This document shows positions 1 through 64,000 of a stretch of DNA of 64,000 bases, in pieces. Below the pieces are notes generated by a model. It ran no database searches, was not told the origin of the DNA, and worked only from the letters and a program-made list of their open reading frames with translations. Made by a program: the position numbers and the translations under genes. Within the stretch, counting starts at the first letter, position 1. Every line of letters begins with the position of its first letter. This DNA comes from Flaviflexus huanghaiensis (GTDB taxonomy: Bacteria; Actinomycetota; Actinomycetes; Actinomycetales; Actinomycetaceae): contig NZ_JACFAK010000002.1 in the NCBI RefSeq assembly GCF_014118685.1, forward strand, positions 124,001 through 188,000, written 5' to 3'.

Positions 1-1428
1 GGCACTGCCACTGTGCGAGCTACCGCACTGGGCGGTCCTGTTGAGAATGTTGTGGTTGGGTGCTCGGGTTGCACACCGGTCCTGCCGCCCACATGCGAAC
101 CCAACGTCGACGTGTATTCGGACACGGACGGGTGCGATGTTATCCGCCTGGAGGAGGAGCCGCTTCTTCAGATCGATAAGGCACTCGTTGGTTCCCTCGA
201 GGAAGGCGAAGCGTCATACAGCATCACTGTGCGCAACGGTGCCACGCCAGCCGAGGGAGTCGTGACGGCCGGGACCCTCATTCGAGCCGTCGACCTTCCC
301 GGTGTCGGCATTGACTCTGTCGCCTTCACCGACGTCTCGAAGGGGACGACCGACGGCAACTCGTGGGCGATCGGCACGCTCCGAGCTGGCGAGGAGGCGA
401 CGGCGACGGTGACAGCGTTGCTCACTGCAGAGGCGATGACAGTCGTTAACGCCATCTCGATCACCAATCCGGTTCAACCTCGCGAGCTCACTCACCCGCA
501 TGACGCGATTCCAAACGATGATGTCTACTCTGACACCGACCAGGCAGATGTCGTCTCCGTGTCTCGCGACGGCACGCTCGCGATCAACAAGGAGCTGCAG
601 ATCCTCGACGGTGACACGATCGCTTTCGTCATCGAGGCGGGGAACCTCGGCGGGCAGACGGTCGGCGGGGTGCGGGTCGTTGACCTCCCAGGAGAGGGCC
701 TGAGCGACGTGACGCTCGGTGAGCCAAGCACCGGCACCATTGATGGGCTGACGTGGTTCGTGGGCGACCTGGAACCGGGACAGGTTGAGACCGTTCACGT
801 CAAGGCGCATGTCCCTGCCGCGACGGCACACGTGAGCAACCGTGCCTACGTCGAAGCCGAGCACCACCCGCACGGAGGCGGCTTCCTTCCAAACCCGACG
901 CTTGAGACCGATACCGACCAAGGCGATACCGTCGAGGTTGATGTTCCGACGGCAGACCTGCGGATTGACAAGCGCCATCTCAGCACCGACGGCACGAATG
1001 CGCGTTTTGAGATCGAGACATGCAACGTCGGCATCGCCCCCGCCGCCGCGGTGACTGTGACTGACGACATCGGGCCCGGCCTCCGCTCCATTGATTCAGA
1101 TGACGACAGGTACGACGCCGGTCTGTTCACGCTCGGGGAGCTCGATCCGGGTGCGTGCGTCACGCTCAACGCCACCGCGGTCCTTGAGGGGCCGGGTCAC
1201 AACATCGCCTACGTTGATTCGCCAAGTGACCCGATCGAGGAGGGCGCGAACCAGCCGAACGAGTCGATTGAAGACGACATCGACGGCTGGGACATTGTCC
1301 ACGTCGACGGACCTGCTCCGGCCCGCAGGGAGTTGCCGCTGACCGGCGCCACCGGTGGCAGAATTGTCGTGGCTGTCCTGCTCCTCAGTCTCGGTGCAGG
1401 AGTTCTGCTCGTCCGCCGCCGGATCTGA
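1..1428 (+). CDS. Cell-wall-anchored surface protein, DUF11-type repeats, LPLTG signal (5' end outside window)
   Basis: The frame is open from the first base, so the true start lies upstream. The visible part (about 475 residues) holds three similar beta-sandwich-like repeats of about 150 residues, each with an (I)DK opening, a T-D-G...W-x-(I/V)-G-x-L segment and a closing S-D-T-D-x-x-D motif. This is the pattern of DUF11/isopeptide-type adhesin repeats. The C-terminus has an LPLTG sorting motif, a hydrophobic helix and an RRRI tail, which is a complete sortase substrate signal. The protein is therefore expected to be covalently attached to peptidoglycan. Ligand and function cannot be told. 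A perfect hairpin follows the stop codon. Confidence 0.85.
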   Translation, partial: GTATVRATALGGPVENVVVGCSGCTPVLPPTCEPNVDVYSDTDGCDVIRLEEEPLLQIDKALVGSLEEGEASYSITVRNGATPAEGVVTAGTLIRAVDLPGVGIDSVAFTDVSKGTTDGNSWAIGTLRAGEEATATVTALLTAEAMTVVNAISITNPVQPRELTHPHDAIPNDDVYSDTDQADVVSVSRDGTLAINKELQILDGDTIAFVIEAGNLGGQTVGGVRVVDLPGEGLSDVTLGEPSTGTIDGLTWFVGDLEPGQVETVHVKAHVPAATAHVSNRAYVEAEHHPHGGGFLPNPTLETDTDQGDTVEVDVPTADLRIDKRHLSTDGTNARFEIETCNVGIAPAAAVTVTDDIGPGLRSIDSDDDRYDAGLFTLGELDPGACVTLNATAVLEGPGHNIAYVDSPSDPIEEGANQPNESIEDDIDGWDIVHVDGPAPARRELPLTGATGGRIVVAVLLLSLGAGVLLVRRRI

Positions 1429-1452
1429 CCTAATCTCGAGCAGACAACAGAG

Positions 1453-1476
1453 TTCCCCGGGCACACGCCCGGGGAA
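1453..1476. terminator. Hairpin terminator between convergent genes
   Basis: A perfect 10-bp stem TTCCCCGGGC / GCCCGGGGAA with an ACAC loop lies 24 nt after the surface-protein stop and 28 nt from the end of the convergent trmL gene. There is no T-run, as is common for actinobacterial terminators. It may serve both strands. Confidence 0.7.
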
Positions 1477-1503
1477 CATATGTCGACACCGATCAGGGGA
1501 CTG

Positions 1504-1971
1504 TCACACCGCCCCCGCGTATCCATTCTGGCGCCACGCCTCATAGACGGCGATCGACGCGGAGTTTGCCAGGTTGAGGGAGCGGATATGCGGCTGCATG
1601 GGGATTCGAACCTGCATTGTCACAGCCTCGTGGTCGAGGATGTGGTCAGGCAAGCCGGTCGGTTCAGGGCCAAATAGGAGCACATCGCCAGGCCGGTAGG
1701 CCACATCCGCGAACGACTCCGTGCTCTTTCCCGTGAACGTGAAGATCCGTCGGTCCGCACCCAGGTGCGCGATGAGCGAATCGAACGTGGGATGGACGAG
1801 CATATCGGCCAGGTCGTGGTAGTCGAGTCCGGCCCGGCGCAGGTGAGCGTCGCCGAAGTTGAAGCCGAGAGGCTCGACAAGATGAAGAGTGATGCCCGTG
1901 CATGCGGACAGCCGAATGGCATTGCCAGTGTTAGAGGCGATGCGGGGCTCGTAGAAGACAACGTCGAACAC
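1504..1971 (-). CDS. trmL: tRNA (cytidine(34)-2'-O)-methyltransferase, SPOUT family
   Basis: The 155-residue product has the length and fold signature of TrmL, a trefoil-knot SPOUT methyltransferase that 2'-O-methylates the wobble base of tRNA-Leu. Visible motifs are the N-terminal YEPRIASNTGNAIRLSACTG (motif 1), FGPEPTGLP (motif 2) and IPMQPHIRSLNLANSASI (motif 3, SAM-binding knot). It lies 13 nt downstream of the PEBP gene on the same strand and may share its transcript. Confidence 0.93.
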   Translation of the reverse strand: MFDVVFYEPRIASNTGNAIRLSACTGITLHLVEPLGFNFGDAHLRRAGLDYHDLADMLVHPTFDSLIAHLGADRRIFTFTGKSTESFADVAYRPGDVLLFGPEPTGLPDHILDHEAVTMQVRIPMQPHIRSLNLANSASIAVYEAWRQNGYAGAV

Positions 1972-1984
1972 GGGCCAAGACTAC

Positions 1985-2515
1985 CTACTGCTTATACGTC
2001 ACTTCCAACGTGGCGCGGGCGATTGTGTGAAACAACCCGGTGAAGGCGACCGCAGCCGGGGATGCGTCATCAGGGTCGAGCCCGAGAGTATCGGTATCGA
2101 GGGCATGGACGGCGAAGATGTAGCGGTGGGGACGGTCCCCCTCCGGGGGCTGAGCGCCCTCCCAGCCAAACAGTCCGCCATCTGTTCGAACATGCGAGGC
2201 GGCCCCCGGCAGGAACAGATCCGATTCGCCCTGGCCGCGTTCGAGGAATGTCACAGTCGAATCCAGGTCGATGATCGTCCAGTGCCAATACCCCGACGGG
2301 GTTGGCGCATCAGGGTCGAAACACGAGACGACGAAGCTTTGAGTCTCGGCCGGAAAATCCCGCCACGACAGGTGCGGAGAGACGTTCCCATGCTGATAAG
2401 TGAACTCCTTCGGCATCGGTTGGCCGGCGACGAGATCATCCGACTCCAGCACAAAAGAAGGAACGTGGGGGAGTAGCTCATACGGATCTGGGGCAACAGG
2501 ACGATCAAGATTCAT
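1985..2515 (-). CDS. YbhB/YbcL-type PEBP family protein
   Basis: The 176-residue product matches the bacterial phosphatidylethanolamine-binding protein / Raf kinase inhibitor-like family. It shows P-H-L-S-W near residue 50, the C-F-D-P-D-A-P-x-P-S-G-Y-W-H-W-x-I core, and H-R-Y-x-F-x-V-x-A-L-D further on, which together form the anion-binding pocket. The biochemical role of bacterial members is not settled. It is divergent from the SOS-regulated imuA' operon and upstream of trmL. Confidence 0.9.
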   Translation of the reverse strand: MNLDRPVAPDPYELLPHVPSFVLESDDLVAGQPMPKEFTYQHGNVSPHLSWRDFPAETQSFVVSCFDPDAPTPSGYWHWTIIDLDSTVTFLERGQGESDLFLPGAASHVRTDGGLFGWEGAQPPEGDRPHRYIFAVHALDTDTLGLDPDDASPAAVAFTGLFHTIARATLEVTYKQ

Positions 2516-2601
2516 AGCCCCAGTCTATGCCACACGTCACAGGGCGGGGGAAAGCGGGGTCGATTTTTGTCGACCACGGTCGTAAACTGAAGATCGAACC
2601 A

Positions 2602-2617
2602 TCGAACAAGTGTTCTA
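2602..2617 (+). promoter_or_regulatory. LexA (SOS) box upstream of imuA'-imuB-dnaE2
   Basis: The sequence TCGAAC-AAGT-GTTCTA differs by one base from the mycobacterial/actinobacterial SOS consensus TCGAAC-N4-GTTCGA. It lies 13 nt upstream of the GTG start of imuA', overlapping where the promoter or transcription start should be. The operon behind it is a known LexA regulon member in other actinobacteria. Confidence 0.88.
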
Positions 2618-2630
2618 AAAAGGGGGGATC

Positions 2631-3260
2631 GTGAACCACGCGCAGCGGCTCGCACATGCACGAGACGTCCTTCAACGAGCAGAGACAGCCAGCGGTCTGA
2701 GCAAAACTGAGGACAAGCAGGGCTGGCAACCCCCGCCAGCGCTCGCCCCCGTTCTTCCTGCTCTCACCCCCGGCATCGTTGCCATCGCCGGCTCGACCTC
2801 GATCCTCCTCGCCATCGCTGGCCACGCCTCCTCCCAGGGAGCATGGATCGCCCTCGTTGGGTTACCTCTCATCGGGTGGGGAGCAGCTGTCGAACACGGT
2901 CTTGACCTCACCCGTACCGCCCACATCCCACACCCGGGCGCACGCGCCCCCGACGTTCTCACTGCGCTCGCGGACGGATTCGACATCATTGTGGCTGGCG
3001 AGCTGGGGCTGACGATGCGGGAACAGCGGGCTCTTGCCCAGCGGGTACGCACGCGAGGCACAAGCATCCTTGCAGCCGACTGGCCGACCGCCTCTGTTGT
3101 TTTGCGGGTGGAGACTGCTGAGCCAAGCGGATATGACGCGGGCGTCGGTCACCTCACAGCGGTCCGCTACACCGTCTCATCCGGTCCTGTTCGCACCTCG
3201 TGCATATGGACATCCGAAGGGCTTGTCGAAGCGCCGCGGATCCTCCAGGCGGTGTCCTGA
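2631..3260 (+). CDS. imuA': ImuA'-type mutasome accessory protein
   Basis: This 209-residue protein is the first gene of an imuA'-imuB-dnaE2 operon. In mycobacteria ImuA' is required with ImuB for DnaE2-dependent translesion synthesis and damage-induced mutagenesis. I see a short hydrophobic stretch (about residues 45-75) and a RecA-like strand pattern (F-D-I-I-V-A-G-E-L-G-L) but no Walker A motif. The identification therefore rests mainly on position, length and the SOS box. The GTG start is chosen for its AGGGGGG ribosome-binding site. The stop overlaps the imuB start (ATGA). Confidence 0.75.
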   Translation: MNHAQRLAHARDVLQRAETASGLSKTEDKQGWQPPPALAPVLPALTPGIVAIAGSTSILLAIAGHASSQGAWIALVGLPLIGWGAAVEHGLDLTRTAHIPHPGARAPDVLTALADGFDIIVAGELGLTMREQRALAQRVRTRGTSILAADWPTASVVLRVETAEPSGYDAGVGHLTAVRYTVSSGPVRTSCIWTSEGLVEAPRILQAVS

Positions 3261-4891
3261 TGCTCGGCACGCTCCGAGGCGCCCTCTGGGTGCCTGACTG
3301 GCCGGTGGCGGCAGCAATCGCCTCCTCTCTCGCCGCGCCAGAGGAGGCCGTCGCAGTCTGTGACAGCCGCGTCCGGGCGGCAAGTCCTGCCGCTCGTCGG
3401 CAGGGAGTGCGGCAGGGGGATACACGCCGTAAGGCGGTGTCTCTCGTCCCTCATCTCACGATCATCTCCCGCGATGATGATCGTGACAGCAGGGTCTTCG
3501 CCGGGGTGCTCGATGCGATCGAGGACCATGTCGCCGCGACTGTCATCCTCCGCCCCGGGCTTGTCACCTTCGGCGCCAGCGCACCCGCCCGCCTCGCAGG
3601 CGGCCTCGATGCTCTTGCCGCGTCGCTCATCTCCTCTGTCGCGAGCCAGGCTGAAGAATCTCAGGTGGGCTACGGGTGCGGTCTGCTCACCAGTGTGCTG
3701 GCCGCACGCGAGGGCAGGAATGTCCCCGCTGAAGAGACCGCCTCCTTCCTTGCAGACTTCCCCGTGACAGCGACGCTCACCGTGGCTCCGAATGGGCGGG
3801 TCCGCCGCGAGTGGGAGGAAACAATCGATGTGCTCGGGTCGCTCGGGATCACGACCATCGGCCAGTTTGCTACCCTCGACCATTCCCAGATTGCCTCCCG
3901 TTTCGGGCTGACAGGAACGATTCTGTGGCGGCTTTGCCACGGCGCCGACCACGCGGTTATCCAGACAACGGCACCGGCCGCGGAGGTCGCGGTGCGCAGA
4001 CACGTCGACGCGATCGCCAACGAGGAGCAGGCGGCCTTCCTCGCGAAGGAGCTTGCCGATGAGCTGGCAGGGAAGCTGGCGGCGCGGATGCAGGTGTGTG
4101 GGCAGCTCGTTGTCCAGGCTCATTTCGCGGAGGGTGGGGAACGTAGCCGCACATGGTCTGTCGACGGGGTGAACAGTGCCCGCGATATCACTGACAGGGT
4201 GCGCTGGCAGATCTCCGGCTGGCTCGACAGTCGGCACACTCATCCTCTGGGTGAGCTCACCTACCTTGAACTGACCGCCGCTGATCTGACGCCTGCGGGG
4301 ACGAGGCAGGCCACGCTGTGGGGCGATAGCCGGCGAGGCCGAGAGCAGGCGCAGCGCAGTGTCCTACGGATTCAAGGCATGCTCGGTGATTCGGCTGTGC
4401 AGTCGGTGCGGTGGACCGGGGGCCGATGCCCGGACGCGGCGACGGAGTGTGAGAATTGGCAGGCGGTCCAGGAGAAAACTGAGACGGACCGGCCGTGGGT
4501 GGGGGCTGTGCCGAGGCCCTGGCCGTCGATCGTGTTCCCTCATGCGCCTCGGGTCCTGCTTTCCTGCCGTTGCGGGGGCAGCCTCTATGTTGACGAGAGC
4601 ATCCAGCTCGCCTGCGTTGACTGTGTTGAGCCCACGCCAGGTCGCTTCGTTCTTGCCCCGATGCCGAGCCGGTCCGATGCGGAGCGGCCTGATTCGAGCC
4701 GTGCCCATGCGGCGTACTACTACTCGCGTCCCGTCCAGGTCTGGAACTATGCGGGGCCGTGGAGCATCTCGGGACGCTGGTGGGCTCCCGATTCTTATCG
4801 CCGGGCGTACCTTCAAATTGGGGTGGAGGGGCCCGCTGCACTTATCTACCGCAGCGGTACCAGCTGGCTCCTCGAAGGGATCTACAGCTGA
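3260..4891 (+). CDS. imuB: ImuB, Y-family DNA polymerase-like mutasome protein
   Basis: The 543-residue product resembles Y-family polymerases. The usual N-terminal catalytic D-x-D motif is replaced by W-V-P-D-W-P, as in ImuB proteins, which are inactive polymerases that bridge DnaE2 and the beta clamp. The middle contains a helix-hairpin-helix-like segment (L-G-S-L-G-I-T-T-I-G-Q-F-A). The C-terminus has C-R-C...C-V-D-C, a possible zinc site, and the family's W-W-x-P-D-S-Y-R-R-A-Y-x-Q-I ending. The ATG overlapping the imuA' stop is preferred over an in-frame start 60 nt upstream. The gene overlaps dnaE2 by one base, indicating translational coupling. Confidence 0.9.
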   Translation: MLGTLRGALWVPDWPVAAAIASSLAAPEEAVAVCDSRVRAASPAARRQGVRQGDTRRKAVSLVPHLTIISRDDDRDSRVFAGVLDAIEDHVAATVILRPGLVTFGASAPARLAGGLDALAASLISSVASQAEESQVGYGCGLLTSVLAAREGRNVPAEETASFLADFPVTATLTVAPNGRVRREWEETIDVLGSLGITTIGQFATLDHSQIASRFGLTGTILWRLCHGADHAVIQTTAPAAEVAVRRHVDAIANEEQAAFLAKELADELAGKLAARMQVCGQLVVQAHFAEGGERSRTWSVDGVNSARDITDRVRWQISGWLDSRHTHPLGELTYLELTAADLTPAGTRQATLWGDSRRGREQAQRSVLRIQGMLGDSAVQSVRWTGGRCPDAATECENWQAVQEKTETDRPWVGAVPRPWPSIVFPHAPRVLLSCRCGGSLYVDESIQLACVDCVEPTPGRFVLAPMPSRSDAERPDSSRAHAAYYYSRPVQVWNYAGPWSISGRWWAPDSYRRAYLQIGVEGPAALIYRSGTSWLLEGIYS

Positions 4892-7800
4892 TGGGTTTTC
4901 GTTATGCGGAACTTCATGCCCACTCGGCGTTTTCTTTCCTTGATGGGGCCTCCCTCCCGGAAGACCTTGTCTCTCGAGCCGTTGAGCTTGACCTGTCTGC
5001 TCTTGCGCTCACCGACCATGACGGCCTACCCGGCGTCGTCCAGCTCGCGACAGCGGCTCGCACGGTGGGCCTGCCCACTGTCATCGGTACCGAGATCTCC
5101 CTGCCCCTCGATGGTCATGTCTACGCCCCCAAGCGGGCAGGGGAGCGGGATCCGGATGCGAACCATCTCGTCGTTCTCGCCCGCGGGGTCGAAGGCTATC
5201 GTCGGCTGTCATCCGCGATCGGTCGTGCGCAGCTCGCCACGGGAGTCAAAGGCTGTGCTGACTATCGGCTCGAGAGCCTCGCCGAGGCTGCGGATGGGCA
5301 GTGGGCGATTCTCACCGGATGCCGAAAAGGTCACGTGCGCAGAGCTCTCTCAACAGGGGGTGTGCAGGCCGCCCGAGCCGAACTTGACAGGCTGGGCGCG
5401 CTGTTTGGCAGGGACAATGTCATTGTCGAGCTGACGGACCTCGGCGGACCGCACGACAGGGAGCGCAACAGGACGCTCGCCATCCTAGCGAAGGAGAGCG
5501 GGCTGCGGGCAGTCGCGACGGGCCAGGTCCACTACGCCCGACCCGAGGACCGTCCCCTGGCCGATACGCTCGCGGCGATCCGGTCCCGCACCCCACTCGA
5601 AGAGCTGGATGCGTGGCTACCAGCCGCGGGGGCTCATCTGCGGTCGGATGAGGACATGAGGGCGATCCATGCCGCTCACGAGTGGGCAGTTGATGCCGCG
5701 GGCGAGCTAGGTGCCGAGCTCGCCTTCGACCTCCACCTTGTCGCACCTCGGCTACCGCCCTTTCCTGTCCCCGAGGGGCATACAGAGACCTCCTGGTTAC
5801 GAGAGCTCACGTATCGTGGCGCGGAACAACGCTACGGTCCGCGCGGAGCGACCGCGGGGGCGTGGGAGTTAATCGACCACGAGCTCGCGACCATTGAGAA
5901 GCTCGGCTTCCCCGGCTACTTTCTTATCGTCCACGAACTGGTCGACTTCTGTCGCGACAACGGTATCTTCTGTCAGGGCAGAGGGTCGGCCGCGAACTCT
6001 GCCGTCTGCTTCGCGCTCGGGATCACGGCGGTTGATGCGGTGCGGCACAAGATGCTGTTCGAACGTTTCCTGTCGCCGGGGCGGAGCGGGCCCCCCGATA
6101 TCGATATTGATATTGAATCGGGGCGCCGCGAAGAGGTCATCCAGCACGTCTATGGGCGGCATGGTCGTGAGCATGCCGCCCAGGTTGCCAATGTCATCAG
6201 CTATCGACCGAAGATGGCGATCAGGGATGCGGGATTGGCGCTCGGCTTCGAGCTCGGCCAGGTCGATGCGTGGTCGAAGTCGGTTGAGCGGTGGGGGTCT
6301 CTCACCGCCCCAGCAGAAGGGCAGGAGGGACTCGATTCAACCGAGGGCATCGATCCGACGGTTTTGTCGATCGCCGAGCAGATGCTCCAGCTTCCCCGAC
6401 ATCTCGGCATCCATTCGGGCGGCATGGTTATGTGTGAAGGCCCCGTTATCGATGTGTGCCCGGTCGGCTGGGCAACTGCCCCGGGACGGACTGTGCTTCA
6501 GTGGGACAAGGATGACTGCGCTGAGGCGGGACTGGTCAAGTTTGATCTGCTCGGTCTCGGCATGCTCACCGCCCTGCGACTGGCCTTCACCGCGATCGCC
6601 ACCTACGGGGCAGTCGATGAGTTGGGCAGGCCCTACGAGCTTCATTCCGTTCCCGCGGAGGACCCTGCCGTCTATGACCTGCTGTGCGCCGCCGACACGG
6701 TCGGCGTCTTCCAGGTAGAGTCACGGGCCCAGATGAGCACGTTGCCGAGACTGCGTCCGCGGGTCTTCTACGACATTGTCGTCGAGGTCGCCCTCATCCG
6801 TCCCGGCCCTATCCAAGGCAATGCCATCAATCCCTATATCGAACGTAGGCGGGGCAGGCAACCGGTCACCTACCTGCACCCGCTCCTTAAACCCGCCCTC
6901 GAGAAAACGCTCGGTGTTCCGCTCTTCCAAGAGCAGCTCATGCAGATCGCGGTGGATGCCGCCGGGTTCAGCGCCGATGAGGCGGACCAGCTGCGCAAGG
7001 CCATCGGGTCAAAACGCTCCCGCCAACGCATGGAGGCCCTCCATACCAAGCTCGTGGCGGGCATGGCCGAAAGGGGCATTGACGGAGAAACGGCCGAGAA
7101 GATCTATGACAGCCTCAAGGCGTTCGCGGACTTCGGATTCCCCGAATCCCACTCGTTCTCCTTCGCCTACCTCGTCTATGCGAGCGCCTGGCTCAAAGTT
7201 CACCACCCCGAAGCGTTCTACATGGGCTTACTCGGCGCTCAACCGATGGGTTTCTACTCTCCGCAGTCCCTCGTGGCGGATGCTCGCCGTCACGGCGTGC
7301 GGACAGCCCGCCCCGATATCAACCATTCCGAGGTTGAGGCGAGCCTTGAGCGGAGTACCGCAATGGTTCCAGGGGAAGATGCCATACCGGTAGCGGCGGA
7401 AGATAATCTCGTCCGCCCCCACCCTCATCTTGTCCTGCGTCTTGGACTCGACTCGGTCAAAGGTCTCGGCGCGGCCGCCGAACGGATCAGCGCGGCGCGG
7501 AAGGACCGACCATTCACGTCGATAGCTGACCTGGCGCGACGGTGCCGGCTCGATGAGCGGGACCTGCGGATCCTGTCCGAGGCGGGTGCCCTCACGTCGA
7601 TCAACGTCAGCCGGCGGGAGGGAATGTGGGCCGCGGGCCCTCTCGGCAGTGAGGAGCGGGCGGTCCACGGCTGGATCCAGCCCACCATTCCCGGTACCGA
7701 GGTCGGCACGAAGGCGCCAACGCTTCCTGAGATGACGCAGGCGGAGACCGTTATCGCTGATGTTGTGCGGACCGGGATCTCCAGCGTCTACCCGACAGTG

Positions 7801-8142
7801 CTTGTGAGGGACAGGCTCACGCAACGCGGCGTGCTCAGGGTCGCCGATATCCTCACCGCCCCGCTTGGCACCAGGCTCGAGGTCGGCGGGATCGTCACCC
7901 ACCGGCAGCGCCCGCAAACTGCTAAAGGAACAATTTTCCTCTCGATCGAGGACGAGACCGGATTGCTCAACGTCGTATGCTCGCCGGGCCTGTGGGCCCG
8001 CCACAGGGACGTCGCGAGGCCTTCGCGGGCCCTCATCATCCGGGGCATGGTGGAACGGGGTGATGGGACAGTCAACTTCGTCGCCGACGGGTTCGACCAG
8101 CTTCCTCTCGCCCTGCCGGTGAGGTCACGGGACTTCCGCTGA
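4891..8142 (+). CDS. dnaE2: Error-prone DNA polymerase III alpha subunit DnaE2
   Basis: The 1083-residue C-family polymerase is the length of DnaE2 rather than replicative DnaE1. The N-terminal PHP domain begins at residue 5 (A-E-L-H-A-H-S-A-F-S-F) with L-T-D-H-D-G following. The palm shows the catalytic P-D-I-D-I-D-I-E motif (about residue 400). The E-Q-L-M-Q-I-A helix and F-P-E-S-H-S-F-S-F-A-Y motif follow, and the C-terminus ends in an OB fold (V-G-G-I-V-T-H-R-Q-R-P). DnaE2 copies past lesions and causes damage-induced mutation. The start at the imuB stop is used because translation from there begins directly with the PHP domain. Confidence 0.95.
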   Translation: MGFRYAELHAHSAFSFLDGASLPEDLVSRAVELDLSALALTDHDGLPGVVQLATAARTVGLPTVIGTEISLPLDGHVYAPKRAGERDPDANHLVVLARGVEGYRRLSSAIGRAQLATGVKGCADYRLESLAEAADGQWAILTGCRKGHVRRALSTGGVQAARAELDRLGALFGRDNVIVELTDLGGPHDRERNRTLAILAKESGLRAVATGQVHYARPEDRPLADTLAAIRSRTPLEELDAWLPAAGAHLRSDEDMRAIHAAHEWAVDAAGELGAELAFDLHLVAPRLPPFPVPEGHTETSWLRELTYRGAEQRYGPRGATAGAWELIDHELATIEKLGFPGYFLIVHELVDFCRDNGIFCQGRGSAANSAVCFALGITAVDAVRHKMLFERFLSPGRSGPPDIDIDIESGRREEVIQHVYGRHGREHAAQVANVISYRPKMAIRDAGLALGFELGQVDAWSKSVERWGSLTAPAEGQEGLDSTEGIDPTVLSIAEQMLQLPRHLGIHSGGMVMCEGPVIDVCPVGWATAPGRTVLQWDKDDCAEAGLVKFDLLGLGMLTALRLAFTAIATYGAVDELGRPYELHSVPAEDPAVYDLLCAADTVGVFQVESRAQMSTLPRLRPRVFYDIVVEVALIRPGPIQGNAINPYIERRRGRQPVTYLHPLLKPALEKTLGVPLFQEQLMQIAVDAAGFSADEADQLRKAIGSKRSRQRMEALHTKLVAGMAERGIDGETAEKIYDSLKAFADFGFPESHSFSFAYLVYASAWLKVHHPEAFYMGLLGAQPMGFYSPQSLVADARRHGVRTARPDINHSEVEASLERSTAMVPGEDAIPVAAEDNLVRPHPHLVLRLGLDSVKGLGAAAERISAARKDRPFTSIADLARRCRLDERDLRILSEAGALTSINVSRREGMWAAGPLGSEERAVHGWIQPTIPGTEVGTKAPTLPEMTQAETVIADVVRTGISSVYPTVLVRDRLTQRGVLRVADILTAPLGTRLEVGGIVTHRQRPQTAKGTIFLSIEDETGLLNVVCSPGLWARHRDVARPSRALIIRGMVERGDGTVNFVADGFDQLPLALPVRSRDFR

Positions 8143-8250
8143 CACAGTCCCGTCACACGTCATTATCTGGCCGGAACTGTTCGCCCTCGGCATCCTGATC
8201 AGCGAACTCGCCCGGGCAGGGATAGAGTTGGTCGCGAGAAGGGATGACAC

Positions 8251-8709
8251 ATGGCGAAATTCACGACACTTATCCGATGGGCAATCCTCTCCGGCCCCGT
8301 CGTCGTTAACGCAGTTCAGCGCTACGGGCCGGTGATCAAGAAGATGATCGACTCGAACCCTGACGCGGTGTCGACGCTGTCCGGCAAGCTCAAGTCCTAC
8401 CAGGACGCCCGTCAGAAGAAGGGCGTCCCCGGTGCAACGAAGCGAGTTGAGGTCCTCCGCGAGCAGGTGACCTATCTCTACGCCTCGGCCAACACTCCTG
8501 CCGTTGCCGAGCAGGCGACGGAGTGGAAGCAACAGCTAGCGAAAATTGACGCAGGACTTCCCCTCATCGAGGTCATGACCGCGAAAGAGCAGAAGCGAAA
8601 GGTCAAGGAGATCAACGCCCGCATCGACACCCTCGCCGGTGACATTCTCGCCGCCGTTGTCGAAGACGATATTCAAGATGCTGAGGTCCTCGACGACGAC
8701 CGACCATGA
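8251..8709 (+). CDS. Unrecognised 152-residue protein
   Basis: I do not recognise the family. The protein is mostly helical and charged. It has a short hydrophobic N-terminus (about residues 8-22), a basic central region and an acidic tail (E-D-D-I-Q-D-A-E-V-L-D-D-D). There is a GAAGGGA ribosome-binding site 6-7 nt before the ATG and a possible TAGAGT -10. Its stop overlaps the start of the next gene (ATGA), so the two are co-translated. The context (next gene a membrane protein, then UGPase) hints at an envelope role, but this is only inference. Confidence 0.7.
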   Translation: MAKFTTLIRWAILSGPVVVNAVQRYGPVIKKMIDSNPDAVSTLSGKLKSYQDARQKKGVPGATKRVEVLREQVTYLYASANTPAVAEQATEWKQQLAKIDAGLPLIEVMTAKEQKRKVKEINARIDTLAGDILAAVVEDDIQDAEVLDDDRP

Positions 8710-9638
8710 ACACGATCGCCCCGGATGATCCGGGCAACGACGAGGGGAACACCCTCCTCCCGTCCGCTCACACCCCCGAACCTGAGCCAGATGGGCGCGA
8801 CACGATCCCCACTCCTCGCCCCGTCCCTCCGCTGCCCGGCGGGACGCGGGTCAACCCCCACGGGGTCAAACGATCAGCGGGACAACCCAGTCTTGCGACG
8901 GACTGGCCACGACAAGCAGATGACCGGCCGACGGAGCTCGCCGACGGGGCCTGGACACGTGCCAGCAGTCCACGGGACGAGATGGTCGATGGCGCTCCAA
9001 TCGAGCCGATAGAGGCAGGAAATCGGGACGACCAAGCGCCCGCCGTTGATGACACACCAAGCGAGTCGGGCAGAGAAGCCGTGCCGCCACCAACACGAGA
9101 CCGGGCAGGCGTGGCACGCGGCGGGCTAGAGAACGATCGGGCAGCTTCCCAGCCGTGGCCAGCGGCGTTCGTGCGCCCCACTCGGCAGTCGAAGAGCGTG
9201 CCCTCATCCCAACCCCAGACCACCATCGGCGCCGTCGGCGGGGGATTCGCCCTCGCCGCCGTCGTCTTCGCTGTTATTGCCCCGTTCGTTCCCTTCGTGT
9301 CGATCGGCGAGCCAATCTCGCTGTGGGGTTCTGAGGCGGGCAACAACTACTCCTACACAATCCTCGCAGCGGCGCTCGTTGGCGCCGTCGGCTCTGTCCT
9401 TCTCCTAGCCTCGACAGGAAGCCGAACGCGAGGACGCTGGGGCGGGATACTGAGTATGGTGGCAGGAGCCGTGCTTGGTGGCGTCGCCGCCTACCTTGTG
9501 CTCAACTCCGACCACCGCGCAGTCATCGCTCAAGGTGGTAGCTTCGGCGCCGCAGTATGGCTCCTCATCGCAGCAGCCGGTGCCCTGCTGATCGGCAGCA
9601 TCTTGGGCCTTGTACGCGGCTCACTGAAGGAAGGATGA
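8706..9638 (+). CDS. Membrane protein with long disordered cytoplasmic N-terminus
   Basis: The 310-residue protein has about 170 N-terminal residues rich in Pro, Asp, Arg and Ser with no hydrophobic run, probably disordered. Three to four membrane segments follow (around residues 178-197, 219-237, 248-265 and 280-300). No enzymatic motif is visible and I do not recognise the family. It overlaps the preceding small gene by 4 nt and ends 2 nt before the UGPase start, so the three genes are probably one transcript. Confidence 0.7.
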   Translation: MNTIAPDDPGNDEGNTLLPSAHTPEPEPDGRDTIPTPRPVPPLPGGTRVNPHGVKRSAGQPSLATDWPRQADDRPTELADGAWTRASSPRDEMVDGAPIEPIEAGNRDDQAPAVDDTPSESGREAVPPPTRDRAGVARGGLENDRAASQPWPAAFVRPTRQSKSVPSSQPQTTIGAVGGGFALAAVVFAVIAPFVPFVSIGEPISLWGSEAGNNYSYTILAAALVGAVGSVLLLASTGSRTRGRWGGILSMVAGAVLGGVAAYLVLNSDHRAVIAQGGSFGAAVWLLIAAAGALLIGSILGLVRGSLKEG

Positions 9639-9640
9639 CG

Positions 9641-10984
9641 ATGAATGCTGTGTGGACCCCGGCCGTTGAGAAGATGAGGGAAGCCGGAATTGGCGACCTT
9701 GCCATCCACGTGTTCCAGCAGAACATCGAGAAGGTCGCCCGTGGCGAATCCTCCTACATTCGCGAGAGCGACATCAGGCCGCTGACAAAGATCCCCCGCT
9801 ACACCGGGGAAGGATCCACGAGCGCCGAGCGAGCCAGCAACGAGTCAGAGACACATGCGATTGCCCAGACCGCGGTTATTAAACTCAACGGCGGTCTCGG
9901 GACGTCCATGGGACTGCACAAGGCGAAGTCGCTCCTCAACGTCACCCCGGACAGGACGTTCCTCGACATCATCATCGCCCAGGTCATGTCTGTCCGTCAG
10001 ATGCAGGGGGTTCGCCTTCCCCTCGTTTTCATGAACTCCTTCCACACCGAAAACGACACACAAAACTACGTGGAACGCTTCGACTCACTTGCCGTCGACG
10101 ATTTGCCCCTCAGCTTCATTCAGAATCGAGTTCCGAAACTTCTGAGAGGCGACCTGACGCCCGCCGAGCATCCCAATGCCGACCTTGAGTGGTGCCCTCC
10201 AGGACATGGAGACCTCTACACCGCCCTGCCCGAATCCGGCCTCCTGGAGGAGCTCCTCGACCGCGGATACCGTTACGCCATCGTCTCCAACTCAGACAAC
10301 CTCGGGGCATTCCCCGATGCAGCCCTCGCCCAGTGGTTCGCCGACAGCGGCGCACCTTTCGCCATGGAGGTCTGTAGGCGAGAAGCAAACGACCGAAAGG
10401 GCGGCCACCTCGCGGTCCGAGCCTCCGACAGCAAGCTCATCCTCCGCGAACTCGCACAAACCGCACCGGAGGATGTCGACCACTTCCAGGACATCGAGCG
10501 TCACTCCTACTTCAACACGAATACGCTGTGGCTCGACCTCGAGGCGCTCGCGGACGAACTGGGAAGGCGTGGCGGTTATCTTGGCCTGCCCCTCATCCTC
10601 AACGCGAAAACAGTCGACCCGACCGACGCGACATCAGCCGAGGTCTATCAGCTGGAAACAGGGATGGGAGCGGCGATCGAGATCTTCGACGGCGCACTCG
10701 CCATCGAGGTTGATCGATCCCGGTTCTTGCCAGTTAAGACGACGAATGACCTGCTGCTCATTCGCTCTGACGTCTACGATGTCGCGCCAAGCGGCGTCAT
10801 CACGAGAACCATCGATCAAGCTCCTACGATCTGGCTGGACCCGGAGCACTTTGCTCACGTCGACAAGTTCGACGCACGCACGCACCATGTTCCCTCGTTG
10901 GTTGAGGCGACCAGCCTGACCGTCACGGGGGACTACACCTTCCCTCAAGGGTTGGTCATCAGAGGAGACGTTAGCCTCCCGTAG
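9641..10984 (+). CDS. UTP--glucose-1-phosphate uridylyltransferase, eukaryotic (UGP2) type
   Basis: This 447-residue enzyme makes UDP-glucose from glucose-1-phosphate and UTP. It shows the UGP2-family nucleotide loop K-L-N-G-G-L-G-T-S-M-G-L followed by K-S-L-L, then F-M-N-S-F-H-T, W-x-P-P-G-H-G-D-L-Y, S-N-S-D-N-L-G and F-N-T-N-T-L-W-L. It is not the shorter bacterial GalU type. The ATG at 9641 is chosen because the AAGGAAGG ribosome-binding site ends 6 nt upstream; an ATG at 9635 would be too close. UDP-glucose feeds cell-wall and storage glycan synthesis. Confidence 0.93.
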   Translation: MNAVWTPAVEKMREAGIGDLAIHVFQQNIEKVARGESSYIRESDIRPLTKIPRYTGEGSTSAERASNESETHAIAQTAVIKLNGGLGTSMGLHKAKSLLNVTPDRTFLDIIIAQVMSVRQMQGVRLPLVFMNSFHTENDTQNYVERFDSLAVDDLPLSFIQNRVPKLLRGDLTPAEHPNADLEWCPPGHGDLYTALPESGLLEELLDRGYRYAIVSNSDNLGAFPDAALAQWFADSGAPFAMEVCRREANDRKGGHLAVRASDSKLILRELAQTAPEDVDHFQDIERHSYFNTNTLWLDLEALADELGRRGGYLGLPLILNAKTVDPTDATSAEVYQLETGMGAAIEIFDGALAIEVDRSRFLPVKTTNDLLLIRSDVYDVAPSGVITRTIDQAPTIWLDPEHFAHVDKFDARTHHVPSLVEATSLTVTGDYTFPQGLVIRGDVSLP

Positions 10985-11000
10985 GGGAGCAACTCAGCAC

Positions 11001-12041
11001 TTAGTCGGCCGTAAAACCGAGGACTCGGTCAACCCTGGGACGGAAGTACGCCGGCCCCTTCATGACCTTGCCATCGGGACGATAGATCGGCTTGCCGTCC
11101 TCACCGAGCTTCGACAGGTTGGCGGCTTGGACTTCCCGTAGCACGTCGGCGAGAGGTATTCCGGTTTCCAGCGCCATGCCGTAGATGACATAGATGAGGT
11201 CGGCCAGAGCATCGGCCGTTTCGACGGTGTCACGCGAGTTATCATCTCGCTTCACCGCCTCACCGTATGCTTCGTCGACGATGCGGCCAGCCGCCTCGCC
11301 GTAAACAGCGGCGACGAGCTCGTGGAACTCCTCTGCGATAAGAGCCATGCGCATGTGGGTACGGTCCCGGTCAACGTTTGGGCCATCATCGGCGATCGGC
11401 ATCGCATACGTCTCGTGGAACTCGCGGACGAGCGCCTCGGGGTCCTTGGGATTCCATACTGGTCTGCGGCCGGGGGACGGCCCGAACCAGGGCTCTGCCG
11501 GTTCCATAGCATCGCACGGAAGGAGCGTTGCCCGCAAATAGTTTCTGATCTTCCCCTTCTCGATGACAGCAGCCCGCTGAATACCTTCGAAGACAAAGCC
11601 GTTACGCCACGCAACCTTTGCACTTGCCCAGTTCACGTCGTTGCCCTCGACGGCGCATGCCCATCCAATCGCGAAGCAGCCGCGCTCAAAAGCGAATTCG
11701 CATACTGCCCGAACAGCCTCCGTCATGTACCCGTGGCCTCGAGCCTCTGGGTTCGCCCAGAATCCGACCTCGGTCCGACGCCCCTGTCCAACGGGGAGAT
11801 AGAGGTCGACAAGACCGACGAACAGATCATCGGCATAAATTGCCCACACCGGGCAGTCCTCGTTCCATCTGCGTGGGATTGATGAGAGGAATTCCGCCGC
11901 GTCGTCAACTCCATACTGGCTCGGCACCGTCGTCCAGCGCTGAATCTCGGGATCTTGACAGATCTGTGCAAGATCCTCGGTCAGCTCCAGCGTTGGAACC
12001 TCGAGGCGAAGTCGTGTGGTCGTAAGGGAGGCTCGTTCCAT
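11001..12041 (-). CDS. Fusion: GNAT acetyltransferase (RimJ/RimL-like) + MazG-like NTP pyrophosphohydrolase
   Basis: The 346-residue product has two domains. Residues 1-175 are a RimJ/RimL-type N-acetyltransferase: T-T-R-L-R-L start, E-V-G-F-W-A-N-P-E-A-R-G-H-G-Y-M-T-E-A acetyl-CoA loop, and N-x-A-S-A-K-V-A-W-R-N-G-F. Residues 220-346 are an all-alpha MazG/PRA-PH-like domain: M-A-L-I-A-E-E-F-H-E-L then D-A-L-A-D-L-I-Y-V-I-Y-G, matching the metal-binding E-x-x-E and E-x-x-D helices, followed by N-L-S-K-L-G and a K-G-P-x-Y-x-x-P end. A Pro/Trp-rich linker joins them. The frame is continuous, so this is a real fusion. The substrates of both halves are unknown. It is convergent with the UGPase. 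Confidence 0.85.
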   Translation of the reverse strand: MERASLTTTRLRLEVPTLELTEDLAQICQDPEIQRWTTVPSQYGVDDAAEFLSSIPRRWNEDCPVWAIYADDLFVGLVDLYLPVGQGRRTEVGFWANPEARGHGYMTEAVRAVCEFAFERGCFAIGWACAVEGNDVNWASAKVAWRNGFVFEGIQRAAVIEKGKIRNYLRATLLPCDAMEPAEPWFGPSPGRRPVWNPKDPEALVREFHETYAMPIADDGPNVDRDRTHMRMALIAEEFHELVAAVYGEAAGRIVDEAYGEAVKRDDNSRDTVETADALADLIYVIYGMALETGIPLADVLREVQAANLSKLGEDGKPIYRPDGKVMKGPAYFRPRVDRVLGFTAD

Positions 12042-12339
12042 GTCGTCCAGGGTACTCGGTCAAGAACACCCAGCAGGAACCAGAAGAATGAGGCCCGGAT
12101 TAGTGAGGGCGCTCAAGTTCTTGTGAGTGGCGTCGTGGTCGTTTTCCCGTTCTTCCCGACCTGTGACGAGACTGCCCATCGCCGCGATAGCGTGTCCATC
12201 CGAATCGGTCGTTCTCGTCGTTGGCAGCCTCCGGACGCACGCCTCTCTTCATCCACGATTCGTGCTTCACATTCTCCTGCATCGACGCCCGCGTGCTCGC
12301 CTTTTCGGAATTACCAGCTCGGGGTAGCCCCATATCTAG
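12042..12339. other. Intergenic region without recognisable gene
   Basis: About 300 nt lie between the divergent GNAT-MazG and reductase genes. The minus-strand ORF through it shows no family signature or ribosome-binding site and runs into the next gene. I see nothing functional except the promoter/operator at its right edge. Confidence 0.5.
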
Positions 12340-12354
12340 TTTAGTTGCTAAAGT
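12340..12354 (+). promoter_or_regulatory. Likely MarR operator overlapping a leaderless -10
   Basis: The palindrome TTTAG-TTG-CTAAA (12340-12352) overlaps TAAAGT (12349-12354), which sits 6 nt before the ATG at 12361 and fits the -10 of a leaderless transcript. An AT-rich palindrome over the -10 of an operon that encodes a MarR repressor suggests autoregulation. This is an inference from position and symmetry. Confidence 0.6.
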
Positions 12355-12360
12355 AGTTAC

Positions 12361-13002
12361 ATGGTTTCTACTATCGCAGTTTTTGGAGCGACTGGTCGCA
12401 CGGGCCGTCGAGTCGTCGAGCGGGCTCTCTCCCACGGGTTGGCCGTACGAGTTTTGGCTCGCGACCCCGCGAAGATTGTGTTAGCCGATGACCGGCTCAC
12501 GGTGATCGAGGGCGATGTGCTGGATGCGTCGTCGGTGGATAAGACGGTGGCGGGTGCCGAGGCGGTCGTGAGCGTTATCGGCCATGTCAAGGGCTCTCCT
12601 GCCACGTTGCAGGCCGATGGCACAACATTCATTGTGAACGCAATGCAACGCCACGGGGTCAGCCGAATCATCACCCTCTCCGGCGGTGGGCTCCGAGCCG
12701 AGGGCAAGGACAAGCCGAAGATGGCCGACCGCATGATCCGGGGACTGTTGAAGGTACTGTCGGGCCGAGTTCTTGCCGATGCTGAGGCGCACGTGGACGT
12801 TCTCAAGCGCAGCGGCCTCGAGTGGACGGTCGTTCGGGGACCGCGGTTGACTGAGGAGCCAGGGACGGGCTCATACCGGGTCGGGTGGGTCGGCGGGGAC
12901 AGCACGACAAAGCTCAGCCGGGATGACTTAGCGGACTTCATTCTTACCCAGATCGATGATCGTCAGTACGTGTGGGACATGCCGTTCGTGAGTGGCCGAT
13001 GA
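12361..13002 (+). CDS. NAD(P)-binding, NmrA-like/atypical SDR reductase
   Basis: The 213-residue protein begins with the Rossmann motif A-V-F-G-A-T-G-R-T-G-R-R-V-V and shows further atypical-SDR elements: V-x-x-L-A-R-D-P-A-K, D-V-x-D-x-x-S-V and S-V-I-G-H. No catalytic Y-x-x-x-K is evident, as in NmrA-like and NAD(P)H-sensing members. It is the first gene of a three-gene unit with overlapping stops and starts around a MarR regulator. A role in sensing or detoxifying quinones or electrophiles is plausible but inferred. Confidence 0.85.
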   Translation: MVSTIAVFGATGRTGRRVVERALSHGLAVRVLARDPAKIVLADDRLTVIEGDVLDASSVDKTVAGAEAVVSVIGHVKGSPATLQADGTTFIVNAMQRHGVSRIITLSGGGLRAEGKDKPKMADRMIRGLLKVLSGRVLADAEAHVDVLKRSGLEWTVVRGPRLTEEPGTGSYRVGWVGGDSTTKLSRDDLADFILTQIDDRQYVWDMPFVSGR

Positions 13003-13442
13003 CGACCGACAGCAACCGTGCCGAGCTGATCAGGGAGATCCTCAGTGGGGTCACTGCCCTCGCTAAGGTCCTGTCAACGGAACAGCGACGACCGTTCGAG
13101 GGAAAGGTCCTGTCCAGGTCACAGCTCTTGGCGCTGTTTCTTCTTGCGCGCGTGCCGGCTGGTTTGACCCCTGGCCGACTCGCCGAGCTTCTCGATGTGA
13201 CACCGGGTGCGGTGACTCAGCTCATTGACGGTCTGCGCGCCGAAGGACACGTTGAGACCCAGGTGAGTCGTACAGATGCACGATCACGCATTGTTGTGCT
13301 GTCCGGTTCGGCGCACCAGGAGGTGGAGCGCTTCGAGACAGCCGTCGTGGCGCGTCTTCAAACCCGGTTCGCCGGCCTCACCGATGGAGAACTGGCATCT
13401 CTCGCCCACATGATGAATCGCATTACGACAGAGGACAGATGA
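12999..13442 (+). CDS. MarR family transcriptional regulator
   Basis: The 147-residue protein has the MarR winged helix: L-T-P-G-R-L-A-E-L-L-D-V-T-P-G-A-V-T-Q-L recognition region, then D-G-L-R-A-E-G-H-V and the D-A-R-S-R-I-V-V-L wing. The ATG at 12999 overlaps the preceding stop (ATGA) and is preferred to an in-frame start 27 nt upstream. It probably represses its own operon through the palindrome at 12340-12352, with release by a small ligand. Confidence 0.9.
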   Translation: MTTDSNRAELIREILSGVTALAKVLSTEQRRPFEGKVLSRSQLLALFLLARVPAGLTPGRLAELLDVTPGAVTQLIDGLRAEGHVETQVSRTDARSRIVVLSGSAHQEVERFETAVVARLQTRFAGLTDGELASLAHMMNRITTEDR

Positions 13443-14296
13443 TGAGCATTCTTGTGACCGGCGCAACCGGGACGGTTGGTGCCGCGGTGGCAGAATTCCT
13501 GCTCGACCGCGGAGCCAGCGTGGTCGGTGCTGTGCGCAACGACGCCGATGCGCTTCGCCTGCAAGCGGGCGTTGAGCCGCGGCGCTTCGACTACTCGATG
13601 TCACCGACCGAGCTCGATCAAGCCCTCGACGGATGTGACCGGCTTTTCCTCATGCGTCCCCCGGCAATCGCCGACGTGCACACCTACCTGTTCCCGACCA
13701 TTGATGCCGCCGTGCGCCGCGATATCCGACAGATCGTCTTTCTCTCCCTCCAGGGCGTTCAGTACAACCGCACGACCCCGCACTTCGCGGTTGAAGAATA
13801 TCTGAAAAGCTCTCGCGTACCTTTCACCTCACTGCGCCCAAACTTCTTCATGCAAAATCTCTCCACGACACACGCGGGCGAGATTCGCGAAATGGATGAG
13901 GTATTCGTTCCGGCCGGGCGTTCTTTCACTGCGTTTATCGACGCGCGAGACATCGGCCGCGTCGCTGCCGCTGTGCTTACCGAACCTCGTCACATCGGCA
14001 AGGCGTACACACTGTCCGGTGAACACAGTCTGAGCTACCGCAAGGTCGCCGATATTCTCAGTGACGTGCTCGGCCGCCGCATCCATTACCGGCGACCCAG
14101 CGAAAAGGACTACCTCACCCACCTGCGCGAGCAGGGCCAACCCGAGGACTACATTGCCGTTCAGCGAATGATCTACCGTCTCGTTCGCTTCAACGTGTCC
14201 GCGTTCCCCAATACCTCCGTAAGGCGCCTCACCGGACACCCGGCCACCACCTTCGCCGAGTTCGCACGGCGCGAGAGGGCCGCCTGGGAGTCCTAA
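13439..14296 (+). CDS. NmrA-like NAD(P)H-binding reductase
   Basis: The 285-residue protein starts with I-L-V-T-G-A-T-G-T-V-G-A-A-V, the extended Rossmann loop, followed by G-A-V-R and F-D-Y. It later has Y-L-K-S-S-R-V-P-F-T-S-L-R-P-N-F-F-M-Q-N, the signature of NmrA/QOR2-type reductases, and a Y-T-L-S-G motif near residue 190. It overlaps the MarR gene by 4 nt, so all three genes of the cassette are translationally coupled. Two paralogous reductases flanking a MarR gene suggest an inducible response to quinone or aldehyde stress; this is inference. Confidence 0.88.
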   Translation: MMSILVTGATGTVGAAVAEFLLDRGASVVGAVRNDADALRLQAGVEPRRFDYSMSPTELDQALDGCDRLFLMRPPAIADVHTYLFPTIDAAVRRDIRQIVFLSLQGVQYNRTTPHFAVEEYLKSSRVPFTSLRPNFFMQNLSTTHAGEIREMDEVFVPAGRSFTAFIDARDIGRVAAAVLTEPRHIGKAYTLSGEHSLSYRKVADILSDVLGRRIHYRRPSEKDYLTHLREQGQPEDYIAVQRMIYRLVRFNVSAFPNTSVRRLTGHPATTFAEFARRERAAWES

Positions 14297-14608
14297 AGCA
14301 CGCCACTGCTCCCGCGCACGCGACGGTGTGGCACTAACGTCGCATAGCGGAAGGCTCTCGTTGCTCCTGCAACCTCAAGCATCTGAGAAGAAGGAGCGGC
14401 CCCCCATTCGCGCGCGGAACCTTCGTCGCGGCTTGCTTGGGTTTGTGACGTCTCCCTAGATGCCCACTCAGAGATCGTTGCGCACATGAAGGTCGGGCCA
14501 TGAGCTCCGGAGCGGAGACATGGCGTTGATTGTCAAGTTCCAGGACGCGAGCTAGCCAAGGTCATCCTCGTCGCGAGAGGCAGAGAGAACAAACGGTGCT
14601 TTGCTCCC
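14297..14608. other. Intergenic region, no gene seen
   Basis: This 312-nt gap separates convergent genes (reductase on plus, nuoN on minus). Short ORFs on both strands show no recognisable family, and I find no strong terminator hairpin. Confidence 0.5.
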
Positions 14609-16012
14609 TCAGGAGAGGGCGGGCCAGGCGATCCCCGCCCCGATTCCGAGCACAAGCACCGCCACGGCAGAGGCAATGGCGGTTGCCGACGACCATGGTG
14701 TCGGCAGGAATTGACCCATCCCGTGCGAGGCGCGAGCCTCGCCGCTACGGTACACAGGTGCGATCCATCGCACGTAGTAGAACAGACTGACAACACTGTT
14801 GACGAACACGGCGATCGCGAGCCAAGCCACCCCGCCATCCCACGCTGCGGCCGCGGTCACGAGTTTCCCCACGAACACCGCTGTGGGTGGGGTGCCTACC
14901 AATGAAAGCAACAGCACGACCAACGCGGCTCCGAGCCACGGGCGCTCGCGGCCCAGGCCCCGAAACTCCTCCAGGTCCCGCAGCTCGGGGAAGGCGGTCG
15001 AAACTGCGAAGGCCCCGAGGTTCGTAAGGACGTAGGCGGCGAGGTAAAACAGTAGCGCAGGGAGGGCGAGGTCGCTTCGCGTGACAACCGCGAGGGGCAC
15101 AAGCAGGTAACCCACCTGGCTGACGGTAGACCAGCCGAGCAGACGGCGAGGATCGGACTGCCAGAATGCGGCAAGGTTCCCCAACGTCATGCTGACGACT
15201 GCGAGCAGTGCCACCAGGAGTGGCCAGGCCAACGTGGCGGGCATGATCTCGAGCACTCGATAGATGGCGATGAGAGCACCGACCTTCGGCACCGTAGTGA
15301 GGAAAGCCGCAACGGCTCCCCCCGCGCCCTGAGCGGCATCCGGAATCCAGAAGTGCCCCGGCACACCTCCCACCTTGAACATCAAGGCCATGACGACGCT
15401 GGCCGCACCCAGCCCCACGGCACCCGGGGGAGCCCCCGCGAGTTCTCGAGCCAACGGCCCATACAGGGTCGTGCCCGACACCCCATAGAGGACCGTTATT
15501 CCTCCGAGGAGGACGATGCCGAACAGAGCGCCGATGAGGTAGGCCTTCATCGTGGCCTCGGCCCCGTTGGGGGTGGAGCTGACGCCGATGAGGCCATAGA
15601 GGGGGATGCTGGAGAGTAAGAATCCGACCGCGACGATGAGTAGGTCGTTGGCGCCTGCGAGGATGAGTGTGCCTGCGGTGGAGAAGAGCAACAGTGCGTA
15701 GGTGTCACTCTCGCGAGGGGAGCCGGCGATCTCGTCGCTCGCGAGCGCAAGAACGATCAACGTTCCGAGCGGGGCGATGATCCTGGCGATAGCGGTGGCG
15801 TCGTCGATCGCGAAAGTCCCGCTCATCGCCTGCTGAGCGGGACCGAAGAGGCTGACCGCGCCGGCAATGGCTGCCCCGAGGCAGGCGATCGCTGCGATCA
15901 AGCGACTGACCCATTGTCTGGTTCGCGGGAGGAATGAGCCGCCGAGGAGCACCGCCATGCCGCCAAGGAAGATAGAGATTTCAGGCAACAGCAGCATCGG
16001 CCGCATGTCCAT
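14609..16012 (-). CDS. nuoN: NuoN-like antiporter subunit of a complex I membrane arm
   Basis: The 467-residue protein has about 14 membrane helices and the Nuo antiporter pattern: M-F-K-V-G-G-V-P-G-H-F-W-I-P-D-A (channel Lys), T-T-V-P-K-V-G and G-T-P-P-T-A-V-F-V-G-K-L. By eye the TM5 glutamate of E. coli NuoN (E133, before S-L-P-L-F-G) aligns with a leucine (L-L-S-S-I-P-L-Y-G). This would weaken the usual proton entry, but other acids could substitute. It is the last gene of the cluster, 6 nt after nuoM. Confidence 0.88.
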   Translation of the reverse strand: MDMRPMLLLPEISIFLGGMAVLLGGSFLPRTRQWVSRLIAAIACLGAAIAGAVSLFGPAQQAMSGTFAIDDATAIARIIAPLGTLIVLALASDEIAGSPRESDTYALLLFSTAGTLILAGANDLLIVAVGFLLSSIPLYGLIGVSSTPNGAEATMKAYLIGALFGIVLLGGITVLYGVSGTTLYGPLARELAGAPPGAVGLGAASVVMALMFKVGGVPGHFWIPDAAQGAGGAVAAFLTTVPKVGALIAIYRVLEIMPATLAWPLLVALLAVVSMTLGNLAAFWQSDPRRLLGWSTVSQVGYLLVPLAVVTRSDLALPALLFYLAAYVLTNLGAFAVSTAFPELRDLEEFRGLGRERPWLGAALVVLLLSLVGTPPTAVFVGKLVTAAAAWDGGVAWLAIAVFVNSVVSLFYYVRWIAPVYRSGEARASHGMGQFLPTPWSSATAIASAVAVLVLGIGAGIAWPALS

Positions 16013-16018
16013 GCCGAC

Positions 16019-17509
16019 CTACCTTCCAACCAGCTCGACGGCAGCCGCGGCAGCCGGTTCGATCATCTCGAGCAGTGGGCCGGGCAGGATCCCGATGACA
16101 ACCACGAGCGCAAGTAGCGGGACGATCGACCATGCCTCGTTGGGATGCAGATCGGCGAATTCGTCGGAGCTACCGCGGGTCTCTCCGGTGAGTAACGACT
16201 GTAACGCGCGCAGGAAGAGGGCGGCGGTGAGGAGAATACCGAGAACGGCGATCGCGGTGATTGGGCTGGCGGCGATGCTTCCGGTGAAGATCTGGAATTC
16301 CGCGATGAACCCGGAGAACCCGGGAAGTCCGAGCGAGGCGAATGCTCCTATCGCAAGGAGCGCAGCGAACCGTGGGGCTGGCGCAGCGAGGCCGCCGTAG
16401 TCGGACATGACGTAGCTACTGCGGCGCTGCCACAAGATCCCGGCGAGGAGAAATAGTGCACCGGTGATGAGGCCATGGCTGACCATCTGGGTCACAGCCC
16501 CCGAGACCGCGATCGATCTGGCCTCCACGGTATCGGCGGTGACGAGGCCGGCGGCGCCGAGCGCGACGAGAATGTAGCCCATGTGGTTGACAGAGGTGTA
16601 GGCGACCATCCGCTTAAAATTCGTTTGGGCGAGGGCGACAAGCGCGCCGTAGAGGGCAGAAATAATGCCCACGGCGATGATGATCCACGCCCAGGCCCGC
16701 CACGCGTCGGGCAACATTGGCATTGCGATCCGAACGAATCCGTACGTGCCCATCTTGAGTAACACCGCGGCAAGCACGGCGGAGCCGATCGCGGGTGCGT
16801 CGGTGTGGGCCGGGGGTAGCCACGTGTGGAAGGGCACGGTGGGGGTTTTGATCGCCAATCCCAGGACGATTGCAGCCAGCACCGCGCCTCCTACGAGCGG
16901 GTTATCACTCAGAGGCGGAGTCGCAGTGAGCTCAACCATGTCGAACGTATGCGGGGCTGCCCCGAGATACAGGCCGATGAAGCCGAGCAACAGGGCGAGC
17001 GAGCCGAGGAACGTGTAGAGGAAGAATTTCAGCGCCGAGCGTGCCGCATCCTTGTGCCCCCACCCGGCGATGACGAAATACATCCCGACGATCGACAGGT
17101 CGAAGAATACGAAGAACAGGATGAGATCCGCTGCGAGGAACACTCCGGTGCTCACGGACTGCAAGAAGAGGAATAGGGCGGCTTGGAGCCGGGGGAGGCG
17201 GGTGTCCCGGAGGGCGTAGATCGCGCACGCAAGGAAGATGACCGCGGTGAGAGCCACGAGCGGCAGCGAAAGCCCATCGACGCCCAGGTGATAGCTGCTA
17301 CCGATGCCTGGCATCCACTCGATGCGTTCTGAGAGCGCGCGTTCGCCAGGTGGGGGCGTCGTGTACATGCCCCATACGGTCGCGACAAGTATGACCTCAA
17401 GCCCCGCGGCGCCGACCCACGCCCAGCGTGCCGCAGCGTCACTGATCGCGGGCACGGCGACGAGCAACAGCGCTGCGGCCAAGGGGAACAGAATGATCAA
17501 CGAAAGCAC
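16019..17509 (-). CDS. nuoM: NuoM-like antiporter subunit of a complex I membrane arm
   Basis: The 496-residue protein has 13-14 membrane helices with clear NuoM motifs: G-V-D-G-L-S-L-P-L, K-T-P-T-V-P-F-H-T-W-L-P-P-A-H-T-D-A-P (channel Lys), L-L-K-M-G-T-Y-G and G-L-P-G-F-S-G-F. The TM5 glutamate (E144 in E. coli) aligns with Asp in F-F-D-L-S-I-V-G-M-Y-F, a conservative change. The gene lies 3 nt after nuoL. Subunit M transports protons in the membrane arm. Confidence 0.93.
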   Translation of the reverse strand: MLSLIILFPLAAALLLVAVPAISDAAARWAWVGAAGLEVILVATVWGMYTTPPPGERALSERIEWMPGIGSSYHLGVDGLSLPLVALTAVIFLACAIYALRDTRLPRLQAALFLFLQSVSTGVFLAADLILFFVFFDLSIVGMYFVIAGWGHKDAARSALKFFLYTFLGSLALLLGFIGLYLGAAPHTFDMVELTATPPLSDNPLVGGAVLAAIVLGLAIKTPTVPFHTWLPPAHTDAPAIGSAVLAAVLLKMGTYGFVRIAMPMLPDAWRAWAWIIIAVGIISALYGALVALAQTNFKRMVAYTSVNHMGYILVALGAAGLVTADTVEARSIAVSGAVTQMVSHGLITGALFLLAGILWQRRSSYVMSDYGGLAAPAPRFAALLAIGAFASLGLPGFSGFIAEFQIFTGSIAASPITAIAVLGILLTAALFLRALQSLLTGETRGSSDEFADLHPNEAWSIVPLLALVVVIGILPGPLLEMIEPAAAAAVELVGR

Positions 17510-17512
17510 GCG

Positions 17513-19402
17513 TCACCTCACGAATACAAGTAGCAGGACCCCGACCGCAAAGACTGCGATCGACGCAATGTAGTAGTGATGGAGTTGCCCGGTCTGCGGT
17601 TCCCGGGCGTAACGTCCGAGCCTGCGAAACCCTGTTGCGACGCCGCGCACGACACCGTCGAAGCCGTGGTCGTCCGCGAATGCGCTGACATGTGCGGCCC
17701 GTACTGTCGTCGTTGCGACCCCTGAGATGCCGCGGCTCAAGCCGTGGTCGTCGAAGCGAGCGAGGCCGTCGGAGGATCGGAGCGTACCAGCGGCCGTCTC
17801 GGTGATCGCCCGATCGATACCTCGCTCGTCGAATTGCGCCAGGCGTTCGGCGAGCCGAAGGTTAGGGTTCACGACGAGGAGGTGCGTCGCCGTTCCCAGG
17901 CCCAGCCAGTTGCCCAGCCAGCGCGGTTCCGGCGTCCCGCGCCACCAGACCAGGGCGAGAATGACCACCGCGACCGCGGCAGAGAGCGTCAACTCCCAAG
18001 CGGTGGGGCTTATTAGTGGCTCACCCAGCAAACCCGCAACTGTCGCGCTTAACGGGGGGAGCGCAATCATCCCGAGCCCGGCGGCACCCACGGCAAGCAC
18101 AACAAGTGGCGCCTGCGCCGACGCACTGGGCGCGACGGTCTCCGGCTTCGCTTCCGCCTGCCAGATGATTCGAAGGATCTTGCCCGCATAGGCCGCAGAT
18201 AGCATCGCGGCGGCCAGTCCTGTGGCGTACAGCGCCGGCGAGACATCGAGTGCGGCGCCGAGAATGGCGTCTTTTGTCGCCCACAGCGCCAATGGCGCAA
18301 TACCGGCGAGGGAAAGGGCACTCGTCGTCGCTGCGAGACCGGTGATCCGCCATCGCCGAGCCACGCCGCGAAGGTCCGCTAATCTCTTGCTACCGACGGT
18401 GGTGAGCCAGATGCCGGCGGCGAGGAACAACGCCGCCTTCGTTGCGGCGTGGCCGATGAGGTGAGTCGCACCGCCGGTCACGCCTCCGACGCCCGCCGCG
18501 AGAACAATGAACCCGAGTTGGGCGGAGGTGGAAGCTGCGAGCAGTTGCTTGAGGTCGCGTTGCGCGAGGGCAACGAGTCCCAGCAGCACGGCCGTTGCCG
18601 CGCCGATCCACGCTGCTGTCATTCCCGCCCATCCGGTCGCGGCCAGGAGCGGCTGAACCCGCAGTAGCAGGTAACCGCCCAACGCCACCATCGCTGCCGA
18701 ATGCAGGAGCGCGCTGACCGCGCTCGGGCCCTCCATCGCACGCGAGATCCAGTACGAGAACGGTAGCTGGGCGGCCTTGCCCAGCGCGGCGAGAAGGAAC
18801 CCGGCAGCCATGACATGGCGCCACCCCGAGCTCCCGGCGGTCAGATTGTCAAGGCTCAGGCCTGCGCCGCTCGCCAATGCCGCTCCCGCCGCGACGTAGA
18901 GCCCCAGGTCTGCGGTTCGGGTCGTGAGGAATGCGGTCATACCGGCAGAGACTCTGTCCTTATCGCGCCACCAGAACCCGATCAGCGCATACGAGGTTGC
19001 TCCCATGATCTCCCATGCGAATAGCAATGTTGGGATCGTCTCGGCGGTCGCGGTGATGAGTCCTGCAGAAACAAAAATCAGCATGAATCCGTAGAAGCGC
19101 CCGCGTGCCGCTCGGATCTCCGACGAGGCGAAGACGAGCACGAGGAGGGCGACGATCGCGATGGTCGGCACCATGAGCGCTGCCAGCCCGTCTACCCCTA
19201 GCGCGAATGACGTACCGGCGACAAACGGGTAGCCGATCCGGGGCTGATCCACCGCGACGACAACCGCTAAGAGAGCTGTGACCGTCGCCGTTGCCAGCGA
19301 GACGGCGACGACGGCCCGTTCCCCCCGGGAGACTGCGAGCACGGAGCCGACTCCGGCGGGTAGCAACACGAGCAAGGCGAGGGCGATCTGGCTCATGAGC
19401 AC
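17513..19402 (-). CDS. nuoL: NuoL-like antiporter subunit of a complex I membrane arm
   Basis: The 629-residue protein has about 16 membrane helices. Conserved features are F-A-W-E-I-M-G-A-T-S-Y (TM5 Glu), L-G-K-A-A-Q-L-P-F (channel Lys), G-P-S-A-V-S-A-L-L-H-S-A, G-H-A-A-T-K-A-A-L-F-L and A-T-K-D-A-I-L. The key charged residues of the proton path are therefore kept. The C-terminal extension contains three D-H-G-x-x-(R/G) units in a hydrophilic stretch before a last helix (T-G-Q-L-H-H-Y-Y), which corresponds to the lateral-helix region. It starts 1 nt after the nuoK stop. Confidence 0.93.
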   Translation of the reverse strand: MLMSQIALALLVLLPAGVGSVLAVSRGERAVVAVSLATATVTALLAVVVAVDQPRIGYPFVAGTSFALGVDGLAALMVPTIAIVALLVLVFASSEIRAARGRFYGFMLIFVSAGLITATAETIPTLLFAWEIMGATSYALIGFWWRDKDRVSAGMTAFLTTRTADLGLYVAAGAALASGAGLSLDNLTAGSSGWRHVMAAGFLLAALGKAAQLPFSYWISRAMEGPSAVSALLHSAAMVALGGYLLLRVQPLLAATGWAGMTAAWIGAATAVLLGLVALAQRDLKQLLAASTSAQLGFIVLAAGVGGVTGGATHLIGHAATKAALFLAAGIWLTTVGSKRLADLRGVARRWRITGLAATTSALSLAGIAPLALWATKDAILGAALDVSPALYATGLAAAMLSAAYAGKILRIIWQAEAKPETVAPSASAQAPLVVLAVGAAGLGMIALPPLSATVAGLLGEPLISPTAWELTLSAAVAVVILALVWWRGTPEPRWLGNWLGLGTATHLLVVNPNLRLAERLAQFDERGIDRAITETAAGTLRSSDGLARFDDHGLSRGISGVATTTVRAAHVSAFADDHGFDGVVRGVATGFRRLGRYAREPQTGQLHHYYIASIAVFAVGVLLLVFVR

Positions 19403-19403
19403 A

Positions 19404-19706
19404 TCACCGGGAGAGATCCGTTGCCATGTCGGTCATGTCCGTCTCTTTGGTTCTATGCAGGTGCGTTGCGACGGCAAAGCCCATCGCCATTTCCACCGTC
19501 ATCGCGGCGATGATGACCATCAACAGCACCTGTCCGTCCGGGTTGGGCGCGAGGAACCACCAGAACGCTCCGGCGGCGAGGATGAGTCCGTTGATCATGA
19601 GCTCCAGACCCATCATGACCATGACGACGACCTGCTGAGAGATCGCAACGTAGAGACCCACCGCGAAGAGTCCCGCGGCGATAAGCAGGGATGCCTCCAA
19701 TGTCAT
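19404..19706 (-). CDS. nuoK: NuoK-like subunit
   Basis: The 100-residue protein has three membrane helices. It carries both glutamates used in proton transfer: G-L-E-L-M-I-N-G (E36-type) and A-A-M-T-V-E-M-A-M-G (E72-type). Length and topology match NuoK. Its ATG overlaps the nuoJ stop by 4 nt. The last residues (H-R-T-K-E-T-D-M-T-D-M) extend slightly past the usual end. Confidence 0.93.
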   Translation of the reverse strand: MTLEASLLIAAGLFAVGLYVAISQQVVVMVMMGLELMINGLILAAGAFWWFLAPNPDGQVLLMVIIAAMTVEMAMGFAVATHLHRTKETDMTDMATDLSR

Positions 19707-20272
19707 CGCCCAACACCTCCACCCTGCGGATCATCGGCTGGACGGCGGCGGAAGTCATCGCCCAGGCGGTCATAACGGGTGCGGTGGGCCGCTAGCACGA
19801 TGCCGGAGACGATCGTCGCAATCATGATGGGGCTGATAACCACCATGACGAGCATCTTCGTGCCCATGAGCGTCTCACCCAGGCTCGCTGTCACATCCCC
19901 CGAAGGTTGCCCTCGCCGTGTGGGCCAATCGGTCAGCAAGATCGCAGCCGCGAGCATCGCGAAGACGGATATGGATATGACGAGCGCGGTCTTCTTGGAG
20001 TGCACCATGCTCATCGGCATGAGCGCGGGGTTCATCCCCATGAACATGACCATGTATACGGCCATGATCGCCATCTCCATGATCATCATGAGGATCGTCA
20101 TCACCCCGACGTAGTTCTGTTGCAGGAACAGGACCTGTACACCGACCGCGACGAACGATAACGCCAGCGCATAACTCGCTCGCGCCATCGAATCGACCCA
20201 GAACACAGCGGCGCCGCTGAGGATTGCCACCACTCCCAGCACCCAGAACACGATATCGATCAGCACGCTCAT
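19703..20272 (-). CDS. nuoJ: NuoJ-like subunit with methionine-rich core
   Basis: The 189-residue protein starts at the ATG overlapping the nuoH stop, not at an in-frame start 171 nt upstream. It has about five membrane helices and the NuoJ features Q-N-Y-V-G-V-M-T-I-L in the central helix. A run of 32 residues beginning M-T-I-L-M-M-I-M contains 13 methionines and ends in H-S-K-K, which is unusual for NuoJ. Some of this is hydrophobic helix packing, but the density also recalls metal-handling membrane proteins. It is co-translated with nuoK. Confidence 0.88.
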   Translation of the reverse strand: MSVLIDIVFWVLGVVAILSGAAVFWVDSMARASYALALSFVAVGVQVLFLQQNYVGVMTILMMIMEMAIMAVYMVMFMGMNPALMPMSMVHSKKTALVISISVFAMLAAAILLTDWPTRRGQPSGDVTASLGETLMGTKMLVMVVISPIMIATIVSGIVLAAHRTRYDRLGDDFRRRPADDPQGGGVGR

Positions 20273-21186
20273 CCCCTCCCCACACCGATTGCGGCAACAA
20301 TGAACAACTGCACCAACGCCGCGGGCAACAGGACCAACCAGCCCACTTCCATGAACTCGTCCGGCCGCAGCACCGGGATCCGGCGGCGCGCCCATACGAG
20401 CGCAGCCAGCACAATGGCCGTCTTCACCAGTGTCCACGCCCATCCCGGAAGTAACGGTCCCGCCCCTCCCCCGAGGAACATTGGCACCGCGAATGCGGCA
20501 CCGGCGGCCAACAATGCATACTGCCCGCCCTGGAACATGAGCCGGTCGACTCCGGAAAGCTCGGCACGGACCCCGCCGGCTATGTCAGTACCCAGCGGGG
20601 CGGAGAACGGGCCGGAAACCGAGAACGCGACGACGGCCGCGAGGTAGATGACGAAAGCGACCGGCATCCATACCCCGTACCACAGCCCGCCCTGCGAGCC
20701 GATGACGGAGACGTTGAGGCTACTGGCCGCGACGGCCGGGGTGGCGATCGCGAACATGAGGGGCAGCTCGTACGCGAGTGCGAGGGCGAGAAAACGGTAG
20801 CCGCCCACGAGCGACAGCGCAGAGTTCGCACCCCACCCCGCGAGCCAGACGAACGCCCAGACAGCGACGTCCATCGCGTTGAACCACACGACACCGACGT
20901 CGAGGTCTAAAAGTACCGACGTGCCCAACGGCACGACGGCCACCATGAGCACCGCGGCGAGCACCAGGCCTGATACCCCAATTCGCCACAGCAAACGGTC
21001 GGCCTTGAGCAGGGTGTGGCGGCGTTGGCGCAACAACCGAGCGGCCTCACCCGCCGGTCGCATGACCCCGTGTTTGCCCACACCCCCTGAGTTGAGAATT
21101 CCGTCATGGGCTGCGGCGGCGAACGCGAACCCGCCAAGAAGCGGTAGCGCAGCAAGAGCCCACAGCGGAGCGACCTGTTCAGGCAT
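20269..21186 (-). CDS. nuoH: NuoH-like subunit with degenerate quinone-site loops
   Basis: The 305-residue protein has about eight membrane helices and keeps A-Y-E-L-P-L in the E-channel helix and the V-L-R-P-D-E-F-M-E-V-G-W end. Two hallmark NuoH loops are altered. The R-x-G-P-N-R-x-G-P region is replaced by G-I-L-N-S-G-G-V-G-K-H-G, and the acidic F-D-L-P-E-A-E-x-E-L-V segment reads F-S-A-P-L-G-T-D-I-A-G-G. Both loops contact quinone in normal complex I. The ATG at 21186 overlaps the preceding gene by 8 nt and is preferred to the long N-terminal extension. Confidence 0.88.
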   Translation of the reverse strand: MPEQVAPLWALAALPLLGGFAFAAAAHDGILNSGGVGKHGVMRPAGEAARLLRQRRHTLLKADRLLWRIGVSGLVLAAVLMVAVVPLGTSVLLDLDVGVVWFNAMDVAVWAFVWLAGWGANSALSLVGGYRFLALALAYELPLMFAIATPAVAASSLNVSVIGSQGGLWYGVWMPVAFVIYLAAVVAFSVSGPFSAPLGTDIAGGVRAELSGVDRLMFQGGQYALLAAGAAFAVPMFLGGGAGPLLPGWAWTLVKTAIVLAALVWARRRIPVLRPDEFMEVGWLVLLPAALVQLFIVAAIGVGRG

Positions 21187-22291
21187 GGGTCGCCCTCTGT
21201 TCTGTGTCGCTGGCACGCAACCGCTGCAGGTCCAGGCTCGCGACAATGAGGCGTGCCGCAGCGAGGTCGACACCAGTGATGAGCTCCGCCAACTCTTCCG
21301 GCGTCGCCGGACCAAAAAGATCTACCTCCTCGTCGCCGTGCGCACGTTGGAGCGTGCCGATCAGCCGGTCATAAGCATCTAGGCCTGCCGAGGTTCCGAG
21401 TCCGCGTAGCGACCACCGCAGAATTCGAGAGCGCCGTATTTGCCGGTCAAGCCGAGCGAAACTGATGTCGGCGTCAGGATCATCATCAAGAAGCGCATCA
21501 CGAACCATCCGAGCCCGCGCGACAGCATCCTCCCAGCCCGCTAGTGCGAGCAGGGAGGCAACATCGTCAAGCCGTCGCGCCCGCATCGGAGATGTTCTGG
21601 GCTCAGGTCGTGTGTCGAGCAGTTCGGCGTGAGCACCGACAATGACGTCGCCCTGCAAAGAACACCGCACGACCAACCCCGCGGCCCAGTGCGAGAGCAC
21701 TGGGCCCAGCGCTAGATGGAGGACATCCATTTCTAGACCGTCGCGGTCAGGACCCCCCTCCGCGAGCGCAAGCCCACCAGGGGCCATCTCCATGTCCCCG
21801 TGGTCCATATCCCCGTGGTCCATGTCCCCGTGGGCCATGTCCCCGTGGTCCATGTCGCCGTGGTCCATATCCCCGTGGTCTGTATGCGCGTCATCGGCCC
21901 CGCCGCTATGGTCGTGATCCTCCGCCTTCTCAAGCAAATCCGTGATCTCGTCGCGGTGGGATGCATCCCGGTGCTGGTGAGTGGTGTCTGCTAGGAGTGT
22001 CGTTGCCTGGGAGATGCGGGAACGCACATCCTCACCTGGAACGAGGTCGACCCGGGCTCGTGGGCCGGGTAGCTGCTCCCACGCCAGATCCACAGCCTGT
22101 GCCATCTGTTGCCCAACACGCCCGCAGACGATCATAATGTCGGCATCTGAAGGTGAGTCCGCGAGCCGTAGGCCCAGGCGCAACGCGACGCGTTCGGCCT
22201 CCACCCGCAAACGCCACTCGCCGGGAATCTCCACTAGTAGCACGTGCGCGTGCCGGGCTGCGAGACGCGCAATCGCTGTGTTTAAACCCAT
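21179..22291 (-). CDS. Degenerate NuoB/NuoD-like protein with His-Met-Asp repeat region
   Basis: This 370-residue protein lies between nuoA and nuoH, exactly where nuoB, C and D normally stand. Residues 1-110 resemble the NuoB flavodoxin-like core (H-V-L-L-V-E-I-P, D-A-D-I-M-I-V-C-G-R-V-G-Q-Q-M-A) but all four N2 cluster cysteine positions are lost; only two Cys occur in the whole protein. About residues 130-167 hold D-H and six x-H-G-D-M units in tandem. Residues 185-225 (L-A-L-G-P-V-L-S-H-W-A-A-G-L) resemble the start of NuoD, and the rest is helical. It may be a structural stand-in for the Q-module, or a metal-responsive partner. The family call is inference. Confidence 0.6.
   Translation of the reverse strand: MGLNTAIARLAARHAHVLLVEIPGEWRLRVEAERVALRLGLRLADSPSDADIMIVCGRVGQQMAQAVDLAWEQLPGPRARVDLVPGEDVRSRISQATTLLADTTHQHRDASHRDEITDLLEKAEDHDHSGGADDAHTDHGDMDHGDMDHGDMAHGDMDHGDMDHGDMEMAPGGLALAEGGPDRDGLEMDVLHLALGPVLSHWAAGLVVRCSLQGDVIVGAHAELLDTRPEPRTSPMRARRLDDVASLLALAGWEDAVARARMVRDALLDDDPDADISFARLDRQIRRSRILRWSLRGLGTSAGLDAYDRLIGTLQRAHGDEEVDLFGPATPEELAELITGVDLAAARLIVASLDLQRLRASDTEQRATHA
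21791..21880 (-). repeat. Six tandem 15-bp units encoding x-H-G-D-M
   Basis: On the plus strand six consecutive 15-bp units of the form CATGTCCCCGTGGTC run without interruption; two units read CATAT and two have other single-base changes. They are in frame with the NuoB/D-like gene and encode D/A-H-G-D-M repeats. Copy number could vary by slippage. Confidence 0.9.
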
Positions 22292-22626
22292 CGAAATGCC
22301 CCTTCACGCCAGGCCCAGACGACGGCTGCAAATAGCGCTCCGAGGAAGAGGAACATCTCAATGACCGCGGACCATCCAACGTCTGCCACGACGACGGCCC
22401 ACGGGTACATGAACAGCATTTCGACGTCGAAGGCGAGGAACACCAGGGTCGCAACATACCAGCGCACATGATATCGGGATAGGGCGTGCTCCTGCGGCAA
22501 CCAGCCGGACTGGAAAGGAAGGCTGATACGAGGACCTTGACCGACTGTGACAATTCGGTGGAGCAGAGAGAGGCCGAGAACGAGACCACCGACCCCCAGG
22601 ACGAGAACGACGACGGCAGTGAACAT
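22282..22626 (-). CDS. nuoA: NuoA-like subunit
   Basis: The 114-residue protein has three membrane helices and the NuoA signature: F-Q-S-G-W-L-P, R-Y-H-V-R-W-Y-V-A-T-L-V-F-L-A-F-D-V-E-M-L-F-M-Y-P-W. The ATG at 22626 is preferred over one 57 nt upstream because an AGAGGAG ribosome-binding site precedes it and translation begins at the first helix. It is the first gene of the cluster and its end overlaps the NuoB/D-like gene by 10 nt. Confidence 0.92.
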   Translation of the reverse strand: MFTAVVVLVLGVGGLVLGLSLLHRIVTVGQGPRISLPFQSGWLPQEHALSRYHVRWYVATLVFLAFDVEMLFMYPWAVVVADVGWSAVIEMFLFLGALFAAVVWAWREGAFRWV

Positions 22627-23221
22627 GAGGCTCCTCTCTGCGATGAAACGTCTCCCGACCAAACTCCGCCAGGCATGTGTCAATCGCCAAGCGGAGCTTT
22701 GGTCGTTCGCCGGCTAGCTATGGGCGATATGTGACTCCTGCGATTCGATTTACGAGTGTCATTGGTCATGCAGTGCCGCAGTGGTTGCTTGACACCCATG
22801 CCAAAGCGACACAATATTTCACCGATCATCACATAATCTCGTCGGCTATGCTCGGTGGGGTTTCAACTCAGCACGTCAAACCTCTATGAGATGTTCGGTT
22901 GGAGTTCCTCCGAACCTACTCAAAGTGCGTGAGCGTGTGACGCGACATAAGCCACGGCATTCGTTGACTCGCCACGAGTAACCATGGACGGGTGACGTTC
23001 GTTCCGGCTCGGCGTGTTCTTAGCGTGGCAGATCGCTTTCGACGGGTGAAGGATCTCCATGGGTCTGAAGCACTCATGTCCAGGCGCGCGGAATCGCAGA
23101 GCGGCGTCGACTCACGGTCATCCAGCGATCGATGTCACACCACCGCACGAGCCCCAAGTTGGCCTGTACCGGCTCCCTCGTGATAAATTCTTATCTGTTG
23201 CCACGGCTTCGGTTGTGACAC
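22627..23221. other. Gene-poor region upstream of nuoA and tRNA-Leu
   Basis: About 595 nt without a supported gene. Short plus-strand ORFs show no family features. The nuoA promoter must lie at the left edge (minus strand). A TTGACA hexamer is present at 22678-22683 (minus) but I found no matching -10. A small hairpin (GGAG-TTC-CTCC) lies near 22900. Confidence 0.5.
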
Positions 23222-23306
23222 GCGCGGGTGGCGGAATAGGCAGACGCGCTAGCTTGAGGTGCTAGTCCACGGATAGTGGGTGGGGGTTCAAGTCCCCCTC
23301 CGCGCA
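23222..23306 (+). tRNA. tRNA-Leu (anticodon GAG)
   Basis: An 85-nt class II tRNA. Acceptor stem GCGCGGG / TCCGCGC, anticodon stem CTAGC / GCTAG around the loop TTGAGGT (anticodon GAG, reading CUC/CUU), a long variable arm, and T-arm GGGGG-TTCAAGT-CCCCC. The discriminator base is A and CCA is not encoded. A strong terminator follows 8 nt later. Confidence 0.96.
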
Positions 23307-23313
23307 CGGTAGG

Positions 23314-23350
23314 AAACGGCGAGATACCAATGAAAGGTGTCTCGCCGTTT
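23314..23350 (+). terminator. Terminator of tRNA-Leu
   Basis: A 15-bp stem AAACGGCGAGATACC / GGTGTCTCGCCGTTT (one T-G wobble) with a 7-nt loop follows the tRNA and is followed by CTCGTCTT. Confidence 0.88.
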
Positions 23351-23913
23351 CTCGTCTTACGATGCTCAACCGTATCTGGGACTCAGTTCTTTTCGATGCT
23401 TGGTCGGTACGGTGGATGAACTCCTACCCAGCAACCCTTTCCGCCCATGTGAAGTGTCTAGAGCGGGGGAACAGCTGAGAGGCTCGACGACGTGCTTCGC
23501 AACAAAGCACATGGTACTTGGGACATTCTGTATCTGTCTTGTGGTCGGTGGGCAGTGCGACAGCCGCAATGAAGAGCGTGTCGGCTCAGAAGCTACGACT
23601 CTGCTCGACACATCTTGCCTGCTAGGAGAGGACTTTCTCTGTGCTTGGGAGCGTCCGAAAAGGAAAGGACATATACGATTCATGGCGAGTGAGCTGTGGG
23701 TGCGTCCATGAGCGTGGGGCGCGGCGCCGCTCGTTTCGCGCACAGTGCAGAGACGTGTCCGTGTCTTTCGGCGATTTGATGAGCTCATGCTGAACGCGAC
23801 AGTTCAAGAGTCCGCGAATGTCACTGGTGGGAAAGCAATGAGGCGGTGAGCCGCACGTGTCTGCAAGGACATGCCAGGTGCGCGAGCTCGCGGTCATGAC
23901 CCAGCCAAGGAGG
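23351..23913. other. Gene-poor region
   Basis: About 560 nt between the tRNA terminator and the subtilase terminator. ORFs up to 140 codons exist on both strands but have no recognisable domain, no good ribosome-binding site and irregular composition. Possibly decayed sequence; nothing functional identified. Confidence 0.5.
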
Positions 23914-23944
23914 TGGCCCCTGCAGCGGTGTGCTACAGGGGCCA
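23914..23944 (-). terminator. Terminator of the subtilase gene
   Basis: A hairpin TGGCCCCTG / CAGGGGCCA, extended by AGC/GCT after one mismatch, lies 30 nt beyond the stop of the minus-strand protease gene. Confidence 0.8.
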
Positions 23945-23973
23945 ACGGTGTCGTCGAGAGCTAACGGAGTCTG

Positions 23974-26900
23974 TTAGCGCCGCAGACCAACTGAATCGAT
24001 CCCATCAGCGTTCCAGTCACCGACGATAACCTCGTCGCGTGCCCGGCCGAGGGTGTGCGACTTCTGTGCGCTACCCGAGACGAGCGAGTTCGCAACGTAG
24101 AAGGTCGTCCCACGACGGACCGTAATGGTGTCCTTGCCGTCGCCATCCCAGTCACCGACGAGCACAACGTCGTTTGCTCGTCCGTAGCTGAACGTCGTCG
24201 TGGCGTAGCCGCCAGTGAGCGTGTTGCGGACAAAGAAGGCATTGCCACGACGGACCGCGAACGTGTCCATGCCGTCACCATTCCAGTCACCTGAATAGAC
24301 CTGATCTCCGAGACGACCGTAATTGAACTCCTTCTCGGCATAGCCGCCCGTCAGAGCATTCTGGGCGTAGAACGTCGTGCCGCGGCGGACCGCGAACGTG
24401 TCCTTGCCGTCACCGTCCCAGTCACCAACGAGGACCTCGTCTTTCACGCGACCGTAGTTGAACTGGATCTCGGCGTTGCCGCCAAGTAGCTGGTTCTGGA
24501 CGTAGAAGGTATTGCCGCGGCGGACCGCGAGCGTGTCGACTCCATCGCCGTCCCAGTCACCGGCGTAGACCTGGTCGCCAGCGCGGCCGAAGGTGAACCA
24601 GTGGTCCGCGGGCGTCGTGAAGTCGTTGTAGAGGAGGAAGCCGTGGTTGACGTTCTCGTCGATTGAGCCATCGCCAGGTCCCGTACCAGGGACACCGTCA
24701 CGGTCAATCGTGAACGCCTCGGACGTCCACACCTCGACATCGTCAGGGTTATCGATGGAACCAACACCCTTAACGACGGTCACCTCGAGAATGTACGTGC
24801 TATCGAGAGCCTTGAGGAGCTGATCCGATTCAGCGGACTTCCGATATGTGCCATCCCAGGGGTAGACCTGAATGCCGGGCGCCGCACCTTCGCCATACGA
24901 CTCGTAAACGAGGTTGTAGTCGGGGCTCACAGGTGCGCCCTTCGTACCGTCAGCCTTCGCGTGGAAAGCCTCCATCTTCATGTAGGAGACGGGGTTCTCG
25001 AAGTGGATGACGGCGTAAGGTACGTCGCCATCCTCCATCGTGAAGACGAACTCGTCGGAATCCCACGAGTAGACGCCACCCGAGACGCACTCCTCATCAA
25101 CGAGCTTGTCGCACTCGTCAAGGAAGCCAAGAACCGGGGTCGGGTAGACGGGCTGGTTCGGGTCGGCGCCGATCTCCTCTTCCGTCCATCCATAGTCAGC
25201 CCACGTCCACTGATCCATGAACGCAACGTCGGTTTCGTAGTTACCCGCCATGCCCGCGTACGGCACGACATTAATGGGGAACTCACCGGCTGAATCGAGG
25301 AAGTAGATATGGCCCGAGTAGATCGCGCCAGGAAAGTCTGGCTCGGTGATCGTTGCGTTGACCGTGACCGTGCTACCAGCGGGGACCGTGACAGTTTCAG
25401 CAGAGAAGCTGACCTCGGCGAACGCGCCGTAGAACTTCGCGTATTGGTTGATGCCCCAGGTGGCCGGTGCCGGGTCATGGACCGGGGTGAGGGTCATCTC
25501 CTCCGTGCCGCGGTTCGTGATCGACAGGGTCGTCGTCTCGGATGGGCCTGTGTCTGCGTCAGCAAGACTGATTTCCGAAGGGGAGATCTGCGTGCCGATC
25601 CAGGAATTCACGACCGACCGCGGGATGTTGATCATGCCAGCACCCTGACGGTGGACCGGCTCAGAGGAGCCAAGTTCCGGAGCGACCGACCAAGGGATCG
25701 GATCTGCATTATTCTGCAGGTTGGTGAGAACCTGGCTCGGAGTTAGCTCAGGCGTGGTCTCAAGAAGGAGCGCTGCTGCACCCGCGACGTGGGGGGCGGC
25801 CATGGATGTGCCGGACGATGTCGCGTAGCCCGTCCCATCGTTGTCCGGCGAATCGAGAGGGTATGACGAATAGATGAGTCCGCCGGGAGCGGTGACCTGC
25901 GGCTTGATCGACAGATCGGCTGCAAGGCCGTAGGAAGAGAAGTCAGAGACAAGACCAGCGGTATCAACATCAGACACGACCATCTCGTCCGTCCACGTCA
26001 TCGTCGGCGCTTCCGCGTCTGCGATAGCGGCACGGATCGCGTCGCCGTCCGTTTGCAAGATCGTCACGACAGGAATGGTGATGGCAGTGGCGCCCTCAAC
26101 CGTGGCAGAGATGGCACCTGGCTGGTTGTTGTCGATGATGACACCAGCCGCGCCGGATTCTTGGGCAGCGAGCGCTTTGTAATGGAAGGAGATATCGCCA
26201 CGGCGAACGAGAACGACCTTGCCTTCGGCGCCCTCGATCGGAGCCCCTCCCGTCTCAGAGCCTTCAGGGTAGGCGATGATGTCGAATGTTGAGTTGTCCT
26301 TCGGCGGTAGCGGGGCTCCGCTCGCAGGGCTGTAGCCAATAAGCGCAGTATCCAATGCAGAGACGGTCAGCGCAGGCGCCTCGATGCGCCAGTTGTCGGC
26401 CGAGCCGACGGCGATGACTTTCTTTCCGGAGGCAGGAGCGCCGCCGGAGAAGATGCCGTCTTCGCCAGAGTTGCCCTGCGAAACGGTGACGACGACGCCC
26501 TTGTCGACAAGGTTATCGGCCGCGACAGCGGTCGGGTAATTCGGCCACGTCATGAACGATGCGCCGATCGACATGTTGACGACGTCGGCACCATCGGCAG
26601 CTGAGCGCTCCATGGCGTCGAGCATGACCTCTGACGTCGTCGAGCCGTCACACCCGAACACGCGGTAGGCGAGGATGTTCGCGCCCGGTGCGACGCCCGT
26701 GAAATCGGCCGACGGATCGTTGCCGGCTGCAATGCCGGCAACATGGGTGCCGTGACCGTTGCAGTCATCGGGATTCTCATCCGGTGCTGGAACAGGGTTG
26801 TACGCATCCGATGACGGGTCGGCGTTGAATGCATCGCCGACGAAATCGTAGCCGCCGATGATCCGTGCGCCATTACCTGTGACAGGTGACCAGGCCGTCA

Positions 26901-27519
26901 TGTCGGATGTTCCGCCGCCACCGAAGGCGGGATGGTCAATGTCGACACCGGTATCAATGATCGCAATGGTCTTCCCGTAGCCAGAGAAGTCCGTCTCATT
27001 GAGAATTGTGCTCGCGCCCGTCAGGTCCTTGGCGTACTTCATCTCTGGGTCAGCGCCCTTATCGAGCATCTCGGGTGCGTCAACAAGCAGAACAGGGAAG
27101 ACTGCTGCGACATCAACGTCGTTTCGCAGCTGGGTCAGCTCTGCTTCATCTGCGGTGACAACGGCACCCGACCACAGCTCGCTAAAAGATGCTGTGACCT
27201 CGATGTCGAGATCGCCCGCTGCCGCCTCGAGGCGTTGCAGATCGGAGTTGACCCGCGCCTGCGTCCCGCCCTCGGCGATTGGCTTGCTACGGAACTCGAC
27301 GAACCAATCGCCGGTGGCGCGTGAGCTGAAGGCGGAACCCGCGACGGAGGCTTGAGCCGCCGAGGCACCAACGTGCGGTGTGTTATCTGGTTCAATCAGC
27401 GGTTCGGCGCTTGGGGCAGCGGCAGCGGGAGCGATCAGAGCTCCGATGCTCACGGCCCCGACGGCCAAGAAGGCCACGCAGGAGCGTAGCCTTCCTCTGC
27501 CCGGAACATGACTCGTCAT
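23974..27519 (-). CDS. Secreted subtilisin-like (S8) serine protease with PA domain and C-terminal repeats
   Basis: The 1181-residue protein has a signal peptide (basic start, hydrophobic residues 13-33, A-A-A-A-P cleavage area) and an I9-type propeptide (about 70-147). The S8 catalytic domain has Asp189 (I-I-D-T-G-V-D), His256 (N-G-H-G-T-H-V) and Ser572 (S-G-T-S-M-A-A-P). A PA insert (about 405-505) lies inside the catalytic domain, as in cell-envelope and cucumisin-like proteases. Fn3-like modules follow, and residues 977-1181 form five repeats of about 45 residues with G-D-W-D-G-D-G-x-D-T. No LPxTG or membrane anchor is seen, so it is probably released or held by its repeats. It is expected to degrade extracellular protein. 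Confidence 0.93.
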   Translation of the reverse strand: MTSHVPGRGRLRSCVAFLAVGAVSIGALIAPAAAAPSAEPLIEPDNTPHVGASAAQASVAGSAFSSRATGDWFVEFRSKPIAEGGTQARVNSDLQRLEAAAGDLDIEVTASFSELWSGAVVTADEAELTQLRNDVDVAAVFPVLLVDAPEMLDKGADPEMKYAKDLTGASTILNETDFSGYGKTIAIIDTGVDIDHPAFGGGGTSDMTAWSPVTGNGARIIGGYDFVGDAFNADPSSDAYNPVPAPDENPDDCNGHGTHVAGIAAGNDPSADFTGVAPGANILAYRVFGCDGSTTSEVMLDAMERSAADGADVVNMSIGASFMTWPNYPTAVAADNLVDKGVVVTVSQGNSGEDGIFSGGAPASGKKVIAVGSADNWRIEAPALTVSALDTALIGYSPASGAPLPPKDNSTFDIIAYPEGSETGGAPIEGAEGKVVLVRRGDISFHYKALAAQESGAAGVIIDNNQPGAISATVEGATAITIPVVTILQTDGDAIRAAIADAEAPTMTWTDEMVVSDVDTAGLVSDFSSYGLAADLSIKPQVTAPGGLIYSSYPLDSPDNDGTGYATSSGTSMAAPHVAGAAALLLETTPELTPSQVLTNLQNNADPIPWSVAPELGSSEPVHRQGAGMINIPRSVVNSWIGTQISPSEISLADADTGPSETTTLSITNRGTEEMTLTPVHDPAPATWGINQYAKFYGAFAEVSFSAETVTVPAGSTVTVNATITEPDFPGAIYSGHIYFLDSAGEFPINVVPYAGMAGNYETDVAFMDQWTWADYGWTEEEIGADPNQPVYPTPVLGFLDECDKLVDEECVSGGVYSWDSDEFVFTMEDGDVPYAVIHFENPVSYMKMEAFHAKADGTKGAPVSPDYNLVYESYGEGAAPGIQVYPWDGTYRKSAESDQLLKALDSTYILEVTVVKGVGSIDNPDDVEVWTSEAFTIDRDGVPGTGPGDGSIDENVNHGFLLYNDFTTPADHWFTFGRAGDQVYAGDWDGDGVDTLAVRRGNTFYVQNQLLGGNAEIQFNYGRVKDEVLVGDWDGDGKDTFAVRRGTTFYAQNALTGGYAEKEFNYGRLGDQVYSGDWNGDGMDTFAVRRGNAFFVRNTLTGGYATTTFSYGRANDVVLVGDWDGDGKDTITVRRGTTFYVANSLVSGSAQKSHTLGRARDEVIVGDWNADGIDSVGLRR
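23977..24591 (-). repeat. Five tandem repeats (135-bp unit) in the subtilase C-terminus
   Basis: Four full 45-codon units and one shortened last unit encode Y-G-R-x-x-D-x-V-x-x-G-D-W-D-G-D-G-x-D-T-x-x-V-R-R-G. The acidic D-x-D-x-D-G loop resembles FG-GAP/VCBS calcium-binding repeats. The same repeat type occurs at the end of other actinobacterial secreted proteins. Confidence 0.9.
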
Positions 27520-27746
27520 GTGTTCTCCTCAGTTTTTCTTCTAGGTCTCCGGCTGCAGCGTTGCAGCACAGATGCCCTGAGTATGGTCGATGCCACACGC
27601 TTACGCAGGTCAGAAACGCGGAATGAAACAAAGTGCCGTTCTCCTGATCGGAATTCGCACGACGATATTTCCCTCATGTGGCCTGCGGACATGGCGGTTC
27701 GTCAGTGCAGTCATCGTTAGACAGGCCGGTCGCTAGGCGGACAGGT

Positions 27747-27752
27747 TAGGCT
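27747..27752 (+). promoter_or_regulatory. -10 element of M20 peptidase gene (leaderless)
   Basis: TAGGCT ends 6 nt before the ATG at 27759, leaving no room for a ribosome-binding site. This fits a leaderless mRNA starting at the ATG. Confidence 0.6.
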
Positions 27753-27758
27753 AGCGAT

Positions 27759-29078
27759 ATGGCTGTTGATCCCTCTGCTCTGGATACGTCCGGTGTTGCA
27801 CAGTTGTGCGCCGACCTCATTCGCATCGACACCTCGAACTTCGGAGATGATCCGAGAACGAAGCCTGAACGGCCAGCGGCTGACTTCGTCGTCAACTTCC
27901 TCAATCGGTACGGGTACGATCCCATCCTCATTGAATCGAAGCCCGGTCGAGCAAATGTCATCCTCCGTGTTCCTGGAACGGATCCCGAGCTACCTGCCCT
28001 TGTCGTTCACGGCCACCTCGATGTTGTTCCTGCCGTTGCTGCAGACTGGACAGTCGACCCGTTCGCCGGCGTCATGAAGGACGGATACCTGTGGGGGCGT
28101 GGCGCCGTTGACATGAAGAATATGGACGCGATGATGCTGACCGTGCTTGCCGATATGAAGGAACGGAACTGGCGGCCCAAGCGGGACCTCATTGTCGCTT
28201 TCTTCGCGGACGAGGAGGCCGGTGGTGAGTGGGGCGCTCAGTGGATGGCGGAGCATCACCCCGATCTCTTTGACGGCGCGACGGCAGCGATATCGGAAGT
28301 CGGCGGATACTCGGTCGATGTCGAGGGGCAGACCGTGTACCTCATCCAGACTGGCGAGAAGGGAATGGATTGGCTCACCCTCACCGCGCGGGGCCGCGCA
28401 GGGCACGGCTCGCAGGTCAACGAGGACAACGCGATCACGAAACTTGCCGCGGCTGTTGCAAGAATCGGCCAGCAACAGTGGCCCCTTCACCTCACCGATA
28501 CGGTGCGCTCGCTCCTCACGACGGTGTCCGAGCTGACCGGCCTGCCGTTCACCGAGGACCCGGCTCATCTATCCGCCCTCGTCGACGCCCTTGGTCCGGC
28601 GGCCCCTTTCGTCGGAGCGACCCTCAAGACCCAGGCAAACCCGACCCAGCTTGACGGGGGATATAAGGCGAACGTTATTCCTGCAACAGCGACCGCCGCT
28701 GTCGACATGCGCCCGATCCCCGGCACGGAGGACGAGGCTCATAAGATCATTGACGATCTTGCGGGCCCGGACGTCGATGTCTCGTCCCTCGTTCGCTACG
28801 ACGGTTACGAGGTCCCGTTCGACGCCCCTATCGTCGAGCGTATGTCCGAGGCTCTCCTCGCAGAAGATCCGGACGCGATCGTCGCTCCCTACCTTCTCTC
28901 GGCAGGCACCGACAACAAGCAACTCCTACCGCTCGGCATCGAAGGCTACGGTTTCGTACCGTTGGCTCTTCCTGCCGACTTCAATTTCTCCGCCATGTTC
29001 CACGGGAACGATGAGCGAGTGCCGATCAGCGCCCTTAAATTCGGAACGAGGGTTCTCGCGCGATTCCTCGCGCAGTAG
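27759..29078 (+). CDS. M20/M25/M40 family metallopeptidase
   Basis: The 439-residue protein has the M20 dinuclear zinc motifs: H-G-H-L-D-V-V-P (zinc His and Asp), W-G-R-G-A-V-D-M-K-N (bridging Asp), A-D-E-E-A-G-G (catalytic Glu and zinc Glu) and F-H-G-N-D-E near the C-terminus (last zinc His). A dimerisation domain lies between, with R-A-G-H-G-S. Length and motifs fit dipeptidases and amino-acid deacylases. It is divergent from the secreted subtilase, so a role in using imported peptides is possible but inferred. No ribosome-binding site is present. Confidence 0.92.
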   Translation: MAVDPSALDTSGVAQLCADLIRIDTSNFGDDPRTKPERPAADFVVNFLNRYGYDPILIESKPGRANVILRVPGTDPELPALVVHGHLDVVPAVAADWTVDPFAGVMKDGYLWGRGAVDMKNMDAMMLTVLADMKERNWRPKRDLIVAFFADEEAGGEWGAQWMAEHHPDLFDGATAAISEVGGYSVDVEGQTVYLIQTGEKGMDWLTLTARGRAGHGSQVNEDNAITKLAAAVARIGQQQWPLHLTDTVRSLLTTVSELTGLPFTEDPAHLSALVDALGPAAPFVGATLKTQANPTQLDGGYKANVIPATATAAVDMRPIPGTEDEAHKIIDDLAGPDVDVSSLVRYDGYEVPFDAPIVERMSEALLAEDPDAIVAPYLLSAGTDNKQLLPLGIEGYGFVPLALPADFNFSAMFHGNDERVPISALKFGTRVLARFLAQ

Positions 29079-29204
29079 CTCTCGGGACGCGGCAACAGTT
29101 CGCCTCACCTGGTCTGCGGTTTCGGTGCGCTCGCCGGACAACCGCGAACGTTTCAATAGGCCGCCGCGCACGGACGGCGATGACCGAACGGTCGGGGGCG
29201 TTCA

Positions 29205-29221
29205 CCCACCGTAGTGGTGGG
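29205..29221. other. Small inverted repeat upstream of the aldolase promoter
   Basis: CCCACC-GTAGT-GGTGGG lies just upstream of the predicted -35. A second pair, TAGTGG (29212-29217) and CCACTA (29239-29244), spans the promoter. They may be an operator; as a terminator of the M20 gene the hairpin is weak and has no T-run. Confidence 0.35.
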
Positions 29222-29227
29222 ACACCG

Positions 29228-29256
29228 TTCACTCCTCGCCACTATGGTGCTATGCT
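29228..29256 (+). promoter_or_regulatory. Predicted promoter of the carbohydrate operon
   Basis: TTCACT (29228-29233), 17 nt, then TATGCT (29251-29256) fit a sigma-70-type promoter. Transcription from about 29262 would give a leader of about 110 nt before the ATG at 29375, containing a terminator-like hairpin. Confidence 0.55.
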
Positions 29257-29293
29257 GGGCACAAATAAAATAGTTCCCATCGGGATGGTCGTG

Positions 29294-29335
29294 AAGGTCC
29301 GTTGCACCAGCTATGGTTGCGCGGGCCTTTTTGTC
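29294..29335 (+). terminator. Leader terminator/attenuator before the aldolase-glpP genes
   Basis: AAGGTCCG pairs with CGGGCCTT (8 bp, one T-G wobble) around a loop that can form an inner GC/ACC stem, followed at once by TTTTTG. This is the only hairpin I found in the window with a real T-run. It lies inside the predicted leader, 40 nt before the first ORF. Because a GlpP-type antiterminator is encoded in the same operon, it is a natural candidate for the antitermination target. Confidence 0.65.
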
Positions 29336-29374
29336 GTTTAATTGGTGGATATCTTCTGCCAGAGGAGAGAAAAC

Positions 29375-30172
29375 ATGTCGAAGACACGTCGGATGAACAG
29401 GATTTTTGCCGGGGACGGGAGATCGGTTTCCCTTGCCCTCGATGGGTTCGGCTTCACTGAAAAGACCGCGGGTGTCGATGTCGCCGCCCGCAAGGTGCCC
29501 GCCATGGTCGAGCACGGACTCGACAACATCCTTGTCACCTATGGTCAGGCCCGTAACTTCGCGGAACATTTCACAGATGTCGGCCTCACCCTCAGAGTCG
29601 ACACGACGACCGCAGTCTTTGACGCAACCGTGCCGGACAACATGCCCGCCTTCGACGTCATGGACGCGCTCAAACTCGGTGCCGATGCTGTTGTCATCAT
29701 GAACTTCCCGGGAGCACACAACGAACGGTCGACGAACGAGTTTGCAGCGAAGCTGACTCGCCAGAGCGCGGACTGGAACGTCCCCTTCATGTGTGAAGCT
29801 TTGCCCTACGGTTACCCGGTCACAACACCCGAGTCTGCGGACCCGGAGAAGATTGCCACCGCAGCCCGATTCTCAGAAGAGCTCGGAGCCGACATCATCA
29901 AGACCCGCTTCTCGGGCACCGACCGTGACCGGATCATCGTCGACAACTGCACGGTCCCCGTTCTCGCGCTCGGCGGCCCAAAGTCTGATCACGAGACGTA
30001 CTTCGCGTTCGTCCAGCACGTCATCGCCTGCGGTGCGAAGGGCGTCGCTGTCGGTCGTAACATCACCCAGGATCCGAAGCCGCTTGCCATGGTGTCCGCA
30101 CTCGGCGCTCTTGTTCACGAAGACGCGACCGCGGCCCAGGCCATGACCATCTACAACGAGATCAGTGATTGA
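29375..30172 (+). CDS. Class I aldolase, DeoC/FbaB/LsrF superfamily
   Basis: The 265-residue protein belongs to the DhnA-type class I aldolase group: S-L-A-L-D-G-F-G near the start, D-A-V-V-I-M, G-A-D-I-I-K-T-R-F-S-G with the probable Schiff-base Lys, V-L-A-L-G-G-P-K and G-A-K-G-V-A-V-G-R-N phosphate-binding loop. Such enzymes cleave or thiolyse phosphorylated ketoses (fructose-bisphosphate aldolase class IA, LsrF). Which substrate applies here is unknown. The ATG at 29375 follows an AGAGGAGA ribosome-binding site. The end overlaps glpP. Confidence 0.87.
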   Translation: MSKTRRMNRIFAGDGRSVSLALDGFGFTEKTAGVDVAARKVPAMVEHGLDNILVTYGQARNFAEHFTDVGLTLRVDTTTAVFDATVPDNMPAFDVMDALKLGADAVVIMNFPGAHNERSTNEFAAKLTRQSADWNVPFMCEALPYGYPVTTPESADPEKIATAARFSEELGADIIKTRFSGTDRDRIIVDNCTVPVLALGGPKSDHETYFAFVQHVIACGAKGVAVGRNITQDPKPLAMVSALGALVHEDATAAQAMTIYNEISD

Positions 30173-30725
30173 TATCCCGCCGCGGACGGTAATTCCCTCG
30201 GTCCGCCACCTCAAGGAACTCGAGACGGCCCTCGACAGCACGTCACCCTACGTGCTGCTCACGAACGTCCACATCGGCAACCTTGAGCCGCTTGCGAAGA
30301 AGTGCATCGACGCCGATCACAAGGTTCTCGTCCACTGCGATCTCATCGGTGGGTTCAAACCCGACCGGGAGGGAATCCGCCTCCTGAAGAATATGTTCGG
30401 TGTGACGGGGGTGCTGACCCAGAGCGCGCAAGTGGTCAGCTACGCCCAGAAAGCGGGCATGGCAGGGATCCTTCGGGTGTTCATCATGGACTCACGGTCC
30501 CTTGAAAAGGGGCTTCAGGTCCTTCAGGATGCGAGACCTGATGGGATCGAGGTCCTGCCGGGCGCCCTCGCACACCGGTATTGGGAGCTGTTCGAGCCGT
30601 TCCAGGGCGACACAACTCTTATCGCTGGCGGAATGATCGTCACCCAGAAAGAATGCGACAGCCTTTTCAACCTCGGCTACCAAGCCCTCACAGCCTCAAG
30701 CCCCGGGCTGTGGCAGATGGCCTGA
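30165..30725 (+). CDS. glpP: GlpP-type glycerol-3-phosphate-responsive antiterminator
   Basis: The 186-residue protein matches the GlpP family: V-L-L-T-N-V-H-I-G-N-L, V-L-V-H-C-D-L-I-G-G-F, G-V-L-T-Q-S-A-Q-V, R-V-F-I-M-D-S-R-S-L and L-I-A-G-G-M-I-V-T-Q. In Bacillus GlpP binds glp leader mRNA with glycerol-3-phosphate and prevents termination. Here it sits between the aldolase and the kinase, with a terminator-like hairpin in front of each gene group, so RNA-level autoregulation is likely. The GTG start lies 5 nt inside the aldolase gene. The ligand could be glycerol-3-phosphate or another phosphorylated intermediate. Confidence 0.9.
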   Translation: MIDIPPRTVIPSVRHLKELETALDSTSPYVLLTNVHIGNLEPLAKKCIDADHKVLVHCDLIGGFKPDREGIRLLKNMFGVTGVLTQSAQVVSYAQKAGMAGILRVFIMDSRSLEKGLQVLQDARPDGIEVLPGALAHRYWELFEPFQGDTTLIAGGMIVTQKECDSLFNLGYQALTASSPGLWQMA

Positions 30726-30731
30726 GGCCGC

Positions 30732-30759
30732 GTTCTTTCGCCACCGCCGGCGAAAGAAC
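30732..30759 (+). terminator. Intra-operon hairpin between glpP and the kinase
   Basis: GTTCTTTCGCC and GGCGAAAGAAC form a perfect 11-bp stem with a 6-nt loop, 7 nt after the glpP stop. A second short stem (GCGACG/CGTCGC) follows. No T-run. It could terminate, attenuate or stabilise the upstream mRNA. The 148-nt gap to the kinase is the only large gap in the operon. Confidence 0.6.
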
Positions 30760-30873
30760 CGCGACGAAGGTGACTGCGTCGCAACGGCGCCGCCTCCGAG
30801 AGATCTCGACAGTAGCTCGCTGCACGATCCGACACATGACAGATACGAATTGATTGACAGACTTTAGGAGTCG

Positions 30874-32397
30874 ATGATGACACCTCGCTACGTCCTTGGA
30901 ATTGATAATGGCGGCACGGTGACGAAGGCCGGCCTCTACGACGCGGATGGCAACGTCTACGCCATCGCCCAATCCCACCTCGAGACCCAGTTCCCCAGGC
31001 CGCTCTTCACCGAGCGCGACATCGATCAGTTCTGGACCGCCAACGTCACGGCGATCAAGCGTGTCCTCGAGGAGTCGGCAATCGACCCCGGCGAGATCGC
31101 AGCGCTTGCGGTGACCGGCCATGGCAACGGCATCTATCTCGCCCGCTGCGACGGTAGCGCCCCGCGTCCCGGAGTCGTGTCGACCGATGCTCGGGCGCAG
31201 AGTTTCGTCGACCGGTGGCTTGCCGCCCCTGACTACGACGAGCGGGTCCGTTCGAAGACGGGTTCGACCGTGTGGGCGGGCCAGCCTCCCGCACTACTTG
31301 CCTGGTTCGATGAGCACGAGCCTGACGTCTTCGATGAGACTGACTATGTTCTGTCAGCGAAGGACTACATCCGCTTCCGCCTGACGGGCGAGGCGAAGAT
31401 GGAGGTGACGGACTCGTGCGGGGTCGGCATGGCCAACGTTGTGACGAAGGAACCGGATCCCGACCTCCTCGACTTCTATGGCATCTCCCGCTGGGGATCA
31501 AAGATCCCGCCCTTCGTCGGATCCACCGAGATCGCGGGTCACATCACGGCTGAGGCTGCCGAGCTAACAGGACTCAAGGAGGGAACGCCGGTCGCGGCCG
31601 GTGTTATGGATGTCGTCGCTGGTGCACTCGCGGCCGGCCTCGTGGAGGAGAACGAGCTCACCGTTATTACCGGCACGTGGTCAATCAACGAGGTGCTGTC
31701 GAAGGACGCCAACGTTGAAAGCTCAGGCGAGGTGTGGCTGACCGTGCCGTACCCCGTCGAGGATACGTACCTCTTTCTCGAGGCCAGCCCGAATGGGGTA
31801 TCGAACCTCGACTGGTACATCAACTCGATCATCCGCAAGTCGCTCAAAGCGTTCGGCCACGAGGATGTGTCCGACGCTGAGGTGTTCCGCATCTGCGAAG
31901 AGATGATCCACGGCTTCACACCGGATATCGAGGATCCGTTCTTCCTGCCTTACATCAACGGCACGGACGTCTTCCCGGATGGTCGGGCTGGCTTCGTCGG
32001 GCTGACGAACTATCACGACATCCGCCACCAGGTCCGTGCCGTCTATGAGGGCGTCATTTTCTCGCACCTCTCCCACATCGAAAAGCTGCGGGCCCATGGC
32101 AATCTCGAGGGGAGCGTCCGTTTCACTGGCGGGGCCGCGAATTCAAGCATGTGGCTGCAGATGTTCGCCGACGGGATCGGTATGCCGCTCGACATTGTTG
32201 ACGCCGCGGAGTCCGGCACTCTCGGTACCGCGATCTGCTCGGCCGTGGCGGCCGGTCTTCACCCGGACGTGTCGACGGCAGTGCGGAAGATGACGTCCCC
32301 GCCGCGGGCAACCGTCGCCCCCAATCCCGAGTTCTCGGCGCTATTCCGTGAGCGGTTCGCCCGGTTCATGAACCACGTTGACACGCTTCGCGGCTGA
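30874..32397 (+). CDS. FGGY-family carbohydrate kinase, LyxK (L-xylulose kinase)-like
   Basis: The 507-residue protein has the FGGY N-terminal phosphate loop L-G-I-D-N-G-G-T-V-T-K-A-G-L-Y-D, a sugar-binding G-H-G-N-G region, W-A-G-Q-P-P-A-L-L-A-W-F, G-V-M-D-V-V-A (catalytic Asp), T-G-T-W-S-I-N and F-T-G-G-A-A-N-S-x-M-W-x-Q-M. By eye it is closer to E. coli LyxK than to xylulose or glycerol kinases. LsrK, the AI-2 kinase, is also FGGY. A TAGGAG ribosome-binding site precedes two adjacent ATGs (30874 and 30877). It probably phosphorylates a ketopentose or a related sugar. Confidence 0.88.
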   Translation: MMTPRYVLGIDNGGTVTKAGLYDADGNVYAIAQSHLETQFPRPLFTERDIDQFWTANVTAIKRVLEESAIDPGEIAALAVTGHGNGIYLARCDGSAPRPGVVSTDARAQSFVDRWLAAPDYDERVRSKTGSTVWAGQPPALLAWFDEHEPDVFDETDYVLSAKDYIRFRLTGEAKMEVTDSCGVGMANVVTKEPDPDLLDFYGISRWGSKIPPFVGSTEIAGHITAEAAELTGLKEGTPVAAGVMDVVAGALAAGLVEENELTVITGTWSINEVLSKDANVESSGEVWLTVPYPVEDTYLFLEASPNGVSNLDWYINSIIRKSLKAFGHEDVSDAEVFRICEEMIHGFTPDIEDPFFLPYINGTDVFPDGRAGFVGLTNYHDIRHQVRAVYEGVIFSHLSHIEKLRAHGNLEGSVRFTGGAANSSMWLQMFADGIGMPLDIVDAAESGTLGTAICSAVAAGLHPDVSTAVRKMTSPPRATVAPNPEFSALFRERFARFMNHVDTLRG

Positions 32398-32412
32398 CAC
32401 TGAAAGAGAGAC

Positions 32413-33414
32413 ATGAAAGTACTTGCCATTGCCGATGCCTACATCCCGCTCGACATGCTCCGAGATGGCACGGGAGCCCTTGTCGACGCGGGCCACGACG
32501 TCACCTATGTCGAATGGGAGACGGAATCGATCGAAAAGCTTCAAGAAGTCAACCTTCTCGTCGAACAGAAGGGACCCAACGGCCTCGAACTACCCGACTC
32601 GGTCGCGGAGAAGGTGCGGGAGTCCGATATTGTCATCACCCAGTTCGCACCGATCGGTGCCGCCCTCATCGAGTCGAGCCCGAACCTCAAGGTCATTGGC
32701 GTGCTTCGCGGTGGTACCGAGAACGTGGACTCCGCGGCTACGCAGAGGGCTGGCATCACAGTTCTCAATACTGCTGGCCGCAACGCACGAGCGGTTGCCG
32801 AGTTCACGGTCGGGCTCATCCTCGCCGAGACGCGCAATATCGCACGCACCCATGCGGCGATGAGGGAGCACGTGTGGCTCAAGGACTTCCCGAACGGAGA
32901 TGCCATTCCGGAGCTGGAGGGCCGCACAATCGGGCTTGTCGGCGCTGGCGCCATTGGCCAGCTCGTCATGAAGTTCTTGGCGGGGATGGACGCCCGATGC
33001 AGGTTCTATGATCCCTACCAGGACACGAGCGAGTACGGCGACAAGGTCGACAGCCTTGAAGAACTCATGTCGACGTCTGACATCATCACGATCCACTCCC
33101 GGCTCACGCCCGACAACCATCTTGTTGTGAGCCGGGATATGCTGGCTCTCATGCAGCCCCATGCGGTGCTCGTCAACACGGCCCGCTCAGGCCTCGTCGA
33201 CGAAGAGGCACTACTCGAGGCTCTCCGGGAGAGAAAGATCGCCGGCGCGGCGATCGACACGTTTGATATTGAGCCGTTGCCTGCCGACTCCGAGTGGCTG
33301 ACGCTCGATAATGTCACCATCACGTCCCACCTCGCAGGGTCGACGCGCGACGCGTTCGTCAAGACCCCGAGAATGCTGAGTGAGCGGCTCCTCGCTCACC
33401 TCACAGAGAGATAA
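32413..33414 (+). CDS. D-isomer-specific 2-hydroxyacid dehydrogenase
   Basis: The 333-residue protein has the family's Rossmann motif G-L-V-G-A-G-A-I-G-Q-L-V and the catalytic triad: Arg in N-T-A-R-S-G-L-V-D-E, Glu in F-D-I-E-P-L-P and His in S-H-L-A-G-S-T. It resembles the catalytic part of phosphoglycerate dehydrogenase but lacks the C-terminal ACT domain. It lies 15 nt after the kinase, behind AAAGAGAG. In this operon it may oxidise or reduce a sugar-derived hydroxyacid. Confidence 0.9.
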   Translation: MKVLAIADAYIPLDMLRDGTGALVDAGHDVTYVEWETESIEKLQEVNLLVEQKGPNGLELPDSVAEKVRESDIVITQFAPIGAALIESSPNLKVIGVLRGGTENVDSAATQRAGITVLNTAGRNARAVAEFTVGLILAETRNIARTHAAMREHVWLKDFPNGDAIPELEGRTIGLVGAGAIGQLVMKFLAGMDARCRFYDPYQDTSEYGDKVDSLEELMSTSDIITIHSRLTPDNHLVVSRDMLALMQPHAVLVNTARSGLVDEEALLEALRERKIAGAAIDTFDIEPLPADSEWLTLDNVTITSHLAGSTRDAFVKTPRMLSERLLAHLTER

Positions 33415-33424
33415 AGGAGAGACA

Positions 33425-34174
33425 GTGGATCTCAACCTCACCGGTCGACGAGTTCTTGTCACAGGAGGAGCATCCGGCATGGGTGCGGCTCTTGTGCGGA
33501 TCCTTGTCGACGAGGGTGCCCGTGTGGCCCTCAATTACCGGAGCCGCGCCGACGAGGCGAACGCGCTCGCCGAATCCACAGGAGGCGACGTTTATCCCAT
33601 CCACGCCGACCTGGCCGACCGCGAGCAAACGAAGCGACTGTTTCAAGAATCGGTGGAGGCACTTGGCGGGCTCGACATTCTCGTGAACAACGCGGGCCTG
33701 TGGCTCACAACCGAGGTCGGCGAGATCACGGACGACGTGTGGAACCGGTCAATCGAAGTAAACCTCGCGGCTCCTATGTTCCTCTCCCAGGAACTCATCA
33801 AGCACTGCACGGGAGACGGCAGGCCGGGCAGGATCCTCAACATCACATCTCAGGCGGCATTCCGCGGCTCATCGACCGGACACGTGCCCTACGCGACGGC
33901 GAAAGGCGGCATGGTGACGATGACGCGTTCGCTCGCTCGAGAGATGGGCCCGAACGGGATAACCGTCAACTGTCTTGCGATCGGAACGATGGAATCGCCG
34001 ATGATCGCTGACGCTCTGGAGAAGAGGCGGGAGTTCTATGAGACCCGCATCCCCATCGGCTACGTTGCATCGGCAGAGCAGATCGCGTCGGTTGCGGCGT
34101 TCATGGTCTCTGACCGCAATTCCTACATGACGGGCGCGACCGTCGATGTGAGCGGGGGTCAGCTCCTCCATTAG
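33425..34174 (+). CDS. Short-chain dehydrogenase/reductase (classical SDR)
   Basis: The 249-residue protein shows the classical SDR plan: T-G-G-A-S-G-M-G cofactor loop, N-N-A-G, catalytic Ser (N-I-T-S-Q-A) and Y-A-T-A-K with Tyr and Lys, ending V-D-V-S-G-G. The GTG start at 33425 follows AAAGGAG and gives the usual N-terminus; an upstream in-frame ATG lies inside the previous gene. It is the last gene of the operon. SDRs in such clusters usually interconvert polyol and ketose, which would supply the kinase substrate. Confidence 0.92.
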   Translation: MDLNLTGRRVLVTGGASGMGAALVRILVDEGARVALNYRSRADEANALAESTGGDVYPIHADLADREQTKRLFQESVEALGGLDILVNNAGLWLTTEVGEITDDVWNRSIEVNLAAPMFLSQELIKHCTGDGRPGRILNITSQAAFRGSSTGHVPYATAKGGMVTMTRSLAREMGPNGITVNCLAIGTMESPMIADALEKRREFYETRIPIGYVASAEQIASVAAFMVSDRNSYMTGATVDVSGGQLLH

Positions 34175-34504
34175 AGGGACTGCGACGAGCAGGACGAGGG
34201 GCCACACCTTACCCGCTCGACGCAGTTTCCCTTCCGGGAATCTGGACGATGTCAGCTGCGTGGCGAGCCATCAGCAACGCGGCCTATCTAGTCGATCCAG
34301 ATGTGAACAGTGTAGATCACGGTGCGGGGACAATGGTGGGCAATTCCATGTTGGGGACGGATCGGGCGGTGAGTCCCGCGCCGACTGCATTGGTGTGGGA
34401 GGTTACATAACGCGCTCACGAGGGCCGGTGACGGGTCTCTTTCTGCTCCTGCCGCCGGGTCTATAGCCGTGACCACGAGGTGTGCCTCGGCGCCTGATTC
34501 GCGG
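34175..34504. other. Intergenic region, no gene seen
   Basis: About 330 nt between the SDR gene and the poly-Asp gene. No conserved ORF, RNA gene or strong terminator was found. Confidence 0.5.
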
Positions 34505-34510
34505 TAGGCT
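34505..34510 (+). promoter_or_regulatory. -10 element of the poly-Asp gene (leaderless)
   Basis: TAGGCT ends 6 nt before the ATG at 34517, the same arrangement as at 27747. Confidence 0.55.
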
Positions 34511-34516
34511 CTCTGT

Positions 34517-34849
34517 ATGGAAATCGATCCTCGCACAGCGCTTGACCGCCTCATCGGTGCCCTTGAAGCATTCCATGATACGGCGGCACTCACTCGTGAT
34601 CCCGAAGCTGATTCAGTGCTCGAAGCGACCGATCACCTGGCAGACGCCTACACAATTTATGACGATGCCGTCTTCACATCTTTCGGTGTCGAGCTGCCCC
34701 TCGACGTCTATGGCGATGACGATGACGATGACGATGATGACGATGACATCGTCTACGTCGACGATGATGACGACGACAGCGATGACGACAGTGACGATGG
34801 CGACGACAGTGACGATGATGGCGACGACATCGAGTATCTCGACGACTGA
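34517..34849 (+). CDS. Small protein with poly-aspartate tail
   Basis: The 110-residue protein has a helical N-terminal half (about residues 1-65; L-D-R-L-I-G-A-L-E-A-F-H and H-L-A-D-A-Y-T-I-Y-D-D-A). The second half is almost entirely Asp with some Ser and Gly, in runs of up to 11 Asp, broken by I-V-Y-V and ending I-E-Y-L-D-D. The tail is encoded by GAT/GAC repeats. I do not recognise the family. Such tails can bind Ca2+ or basic proteins or act as nucleic-acid mimics. It is a single-gene unit with a leaderless -10 and a strong terminator. Confidence 0.75.
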   Translation: MEIDPRTALDRLIGALEAFHDTAALTRDPEADSVLEATDHLADAYTIYDDAVFTSFGVELPLDVYGDDDDDDDDDDDIVYVDDDDDDSDDDSDDGDDSDDDGDDIEYLDD

Positions 34850-34854
34850 CATGG

Positions 34855-34882
34855 GTGAGGCCGGGCAGGTGCCCGGCCTCAC
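34855..34882 (+). terminator. Terminator of the poly-Asp gene
   Basis: A perfect 12-bp stem GTGAGGCCGGGC / GCCCGGCCTCAC with an AGGT loop, 6 nt after the stop. Confidence 0.85.
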
Positions 34883-35058
34883 GTGTGTCTGACGCCGTAT
34901 GGCTGTGGCGTTGACCCTCCGGCGCAACTCGCGTCCGCCCGCAGAGTTACGGCAGTCCCTACACGAGTCGTAAGACGCTCGATCGCTGGAACGTGAGCGT
35001 AGCGGAAACGGCTAGCGACTGGAGATGCTCTGCGGTGTAGCGGCGGCAGGTTGCAATC

Positions 35059-36612
35059 TCAGCCGAGCGAATATCCGATGACCGTGGGGCCGACGAGCAC
35101 AGTGAACGTCACGATGAGAATGATAGCGACGACGTTGAGCCACACGCCCGCTTTCAGCATCTGGCCAATCGTGATGTACCCGGATCCGTAGGCGATGGCA
35201 TTTGGTGGTGTCGCAACGGGGAGCATGAATGCCGTTGTTGCGGCGAGAGCAACCGGGATGACGAGAAGCTGGACATCGACTCCCATGCCGATGGCGACGC
35301 CGCCCATGATCGGGAGGAAGGCGGCGGCGGTGGCCGTGTTGGAGGTCATCTCTGTCAGCGCGAGCACGATAAGTGTGACAGCGAGGACGATGAGAACGAT
35401 CGGCAGACCAGCTAAACCACTGGCCTGCTCGCCGATCCACTGCGACAAGCCCGAGTAGCCAAACGCGGCAGAGAGTGCGAGACCTCCACCGAAGAGGAGA
35501 AGCACGTCCCACGGCACACCCTTCGCCGTCTCCCAGTTGAGAAGACCAATACCGTCCTTCGGCTTTGCAGGTAGGAGAAAGAGGACGAGGGCGAGGACCA
35601 TCGCGATCACCTCGTCAGTGATGCCGGAATCGGGGAAGAGGCTGGGGATGAAGATCCAGGACAGCGCGGCGGTGACGAAAACAACGGCCGTCAGCTTTTC
35701 CTGCGGCGACATGGGGCCGAGTTCTCGATGGTGCTCAGCGATAAGCTCTCGTCCGCCCGGGATGTCATCAATCTCAGGCTTGTAGACCCGCGTGAGTATC
35801 CACCAGGCAATGAGGAGAAAACTCCACGCGAGCGGAACACCGAAGAGCATCCACTGGCCGAAGTTCAGGGTGATGTCGTGGTTGTCTTGGAGGTAGCCGC
35901 GCAGAAGCGCATTCGGCGGTGTGCCAATCAGGGTTGATAGAGAAGCAATCGACGCTGCGTACGCGATGCCGAGCATGAGTGCGGCGCCGAACTTCGATTC
36001 CCGGTTGACACGCCTGTCGATTGTGCCGACAAGTGCGAGGACGGAAAGTCCGATGGGGAGCATCATGACTGCCGTTGCCGTGTTTGAGATCCACATGGAG
36101 AGGAACCCGGTCGCGACCATGAAGCCAAGAATGAGGCGTTTTGGCTTTGTCCCGACAACGAGCACGGTGCGTAGGGCGATGCGAACGTGGAGGTTCCATC
36201 GCTGCATCGTCAGCGCGAGGAGGAAACCTCCGAGAAAGAGAAAGATTGTTGGCGAACCGTATGAGCCGCCCACCGTCGCCATGGGTGCGATGTCCATGAC
36301 GGGGAATGCGACGAGAGGAACGAGGGCGGTGGCAGCAAGCGGAATGGCCTCTGTCATCCACCAGATGCCCATGACGACGGCCACGGCAGCGACGGTGGCG
36401 ATCGTGTCCCTGTTGGTTTCAATGTCCGCTGCGGCGAGCGTCTCCTGGAAGCTGGCGGACAGTTCGGCGGGAAACAGAAAGTAGATAAGGATGGCGCCGA
36501 GAAGGCCACTGACCATCCCGATACGGCGAATGTTTCGGATTTTTGGTGATGGCGGTGACTCCTGCTCGCCCGGTGGTTCGACGCTGACGCGCGTGATTTC
36601 TGGAGTGCTCAT
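35059..36612 (-). CDS. DASS (SLC13) family sodium-coupled dicarboxylate/anion transporter
   Basis: The 517-residue protein has about 11-12 membrane helices and both SNT motifs of the divalent anion:Na+ symporters: W-I-S-N-T-A-T-A-V-M-M in the first half and M-T-S-N-T-A-T-A-A-A-F in the second, forming the sodium and substrate sites. Other features are W-W-M-T-E-A-I-P-L and I-G-T-P-P-N-A-L. Substrates of this family are C4-dicarboxylates, citrate or sulfate; which applies is not visible. A GAGGAG ribosome-binding site precedes the ATG. It stands alone on the minus strand. Confidence 0.92.
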   Translation of the reverse strand: MSTPEITRVSVEPPGEQESPPSPKIRNIRRIGMVSGLLGAILIYFLFPAELSASFQETLAAADIETNRDTIATVAAVAVVMGIWWMTEAIPLAATALVPLVAFPVMDIAPMATVGGSYGSPTIFLFLGGFLLALTMQRWNLHVRIALRTVLVVGTKPKRLILGFMVATGFLSMWISNTATAVMMLPIGLSVLALVGTIDRRVNRESKFGAALMLGIAYAASIASLSTLIGTPPNALLRGYLQDNHDITLNFGQWMLFGVPLAWSFLLIAWWILTRVYKPEIDDIPGGRELIAEHHRELGPMSPQEKLTAVVFVTAALSWIFIPSLFPDSGITDEVIAMVLALVLFLLPAKPKDGIGLLNWETAKGVPWDVLLLFGGGLALSAAFGYSGLSQWIGEQASGLAGLPIVLIVLAVTLIVLALTEMTSNTATAAAFLPIMGGVAIGMGVDVQLLVIPVALAATTAFMLPVATPPNAIAYGSGYITIGQMLKAGVWLNVVAIILIVTFTVLVGPTVIGYSLG

Positions 36613-36838
36613 GTATTCTCCTCAACTCTGCGCACGACATTGTGACGCAGTTCATCAAGTATGGATTCATGGGACTGTAGCCCGTCATGTGGTCATTCGC
36701 AGAAGAATGCAGAATGTTCCCTGCCGAATCTGTGCAAAACGGACAGATCGCCAGGGTTCCGTCTCATATGTCGGGCACAATGCTCAGCGCTGGGTGTGCC
36801 GAGCGAGGCAGCGCCCTCGCCAGCGCCGTGCTGAGTCG

Positions 36839-37792
36839 CTAGAACCGCTCGGGATAACCCCAGGTCGGTGCTGTTACCTCGGTCAACGCGTCGAGGACAG
36901 CGTCTGGAATCTCCTCATCGAGGCCAGTGAGGATGGCGGCAAGCTGGGCCGACGTGCGCGGCCCGATCAGCGCGCATGACACGGTGGGGCGGGAGAGGAG
37001 CCAGGCGAGCGAGACCGTCGCGATGTCAACCCCGAGTCCGTCGGCCGCCGTCGCGATCGCCTCGACGACCTGCCTGGATGGTGTCGCGAGGTAGGGCTCA
37101 ACGAAGTTCGCGAAGTGAGGGGAGGCTGCCCTGGAGTCGGGCGGGATCGAATGCCGGTAGCGGCCGGCGAGCACGCCGCGGCCAAGCGCGGACCAGGCGA
37201 TGACTCCGGCCCCCGCGAATTCGGCGAAGGGAACGATCTCGCGTTCGATGCCGCGCTCGAGCAGGCTGTATTCCATATGCAAAGCGGCGAGCTTGACGCC
37301 GCGTTCGCGCAGGAGCTCGCTCATGAGACCCGCGTACCAGCCGGGGCAGTTGCCGAGGCCGACTGAGTGAATGAGGCCGCGCTGAGCAAGCGCGCCGAGA
37401 GCATCGGCTGTTTCTTCGACATTGGTAGCGGGATCTGGTGCGGCGAGGATAAGCGTATCGATCCAGTCGGTGCCGAGCTGAAGAAGGGACGATCGGATAC
37501 TCCGCTCGAGTGAGGAGCGTGAGGCGTCGATGCCGTCCTCGCTGAGCCCGGCCCGTGAGATGAGATGGACTGAGGACCTGTCGACGGCCGAGCCGAGAAG
37601 CTCGCCGAGGACCATTTCCGCGGTGCCGCCAGCGAAGTAAGGGGAGGTGTCGATGACGACGCCACCAGCGTCAAGGAAGAGGTCGAGTTGCTTCTGCGCT
37701 TCATCGGCGGGGGTGTCACGACCCCACGTCAGCGTTCCCAGTCCAACGTTGGACACGGCGGGCCCTGCCGTTCCAAGCTTGCGTTTTCTCAC
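36839..37792 (-). CDS. Aldo/keto reductase-fold protein with degenerate catalytic tetrad
   Basis: The 317-residue protein is clearly of the AKR fold (R-K-L-G-T-A-G-P-A-V-S-N-V-G-L-G-T at the start; L-G-R-G-V-L-A-G-R-Y; C-A-L-I-G-P-R-T near the end). Of the tetrad Asp-Tyr-Lys-His only Asp is in place (V-I-D-T). The Tyr position reads Phe (S-P-Y-F-A-G; a Tyr is one residue earlier), the Lys position is Arg (L-I-S-R-A-G), and the His position is Ala (L-I-L-A-A-P-D-P). It may be a non-catalytic or repurposed AKR. It is divergent from uppP. Confidence 0.85.
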   Translation of the reverse strand: MRKRKLGTAGPAVSNVGLGTLTWGRDTPADEAQKQLDLFLDAGGVVIDTSPYFAGGTAEMVLGELLGSAVDRSSVHLISRAGLSEDGIDASRSSLERSIRSSLLQLGTDWIDTLILAAPDPATNVEETADALGALAQRGLIHSVGLGNCPGWYAGLMSELLRERGVKLAALHMEYSLLERGIEREIVPFAEFAGAGVIAWSALGRGVLAGRYRHSIPPDSRAASPHFANFVEPYLATPSRQVVEAIATAADGLGVDIATVSLAWLLSRPTVSCALIGPRTSAQLAAILTGLDEEIPDAVLDALTEVTAPTWGYPERF

Positions 37793-37828
37793 ACAGTGAG
37801 CCTACTGCATGGCGCAGATGGTGCCCCT

Positions 37829-38683
37829 ATGGTTGACCCCATGGGAATTTTTGAAGCGGTCATCCTCGGCCTCGTCCAAGGATTGACGGAGTTCCTCCCG
37901 GTCTCATCATCAGCTCACCTGCGAATCGTCGGTGAGCTGTTTCCTGCTCTCGGAGACCCGGGCGTGACATTCACAGCGGTCGTCCAGATCGGAACGGAAC
38001 TCGCCGTCGTGCTGTATTTCCGCGACGACATCATTCGAATCATCAGGGCATGGTTCAACGGGCTACCGTTTGGACCGTGGAAGGATCGCAGCCCTGAGGA
38101 TCCCCAGGATGCTCGCCTTGGATGGATCGTGATAATCGGCACAATCCCCATTGTCGTTCTCGGATTATTCCTCGAGGGAGCGATCGAATCTGTCTTCCGC
38201 AATCTCTATCTGACGGCGCTCACGCTCGCCCTGTTTGCGGTGTTTCTTGGTCTCGCCGACCGGTTCTCGACACACGTGAAGTCCGTGTCCGATCTGTCGC
38301 TTCGCGACGGCCTGATCTTGGGTTTTGCCCAGTCAATGGCTTTAGTTCCGGGGGTTTCCCGATCTGGCGGGACGATCACGGTCGGCCTCATGCTCGGCTA
38401 CACGCGGGAAGCAGCCGCGCGTGTTTCGTTCCTGCTTGCGATCCCGGCCGTGCTTGGCTCGGGCTTCTATCGGCTGTTCACGGATGATGGAACTGGACCT
38501 CAAGCGGGCGCTGTCGCTACGACGGTCGCGACTGTGGTGTCCTTCATTGTCGGTTACATAGTGATCGTTTGGTTCCTTAAGCTGATCTCAACGAAGTCTT
38601 ATCTCCCGTTTGTTACCTATCGTCTCCTGCTCGCCGCAGTGATCGTCACCCTGCTCACCGCAGGCATCCTGGCTCCGCAGTGA
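37829..38683 (+). CDS. uppP: Undecaprenyl-diphosphatase UppP (BacA family)
   Basis: The 284-residue membrane protein carries the two BacA motifs: Q-G-L-T-E-F-L-P-V-S-S-S-A-H and P-G-V-S-R-S-G-G-T-I. These form the active site that dephosphorylates undecaprenyl diphosphate to recycle the cell-wall lipid carrier. About eight membrane helices are visible. Two ATGs (37829, 37841) lie just before the first helix and neither has a ribosome-binding site. A much longer in-frame start overlaps the divergent gene and is rejected. The stop overlaps an upstream in-frame ATG of mshC. Confidence 0.93.
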   Translation: MVDPMGIFEAVILGLVQGLTEFLPVSSSAHLRIVGELFPALGDPGVTFTAVVQIGTELAVVLYFRDDIIRIIRAWFNGLPFGPWKDRSPEDPQDARLGWIVIIGTIPIVVLGLFLEGAIESVFRNLYLTALTLALFAVFLGLADRFSTHVKSVSDLSLRDGLILGFAQSMALVPGVSRSGGTITVGLMLGYTREAAARVSFLLAIPAVLGSGFYRLFTDDGTGPQAGAVATTVATVVSFIVGYIVIVWFLKLISTKSYLPFVTYRLLLAAVIVTLLTAGILAPQ

Positions 38684-38700
38684 CATACAGAGAGGTCTCT

Positions 38701-39924
38701 ATGCGTTCTTGGCCGATGCCGCAGCTCCCAGAGCTACCGGGCACGGGTTCCAGACCCCGTGTGGCCGATTCGCGATCCGGCCAGCTCATCGCCCTACCAG
38801 GCGGGCAAGCCAATCTCTATGTCTGCGGCATCACCCCCTACGACGCGACTCACCTCGGCCACGCCTTCACCTATGTGACGTTCGACGTTCTTGTTCGCGC
38901 GCTACGCGACGCGGGAATGGATGTGAACTACGTTCAGAACATCACGGACATCGACGATCCACTGTTCGATAGAGCCGAGGCGATCGGCGTGCCGTGGCGC
39001 GAGCTCGCCGACGCACAGATCGACCTATTCCGGCTCGATATGGATGCGCTCAAGGTTGTTCCGCCGACGAGCTGGGTTGCCGTCTCCGACATGCTCGACG
39101 AGCTCGAGGAGAATGCTCGGAGGTTAATTGCCGACGGACGCGCCTACGGTCTGACTGACGACAGCGGTCGTACCGACTATTACCGGGCAACGAGCGATGC
39201 CGACTACTCCGGAGAACACCTCGCTGGCATCAATCTCATCGACGTGTTCCGCGAAAATGGCGGCGACCCTGATCGACCCGGGAAGAAGAACCCGCTTGAC
39301 CCCATGATCTGGAAGGGCGTCGAAGGCGACGATTTTCGGGCCGAAGGGGATAAGCCGGGCGCGTGGCGCCCGGGCTGGCACCTTGAGTGTGCACTCATCG
39401 GCCACGACTACCTCGGCACGACGATCAGCATCCAGGGCGGGGGAGCCGATCTCGTGTTCCCGCACCAGGAGATGACGAGCATCCATCACCGGGACTTTAA
39501 CCCGCAGGTTGAAGCACTCGGTCAGATGAATACGGGCCTTGTCGCCTTCGAGGGCGAGAAGATGAGCAAGTCGCTCGGCAACCTCGTCCTTGTTTCCAAA
39601 CTCATCGAGCGCGGCTTCGAGCCGATGGCGGTGCGCCTGCTCCTTCTCAACCATCGCTGGAATGACGACTGGGAGTACACCGATGAGCAGCTCAACCTCG
39701 CGGAGCGGCGGGTCACTCGCTGGCGCAGGGTGCGCCACACCGGTGGCGCAGGAGCTCACGAACTCCTGACCACGGTCCGTCAACGGCTTGCGGACAGTCT
39801 CGACACCCCGGGAGCTCTGGCTGCGATTGACGAGTGGGCTGAAGTCAACGAGCACAATGACGACCGCGACGGCGCAGCGCTGTTCAACGACATGTGTAAG
39901 ACGCTCCTCGGGCTGTACCTGTAG
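38701..39924 (+). CDS. mshC: Mycothiol ligase MshC
   Basis: The 407-residue protein is a cysteinyl-tRNA synthetase paralogue that joins cysteine to glucosaminyl-inositol in mycothiol synthesis. It begins M-R-S-W-P like other MshC proteins and has Y-V-C-G-I-T-P-Y-D (zinc Cys), T-H-L-G-H-A (HIGH-like), W-H-L-E-C-A-L-I-G, F-P-H-Q-E and the loop K-M-S-K-S-L-G-N. It lacks the tRNA anticodon-binding region of CysS. The ATG at 38701 has GAGAGG upstream; an alternative ATG at 38680 overlaps uppP. Its presence implies a mycothiol-using actinobacterium. Confidence 0.95.
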   Translation: MRSWPMPQLPELPGTGSRPRVADSRSGQLIALPGGQANLYVCGITPYDATHLGHAFTYVTFDVLVRALRDAGMDVNYVQNITDIDDPLFDRAEAIGVPWRELADAQIDLFRLDMDALKVVPPTSWVAVSDMLDELEENARRLIADGRAYGLTDDSGRTDYYRATSDADYSGEHLAGINLIDVFRENGGDPDRPGKKNPLDPMIWKGVEGDDFRAEGDKPGAWRPGWHLECALIGHDYLGTTISIQGGGADLVFPHQEMTSIHHRDFNPQVEALGQMNTGLVAFEGEKMSKSLGNLVLVSKLIERGFEPMAVRLLLLNHRWNDDWEYTDEQLNLAERRVTRWRRVRHTGGAGAHELLTTVRQRLADSLDTPGALAAIDEWAEVNEHNDDRDGAALFNDMCKTLLGLYL

Positions 39925-40400
39925 TGAGTCTTGCCGCGCTGGCGTGGGCGGCAATCCTCGGTGTGTCGGCATCGTTGAACGGTGCTCGTATGCCGGGGTC
40001 GATGCTCCGTGCCATGCGGGACCTCAACCTTCCAGCACCCCTTATGCGGCCGTTCGTCGCCTGGGCGCATCTGCTCATCCAAGTCATCCTCGCTCTTGGA
40101 CTCGTCCTTGCACCCCGCCCATACTCGTGGATCTTCACGAGTGGGCTCCTTCTGCTGGCGAGCACCTACCTTGTCGTCGTGTGGCGGTCGCGCGGCCATA
40201 TGTGCCGTTGCCTAAGCAGAACTCCGCACACCATAGGCCCAGCGACGATCACCCGGAACATGAGCCTGTTTCTGCTTGCCGTGCTCAGTCTCGACAGCGG
40301 CGGTTTATGGGAGCTCTCCGCCACGCAGTGGCCCGCGCTTATCGTTGTTGCAGGTGCCGGGGTGGCCGAAGCGCTTACGTGGCGCACGCCCCAACGCTGA
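39924..40400 (+). CDS. MauE/DoxX-like membrane protein
   Basis: The 158-residue protein has four predicted helices (about residues 2-18, 43-62, 68-86, 110-150), the topology of MauE/DoxX-type proteins. Between helices 3 and 4 is a hydrophilic loop H-M-C-R-C-L-S, in which the two Cys could be redox active. The GTG start overlaps the mshC stop by one base, so it is co-translated with a thiol-biosynthesis gene. A link to thiol or disulfide chemistry is plausible but inferred. Confidence 0.7.
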   Translation: MSLAALAWAAILGVSASLNGARMPGSMLRAMRDLNLPAPLMRPFVAWAHLLIQVILALGLVLAPRPYSWIFTSGLLLLASTYLVVVWRSRGHMCRCLSRTPHTIGPATITRNMSLFLLAVLSLDSGGLWELSATQWPALIVVAGAGVAEALTWRTPQR

Positions 40401-40475
40401 CGTTTTGCGCGCGTATCACCCGTGTGAAGAAACTTGCTCGTCTACACGTTAGGTCAGGCGACGGGTAGCGAGAGG

Positions 40476-41300
40476 CTAGAGCTGGACAGCCCGCAGTTTG
40501 GCGACGCCCTCGTCGTTTATCGCCGGCGGTTGGCCGTCGAACGCGGGGCAGAGGGACTTAAAGGCACACCAGTCGCACAGGCGTGAGCGACGCGGTTCGA
40601 ACCGCCCGGTGTCGAGTGCCTCAAGGATCCGTGACCAGATGGACATGATCGATTCTTCGACGATCCCGTTATCGGCATCATCAGACCAGTACGTCAGCGT
40701 CGAGTCGGAGCCGAGGTAGATGAGCTGGGACTGGCGGGGGAGCCTGCCGTCGGCTTTGGTGAGGAGCAGACCGTAGGCTCGGACCTGGAAGAGCGCTTCG
40801 TGCTGGTAGTTCGGGTTCGGCATCTTGCCGGTCTTGTAGTCGACAACGCGCAAGTCGCCCTTCGGGGACACGTCGATCCGGTCGATGACGCCCCTAAACC
40901 TGATCCCCGAATCCAGCTCGACAGTGATCATCCGCTCTCGGTTGCTCCGCGTCGGATTGAGCATGGTCGGGTTCTCGCGTCGGAAGTATGTGCCGACAAG
41001 GCCGCGTGCCGATTCCAGCCACTGCTCGAACGGTTCATCGTCGAAGAGTCTCTGTAATCCCGGGTCGCGGTCGAGCATCGCCGCCCAGCGGGGCTCGACA
41101 AGGTCGCTCGCTGCGCCAGCGGTGCGTTCCTGGGGAGGGAGGTCGTACAGGTGCTCGAGGACGGAGTGGACCAGCGTACCCTTCGCGGCCGCGGAGGACG
41201 GCGGTTCGGGGATCCTGTCGATGACCCGGTAGCGGAACTTCAGGGGGCACTGCGTGAAGTCGTTGAGCCGTGAGACTGAAAGGGCGGGCTGGTAGAGCAT
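40476..41300 (-). CDS. RecB-like PD-(D/E)XK nuclease with Fe-S cysteines
   Basis: The 274-residue protein has the RecB/AddB nuclease core: G-T-L-V-H-S-V-L-E-H, G-V-I-D-R-I-D and V-V-D-Y-K-T-G-K (D-x-K catalytic). One Cys near the N-terminus (T-Q-C-P-L) and three near the C-terminus (L-C-D-W-C-A-F-K-S-L-C-P) match the four ligands of the AddB/Cas4-type [4Fe-4S] cluster. No helicase domain is attached and no cas genes are nearby. The orthologous gene lies near trmI in several actinobacteria. A role in DNA repair is likely. Confidence 0.88.
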   Translation of the reverse strand: MLYQPALSVSRLNDFTQCPLKFRYRVIDRIPEPPSSAAAKGTLVHSVLEHLYDLPPQERTAGAASDLVEPRWAAMLDRDPGLQRLFDDEPFEQWLESARGLVGTYFRRENPTMLNPTRSNRERMITVELDSGIRFRGVIDRIDVSPKGDLRVVDYKTGKMPNPNYQHEALFQVRAYGLLLTKADGRLPRQSQLIYLGSDSTLTYWSDDADNGIVEESIMSIWSRILEALDTGRFEPRRSRLCDWCAFKSLCPAFDGQPPAINDEGVAKLRAVQL

Positions 41301-41339
41301 GCCACAACCCTACCGAACGGCATGGGCACGCCCAGCGGC

Positions 41340-41345
41340 TAGGAT
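41340..41345 (+). promoter_or_regulatory. -10 element of trmI (leaderless)
   Basis: TAGGAT ends 8 nt before the GTG at 41354, with no ribosome-binding site between. Confidence 0.55.
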
Positions 41346-41353
41346 AGTGGACT

Positions 41354-42400
41354 GTGACTATCCACCCTTCAGGACCAGATCGGCGCCGCGGACCGTTTCG
41401 TGCCGGTGAACGCGTTCAGCTCACCGATGTGAAAGGCCGCAAGTACACGACCATGCTGACAACGGAGGGCTACTTCCAGTCCTCCCGCGGCAGATTGCGG
41501 CACACCGACATCATCGGGCGTCACGAGGGGTCCGTCATCGACACGGACGACGGTCACCGGCTCCTGGCGCTACGTCCCCTCATGACCGACTATGTCCTGT
41601 CTATGCCCCGTGGTGCAACACCGATTTACCCGAAGGATGCGGCCCGCATCATCTCGATCGCCGACGTCTTTCCCGGTGCCCGAGTGATCGAGGCCGGTCT
41701 CGGCTCGGGTGCGCTCACACTGTCCCTGCTCGCTGCCGTTGGCGATGAAGGACATGTGACATCGGTCGAGCGGAGGGAAGACTTCGCCGAGATCGCTATC
41801 GCGAACGTCGAGAGTTGGTACGGAGACGTCATCCCGCCGTGGACAGTCCACCTCGGCGACCTGACGGATGTCATGGATGACATGCCGGACGGCAGCGTCG
41901 ACCACGTCCTTCTCGACATGCTCGCCCCATGGGAGAACCTCGATGGTGCGATGCGGATTCTGCGCCCCGGCGGGGTCCTTCTCGCCTACGTTGCGACAAC
42001 GACACAGCTGTCCCGCGCTGCCGAAGAGATTCGCCGCACGTTCTCCTTCACCGAGGTTGAAGCATCTGAAACCGTCGTTCGTACCTGGCACCTCGAAGGC
42101 CTCGCCGTGCGCCCTGACCACCGCATGGTCGGGCACACGGGATTCCTCCTCACAGCCCGGCGGCTTGCGCCCATGAGCGAACCGCTCCTCGAGAAGCGCC
42201 GCCCAGCCAAGCTCGCCTATTCCGACACATTTCCCTGGGACGACCCGAGCCTCGCTCCAATTAGTGAGCAGGAGATGTCGGCTAAGCGCCTGCGAAAGGT
42301 CCTGCGCGATGTGCGCCAGCGTACCCGCATCGAACAAACCGGGTCCGCTCATGGGTCCGAAGGAGACGAGCAGGTCGACAAGCACGACAATCCGTCGTGA
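41354..42400 (+). CDS. trmI: tRNA (adenine(58)-N1)-methyltransferase TrmI
   Basis: The 348-residue protein has the TrmI layout: an N-terminal beta domain (about 1-70), then P-K-D-A-A-R-I-I and the SAM loop E-A-G-L-G-S-G-A-L-T, S-V-E-R-R-E-D-F, and L-L-D-M-L-A-P-W with the catalytic-type Asp. It methylates A58 in the T-loop of tRNAs. The C-terminal 60 residues are charged and probably disordered. It precedes the pupylation locus, an order conserved in actinobacteria. Confidence 0.93.
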   Translation: MTIHPSGPDRRRGPFRAGERVQLTDVKGRKYTTMLTTEGYFQSSRGRLRHTDIIGRHEGSVIDTDDGHRLLALRPLMTDYVLSMPRGATPIYPKDAARIISIADVFPGARVIEAGLGSGALTLSLLAAVGDEGHVTSVERREDFAEIAIANVESWYGDVIPPWTVHLGDLTDVMDDMPDGSVDHVLLDMLAPWENLDGAMRILRPGGVLLAYVATTTQLSRAAEEIRRTFSFTEVEASETVVRTWHLEGLAVRPDHRMVGHTGFLLTARRLAPMSEPLLEKRRPAKLAYSDTFPWDDPSLAPISEQEMSAKRLRKVLRDVRQRTRIEQTGSAHGSEGDEQVDKHDNPS

Positions 42401-42423
42401 CACCCCGGGGTGTGCGAATTCAA

Positions 42424-42457
42424 TCGGTCGGCCCCGACACGTTCGTGTGCCGACCGA
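42424..42457 (+). terminator. Hairpin between trmI and arc
   Basis: TCGGTCGGC pairs with GCCGACCGA, and inside it ACACG pairs with CGTGT around a TT loop, giving a long nearly continuous stem. It lies 24 nt after the trmI stop and has no T-run; probably the trmI terminator. Confidence 0.7.
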
Positions 42458-42506
42458 GCTAGGTTCGCGGCCCCGAGCGGCGGTCATTGAATGTGGCGGG
42501 CGGTAC

Positions 42507-42536
42507 TTCGACACGCGCCCAGGCCTGCGAGATACT
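42507..42536 (+). promoter_or_regulatory. Possible promoter of the pupylation operon
   Basis: TTCGAC (42507-42512), 18 nt, GATACT (42531-42536), followed by GAGAGGA and the ATG at 42559. Reasonable spacing; sequence match is moderate. Confidence 0.4.
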
Positions 42537-42558
42537 GGGGGAGATGGAGAGGAAGTCA

Positions 42559-44169
42559 ATGAGCTCTGAAATGAGTCTGTCCGACCAGGTGGCTTTGCTC
42601 AGTCGGCAGAATGAAAAGCTGTCGGCCGCGCTCGTCCGCGCACGCGAACAGTTGGAAAAGATGGATGAGCGCCTTGCGGAGCTCGCGTCCCCGCCGAGCC
42701 CCTACGGCATCTATATCCAGCCGGGCCCGGACCGTAGCGCCGACATCCTCCTGTCAGGGCGGCACATGAACGTCACCGTCGATCGCGGTGCGGGAGCGCT
42801 TCGCCCCGGGCAGATCCTCCGCCTGTCCGAACAGCTTGTTGTCCTCGAAGGCCTCGGCTTTCCCACGACCGGAGAGGTCGTGACGGCGAAGCTCGTCATC
42901 GGCACCGACCGGGTACTCGTCACCTCGAACCAGGCCGAACAAGTTGTCCGCATTGCCGACCCTCTCCTTGCGTCAGGGGTACGTCCGGGAGACTCCCTGC
43001 GGGCTGAACCAGCCTATGGCTTCGCCTACGAATTACTTGAGCGACCGGACGTTGAGGAGCTCCTCCTCGAAGAGATTCCCGATGTGTCGTACGGCGACAT
43101 TGGTGGTCTCGGTTCCCAGATCGATCAGATCAAGGACTCGCTCGAGCTACCGTTCCAGCATCCCGGACTGTACCGCGATCACGGGCTGAAACCGCCGAAG
43201 GGGGTCCTTCTTTACGGCCCGCCAGGATGCGGCAAAACCCTTATCGCGAAAGCAGTCGCCACCTCGCTTGCTGAGACGAGCGGGGACGAACGAGCGTTCT
43301 TCCTCAACGTCAAAGGACCTGAGCTACTCAACAAGTATGTTGGCGAGACAGAGCGTCAGATCAGGGAGATCTTCGAGCGCGCCCGCGATCGTGCCGCGAG
43401 CGGCCATCCCGTTGTCGTTTTCTTCGATGAAATGGAGGCCCTCTTCCGAACCCGCGGTTCCGGCGTCTCGTCCGATGCGGAGACAACGATCGTCCCGCAG
43501 CTGCTCGCCGAGATCGACGGCGTTGAAACCCTCGACAACGTTATTGTTATCGGTGCCTCCAACCGTGAGGACATGATTGATCCGGCGATTCTTCGACCGG
43601 GCCGGCTCGACGTCAAGATCCGCATCGAACGCCCCGACAAGGATGGCGCTCTCGACATCATTCGGAAGTATCTCACCCCGGCGCTCCCCATCCATGCCGA
43701 CGAGGTTGTCGCCCACGGTAGCGTCGCGGCCGCGGTTGACGAGATGGCAAGGGTGACAGTCGACGCGATGTTCACGAAAGATGAGCGCACCCAGTATGTC
43801 GAACTCACGTACGCTGGCGGCGGCCGGGAAATCCTCTACCTGTCCGACTTCGCTTCGGGCGCCATGATTGCGGGGCTTGTCGACCGGGCGAAGACGTACG
43901 CGATCAAGGACCTCATTGCGACAGGCGTGCGGGGCCTGACCACCGACCACCTGCTCGAGGCTCTCGACCAGGAGATCCGTCAAAACGACGACATCGCGGG
44001 TGTAACAAACGCCGACGATTGGGCCCGCATCAACGGTCAGTCGACGAACAAGAGAGTCACCTTCGTCCGCTCGCTCGCGGGGGCACAACGCGACGATGAC
44101 ACATCCAGTCCACCCGCGGTGACGCCGAGAAACACATTTGCAGGATCGGACTTTGGGGGGCGGCTGTGA
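42559..44169 (+). CDS. arc: ARC/Mpa AAA ATPase of the pupylation system
   Basis: The 536-residue protein starts with a coiled coil (about residues 5-40) that in Mpa/ARC captures Pup, followed by tandem OB domains and an AAA domain with G-P-P-G-C-G-K-T (Walker A), V-V-F-F-D-E-M-E-A-L-F (Walker B) and R-P-G-R-L-D (arginine finger region). The ring unfolds pupylated proteins. The C-terminus ends F-G-G-R-L and lacks the G-Q-Y-L-type motif with which Mpa opens the 20S proteasome. The ATG at 42559 follows GAGAGGA. The end overlaps dop by 4 nt. Confidence 0.94.
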   Translation: MSSEMSLSDQVALLSRQNEKLSAALVRAREQLEKMDERLAELASPPSPYGIYIQPGPDRSADILLSGRHMNVTVDRGAGALRPGQILRLSEQLVVLEGLGFPTTGEVVTAKLVIGTDRVLVTSNQAEQVVRIADPLLASGVRPGDSLRAEPAYGFAYELLERPDVEELLLEEIPDVSYGDIGGLGSQIDQIKDSLELPFQHPGLYRDHGLKPPKGVLLYGPPGCGKTLIAKAVATSLAETSGDERAFFLNVKGPELLNKYVGETERQIREIFERARDRAASGHPVVVFFDEMEALFRTRGSGVSSDAETTIVPQLLAEIDGVETLDNVIVIGASNREDMIDPAILRPGRLDVKIRIERPDKDGALDIIRKYLTPALPIHADEVVAHGSVAAAVDEMARVTVDAMFTKDERTQYVELTYAGGGREILYLSDFASGAMIAGLVDRAKTYAIKDLIATGVRGLTTDHLLEALDQEIRQNDDIAGVTNADDWARINGQSTNKRVTFVRSLAGAQRDDDTSSPPAVTPRNTFAGSDFGGRL

Positions 44170-45725
44170 CGGTTTCGAGGATCATCGGCACGGAGACAGA
44201 ATTCGGCATCCTGTCGACCGCTCCCATCAATCCCATCCGCCTCTCTGCGGATCTCGTCGACGCCTACGCCGCGCGCGGAGCGGCCAGTCCGCAGGGCCCC
44301 ATCCGCTGGGACTACCGCGGGGAGGACCCGCTCAATGATGCTCGTGGCTTCCGCCTCGAGCGGGCGGCTGCTGACCCCTCCCAGCTGACGGACGATCCGG
44401 CCGCGGCAGCACCGTCGGGTCCGACAGCCGTCCGGCGCCCGAGCGACATCGAGTTGGAGTTACCCCGAGCATCGAACACCGTCCTGTCGAACGGTGCCCG
44501 CTTCTACGTCGACCACGCCCACCCCGAATACTCAGCGCCCGAAGCTCTCGGTCCGCTTGCGGCCGTTCTCTACGACCGGGCCGGCGAACACATAGCACGC
44601 GACGCGATGGCGCTCGCGAACCGGCCCGAGGTCGAGTACATCGCGTACAAGAACAACGTCGACGGTAAGGGTGCAACGTACGGGGCGCACGAAAACTACC
44701 TTGTGGACCGCTCGGTCGATTTCGATGACATCGTCACCGCTCTCATCCCCTTCTTTGTCACGAGGCCAGTCCTGTGTGGCGCGGGACGAGTGGGGCTTGG
44801 GCAACGAAGCGAGCGGCCTGGTTTCCAAATCTCCCAGCGTGCAGACTATGTCGAGAACGACGTCGGTTTGGAGACGACCTTCAATCGCCCGATCATCAAC
44901 ACGCGTGACGAGCCGCATGCTCTGCCGACGTGGCGTCGCCTCCATGTCATCGGAGGGGATGCGAACCTGTTCGATTTCTCCACCTTCCTCCGGGTCGGAA
45001 CGACGGCGGCGGTCCTGTGGGTCCTTGAGAACGGGGGAGCGGGCCTCGAGTGTGATGCTCTTGCCCTCGAAGATCCCGTCTGGGAGAGCCAAGAAGTCTC
45101 CTACGACACGACGCTCACGCACGAACTGTCTCTGCGCGACGGTTCGTCCATGACCGCCCTCGACATCCAGGCGGCCTACGCGGGGATGTGCAGGCGCGCG
45201 ATGGAGCAGGCCGGGCCGTTGGATGATGAAACGGCCTTCCTTCTGGATACGTGGGATGAGGTGATCGCCGGCCTGCGGGCTGACGTCTACTCGATGGCCG
45301 CGAAGGTCGAATGGGTTGCCAAGCTCCAATTGCTCGACGGGTTGCGCGAGCGCGGCACCATGGCATGGGATGACCCGAAGCTCATCGCCTTCGACTTGCA
45401 GTGGCATGACCTACGCCCCGGACGGTCGATTGTCGACCGACTGGATGCAGCGGGTCGGATTGACCGCCTGTTCTCGCCCGCGGAAGTCGCGGGGGCAGCG
45501 ACGGTTCCGCCGCAGGACACTCGCGCCTTCATTCGCGGTTCCCTCATCTCCCGCTATCCCGGCGCTGTTCACGCCGCGGCATGGGATTCGATCACGATCG
45601 ACAACGGCGAAGAGTCGCTCCTGCGCATCCCGCTCCTCAACCCGCACGCGGGAACGCGGGAGCGTGTGGGAGATGCTCTTGAGGCGGCCGACATCACGAC
45701 CTTCCTTGAACGATTGAGAGGCTAG
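44166..45725 (+). CDS. dop: Pup deamidase/depupylase Dop
   Basis: The 519-residue protein shows the Pup ligase-like fold: I-I-G-T-E-T-E-F-G-I (ATP/Mg Glu), F-Y-V-D-H-A-H-P-E-Y with the catalytic Asp, K-N-N-V-D-G-K-G and Y-G-A-H-E-N-Y-L. It converts the C-terminal Gln of Pup to Glu and removes Pup from substrates. An Asp/Ala/Pro-rich insert (about residues 68-97) corresponds to the Dop loop that distinguishes it from PafA. The GTG start overlaps the arc stop. The locally encoded Pup ends in Gln, so Dop activity is needed. Confidence 0.95.
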   Translation: MTVSRIIGTETEFGILSTAPINPIRLSADLVDAYAARGAASPQGPIRWDYRGEDPLNDARGFRLERAAADPSQLTDDPAAAAPSGPTAVRRPSDIELELPRASNTVLSNGARFYVDHAHPEYSAPEALGPLAAVLYDRAGEHIARDAMALANRPEVEYIAYKNNVDGKGATYGAHENYLVDRSVDFDDIVTALIPFFVTRPVLCGAGRVGLGQRSERPGFQISQRADYVENDVGLETTFNRPIINTRDEPHALPTWRRLHVIGGDANLFDFSTFLRVGTTAAVLWVLENGGAGLECDALALEDPVWESQEVSYDTTLTHELSLRDGSSMTALDIQAAYAGMCRRAMEQAGPLDDETAFLLDTWDEVIAGLRADVYSMAAKVEWVAKLQLLDGLRERGTMAWDDPKLIAFDLQWHDLRPGRSIVDRLDAAGRIDRLFSPAEVAGAATVPPQDTRAFIRGSLISRYPGAVHAAAWDSITIDNGEESLLRIPLLNPHAGTRERVGDALEAADITTFLERLRG

Positions 45726-45727
45726 AT

Positions 45728-45901
45728 ATGCAGGAACGTATTGAGAAGCAGTCCCAGCGGGCAGTCAAAGCCGCCCAGGAGACCGTCGCGAAGCAGATTC
45801 AGCACGAGGGAATCGACTCCCTGCTCGACGAGATCGACACTGTCCTCGAGACGAACGCGGAGGCCTTTGTTCAGGGCTTCGTCCAAAAGGGCGGCCAGTG
45901 A
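45728..45901 (+). CDS. pup: Prokaryotic ubiquitin-like protein Pup
   Basis: A 57-residue ORF fills the gap between dop and pafA. It is acidic and helical in its second half (S-L-L-D-E-I-D-T-V-L-E-T-N-A-E-A-F-V) and ends F-V-Q-K-G-G-Q, the Pup C-terminus before deamidation of Gln to Glu. Family members are usually about 60-70 residues, so this is slightly short at the N-terminus. It starts 2 nt after the dop stop and overlaps pafA by 4 nt. PafA joins the deamidated C-terminus to lysines of target proteins. Confidence 0.95.
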   Translation: MQERIEKQSQRAVKAAQETVAKQIQHEGIDSLLDEIDTVLETNAEAFVQGFVQKGGQ

Positions 45902-47280
45902 TCCCGAAGCGGGTCATGGGAGTTGAGACCGAGTATGGCCTGACAACCGCAACGGTGACCGGCGAGCCATCGACGCTCACACCCGAAGATGCCGCGCAAC
46001 GACTGTTCCGCCGCGTCGTCGAATGGGGGCGCTCAACGAACACCTTCCTCGAGAACGGCTCACGGCTCTACCTGGATGTCGGCGCACACCCAGAATATGC
46101 GTCAGCCGAGTGCGATTCGATCGATGATCTTGTCGCGACCGATAAGGCGGGGGACCGGATCTTCGAGTCGATGGCAGGCGGCGCGAACGAGCGGCTGGAG
46201 GAGGAGGGGCTTCCGGAGCGAATCCACCTCATCAAGAACAACGTCGACTCGGCAGGCAACTCATACGGCTGCCACGAGAACTACCTCATCAGGCGCCGCC
46301 GCGACTTCAGAGCACGCGTTGACTCCCTCGTTCCCTTCTTCATCTCCCGTCAGGTCCTCACCGGTGCGGGTCATATCCGCCGCCAACCGGGCGTATCCGG
46401 GTATGAGATCTCCCAGCGCGCTGACCAGATGTGGGACGCCGTCTCCTCCGCATCGACAAGGTCCCGCCCCATCGTCAACACCCGTGACGAGCCGCACGGC
46501 GACATTGAGAAGTATCGGCGCCTCCACGTCATCGTCGGCGACACGAACATGTCCGAGATTTCGACGGGGCTGAAGTTCGCGATGACGGAGATGATGCTCG
46601 TCCTCCTCGATGACGGCGTCATCCTGCCCCAGCTCGCTCTCATCGATCCCATGCGGGCGATTCGTGACATCTCTCGGGATCTCGACCTTACAACCACCGT
46701 CGAGATCGCGGACGGCAGGAGGCTGACTGCCCTTCAGATCCAGCGGGAGTACGCGGAGGCCGCCCACCGCCACTACGACTCGCGCGGTTATCTCACCGAA
46801 CTGGATCCAACCCGACAGAGGTTGGCCCAGCTGTGGCTCGACGCGATAGAGCACCTCGAGGAAGGCGACCTTGACCCTCTCGCGGGGAAGCTCGACTGGA
46901 TCGCGAAGCTCAAGCTTCTCGAGCGTTACCGCGTCCGCTCCGGCCTTGGCTGGGATGATCACAGGCTGAGCCGACTCGAGTTCGCCTACCACGATCTGTC
47001 GCCAACCGCGGGTCTCTATGAGGGCATGGTCGCCCAGGGGCTCCTCGACCGCGTCGTGACCGACGAGCAGATTGCACATGCGGTGGCACACCCGCCCGCG
47101 ACGACTCGCGCCGCCCTGCGTGGCAGGTTCGTCAGGGCCGCCTCGCAGGCACGGCGGGACTACATGGTCGACTGGATGAATCTCCGCCTCCTCGAGGCGG
47201 ATGGTGCACGGTCCGTCATCCTCAAAGATCCGTTCTCTCCGGTCGATGATCGGGTGGACGCGCTCCTGGCTCACATATGA
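45898..47280 (+). CDS. pafA: Pup--protein ligase PafA
   Basis: The 460-residue protein has G-V-E-T-E-Y-G-L (Mg/ATP Glu), L-Y-L-D-V-G-A-H-P-E-Y-A with the catalytic Asp, I-K-N-N-V-D-S-A-G and Y-G-C-H-E-N-Y-L. It activates Pup's C-terminal Glu with ATP and conjugates it to substrate lysines. The GTG start overlaps the pup stop. In most proteasome-bearing actinobacteria prcB and prcA lie between pup and pafA; here there is no space for them. Confidence 0.95.
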   Translation: MIPKRVMGVETEYGLTTATVTGEPSTLTPEDAAQRLFRRVVEWGRSTNTFLENGSRLYLDVGAHPEYASAECDSIDDLVATDKAGDRIFESMAGGANERLEEEGLPERIHLIKNNVDSAGNSYGCHENYLIRRRRDFRARVDSLVPFFISRQVLTGAGHIRRQPGVSGYEISQRADQMWDAVSSASTRSRPIVNTRDEPHGDIEKYRRLHVIVGDTNMSEISTGLKFAMTEMMLVLLDDGVILPQLALIDPMRAIRDISRDLDLTTTVEIADGRRLTALQIQREYAEAAHRHYDSRGYLTELDPTRQRLAQLWLDAIEHLEEGDLDPLAGKLDWIAKLKLLERYRVRSGLGWDDHRLSRLEFAYHDLSPTAGLYEGMVAQGLLDRVVTDEQIAHAVAHPPATTRAALRGRFVRAASQARRDYMVDWMNLRLLEADGARSVILKDPFSPVDDRVDALLAHI

Positions 47281-48044
47281 GACGCGCCCTCCTCGCGCTC
47301 GCGCTCCTTTTGGGGGCCTGTTCGCAGCCCCCTGCTGAACCGGAGCCGCTCATCGTCGAGGTTGCGGGGCCGCTTGGCGCGCCGACACTCATGGACGTCG
47401 ACGGTGATCCGCCCACGGAGGGGAAGATCCGGGTCGAAATTGAGGGGACGGGCGAGGAGCTGACAGCAGACGCCATGGCGCTGTACACGGCTATGTCCTA
47501 CGACGATCGGGGCCGCACTCTCGCCGGGTCCGAGGCGCCTGTTCTCACTGCAGCAACCGAGGCACCGCTTGACGTGACCGGCCACACGGAGGGGTCGCGG
47601 CTCGTTTCCATCAATCCGCAGACGACGGGAGCGGAGATCCTTGTCGTCGACATTCTCCACACTCGTGCGAGGGGGGAACAGCGCGAGGTGAGCGGGCCGT
47701 TCACTGTCGGAGTCGACGGGAGCGGCGTGCCAACTCTTGACGGCACGGGGGAGATCAGTCGCCTCTCAAGCCAGGCCGTTATCCGCGGGGACGGTCCGCA
47801 GGTCAGCACCGGTGACGACATCTACGTCCACTATTCGCTTTACACGGCACGGGATGGAGAGCTTCTCGACAGCACGTGGCAATCAGGGCCGATCCTTTTG
47901 AGTTTGAGCGGAGCCTTCGAGGGACTGCGCACGGGCGCCGCAGAATCCACGGTCGGCTCCCGTCTCCTCATTCAGGTACCCGCTGGTCAGGCACAGGGCA
48001 CAGATGATGTCGTCATCATCCTTGACATCCTCGCCCGGGGCTGA
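47277..48044 (+). CDS. FKBP-type peptidyl-prolyl isomerase lipoprotein
   Basis: The 255-residue protein starts with a lipoprotein signal (R-R-A-L-L-A-L-A-L-L-L-G-A-C, lipobox Cys at residue 15). A first poorly conserved domain (about 30-135) is followed by a clearer FKBP domain (about 165-255): V-S-T-G-D-D-I-Y-V-H-Y, D-G-E-L-L-D-S-T-W, F-E-G-L-R-T-G, G-S-R-L-L-I-Q-V-P. It should act outside the membrane on protein folding. Its ATG overlaps the pafA stop, but a functional link to pupylation is not obvious. Confidence 0.88.
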   Translation: MRRALLALALLLGACSQPPAEPEPLIVEVAGPLGAPTLMDVDGDPPTEGKIRVEIEGTGEELTADAMALYTAMSYDDRGRTLAGSEAPVLTAATEAPLDVTGHTEGSRLVSINPQTTGAEILVVDILHTRARGEQREVSGPFTVGVDGSGVPTLDGTGEISRLSSQAVIRGDGPQVSTGDDIYVHYSLYTARDGELLDSTWQSGPILLSLSGAFEGLRTGAAESTVGSRLLIQVPAGQAQGTDDVVIILDILARG

Positions 48045-48071
48045 CCGAATCCTTGAATCCCGGAGTTAAGT

Positions 48072-49022
48072 TTACCGACGCGCAGCTGCCGTTGTCGGAG
48101 TGACGGCAGGGCCGCTACTGGCCCGCGTGCGGGGATAGAGGGCACTTGCCGCATACGCAACCGACGCGACAAGAAGTGCCGCTCCGAACATGTGGGCGAG
48201 GACGAGCGGCTCGGGAAGATTCGTCGCGTGCTGGACGTAGCCGATGAGTCCATTGAGGGCTGCAACAACGAGAACGCCCGACCAGGCCGTGACCGCGACG
48301 TCAGCGTCGGCCGACGGGTTCATTTTCCGGTGGCGGAGGATAAGGACGAGCCCGGCGATTGCGATGGCGGTGAACAGCCACGCGGATAGTGCGTGGACAC
48401 GACTGACCATGACCGTATCCATGCCCCACCTGTAGGGCTCCGTCGCATCGCCCGAGTGTGGGCCGGCCCCTGTCACAACCGTTCCGAGGATGACAAGGAG
48501 GGCGGCTGACAGCGAGACGGAGTAGGAAAGAATCTGCGACTGGGGCAAGAGCGGGGAGGGTGCGGTGTCCTGCCTTGGCAACCGCCACAGAATGTAGGCA
48601 GACACGGCAACCAGTGACAGTGAGATGAGCATGTGGAGGCCGACAATGGCCGGGTGCAGGTCGACCCAGACCGTGATCCCGCCAATGATGGCCTGGGCAA
48701 TGATGCCGATGAGGGGCCACCATGCAAGCCGCTTCATCGACGGGCGGGACTTCGTTGGCTCACGGCGGTAGACGGCGATGAGGAGAAGAACCGCGATGAT
48801 CGTGAGAACACCGGTCAAGGTCCTGTTGCCGAACTCGATGTAGGGATGGATGGAGGATTCTTCGCGGAACTGGGGCGTGAACTGGCCCGGTTCGCACAGC
48901 GGCCACTGCGAGCACCCGAGACCTGAGCCGGTCAACCGGACGAGGCCGCCCGTCACGATGATGCCGATCTGCGCAACGAGGTTGGCGATGGCGAGGCTGT
49001 GGGTCGTTCTATCGAGGGTCAT
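48072..49022 (-). CDS. ctaA: Heme A synthase, COX15/CtaA family
   Basis: The 316-residue protein has eight membrane helices in two pseudo-repeats. Conserved residues include G-G-L-V-R-L-T-G-S-G-L-G-C-x-x-W-P-L-C, I-E-F-G-N-R, L-H-x-x-I-V-G-L-H-M, V-T-G-A-G-P-H-S-G-D and paired His in later helices (V-H-A, V-L-A-H-M-F). It oxidises heme O to heme A for cytochrome oxidase. It lies 6 nt after the ABC permease gene on the same strand, an arrangement seen next to sufR in other actinobacteria. Confidence 0.93.
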   Translation of the reverse strand: MTLDRTTHSLAIANLVAQIGIIVTGGLVRLTGSGLGCSQWPLCEPGQFTPQFREESSIHPYIEFGNRTLTGVLTIIAVLLLIAVYRREPTKSRPSMKRLAWWPLIGIIAQAIIGGITVWVDLHPAIVGLHMLISLSLVAVSAYILWRLPRQDTAPSPLLPQSQILSYSVSLSAALLVILGTVVTGAGPHSGDATEPYRWGMDTVMVSRVHALSAWLFTAIAIAGLVLILRHRKMNPSADADVAVTAWSGVLVVAALNGLIGYVQHATNLPEPLVLAHMFGAALLVASVAYAASALYPRTRASSGPAVTPTTAAARR

Positions 49023-49028
49023 GTCTTC

Positions 49029-49769
49029 CTACTTCGAGTCCCATCGGAAACGGGAAGCGGCGAGAAGTCCGACTCCCACTGTCCATCCTCCCAGAACAGC
49101 CAGGTGAATGGCGATACCCCCGCCATCGGCAAGTGAGCGCAATCCCTCGCCGAGTGCTCCCGGCGGGGTCAAGGTGACGATCGATGCCCACCAGGTCGGG
49201 TAGCTGTCGGCCGGCACAATGATCGCGCCGAGTCCCGCCATCGCCACCCACAGGAGATTTGCAAGAGCGAGAACGGCCTCCGGCCGGAGCGTACCCCCGA
49301 CGAGAAGACCGAGGGCCAGGAACGCACCGAGCCCAAGAATGAGAAAACCGAGGCCCGGCAGGAGCATGGACGCATCGAGTCCCATGCCAAGCATCATCGC
49401 GACAGCGGTGAGAATGAGTGTTTGAACGAGGGCGACGATGCCGACGGCGCCGAGCTTGCCGAGGAACAGCCCTCTCGGGCCGAGCGGAGTCGTTGCCAGC
49501 ATGCGCATGACACCCCACCGGCGGTCGAACGCGATGGCGATGGCCTGGGAGGTGAACGCGGTCGATGCCCACGCAAGTGCGAGGGAGGACGCGAAGGCGT
49601 GTTCAACGCTCATTGCCTCCTTCCCCGCGAACGGGACATTGGCGAGTGCAATGAGGGCTGCGACCGGGATGATGATGTTGAGAAGAGCCTGCTCGCCGTT
49701 GCGCATGATCGTGCCGGTCTCGAACCGAGTCTGGGCAAGCGCGGTGCGCGCCTGATCTGATGCTGTCAC
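49029..49769 (-). CDS. ABC-2 type transporter permease
   Basis: The 246-residue protein has six predicted helices typical of ABC-2 export permeases, with N-G-E-Q-A-L-L-N-I-I-I-P and R-M-L-A-T-T-P-L-G-P-R-G-L-F-L-G-K. The GTG start at 49769 overlaps the stop of the ATPase gene by 4 nt; a longer in-frame ORF is rejected because it would run through the ATPase gene. The substrate is unknown. Position beside ctaA suggests a link to heme or cytochrome biogenesis, which is unproven. Confidence 0.88.
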   Translation of the reverse strand: MTASDQARTALAQTRFETGTIMRNGEQALLNIIIPVAALIALANVPFAGKEAMSVEHAFASSLALAWASTAFTSQAIAIAFDRRWGVMRMLATTPLGPRGLFLGKLGAVGIVALVQTLILTAVAMMLGMGLDASMLLPGLGFLILGLGAFLALGLLVGGTLRPEAVLALANLLWVAMAGLGAIIVPADSYPTWWASIVTLTPPGALGEGLRSLADGGGIAIHLAVLGGWTVGVGLLAASRFRWDSK

Positions 49770-50680
49770 TGCGCCTCCACGAGCTCGAAATAGAGATCTT
49801 CCAACGATTTGGGCCGCAGGGCGACGCTGAGGGAATGAAGCTCGAGACGGTCGAGGGCGCTCGCGAGCCGCGCGAGGTCCGCCGGCATCGCATCTGACTG
49901 TGTGCTCACCTCGAGCTGAGTGCCCTGGACGCGGTACGTGAAGGCGGGTAGCTCCCGTGCGAGCATTGCCCGGATCGCTGCCACGTCGCCTCCTTCGATC
50001 CACATGGAGCGGCCCCCGAGAAGGTCGTGAGCGGGCCCGTCGGCGAGCACGTGGCCAGAGCGGAGCACAATGACCTGGTCGGCCAACGCCTCTGCCTCGG
50101 ACATAAGGTGGGTTGTGAGAACGACAGTTGTGCCGTCGGCGGCGAGTTGCCTGATGAGGTGGTGCATGTCCCGCCGCGAGGCGGGGTCAAGCCCGGACGA
50201 CGGCTCATCGAGAAACACGAGCTCTGGACTGCCGACAAGGGAGCAGGCGAGCGCAAGGCGTTGGCGTTGCCCGCCGGACAGGTGCCGGACCCTCGTCCGG
50301 CCGTGCTCGGCAAGGCCGAGGATGTTCATGAGCTCATCGACATATGTCGGGTTCGCGTGGAGGCGGCTCACGTGGGTGAGAACGGCGCGTGCCCTCGGCG
50401 ACTGAGGAAGCCCACCGTCTTGAAGCATGACGCCGACTCGGCGGCGCAGCTCCTCATCGTCTCTCGCCCGGTCGAGGCCGAGCAGACGAACCGCGCCCTT
50501 ATCCGGTTTCCGCAGTCCCTCACAGATCTCGACCGTCGTCGTCTTTCCGGCACCATTCGGTCCGAGTATTGCGGCGATCGTGCCCGGGGCGACAGCGAAG
50601 GAGACGTCGTCGACGACGCGGCGGCCGCCATAGGCCATGACAAGCCCGTCGACTTCGAGAGCGTGGAGCATGCGCACCAT
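49766..50680 (-). CDS. ABC transporter ATP-binding protein
   Basis: The 304-residue protein has L-G-P-N-G-A-G-K-T-T-T (Walker A), L-Q-D-G-G (Q-loop), H-L-S-G-G-Q-R-Q-R-L (signature), L-V-F-L-D-E-P-S-S-G-L-D-P (Walker B/D-loop) and T-T-H (switch). It energises the adjacent ABC-2 permease. The last 90 residues form an accessory domain as in DrrA-like exporters. An alternative ATG lies three codons in. It is transcribed divergently from sufR. Confidence 0.94.
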   Translation of the reverse strand: MVRMLHALEVDGLVMAYGGRRVVDDVSFAVAPGTIAAILGPNGAGKTTTVEICEGLRKPDKGAVRLLGLDRARDDEELRRRVGVMLQDGGLPQSPRARAVLTHVSRLHANPTYVDELMNILGLAEHGRTRVRHLSGGQRQRLALACSLVGSPELVFLDEPSSGLDPASRRDMHHLIRQLAADGTTVVLTTHLMSEAEALADQVIVLRSGHVLADGPAHDLLGGRSMWIEGGDVAAIRAMLARELPAFTYRVQGTQLEVSTQSDAMPADLARLASALDRLELHSLSVALRPKSLEDLYFELVEAQ

Positions 50681-50789
50681 TCTAGGGCAGAGAGCACTGC
50701 GGCTTTGCAGTCAACGCGACCCGCCGAAGAGTTACCGGGGAAAACGGCTTATTTCCGAGGGATGGAGACCTGAGCCACGGGCCAGGCAC

Positions 50790-50818
50790 TTGCATTACGT
50801 GAAATAAGCAACGAAAAT
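50790..50818 (+). promoter_or_regulatory. Predicted suf operon promoter
   Basis: TTGCAT (50790-50795), 17 nt, GAAAAT (50813-50818). The -10 falls exactly in the 6-nt spacer of the SufR palindrome, so bound SufR would block polymerase. Confidence 0.6.
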
Positions 50819-50826
50819 GTTGCTTA
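50805..50826 (+). promoter_or_regulatory. SufR operator, perfect palindrome with CAAC-N6-GTTG core
   Basis: TAAGCAAC-N6-GTTGCTTA is a perfect 8+8 inverted repeat, 27 nt upstream of the sufR ATG. The core CAAC-N6-GTTG is identical to the site known for cyanobacterial SufR, which represses suf transcription when it holds an Fe-S cluster. Confidence 0.85.
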
Positions 50827-50853
50827 AAGCAAATGAGCGTGAAAGGAGGGGTC

Positions 50854-51570
50854 ATGGCAGACGTGAAGGAACCTGAATCCGGAACGCGCGAAACGATTCT
50901 CCAGCTCATTATTGAACGTGGTCCAATTACCGCGGCGAACCTGGCTCAGCTCCTCTACCTCACCCCAGCCGCAGTGCGGCGCCACATCGGTGTCCTCGAA
51001 GAAGACGCCCTCATCGAGGTGCATGAGACCCTACCGACGAGCCGTGCACGTCGCGGACGGCCTGCCCGCCACTACGTGGCGACACTCGATGGCCAGTCCA
51101 TCCTCAAGAACCAGTACTCGACTATCGCGATTGACGCGCTCGACTTTATCCGGGACGAGCTCGGCAACGACATGGTCGAGGCCTTCGCGAACGAGCGCGT
51201 TGCCGCGCTCGAAGAGCGGCTACGCCCAGAGGTTGACGCCGCTGGAGACGAACCGGCGCTGAGGGCGCAGGCCCTTGTGAAAAAGCTCTCCGACGAGGGC
51301 TTCGCCGCGTCACTCCGAACTGTCGGGCCGCGCGGCTATGCTCTTCAGTTGTGCCAGGGGCACTGTCCAGTCCAGCAGGTCGCGAAAAAGTTCCCTGAGC
51401 TGTGCGAAGCCGAGACCGAGGCGTTCTCTCGCCTTCTCGGAGTTCACGTGCAGCGACTCGCGACGCTCGCCTCAGGCGATCACGTCTGCACAACCCACAT
51501 CCCGCTATTGATCCAATCACGCCCCCCGGGGACACCAACGCGTGCACACGCAACGGAAGGAAATCAATGA
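50854..51570 (+). CDS. sufR: Fe-S cluster-binding transcriptional repressor SufR
   Basis: The 238-residue protein has an N-terminal winged helix ([21 protein letters not shown]) and a C-terminal cysteine cluster: [16 protein letters not shown] and D-H-V-C-T-T-H. These are the expected Fe-S ligands. The ATG at 50854 follows AAAGGAGGGG and is preferred to an upstream ATG at 50833. It overlaps sufB by 4 nt, so repressor and pathway are co-transcribed, giving feedback control by cluster supply. Confidence 0.93.
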
Positions 51571-53012
51571 CACAGACACGGCCAGACGCCGGTGTCGGCG
51601 AGCCGATGACTCAGGAAGAGACGATCGCGTCGATCGGTCACTACAAGTTCGGCTGGCATGACTCTGATGAGGCGGGCGCGAATGCGCGCCGCGGCCTGAA
51701 CGAGGATGTTGTCCGCAACATCTCGGCCATGAAGGATGAGCCCGAGTGGATGCTCGAGCGCCGCCTCAAGGCGCTCAAGCTGTTCGACCGCAAGCCGTTG
51801 CCGATGTGGGGTGCCGATCTGACCGACATCGATTTCGATCGGATCAAGTACTTCGTGCGCTCGACCGAGAAGCAGGCCACCTCATGGGAGGACCTCCCGG
51901 AGGACATCAAGGAGACCTACGATCGCCTCGGCATTCCGGAGGCGGAGAAGCAGCGCCTCGTCGCCGGCGTCGCAGCTCAGTACGAGTCCGAGGTTGTCTA
52001 CCACCAAATCCGCGAGGACCTCGAAGAGCAGGGTGTCATCTTCCTTGACACCGACACGGCCCTCAAGGAGCACCCGGAGCTGTTCGAGGAGTACTTCGGC
52101 ACTGTCATCCCATCGGGCGACAACAAGTTCGCGGCACTCAACACGGCTGTCTGGTCGGGCGGTTCCTTCGTGTACGTCCCTCCGGGTGTGCACGTCGAGA
52201 TTCCGCTCCAGGCCTACTTCCGCATCAACACGGAGAACATGGGTCAGTTCGAGCGGACACTGATCATTGCCGACGAGGGTTCCTACGTCCATTACGTCGA
52301 GGGATGCACAGCCCCGATCTACAAGTCGGACTCGCTCCACTCGGCCGTTGTCGAGATCATCGTGAAGAAGGACGCCCGCGTCCGCTACACGACAATCCAG
52401 AACTGGTCGAACAACGTCTACAACCTCGTGACGAAGCGCACCGTCGTCGAAGAAGGCGGCGTCATGGAGTGGATCGATGGCAACATCGGCTCCAAGGTCA
52501 CAATGAAGTACCCGGCCGTCTACCTCATGGGCGAGCACGCACGCGGGGAAACGCTGTCGATCGCATTCGCCGGTGCTGGCCAGCACCAGGACACGGGTTC
52601 GAAGATGGTCCACATGGCACCGCACACGTCGTCCTCGATCGTGTCCAAGTCGGTTGCACGCGGCGGCGGCCGCGCCTCCTACCGCGGGCTTGTCCAGGTC
52701 ATGCCAGAGGCCGAGCACTCGAAGTCGACCGTGCTGTGTGACGCGCTGCTCGTCGACACCGAGTCCCGGTCGGACACGTACCCGTACGTTGACGTTCGCG
52801 TCGATGACGTTGAGATGGGTCACGAGGCGACCGTCTCGAAGGTGAGCGAGGACCAGCTGTTCTACCTCATGTCGAGGGGAATGGCGGAGGCAGAAGCCAT
52901 GGCGATGATCGTCCGTGGCTTCGTCGAGCCCATCGCCCGCGAGCTCCCCATGGAGTACGCCCTCGAACTTAACCGCCTCATTGAGCTTCAAATGGAAGGA
53001 GCCGTCGGCTGA
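51567..53012 (+). CDS. sufB: Fe-S cluster assembly scaffold SufB
   Basis: The 481-residue protein shows SufB features: G-W-H-D-S-D near the N-terminus, [24 protein letters not shown] and the C-terminal Y-R-G-L-V-Q, C-D-A-L-L and G-H-E-A-T-V-S-K. With SufC and SufD it forms the scaffold on which clusters are built. The ATG at 51567 overlaps the sufR stop; a longer in-frame ORF lies inside sufR and is rejected. Confidence 0.96.
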
Positions 53013-53013
53013 T

Positions 53014-54195
53014 ATGACGACGAATCTGTCTACCGATCATTCCCGGGCCACGCTGGCCACGGACGACCCGTCGTTCACTCAGGTCGTCGGCACGTCCCGC
53101 GGCGACCGGTCCTCGTCGTTCGATCTGAACGACTTCGCGGTGCCGGACGGCACCGAAGAGGACTGGCGCTTCACGCCTGTCAAGGACCTCGCACCGTTCT
53201 TCGCTGACCGGATCGACGGCACGAAGCCGCTCGTCACCGCACAGGGCATCGAGCTTGACGTCGTCGGACGTGAGGATCCGCGCCTCGGCACGATCCAGGC
53301 CCCCGGAGATCGTTCCTCGGTCGTCGCCTGGAACAGCTTTGACGAGGCCTACGTCGCCACCGTTGCGAAGGATGCCAAGGTCGAGGGCCTCATCAAGGTC
53401 GAGGGCCAGGGCGGTGACCCGGCTGCGCTCCATCTCCACATCGTGGCGGAGGAGAACTCCGAGGCGACAATCGTCCTCTCCCACGAGGGCGACGGCCAGG
53501 TGTCAGAGACGGTCGAGATCGACGTCAAGGACGGCGCACAGCTGACATTCGTCACGGTCCAGGAATGGGAGGACGAGGCAATCCACCTGTCGAACAACAG
53601 GATTCGCCTCGGCAAGGATTCCGCAATCCGGCATATCGTTGTCACTCTCGGCGGCAAGATCGTTCGCATGACAACCGACGGTGAGTACACGGCCACCGGA
53701 GGCGACATGGAGCTTCTCGGCGCTTATTACACGGATGCTGGCCAGCACCAGGAGCACCGGCTCTTCGTCAAGCACGCAGCGCCCGACTGCCGATCGAATG
53801 CAACCTACAAGGGCGCACTCCAAGGCGACGGCGCACACGCCGTCTGGGTTGGCGACGTCCTCATCGAGGTCGAAGCAACCGGCACCGACACGTACGAGCT
53901 CAACCGCAACCTCCTCTTGACGGAGGGGACGAAGGCTGATTCTGTGCCGAATCTCGAGATTAAGACGGGCGAGATCGAAGGTGCGGGACACGCATCCGCG
54001 ACGGGCCGTTTCGATGACGAGCAGCTGTTCTACCTGCGTGCCCGCGGCATCTCTGAGGATGTGGCACGACGTCTGGTCGTGCGGGGCTTCTTTGCCTCGC
54101 TTATCAACCAGATCGGCGTCCCGCTCATCCAGGACAAGCTCATGGCCGCCATCGAGGTCGAGCTCGACCAGACGATGGCCGGTGTGCAGGCATGA
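53014..54195 (+). CDS. sufD: Fe-S cluster assembly protein SufD
   Basis: The 393-residue protein has E-E-D-W-R-F-T-P near residue 47 and the beta-helix core shared with SufB (Y-Y-T-D-A-G-Q-H-Q-E-H, Y-K-G-A-L-Q-G-D, A-T-G-R-F-D-D-E-Q-L-F-Y-L). It partners SufB and SufC in the SufBC2D complex. The ATG is 1 nt after the sufB stop. The end overlaps the Rieske gene. Confidence 0.94.
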   Translation: MTTNLSTDHSRATLATDDPSFTQVVGTSRGDRSSSFDLNDFAVPDGTEEDWRFTPVKDLAPFFADRIDGTKPLVTAQGIELDVVGREDPRLGTIQAPGDRSSVVAWNSFDEAYVATVAKDAKVEGLIKVEGQGGDPAALHLHIVAEENSEATIVLSHEGDGQVSETVEIDVKDGAQLTFVTVQEWEDEAIHLSNNRIRLGKDSAIRHIVVTLGGKIVRMTTDGEYTATGGDMELLGAYYTDAGQHQEHRLFVKHAAPDCRSNATYKGALQGDGAHAVWVGDVLIEVEATGTDTYELNRNLLLTEGTKADSVPNLEIKTGEIEGAGHASATGRFDDEQLFYLRARGISEDVARRLVVRGFFASLINQIGVPLIQDKLMAAIEVELDQTMAGVQA

Positions 54196-54515
54196 CCTTC
54201 CAGGTTGCGTGCCATGAGTCAGACGTCGAACCCGCGGATGTTATGCAGGTGACCCTGAACGGGGTTGACCTCGCGATCGCGCGTGACTCCGACGGCTCGT
54301 GGCACGCGCTTGATGATCTGTGCACACACGGCAATGTGTCGTTATCGGATGGCGACGTCGAAGACGGCGGAATCGAATGCTGGAAGCACGGTTCGGTCTT
54401 CGACCTTGAGACGGGCCAACCCCGCTCCCTACCCGCCGTCCAACCCGTAGCGGTCTACCCCATCAAGGTCGAGAACGGCTCCATCTGGGTCGACATCGAC
54501 AGCCCTCACAACTGA
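54192..54515 (+). CDS. Rieske-type ferredoxin in the suf operon
   Basis: The 107-residue protein has the Rieske [2Fe-2S] ligands in C-T-H-G-N...C-W-K-H-G, spaced as in dioxygenase-type ferredoxins. A Rieske protein between sufD and sufC is common in actinobacterial suf operons. It may deliver electrons to cluster assembly; this is inference from position. Its ATG overlaps the sufD stop. Confidence 0.93.
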   Translation: MTFQVACHESDVEPADVMQVTLNGVDLAIARDSDGSWHALDDLCTHGNVSLSDGDVEDGGIECWKHGSVFDLETGQPRSLPAVQPVAVYPIKVENGSIWVDIDSPHN

Positions 54516-54541
54516 ATTTTTTAAGCAAGAAAGGGACCCCC

Positions 54542-57028
<2,487 letters not shown>

Positions 57029-57032
<4 letters not shown>

Positions 57033-57340
57033 GTGACATCACAGCCGCCGAAATAGAGGAAGCTCTGCGCGACGTCATCGACCCCGAGCTCGGGATCAAC
57101 ATCGTTGACCTCGGTCTGCTTTACGGAGTGACCCTTGACGGCAACTCCGCCATCATCGACATGACGCTCACGTCGGCAGCATGCCCGCTGACGGACGTTA
57201 TCGAGGATCAGGCGGTCCAGGCTCTCGAGGGCCTTGTGACCGATGTTCGGATCAACTGGGTCTGGCTACCGCCGTGGGGCCCGGAGAAAATCACGCTTGA
57301 GGGCCGCGAACAGCTTCGCGCTCTCGGCTTCAACGTGTGA
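57029..57340 (+). CDS. sufT: MIP18/DUF59 family Fe-S assembly protein (SufT-like)
   Basis: The 103-residue protein has D-V-I-D-P-E-L-G-I-N-I-V-D-L-G-L-L-Y, M-T-L-T-S-A-A-C-P-L and W-L-P-P-W-G-P-E-K-I-T, the DUF59/PaaD core. Members help transfer clusters to targets. Its ATG overlaps the sufU stop, making it the last gene of the suf operon, followed by a strong terminator. Confidence 0.92.
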
Positions 57341-57345
57341 GATAA

Positions 57346-57369
57346 GAGGAGCGGCTTCGGCCGCTCCTC
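57346..57369 (+). terminator. suf operon terminator
   Basis: Perfect 10-bp stem GAGGAGCGGC / GCCGCTCCTC with a stable TTCG tetraloop, 5 nt after the last suf stop. Confidence 0.88.
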
Positions 57370-57441
57370 GTCTCGTATGCCGCGCTGACTGCGCAGTTGG
57401 CTTCACGCACTGTCGGGGCACAGTGTGGCGGGCCGCAGTGG

Positions 57442-57447
57442 TAGGCT
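57442..57447 (+). promoter_or_regulatory. -10 element of dxs
   Basis: TAGGCT lies 25 nt before the GTG start, giving a short leader that includes AGGAGG. No clear -35 was found. Confidence 0.5.
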
Positions 57448-57472
57448 CATGTGGCAGTACAGGAGGATCAGT

Positions 57473-59374
57473 GTGAGCATACTGTCGACAATCACTTCTC
57501 CGGCCGACGTAAGTCGGCTGTCGCATAGGCAGGTGGACGTCCTCGCGAGGGAGATCCGGTCCTTCCTTGTCGATTCAGTCTCGCAGACGGGAGGCCACCT
57601 TGGCCCTAACCTGGGTGTCGTCGAGCTGTCGATCGCCCTTCACCGGGTGTTCGATTCGCCTCGCGACACGATCGTCTTCGACACCGGCCACCAGTCCTAC
57701 GTGCACAAGATGCTCACGGGACGCAAAGACTTCACGAACCTGCGGTCCGAGGGCGGCCTCTCCGGATATCCGTCGCGGTCTGAGTCCGTCCATGACGTTG
57801 TCGAGAATTCTCATGCGTCCACGGCCCTGTCGTGGGCCGCTGGCATCGCGCGCGGCTATCGCCTTTCCGGCGACGAGCGCACAGTTGTCGCCGTCATCGG
57901 CGACGGCGCCCTGACGGGCGGCATGGCGTGGGAGGCGCTCAACAACATCGCCGAAGATCAGTCGTTGCGCCTCGTCATCGTTCTCAATGACAACGATCGG
58001 TCGTATGAGCCAACGATTGGCGGCATGGCCCGCAAGATGGACGTCACTGGCATGACGCGCAGGCTCGACCAGGTTCGCGTATCGAAGGATTACGAGAACA
58101 TCCTCAACTGGGGAAAGAAGACCTTGAGGGCCTCCGGCGCACCAGGTCGGCTCGCGTACGATGCGATCCACGGCTTCAAACGGGGCGTCAAGGATGTGCT
58201 GGTGAATGCGGGGATCTTCGACGCCCTCGGCATCAAGTACGTCGGTCCCGTGGACGGTCACAAGATAGGCGATCTCGATACCGCTCTGGAGATGGCAAAG
58301 GAGTATGGCGGGCCCGTTGTCGTCCATGCCATCACCGAGAAGGGCCGTGGTTACGAGCCCGCGCTCAACGACGTCGCCGACCACTTCCATGCGGTCGGGC
58401 AAATCCACCCCGAGACGGGCCTTCCGATCGTGCCGTCCGGCTTCGGCTGGACGTCGGTCTTCGCCGATGAGATCCTTCGGGCCGCGAAGACGGATGAGAA
58501 GATTGTCGCCCTGACGGCCGCCATGTTGCGGCCAGTTGGACTCGGCCCGATGAGGGACCTGTACCCGAAGCGGGTCATTGATACCGGTATCGCCGAACAG
58601 CATGCCGTGACAACCGCGGCGGGTCTTGCGTTTGCCGGTTATCACCCCATTGTCGCCCTGTATGCAACATTCCTCAACAGGGCCTACGATCAGTTGCTCA
58701 TGGACGTTGCCCTCCACAAGGCTCCTGTGACAATCGTTCTCGATCGCGCTGGCATCACTGGCAACGACGGCGCCTCCCACAACGGTATGTGGGACCTGTC
58801 GCTTGCTGCCATGATCCCGGGCCTGCGAGTGGCCGCGCCCCGCGATGAGGCGACGCTCAGAGATGAGTTGAACGAAGCACTGGCAGTTGACGATGGCCCG
58901 ACGATGCTGCGCTATCCCAAAGGAACCGTCCCCAACCCCATCCCCGCCATCGACCGCATCGGCTCTCTTGATGTCATCGGTCGTAACGGGCTGTCCGGGC
59001 CCAACATCCTCGTTGTCTCGATCGGTGCCATGGCAGATGCGGCTCTTGCAGCTGCGTCCGTCACGAACGCTTCTGTCACAGTCATCGACCCCCGCTGGGT
59101 CCTGCCGATCAGCGAAGAGCTCGTCGAATACGCAGACGAGTTCGATGCGATCGTGACGATCGAAGACGGGCTACGCGAAGGTGGCGTCGGTCAGCAGATC
59201 GCCGACCTCGTCGACCCTCCCGTGACCGTCCTCGGCGTTTCCCGCCATTTCATCGACCACGCAGGCAGGAAAGACATCCTCGCCCGTGAACACATGACTG
59301 GCGACGATGTCATCGCCGCTGTTCGGGCAGCTGCCGGGCAGGGCCCGGCGCTCTCCATCGCGAGCGACGCTTAG
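57473..59374 (+). CDS. dxs: 1-deoxy-D-xylulose-5-phosphate synthase
   Basis: The 633-residue protein is the thiamine-diphosphate enzyme that condenses pyruvate and glyceraldehyde-3-phosphate, the first step of the MEP isoprenoid pathway. Motifs: G-G-H-L-G-P-N-L-G-V-V-E-L, F-D-T-G-H-Q-S-Y, G-D-G-A-L-T-G-G-M-A-W-E-A-L-N-N (ThDP binding), D-T-G-I-A-E-Q-H-A (catalytic Glu) and D-R-A-G-I-T-G-N-D-G. The GTG start is chosen for its AGGAGG ribosome-binding site. Confidence 0.96.
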   Translation: MSILSTITSPADVSRLSHRQVDVLAREIRSFLVDSVSQTGGHLGPNLGVVELSIALHRVFDSPRDTIVFDTGHQSYVHKMLTGRKDFTNLRSEGGLSGYPSRSESVHDVVENSHASTALSWAAGIARGYRLSGDERTVVAVIGDGALTGGMAWEALNNIAEDQSLRLVIVLNDNDRSYEPTIGGMARKMDVTGMTRRLDQVRVSKDYENILNWGKKTLRASGAPGRLAYDAIHGFKRGVKDVLVNAGIFDALGIKYVGPVDGHKIGDLDTALEMAKEYGGPVVVHAITEKGRGYEPALNDVADHFHAVGQIHPETGLPIVPSGFGWTSVFADEILRAAKTDEKIVALTAAMLRPVGLGPMRDLYPKRVIDTGIAEQHAVTTAAGLAFAGYHPIVALYATFLNRAYDQLLMDVALHKAPVTIVLDRAGITGNDGASHNGMWDLSLAAMIPGLRVAAPRDEATLRDELNEALAVDDGPTMLRYPKGTVPNPIPAIDRIGSLDVIGRNGLSGPNILVVSIGAMADAALAAASVTNASVTVIDPRWVLPISEELVEYADEFDAIVTIEDGLREGGVGQQIADLVDPPVTVLGVSRHFIDHAGRKDILAREHMTGDDVIAAVRAAAGQGPALSIASDA

Positions 59375-59379
59375 TGCAA

Positions 59380-59407
59380 CAGGGGCGCGGCTTAAGCCGC
59401 GCCCCTG
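59380..59407. terminator. dxs terminator, perfect palindrome
   Basis: CAGGGGCGCGGC-TTAA-GCCGCGCCCCTG forms a 12-bp stem 5 nt after the dxs stop. It may also serve the convergent rnd gene ending at 59434. Confidence 0.88.
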
Positions 59408-59433
59408 CCCCGTTTCTCCGCAGACTGACCGTG

Positions 59434-60612
59434 TCAGCCTTCTGGCGTGCGCGGTAAGACGACGGCGACCTCTTCGATCTGCCAGGGCCTCGCACCGGCC
59501 CGGTAAAGGACGTCGACCATTGATGTCACCGAGTTCCAGCCCTCCCACGCGAGCTGACGCTGGATCGCGGGCTTGAGGAGCACGTCTTGACGTATGCCAA
59601 GTTCCTCAGCCCTCGTGAGGACGGCGGGCCTCACAATGTCCCAACGTTCGGCGGCATCAGGGTGGCGGTTCTTCCAGCTCCTCACATCCGGGAGCCCGTC
59701 CTTCGACAGTGGGTGACGCGAGGGCAGGTCGGGTGTGTCGTGGCCGCGCTCGATTGCCGCCCACCAGCGCTTCGACAGGTCCTGACGGGACCTGGATCGC
59801 AGAGCGGATGAGCGTTGCACGTCATCGAATGATGTTGGCAACGAAGCGGCGAGCGCACCGAGGGCTTTTCCAGGCAAGACTTTTTCCGGACCGACGTCGC
59901 GACTCCGGGCGATCTCGTCCCGTTCCACCCACAGTTCGCGGATGACTGCGAGGGTGCGGGGGTCTCGAATCCTCAGCGAGCTTGCGATCTTGCGCCATGG
60001 CTCCGGATTGGGAGGATTCGGCGGGTTTGTGCGAAGGTACTCGCATTCCTCAAGCATCCACTCAAGCCGCGAGGCCTCCGTCAGGCGGCGATGCTGGACC
60101 TCGCGGAGTTCAATGAGCAGATCAACGTCGAGCGCGGCATAGGACAGCAGCTCGGGAGCGAGCGGCCGAGCCGACCAGTCGGAGTTCGAATGCTCTTTCG
60201 CGAGCTGAACGTCGAGATTGGCGGAAATAACGGCCTGAAGAGAGACTCTCTCATCACCAAGAAGAAGTGCAGCAACCTCGGTGTCCCACAGTGATGGCGC
60301 CGTGAGACCCTCCCGCCGAAGGCTTGGTAGGTCTTGATCAGCCGCATGGAGAATCCACTCGTCCTCGGCGAGCACCTCGGCAAGGTCCGCCATGTGGTTC
60401 TCGAGTGGTGGCGGGTCGAGGAGGAAGATTCCTGACCCTGCTCGTTTAATTTGTATGAGGTAGGCGCGATTCGAGTAGCGAATACCCTGAGCGCGCTCAG
60501 TGTCGATGGCGAAGGGCCCGCTACCACGCTTCAGCGATTCGATGGTGGACATCAATTCGGCGCGCGTTGACAGCAGGGGCGGTATTCCGCCCTGTGGGAC
60601 ATCTACATTCAC
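59434..60612 (-). CDS. rnd: Ribonuclease D-like 3'-5' exonuclease with HRDC domain
   Basis: The 392-residue protein has the DEDD exonuclease motifs: F-A-I-D-T-E-R-A (D-E), H-A-A-D-Q-D-L (Asp), and L-S-Y-A-A-L-D-V-D (Y-x3-D), then an HRDC domain (about 215-300, with R-D-P-R-T-L-A-V-I-R-E-L-W) and a second C-terminal helical domain. It trims tRNA and other RNAs. The GTG start overlaps the stop of the DUF3000 gene (GTGA) and is preferred to a longer in-frame start. Confidence 0.92.
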   Translation of the reverse strand: MNVDVPQGGIPPLLSTRAELMSTIESLKRGSGPFAIDTERAQGIRYSNRAYLIQIKRAGSGIFLLDPPPLENHMADLAEVLAEDEWILHAADQDLPSLRREGLTAPSLWDTEVAALLLGDERVSLQAVISANLDVQLAKEHSNSDWSARPLAPELLSYAALDVDLLIELREVQHRRLTEASRLEWMLEECEYLRTNPPNPPNPEPWRKIASSLRIRDPRTLAVIRELWVERDEIARSRDVGPEKVLPGKALGALAASLPTSFDDVQRSSALRSRSRQDLSKRWWAAIERGHDTPDLPSRHPLSKDGLPDVRSWKNRHPDAAERWDIVRPAVLTRAEELGIRQDVLLKPAIQRQLAWEGWNSVTSMVDVLYRAGARPWQIEEVAVVLPRTPEG

Positions 60613-61172
60613 AGGCGATCCAGTGGAGTGACGGATGGGGGGTGCAGTCCGCTTGCCGTGCAGGCGAATTCCGCCCACGCATCCAAATGGTCGGAGACAT
60701 CTTCGGAATCGGGGGACCAGGAGGCCCGCACCTCGACGCTCACGCGGCTGTCCTCCAAGTGTAACCCACGAAATGTTTCGTCCATCTGCCGCGTGACCGT
60801 CCCATTCAGGCTGTGATATTCAGCTCCGTGCGCCGCGAGCGCATCGGTCAGCCACGACCAAGCGACCTCACCGAGGAGCGGATCGTCACCGAGCTCGTTC
60901 TCGACGGGGGCGGACACGTGGCAGACGATGCGGAAAGACCCGTTCCACGCTGGCTGACCGTCGGGATCATAGAGAAGGACGAACCGTGCCTCCCCGAGGT
61001 AGCCGTCCGGGTCAAGGAGTGGCCCTGACGTATTGATCTCGGCGGAGAGGGCTGCGGACCATGGCGCGATTCTCTTCGGCGCGGGTATTTCCTGCAGGCG
61101 AAACTCACGCCGGAACACGTGGTCGCGCAGCGAGTCCAGACTCGCGAGAAACAGCGCAGGTACGTCGGTCAC
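60609..61172 (-). CDS. DUF3000 family protein
   Basis: The 187-residue protein matches the actinobacterial DUF3000 family: R-R-E-F-R-L-Q-E-I-P-A-P-K-R-I-A-P-W, R-F-V-L-L-Y-D-P-D-G-Q-P-x-W-N-G and L-G-E-V-A-W-S-W-L. Function is unknown. It is translationally coupled to the RNase D gene, an association seen across actinobacteria, so a role in RNA processing is possible. Confidence 0.88.
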   Translation of the reverse strand: MTDVPALFLASLDSLRDHVFRREFRLQEIPAPKRIAPWSAALSAEINTSGPLLDPDGYLGEARFVLLYDPDGQPAWNGSFRIVCHVSAPVENELGDDPLLGEVAWSWLTDALAAHGAEYHSLNGTVTRQMDETFRGLHLEDSRVSVEVRASWSPDSEDVSDHLDAWAEFACTASGLHPPSVTPLDRL

Positions 61173-61260
61173 ATATGCACCGTATCGAGTCGGTACATGC
61201 GGTGCCCGCAGGCGCGCCGGTAGACTGACCCTGTCTCACCCCCGACAAACCAGAGGAATC

Positions 61261-62298
61261 ATGCCCACGTCTCGCATCGTCGCCCTGCCGACGGAAGAGT
61301 TCATGACCCGAGCCAGCGCCGCCGGAGTCGATCTGCCGCTCGAGCAGTCCGCCGCGTGGGACACCTACGATCTCGCCTCACCGGGCAGGCAACCCTACGG
61401 GCGCTACGTGTGGCAGGTCGATGGCGAGGATCGCGCCTTCATCTCGCTGACCGACTATAGGGGCAGGGGCTTCCACTACCTGTGGGCCAAGGAGGGCCCC
61501 GTGTGGACGGAGCCGCCAACCGCCCAGGTGGAGGAGCGATTCCATAGCGATCTCACGCGGGTTCTCAAGAAGGATTGGACGTACGTCTTTGTCCGCCTGC
61601 ATGCTCACCACACGTCGGTGCGCCTGCACGAACTCCTCCAGTCAATCCCGTTCGACCGCACCGTTATCCTCGACCTGTCTCTCGATAGCGATGCCCTCAT
61701 GGCGTCGATGAAGAAGCGCGGCCGTCGCGACGTTCGCAAGTCGCTACGTAACGAGAACCTCGTCGCGGCTGAAGAGACTGACCAGGCCAGCCTCGTGTTC
61801 GACGAACTTTACGAGCTTCTCAAAGAGACCGGTGATCGTGACGGCTTCGGTATTGCACCGAAAGCCTCCTACATGCGGATGCTGACGTCGCTCGGGTCAG
61901 AACATGCCAGGCTGTTCACGGTCCGCGCTCACGGCGAGCCCTACTGCTGGGGAATCGTGACCGTCAACGGTCCCCGTGCGACGTACTACTACGCCGCGTC
62001 ATCCGCAGAAGGTCGGAAGGCGGGAGCTCCTGATCTTCTCGTGTGGTACATGACCGAGAAGCTTCGCGAATCGGGTGTCACAAGCTTTGATCTCATGGGC
62101 GTCGACTCCGAGCGTGCACCTCAGCTGGCGGGCGTGCGCGGCTTCAAAACGAAGTTCTCAGAAGAGATCGCCGAGGTCCCCGGCGCTTGGGATCTGCCGC
62201 TTCGACCGGTCATGTACCAGGGACTCACTCTCGCGCTCAAGGCGAAGAGGGCGGCCATGTCACAGATGAAGAAGCTCCGGAGCAGGTCCGACACGTGA
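61261..62298 (+). CDS. FemAB-family peptidoglycan aminoacyltransferase-like protein
   Basis: The 345-residue protein has the double GNAT-like fold of FemX/MurM proteins: an N-terminal half with Q-S-A-A-W, R-T-V-I-L-D-L-S-L-D followed by M-K-K-R-G-R-R-D-V-R-K-S, and a C-terminal half with Y-Y-Y-A-A-S-S-A and F-D-L-M-G-V-D. It probably adds an amino acid to the lipid II peptide using aminoacyl-tRNA. The ATG at 61261 follows AGAGGAA; the longer in-frame ORF overlaps the divergent gene. Confidence 0.9.
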   Translation: MPTSRIVALPTEEFMTRASAAGVDLPLEQSAAWDTYDLASPGRQPYGRYVWQVDGEDRAFISLTDYRGRGFHYLWAKEGPVWTEPPTAQVEERFHSDLTRVLKKDWTYVFVRLHAHHTSVRLHELLQSIPFDRTVILDLSLDSDALMASMKKRGRRDVRKSLRNENLVAAEETDQASLVFDELYELLKETGDRDGFGIAPKASYMRMLTSLGSEHARLFTVRAHGEPYCWGIVTVNGPRATYYYAASSAEGRKAGAPDLLVWYMTEKLRESGVTSFDLMGVDSERAPQLAGVRGFKTKFSEEIAEVPGAWDLPLRPVMYQGLTLALKAKRAAMSQMKKLRSRSDT

Positions 62299-62311
62299 GA
62301 ATCCGAACCGA

Positions 62312-62344
62312 GCCCCGGCGGGTACTGCGAACTTGCGCCGGGGC
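62312..62344 (+). terminator. Terminator after the FemAB-like gene
   Basis: GCCCCGGCG / CGCCGGGGC form a 9-bp stem with a 15-nt loop, 13 nt after the stop codon. Confidence 0.7.
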
Positions 62345-62491
62345 GATACAGCGGGGCCGAAAAGATCGTGCGACACCTCGTCAGAGGAGCCCGCGAAACT
62401 GGCGCGGCCTCCTTGTGTCGACGGGCTGCTCACCCGCAAGAGAATTCAGCCATGCGGCTGGTCGATGATGGTCGGTGCGGGGTGAAGGCTG

Positions 62492-63772
62492 ATGGCGCTA
62501 CGCGCTCTCTTCGCTGACACGCGTCCTCTGCGCAATCCGCACTTTCGCAGGCTGTGGTCAGCGAACATTATCACGGTCATCGGCGCTCAGATGACACTCG
62601 TTGCGGTTCCCGCCCAGCTCTACTCGCTGACCGGTAGTTCTGCCTACGTCGGCCTCTCCGGCATCTTCGGTCTTGTCCCGCTCCTCATTTTCGGCCTGTG
62701 GGGTGGGGCGTTGGCTGACGCCCTGGATCGCAGGCGCCTCCTCATCGTCACCGTCATCGGCATCGTCTTGACCTCGGCGCTGTTCTTCGTGTGGACCGCG
62801 CTCGGCAACACGAACGTCTGGCTCATCCTCCTCACGTTCTCGGCCCAGCAAGCATTCTTTGCCGCCAATCAGCCGGCCCGTATCTCGATCCTTCCGCAGC
62901 TCTTACCGAACCGTCAGATACCGGCGGCGACTGCGCTCAACATGACGGTCATATCAGCGGGCGGCATTGCCGGGCCTCTCATCGGCGGTGCCCTCATCCC
63001 CGTGCTTGGCTTCCAGTGGCTCTACTTCGCCGACATCGTTCTTCTCATGCCGACTCTGCTCGCCGTCATCGGCCTACCGAGTCTCGTTCCCGCCGGCTAC
63101 GAGGAGAAGAAGCGGGCGCCGGGATGGCGGTCGGTTGTCGAAGGCCTCGGGTATCTCATGGGCCACAAAATCCTTCTCATGAGCTTCGTCGTCGACCTCA
63201 TCGCCATGATCTTTGGGATGCCGCGTGCCCTGTTCCCACAGATCGCCCACGAATCCTTTGGGTCAAGCATGAGCGGCGGGCTCGCGTTCGGCATCCTCTA
63301 TGCCGCGATCCCGCTCGGCTCAGCCCTCGGTGGCATCTTCTCAGGCTGGGTCTCCGGCATCAGACGCCACGGTCTTGCCGTCATCCTCTGCATCGTCGCC
63401 TGGGGCTTATCAATGACCGGCTTCGGCATCGCAGTCTTTTTCGCGACCGGCGCCCCCGATCACTGGCTGTGGATCGGCGCGTTCTTCCTCGTGCTCGGAG
63501 GTGCGGCCGACATTGCGTCAGCAGCCTTCCGGCAGGCCATGCTGCTTACAGCAGCGAGCGACGAGGTACGTGGCAGACTCCAGGGCGTGTTCTTCGTCGT
63601 TGTCTCCGGCGGTCCCCGGATTGCCGATGTTGCCCATGGCGCGGCCGCGATCTATGTCGGAACCGCGCTTGCGACGGGCGGCGGCGGAGTCCTCGTCGTC
63701 CTGCTCGTCCTTCTCTGTGCGCTCCTCGTCCCCGCTTTCACCCGGTACCGGGTTGAGCCGAGCATCGACTGA
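62492..63772 (+). CDS. MFS transporter, EntS-like exporter
   Basis: The 426-residue protein has about 12 membrane helices. It begins R-N-P-H-F-R-R-L-W-S-A-N and has the MFS loop G-G-A-L-A-D-A-L-D-R-R-R-L-L between helices 2 and 3, and Q-P-A-R-I-S-I-L-P-Q. This pattern is that of the EntS/MefA drug- and siderophore-exporter group. The substrate is unknown and no siderophore genes are in the window. Confidence 0.88.
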   Translation: MALRALFADTRPLRNPHFRRLWSANIITVIGAQMTLVAVPAQLYSLTGSSAYVGLSGIFGLVPLLIFGLWGGALADALDRRRLLIVTVIGIVLTSALFFVWTALGNTNVWLILLTFSAQQAFFAANQPARISILPQLLPNRQIPAATALNMTVISAGGIAGPLIGGALIPVLGFQWLYFADIVLLMPTLLAVIGLPSLVPAGYEEKKRAPGWRSVVEGLGYLMGHKILLMSFVVDLIAMIFGMPRALFPQIAHESFGSSMSGGLAFGILYAAIPLGSALGGIFSGWVSGIRRHGLAVILCIVAWGLSMTGFGIAVFFATGAPDHWLWIGAFFLVLGGAADIASAAFRQAMLLTAASDEVRGRLQGVFFVVVSGGPRIADVAHGAAAIYVGTALATGGGGVLVVLLVLLCALLVPAFTRYRVEPSID

Positions 63773-63817
63773 ACGCTGTCCTCAACTGCACGCGGCGTGA
63801 CGAGTGTGGGTAGGCAA

Positions 63818-63847
63818 AGGGCCGGTCAGCTGTTGCCGACCGGCCCT
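63818..63847. terminator. Terminator between convergent genes
   Basis: AGGGCCGGTC / GACCGGCCCT, a perfect 10-bp stem with a 10-nt loop, between the MFS gene and the convergent gene ending at 63861. Confidence 0.85.
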
Positions 63848-63860
63848 CAACAACCGTCCG

Positions 63861-64000
63861 CTATTTCATGACGGCGATGGACTGCGGCTCGAGCGTCATT
63901 GTCTGGTCTTGAGTGACACTGCCGCGGGTCAGAAGAACCTCGCTTGCCGGAACCGTCAGCTGCTCGTCGGAGATGTTGATGACGAGCCGTGCCGTGTCCC
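63861..64000 (-). CDS. C-terminal end of a probable GH13 alpha-glucosidase (partial)
   Basis: The minus strand is open from the window edge to a TAG at 63861-63863 and encodes 45 residues: R-L-V-I-N-I-S-D-E-Q-L-T-V-P, then E-V-L-L-T-R-G and T-L-E-P-Q-S-I-A-V-M-K at the end. This is the pattern of the C-terminal beta domain of GH13 glucosidases (oligo-1,6-glucosidase/trehalose-type). The catalytic domain lies outside the window, so the substrate is unknown. Confidence 0.6.
   Translation of the reverse strand, partial: DTARLVINISDEQLTVPASEVLLTRGSVTQDQTMTLEPQSIAVMK

Follow-up and report, generated by a model that had tools for sequence, protein, structure and literature searches.

The eight complex I-type genes analysed here very probably encode an assembly which works without redox chemistry and is linked to copper. 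The full explanation, namely that a complex I-type membrane arm has become an ion transporter which is linked to copper and performs no redox chemistry, we regard as evenly poised, and we give the same weight to the proposal, drawn from sequence and gene neighbourhood, that Cu(I) itself may be moved with proton coupling. We propose a machine that may move copper in place of electrons, because the electron parts have been lost, a row of methionines is invariant and the relatives of the cluster often lie among copper-resistance genes. Slightly more tentative is the most specific form, a proton-driven Cu(I) exporter with a methionine-lined path through the J/K/A core, fed by a NuoB–NuoD fusion acting as copper acceptor; we know of no description of a proton-driven Cu(I) exporter of such a kind. 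An earlier sequence-only reading of this DNA had overlooked the link to copper, the ladder of methionines and the previous literature.

Layout and conservation of the cluster

The window (the whole stretch of 64,000 nucleotides that was analysed) carries on its minus strand, between positions 14609 and 22626, eight tightly packed ORFs, A, BD, H, J, K, L, M and N (Table 1). These are the genes which the sequence-only reading had listed as NuoA, a NuoB/D-like oddity, NuoH and NuoJ to NuoN. Pfam and NCBIfam assign names to seven of them (A, H, J, K, L, M and N). As that reading had also stated, C, E, F, G and I are missing from the cluster: none was seen adjoining it among the ORFs of positions 11000–28000, and the sole NuoF place of the whole genome lies on contig C45. 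The genome search for nuoBCDEFGI which had been suggested then located the canonical nuo genes on this contig. NuoD and NuoF each gave one place in family searches, both on C45; A, C to H, J, L, M and N were named there by reading the ORFs, with D, F and J supported by Pfam also, B and K were found by BLAST, and nuoI is probably present, judging from a gap in the gene row.

Table 1. Genes and features of the cluster (positions in the window)
Feature	Position	Strand	Size or residues	Basis and remarks
nuoA-like gene	22282..22626	-	114 aa	Pfam PF00507 (on longer ORF), NCBIfam NuoA
BD gene, NuoB–NuoD fusion (modelled)	21179..22291	-	370 aa	without Fe-S ligands
BD, NuoB-like part	21962..22291	-	residues ~1-110	CC pair absent
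BD, MDHGDM-repeat linker	21764..21916	-	residues ~126-176	pLDDT ~50; putative metal-binding
BD, NuoD-like part	21203..21763	-	residues ~177-363	shortened; VIA-align basis
nuoH-like gene	20269..21186	-	305 aa	Pfam PF00146 (on longer ORF), NCBIfam
nuoJ-like gene	19703..20272	-	189 aa	Pfam PF00499 (on longer ORF)
Met ladder core of NuoJ	20000..20089	-	residues 62-91	end of TMH3 and next loop
nuoK-like gene	19404..19706	-	100 aa	family match and residue comparison
nuoL-like gene	17513..19402	-	629 aa	Pfam/NCBIfam; main proton-transfer residues retained
nuoM-like gene	16019..17509	-	496 aa	Pfam/NCBIfam; main proton-transfer residues retained
nuoN-like gene	14609..16012	-	467 aa	Pfam/NCBIfam; Lys retained, Glu133 equivalent is Leu

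A survey of relatives for the eight-gene order, likewise suggested earlier, covered 80 fetched loci; in 70 of them the order is A-BD-H-J-K-L-M-N when ORFs are sorted by gene end. The ten deviating loci (three without A, two with A alone, two ending after K and three with doubled entries) are read as contig ends plus split or duplicated ORFs. Among the loci are Salinispora and Kocuria, which belong to the same family as the window cluster, and the cluster occurs on plasmids of two phyla. The NuoM proteins of the cluster form a group apart from canonical NuoM in the tree. In pairs of relatives, which do not include the window copy, dN/dS is mostly 0.05–0.5 (120 comparisons, minus BD of L121/L123), and the cluster is under purifying selection in these relatives.

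BD and the residues of electron and proton transfer

The sequence-only reading had noted that no intact nuoB or nuoD is present, and this was borne out, as a single odd protein, BD, represents both and its Fe-S cysteines are gone. Pfam gave no match for BD. Residues 38–78, however, match NuoB in NCBIfam (E 4.6e-6, short of the curated cut-off), the BD family profile matches PDB NuoB with E 7.8e-7, and the N-terminal part of the predicted structure (mean pLDDT 85) resembles NuoB. Residues 177–363 were aligned with the mycobacterial NuoD 8e9h_D over 171 residues (VIA-align Z 13.2, rmsd 3.1). From the N-terminal NuoB match together with the NuoD match over the C-terminal residues it follows that BD is, as far as profiles and model go, a fusion of NuoB and NuoD. 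A clear membrane helix was not found in BD.

In NuoB cluster N2 is held by four Cys ligands. This ligand set does not occur in BD, and no CC pair recurs there. Cysteines recur at three places of the alignment, Cys56 (94%), Cys210 (86%) and, with Leu in the window copy, column 241 (66%), and one BD of 430 aa contains no more than a single Cys. A reduced set of BD rows omits 22 of the 78 that are not the window's own, 4 as partial and 18 for redundancy. The quinone site of NuoD includes His and Tyr; by eye, the HPxxHG stretch of this site, present in the genome's own NuoD, is not retained in BD. The large subunit of energy-converting [NiFe] hydrogenases carries paired CxxC metal ligands, and recurring Cys pairs of this type were not found in BD either.

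The linker between the two parts of BD is often rich in His and Met or contains a heavy-metal domain, and would presumably bind metal. At least five His are present in 65 of 78 BD rows, the window included, and an HMBD heavy-metal domain lies inside BD in all four proteins scanned from family f21 (inferred to be Rubrobacteraceae). In Salinispora BD a single His is left in the linker stretch, and the deep-clade members L113, L115 and L122 have a BD without the His-rich linker. The His-rich linker co-occurs with copper neighbours (Fisher p 0.0014, uncorrected for kinship). A comparison of the His-rich stretches with background ORFs was rejected, because spurious frames in GC-rich DNA are also His-rich. 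The plasmid records matched numbered 361, most of them through the heavy-metal motif alone, as it occurs in P-type ATPases; about 12 of the listed rows are BD.

The claim that NuoL, M and K hold the Lys and Glu residues of proton transfer is correct for the main residues. We compared positions with E. coli complex I, whose residues we take to define the proton-transfer roles. NuoL Glu144, Lys229, Lys342 and Lys399, NuoM Lys234, Lys265 and Glu407 and NuoK Glu36 are retained in 44–46 of 46 sequences. NuoK Glu72 is Glu in 43 and Asp in 3, NuoM Glu144 is Glu in 13 and Asp in 33, NuoM Lys173 is retained in just 31/46 and NuoN Lys217 in 37/46, and NuoN Glu133 is found in none of the 46, being replaced by Leu, Val or Gln. 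The window NuoK has the equivalents of Glu36 and Glu72. In NuoH several conserved charged residues are altered; the Glu228 equivalent is present. Given the retained residues, proton passage through L, M and N would resemble that in complex I and Mrp.

Methionine ladder and copper genes

In NuoJ 11 Met together with Glu66 and His91 are invariant in all 44 cluster sequences, which come from Actinomycetota and Pseudomonadota. Canonical NuoJ (n=44) has none of the 11 Met in 39 sequences and one Met in 5, whereby 30 new members of this set are the best PF00499 matches, a choice favouring ordinary NuoJ. In a second set, which was drawn from 101 actinomycetotan targets and overlaps the 44, all 99 NuoJ rows obtained have the 11 Met. 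L147 and L148, for which no NuoJ row was obtained, stand outside the 44; their NuoJ is different and has a His-rich loop. Five of the ladder Met fall in one stripe along TMH3; the predicted NuoJ structure has a mean pLDDT of 72. The position of the gate tyrosine, Tyr59, is Met in 44/44 cluster members; in the window it is Met63, and it corresponds to Glu706 of Mrp.

The Met share is raised in NuoJ (9.2% in the cluster vs 2.6% in canonical proteins), NuoK (8.9% vs 4.7%) and NuoA (4.7% vs 2.1%), and no enrichment was found in H, L, M and N. NuoA Met70 and Met73 (~22408-22419) are present in 46/46 cluster sequences vs 0/14 canonical ones, and, in another count, in 98/98. The window NuoK has extra Met at 29, 31, 69 and 73. 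In copper exporters the Cu(I) paths are lined by Met, and the invariant Met of the J/K/A core would be suited to Cu(I).

Core copper genes adjoin the cluster in 46/80 loci of one set and 13/20 of a second; the two sets share one contig (L054 = L126), so that the 100 rows are 99 loci, and 58 of these 99 have such neighbours (L015 and L029 are two loci of one genome). Beside canonical nuo genes core copper genes were found at 0/13 loci, with shorter flanks in this control (58.5 kb vs 837 and 151 kb). When loci are grouped by genus, or by title words for records lacking a genus, 21 of 34 groups have core copper genes beside the cluster. The copper seeds were drawn from plasmid loci of the same cluster family, which biases the seed counts towards islands of this kind. 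When the flanks were clustered without seeds, HMA, DUF326 (which we take to be copper storage), DUF305 and CsoR ranked with the most widespread neighbours; this clustering listed 22 families, of which 10 representatives were named and several others resembled shadow reading frames.

For the counts of CsoR and NuoF we used 30 cluster genomes (best E <=2.3e-11, plus G276), 13 of them from family f21. CsoR lies within 10 kb of the cluster in 14 of the 30, vs 0.41 expected from rounded genome sizes; 11 of the 14 near cases come from one family. Counted by family the proximity holds in 4/12 (conservative P 5e-4), and in 8/12 CsoR is not near the cluster. On a Rubrobacter tropicus plasmid genes for DUF305, a P-type ATPase, a metal-sensitive regulator and a copper-binding protein stand directly upstream of A on the same strand. 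Among the 14 plasmid regions read, three have weak or distant copper genes only, and no copper gene was found in those of Rhodococcus and Gordonia. None of the copper seed genes has a match in the 64 kb of the window; the three CsoR places of this genome all lie on contigs other than that of the window.

In the mechanism that we propose BD would serve as a scaffold which descends from NuoB and NuoD and has lost the Fe-S ligands. A cytosolic chaperone or the BD linker would hand over Cu(I) at the base of the NuoJ ladder, and protons entering via L, M and N would drive its export through the J/K/A core. If this is true, the membrane arm of complex I can couple to processes beyond redox chemistry or Na+/K+; the cluster would then offer a natural test of energy transmission in the arm, and the ion path through J/K/A could be traced with copper. 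In Actinomycetota and Pseudomonadota it would be a candidate copper-resistance system that has so far escaped recognition.

Known systems and other explanations

With complex I the cluster shares homologous A, H, J, K, L, M and N, remnants of B and D and the main proton residues of L, M and K. It differs from complex I in having no adjoining C, E, F, G and I, in a BD without Fe-S ligands, in Met instead of Tyr59 of NuoJ and in Leu, Val or Gln instead of Glu133 of NuoN. Copper exporters (P1B ATPase, CusA) are often found in the same genomic islands, but the cluster shows no sequence kinship with them and would draw on the proton gradient via a complex I arm. Mrp is likewise non-redox and has counterparts of J, K, L and M/N, whereas the cluster has in addition H, A, BD and three separate L/M/N subunits, and Met at the NuoJ position (44/44 members) where MrpA has Glu706. 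To our knowledge Mrp has no NuoA counterpart. A NuoH counterpart is missing from Mrp, and the C-terminus of MrpA is homologous to NuoJ (PMC7419157). Since J therefore fails to separate the two, the earlier statement that the cluster is larger than Mrp through H, J and A stands for H and A, to which BD can be added, and falls for J. In the same source Glu706 sits on a proposed Na+ tunnel, and the Mrp counterpart of the J/K/A core is a proposed Na+ route with a cation near the position of NuoJ Met63 (PMC7419157).

An unlikely alternative is a cation/proton antiporter gated by copper, which would move Na+, K+ or H+ like Mrp; copper bound to the linker and to J would do no more than switch it on, restoring the ion balance under copper stress. 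The retained main proton-channel residues, the homology of J, K, L, M and N to Mrp subunits (PMC7419157) and a sensor-like linker that is absent from some members agree with it. A sensor, however, needs no 11 invariant Met in NuoJ, five of them striped on TMH3, and these Met persist in Salinispora, where the BD linker is lost.

The view found in print takes the operon for an additional pump of protons or sodium that serves adaptation to the sea and to salt, which would make the copper genes beside it no more than co-cargo of the island; we consider it quite improbable. The gene order of the window agrees with that of a partial 'nuoAHJKLMN' operon described among marine-adaptation genes (PMC6676996), and the order A-hypothetical-H-J-K-L-M-N is reported for Salinispora, Kocuria and Streptomyces (PMC6676996, PMC3314556). 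In the accessible parts of these accounts the second gene is an unnamed hypothetical protein or is not counted, a proton pump for seawater is proposed, and nothing is said for this operon of BD as NuoB–NuoD, of a Met ladder or of copper. Among the publications found, with subscription journals thinly covered, we recognised none that ties the operon to copper; the reading of BD as a NuoB–NuoD fusion, the NuoJ Met ladder and the copper neighbourhood were not found in print. A marine role is supported by Penn and Jensen 2012 and by subsequent reports of the operon in marine actinomycetes (PMC3314556, PMC6002675, PMC6676996), and Salinispora, an obligate marine genus, has the cluster with core copper neighbours in 0/5 loci. 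In Kocuria flava S43, copD/czcD are described as lying in a genomic region other than that of the nuo genes (PMC6002675). The copper genes may be island co-cargo. Such a pump, however, has to be supplied with energy and the cluster encodes no such supply, core copper neighbours recur across groups and the NuoJ Met are invariant. As many loci come from lineages that are not evidently marine, e.g., Mycobacterium and Nocardioides, we rejected marine adaptation as sole explanation; copper-linked transport would suggest a function for an operon classed as marine adaptation since 2012.

The sequence-only reading had left a choice between an unlinked electron partner and a non-redox ion transporter. 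The fork was rightly set; the evidence favours its non-redox side. A redox pump which borrows its electrons from an unlinked donor, be it canonical complex I or some other, and uses the linker copper as redox centre is very improbable, even though this genome has canonical nuo genes as well and NuoF is present in 17 of the 30 cluster genomes. PF10589, the NuoF domain, gave no match in 13/13 genomes of family f21, all of which carry the cluster. Neither the CC pair nor the quinone-site sequence is left in BD, and the gate Tyr of NuoJ and several charged residues of NuoH are altered. We favour a non-redox machine because of the BD without Fe-S cysteines, the gate Tyr replaced by Met and the f21 genomes without PF10589.

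A decayed, functionless complex I duplicate, which the sequence-only reading had itself raised, has next to no probability. Most electron-transfer parts are indeed gone and canonical nuo genes do exist on C45, but the gene order is conserved, NuoM groups separately in the tree and the relatives are under purifying selection.

The cluster as an addition to complex I

The eight complex I-like genes which the sequence-only reading had placed in the window were confirmed by reading of the ORFs and, for all but BD, by Pfam/NCBIfam naming. All are on the minus strand, and neighbouring genes overlap or are separated by a few bases only.

Features of the cluster and its upstream flank (positions within the window)
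Feature	Position	Strand
A	22282-22626	minus
BD	21179-22291	minus
H	20269-21186	minus
J	19703-20272	minus
K	19404-19706	minus
L	17513-19402	minus
M	16019-17509	minus
N	14609-16012	minus
tRNA-Leu (gag)	23222-23307	plus
Subtilase-like protein	23974-27519	

That reading had regarded the cluster as a complex I membrane arm without any electron-input module. Searching the rest of the genome (2.48 Mb, 97.8% complete, with kin and best matches in the Actinomycetota) we found canonical nuo genes on a separate contig, C45, with nuoA, C, D, E, F, G, H, J, L, M and N as ORFs named by reading and nuoB and nuoK recovered by BLAST; genome-wide there is one NuoD place and one NuoF place, both on C45. The cluster is therefore an addition to complex I in this genome. 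The tRNA-Leu gene about 0.6 kb upstream of A is a possible integration site. The large subtilase-like protein, assigned by reading, carries GDWDGDG-type motifs repeated towards its C-terminus.

The operon is known as nuoAHJKLMN and has been proposed to be a marine adaptation; in the parts of these accounts consulted the second gene appears as a hypothetical protein or is left out of the count, and copper is not mentioned in connection with the operon (PMC3314556, PMC6002675, PMC6676996, PMC8622039). Our literature search found no published link between the operon and copper.

The cluster is a conserved, mobile and selected system. A search of genome contigs with BD, the product of the second gene, gave 119 relatives; the best 80, which were kept, are all actinomycetotan by title, and in 70 of these 80 the gene order, sorted by gene end, is exactly A-BD-H-J-K-L-M-N. 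Of 396 genomes sampled across the phylum 181 match the BD alignment A1 at E ≤0.001 and six at E <1e-50; among those listed, most of the weak matches do not extend beyond the NuoB motif of 40 residues, and the weak matches probably represent ordinary NuoB. For the best matches 30 loci were fetched, and in all of them a NuoA-like ORF lies beside the A1 match; H-J-K-L-M-N are in order in 20/20 regions read, and in 17 of these 20 there is an ORF between A and H with a BLAST match to BD or to canonical NuoD. Plasmids with cluster genes (tblastn) occur in mycobacteria, Rhodococcus, Gordonia, Arthrobacter, Curtobacterium and Rubrobacter and, beyond the Actinomycetota, in Alphaproteobacteria and Halomonas. 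In a NuoM tree one branch (support 97, quick method) parts all 46 cluster rows from 13 canonical rows, 12 of which come from cluster-carrying genomes; the canonical rows of E. coli and of the window's own genome sit on long branches. For 15 pairs of relatives, none including the window, dN/dS is mostly 0.05-0.5, with higher values in near-identical pairs or once for BD (0.52).

At least two NuoJ matches were obtained in many of the listed Actinomycetota genomes, and a second operon of complex I type therefore seems to be common in this phylum. In f21, a genome family inferred to be Rubrobacteraceae, none of 13 tested genomes matches the NuoF domain PF10589 and all 23 tested have NuoD (PF00346); its main complex I therefore seems to be without the NADH module.

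The BD protein

A Pfam scan of BD (370 aa) gave no match. A profile of 57 BD rows matches NuoB chains of the PDB (positions 45-83, best E 7.8e-7), and Foldseek with the AlphaFold2 model (mean pLDDT 85, low confidence around 130-176) returned the formate-hydrogenlyase (FHL) small subunit and NuoB chains on top, with three matches at E ≤0.001. Residues 177-363 match the FHL large subunit and NuoD (VIA-align, top three Z 13.3, 13.2 and 13.1). The NuoB/D-like oddity of the earlier reading is thus, as judged from profile and predicted structure, a NuoB-like domain and a shortened NuoD-like domain in a single chain. Recurrent cysteines are limited to Cys56 (94%), Cys210 (86%) and column 241 (66%), where the window has Leu, and the distant member L115 has a single Cys, which rules out a four-Cys Fe-S site.

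The linker between the halves is His/Met-rich (MDHGxM type) in most rows, with at least 5 His in 65/78. In 4/4 scanned members of f21 it contains the Pfam heavy-metal domain HMBD (E 5e-12 to 2e-27), and the same four also match PF00346. In the deep-clade members L113, L115 and L122 neither a His/Met-rich linker nor HMBD was found. In the locus from Pseudarthrobacter defluvii pA (L149, 9266-10428) a shortened BD gene is directly followed by an IS3 transposase gene, so this copy looks interrupted.

Conserved residues of the membrane subunits

We compared 46 cluster members with 13-14 canonical sequences including E. coli (whose numbering is used) at residues whose roles in the Nuo subunits we take from E. 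coli. NuoL Glu144, Lys229 and Lys342, NuoM Lys265 and Glu407, NuoK Glu36, NuoA Glu81 and NuoN Lys247 and Lys395 are kept in 46/46, NuoM Lys234 in 45, NuoL Lys399 in 44 and NuoK Glu72 in 43, the rest having Asp. The earlier claim that NuoL, M and K keep the Lys/Glu residues of proton transfer thus holds for most sites and less strictly for NuoM Lys173 (31/46) and Glu144 (Glu in 13, Asp in 33). NuoN Lys217 is kept in 37, and NuoN Glu133 is replaced by Leu/Val in 44 and by Gln in 2. In NuoH, Glu228 is kept in 44/46, Glu241 is Arg in 41/46 and other sites are also changed.

NuoJ Tyr59 is Met in 44/44 cluster sequences. Likewise fixed in 44/44 are Glu66, His91 and a ladder of 11 methionines (29, 62, 63, 67, 70, 74, 78, 80, 87, 89 and 140), none of which occurs in 39 of 44 canonical NuoJ and one in the other five. 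All 11 are present in the 99 rows found among 101 actinomycetotan targets, a set which shares members with the 44 and in which one contig is present twice. Enrichment of Met is seen in J, K and A and not in H, L, M and N, so it does not reflect overall composition. Met63, 67, 70, 74 and 78 share one face of predicted helix 53-78; tested for all six fixed Met of the third transmembrane helix (TMH3), such alignment arose in 3% of random draws.

Copper genes and a proposed transport role

Clear copper or heavy-metal genes are found no more than about 14 kb away from the cluster in 9 of 14 plasmid regions read from incomplete gene tables. The Ornithinimicrobium, Methylobacterium and Pseudarthrobacter regions have weak or distant signs only, and in the tables read for Rhodococcus and Gordonia no copper gene was seen.

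Copper and heavy-metal genes near the cluster on plasmids
Plasmid host	Genes	Arrangement
Arthrobacter FB24	multicopper oxidase, DUF305, sulfocyanin-like protein	
Curtobacterium	metal-sensitive regulator, HMA protein, P-type ATPase	immediately ahead of A
M. avium	P-type ATPase, HMA protein	opposite strand
Rubrobacter tropicus	DUF305, ATPase, regulator, copper-binding protein	then A
Halomonas KO116	CopC, CopD, multicopper oxidase, CopB	
Roseovarius	CopB, multicopper oxidase	
Nitratireductor	multicopper oxidase, CopD	
Paracoccus	P-type ATPase	
Rhodopseudomonas	DUF305, CusA/CzcA-type pump	

With copper genes as seeds, a core set consisting of multicopper oxidase, CsoR, HMA and P-type ATPase genes is represented in the flanks of 46/80 and 13/20 cluster loci (58 of 99 distinct loci) and of none of 13 canonical nuo loci. 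Core copper genes accompany 42/64 clusters with a linker of at least 5 His versus 2/13 with fewer. According to genome-wide CsoR searches CsoR lies ≤10 kb from the cluster in 14 of 30 cluster genomes, against an expectation of 0.41 (P 5e-19 on the assumption of independent genomes; f21 supplies 11 of the 14). Counted by family CsoR is near in 4/12 (conservative P 5e-4) and in none of the other eight. Seedless clustering of the flanks gave HMA, DUF326 and DUF305 (11 genera each) and CsoR (nine) among the most widespread families.

The C-terminus of MrpA is the counterpart of NuoJ, and the key residue Glu706, at the NuoJ Tyr59 position, is described in the part of the source consulted as lying on a tunnel proposed for outward Na+ translocation, with other Mrp subunits bringing protons in (PMC7419157). 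In the cluster this position is instead Met. From homology, residue patterns and neighbourhood, which are observed, we infer metal binding, transport, its direction and its coupling: the cluster would divide the work as Mrp does, Cu(I) being the cation, with BD taking up Cu(I) from the cytosol, J/K/A moving it outward and L/M/N letting protons in.

There are exceptions to the copper link. The 64 kb of the window match no copper seed, and CsoR occurs in its genome at three places, all of them on other contigs. For Salinispora neither linker nor core copper neighbours were found, and it keeps the NuoJ ladder despite the missing linker. For Kocuria flava S43, copD and czcD are placed in a different genomic region from the nuo genes in the part of the account consulted (PMC6002675). 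Genomic relocation, another soft metal or co-cargo could explain such cases.

Plasmids of Rhodopseudomonas BAL398 and Methylobacterium fujisawaense carry A-H-J-K-L-M-N without BD, and in both the NuoJ loop that follows TMH3 contains a long insert rich in His and Met. It looks as though the metal-binding part had been transferred to the ladder's end. DUF305 adjoins the cluster in the former and is about 5.5 kb away in the latter.
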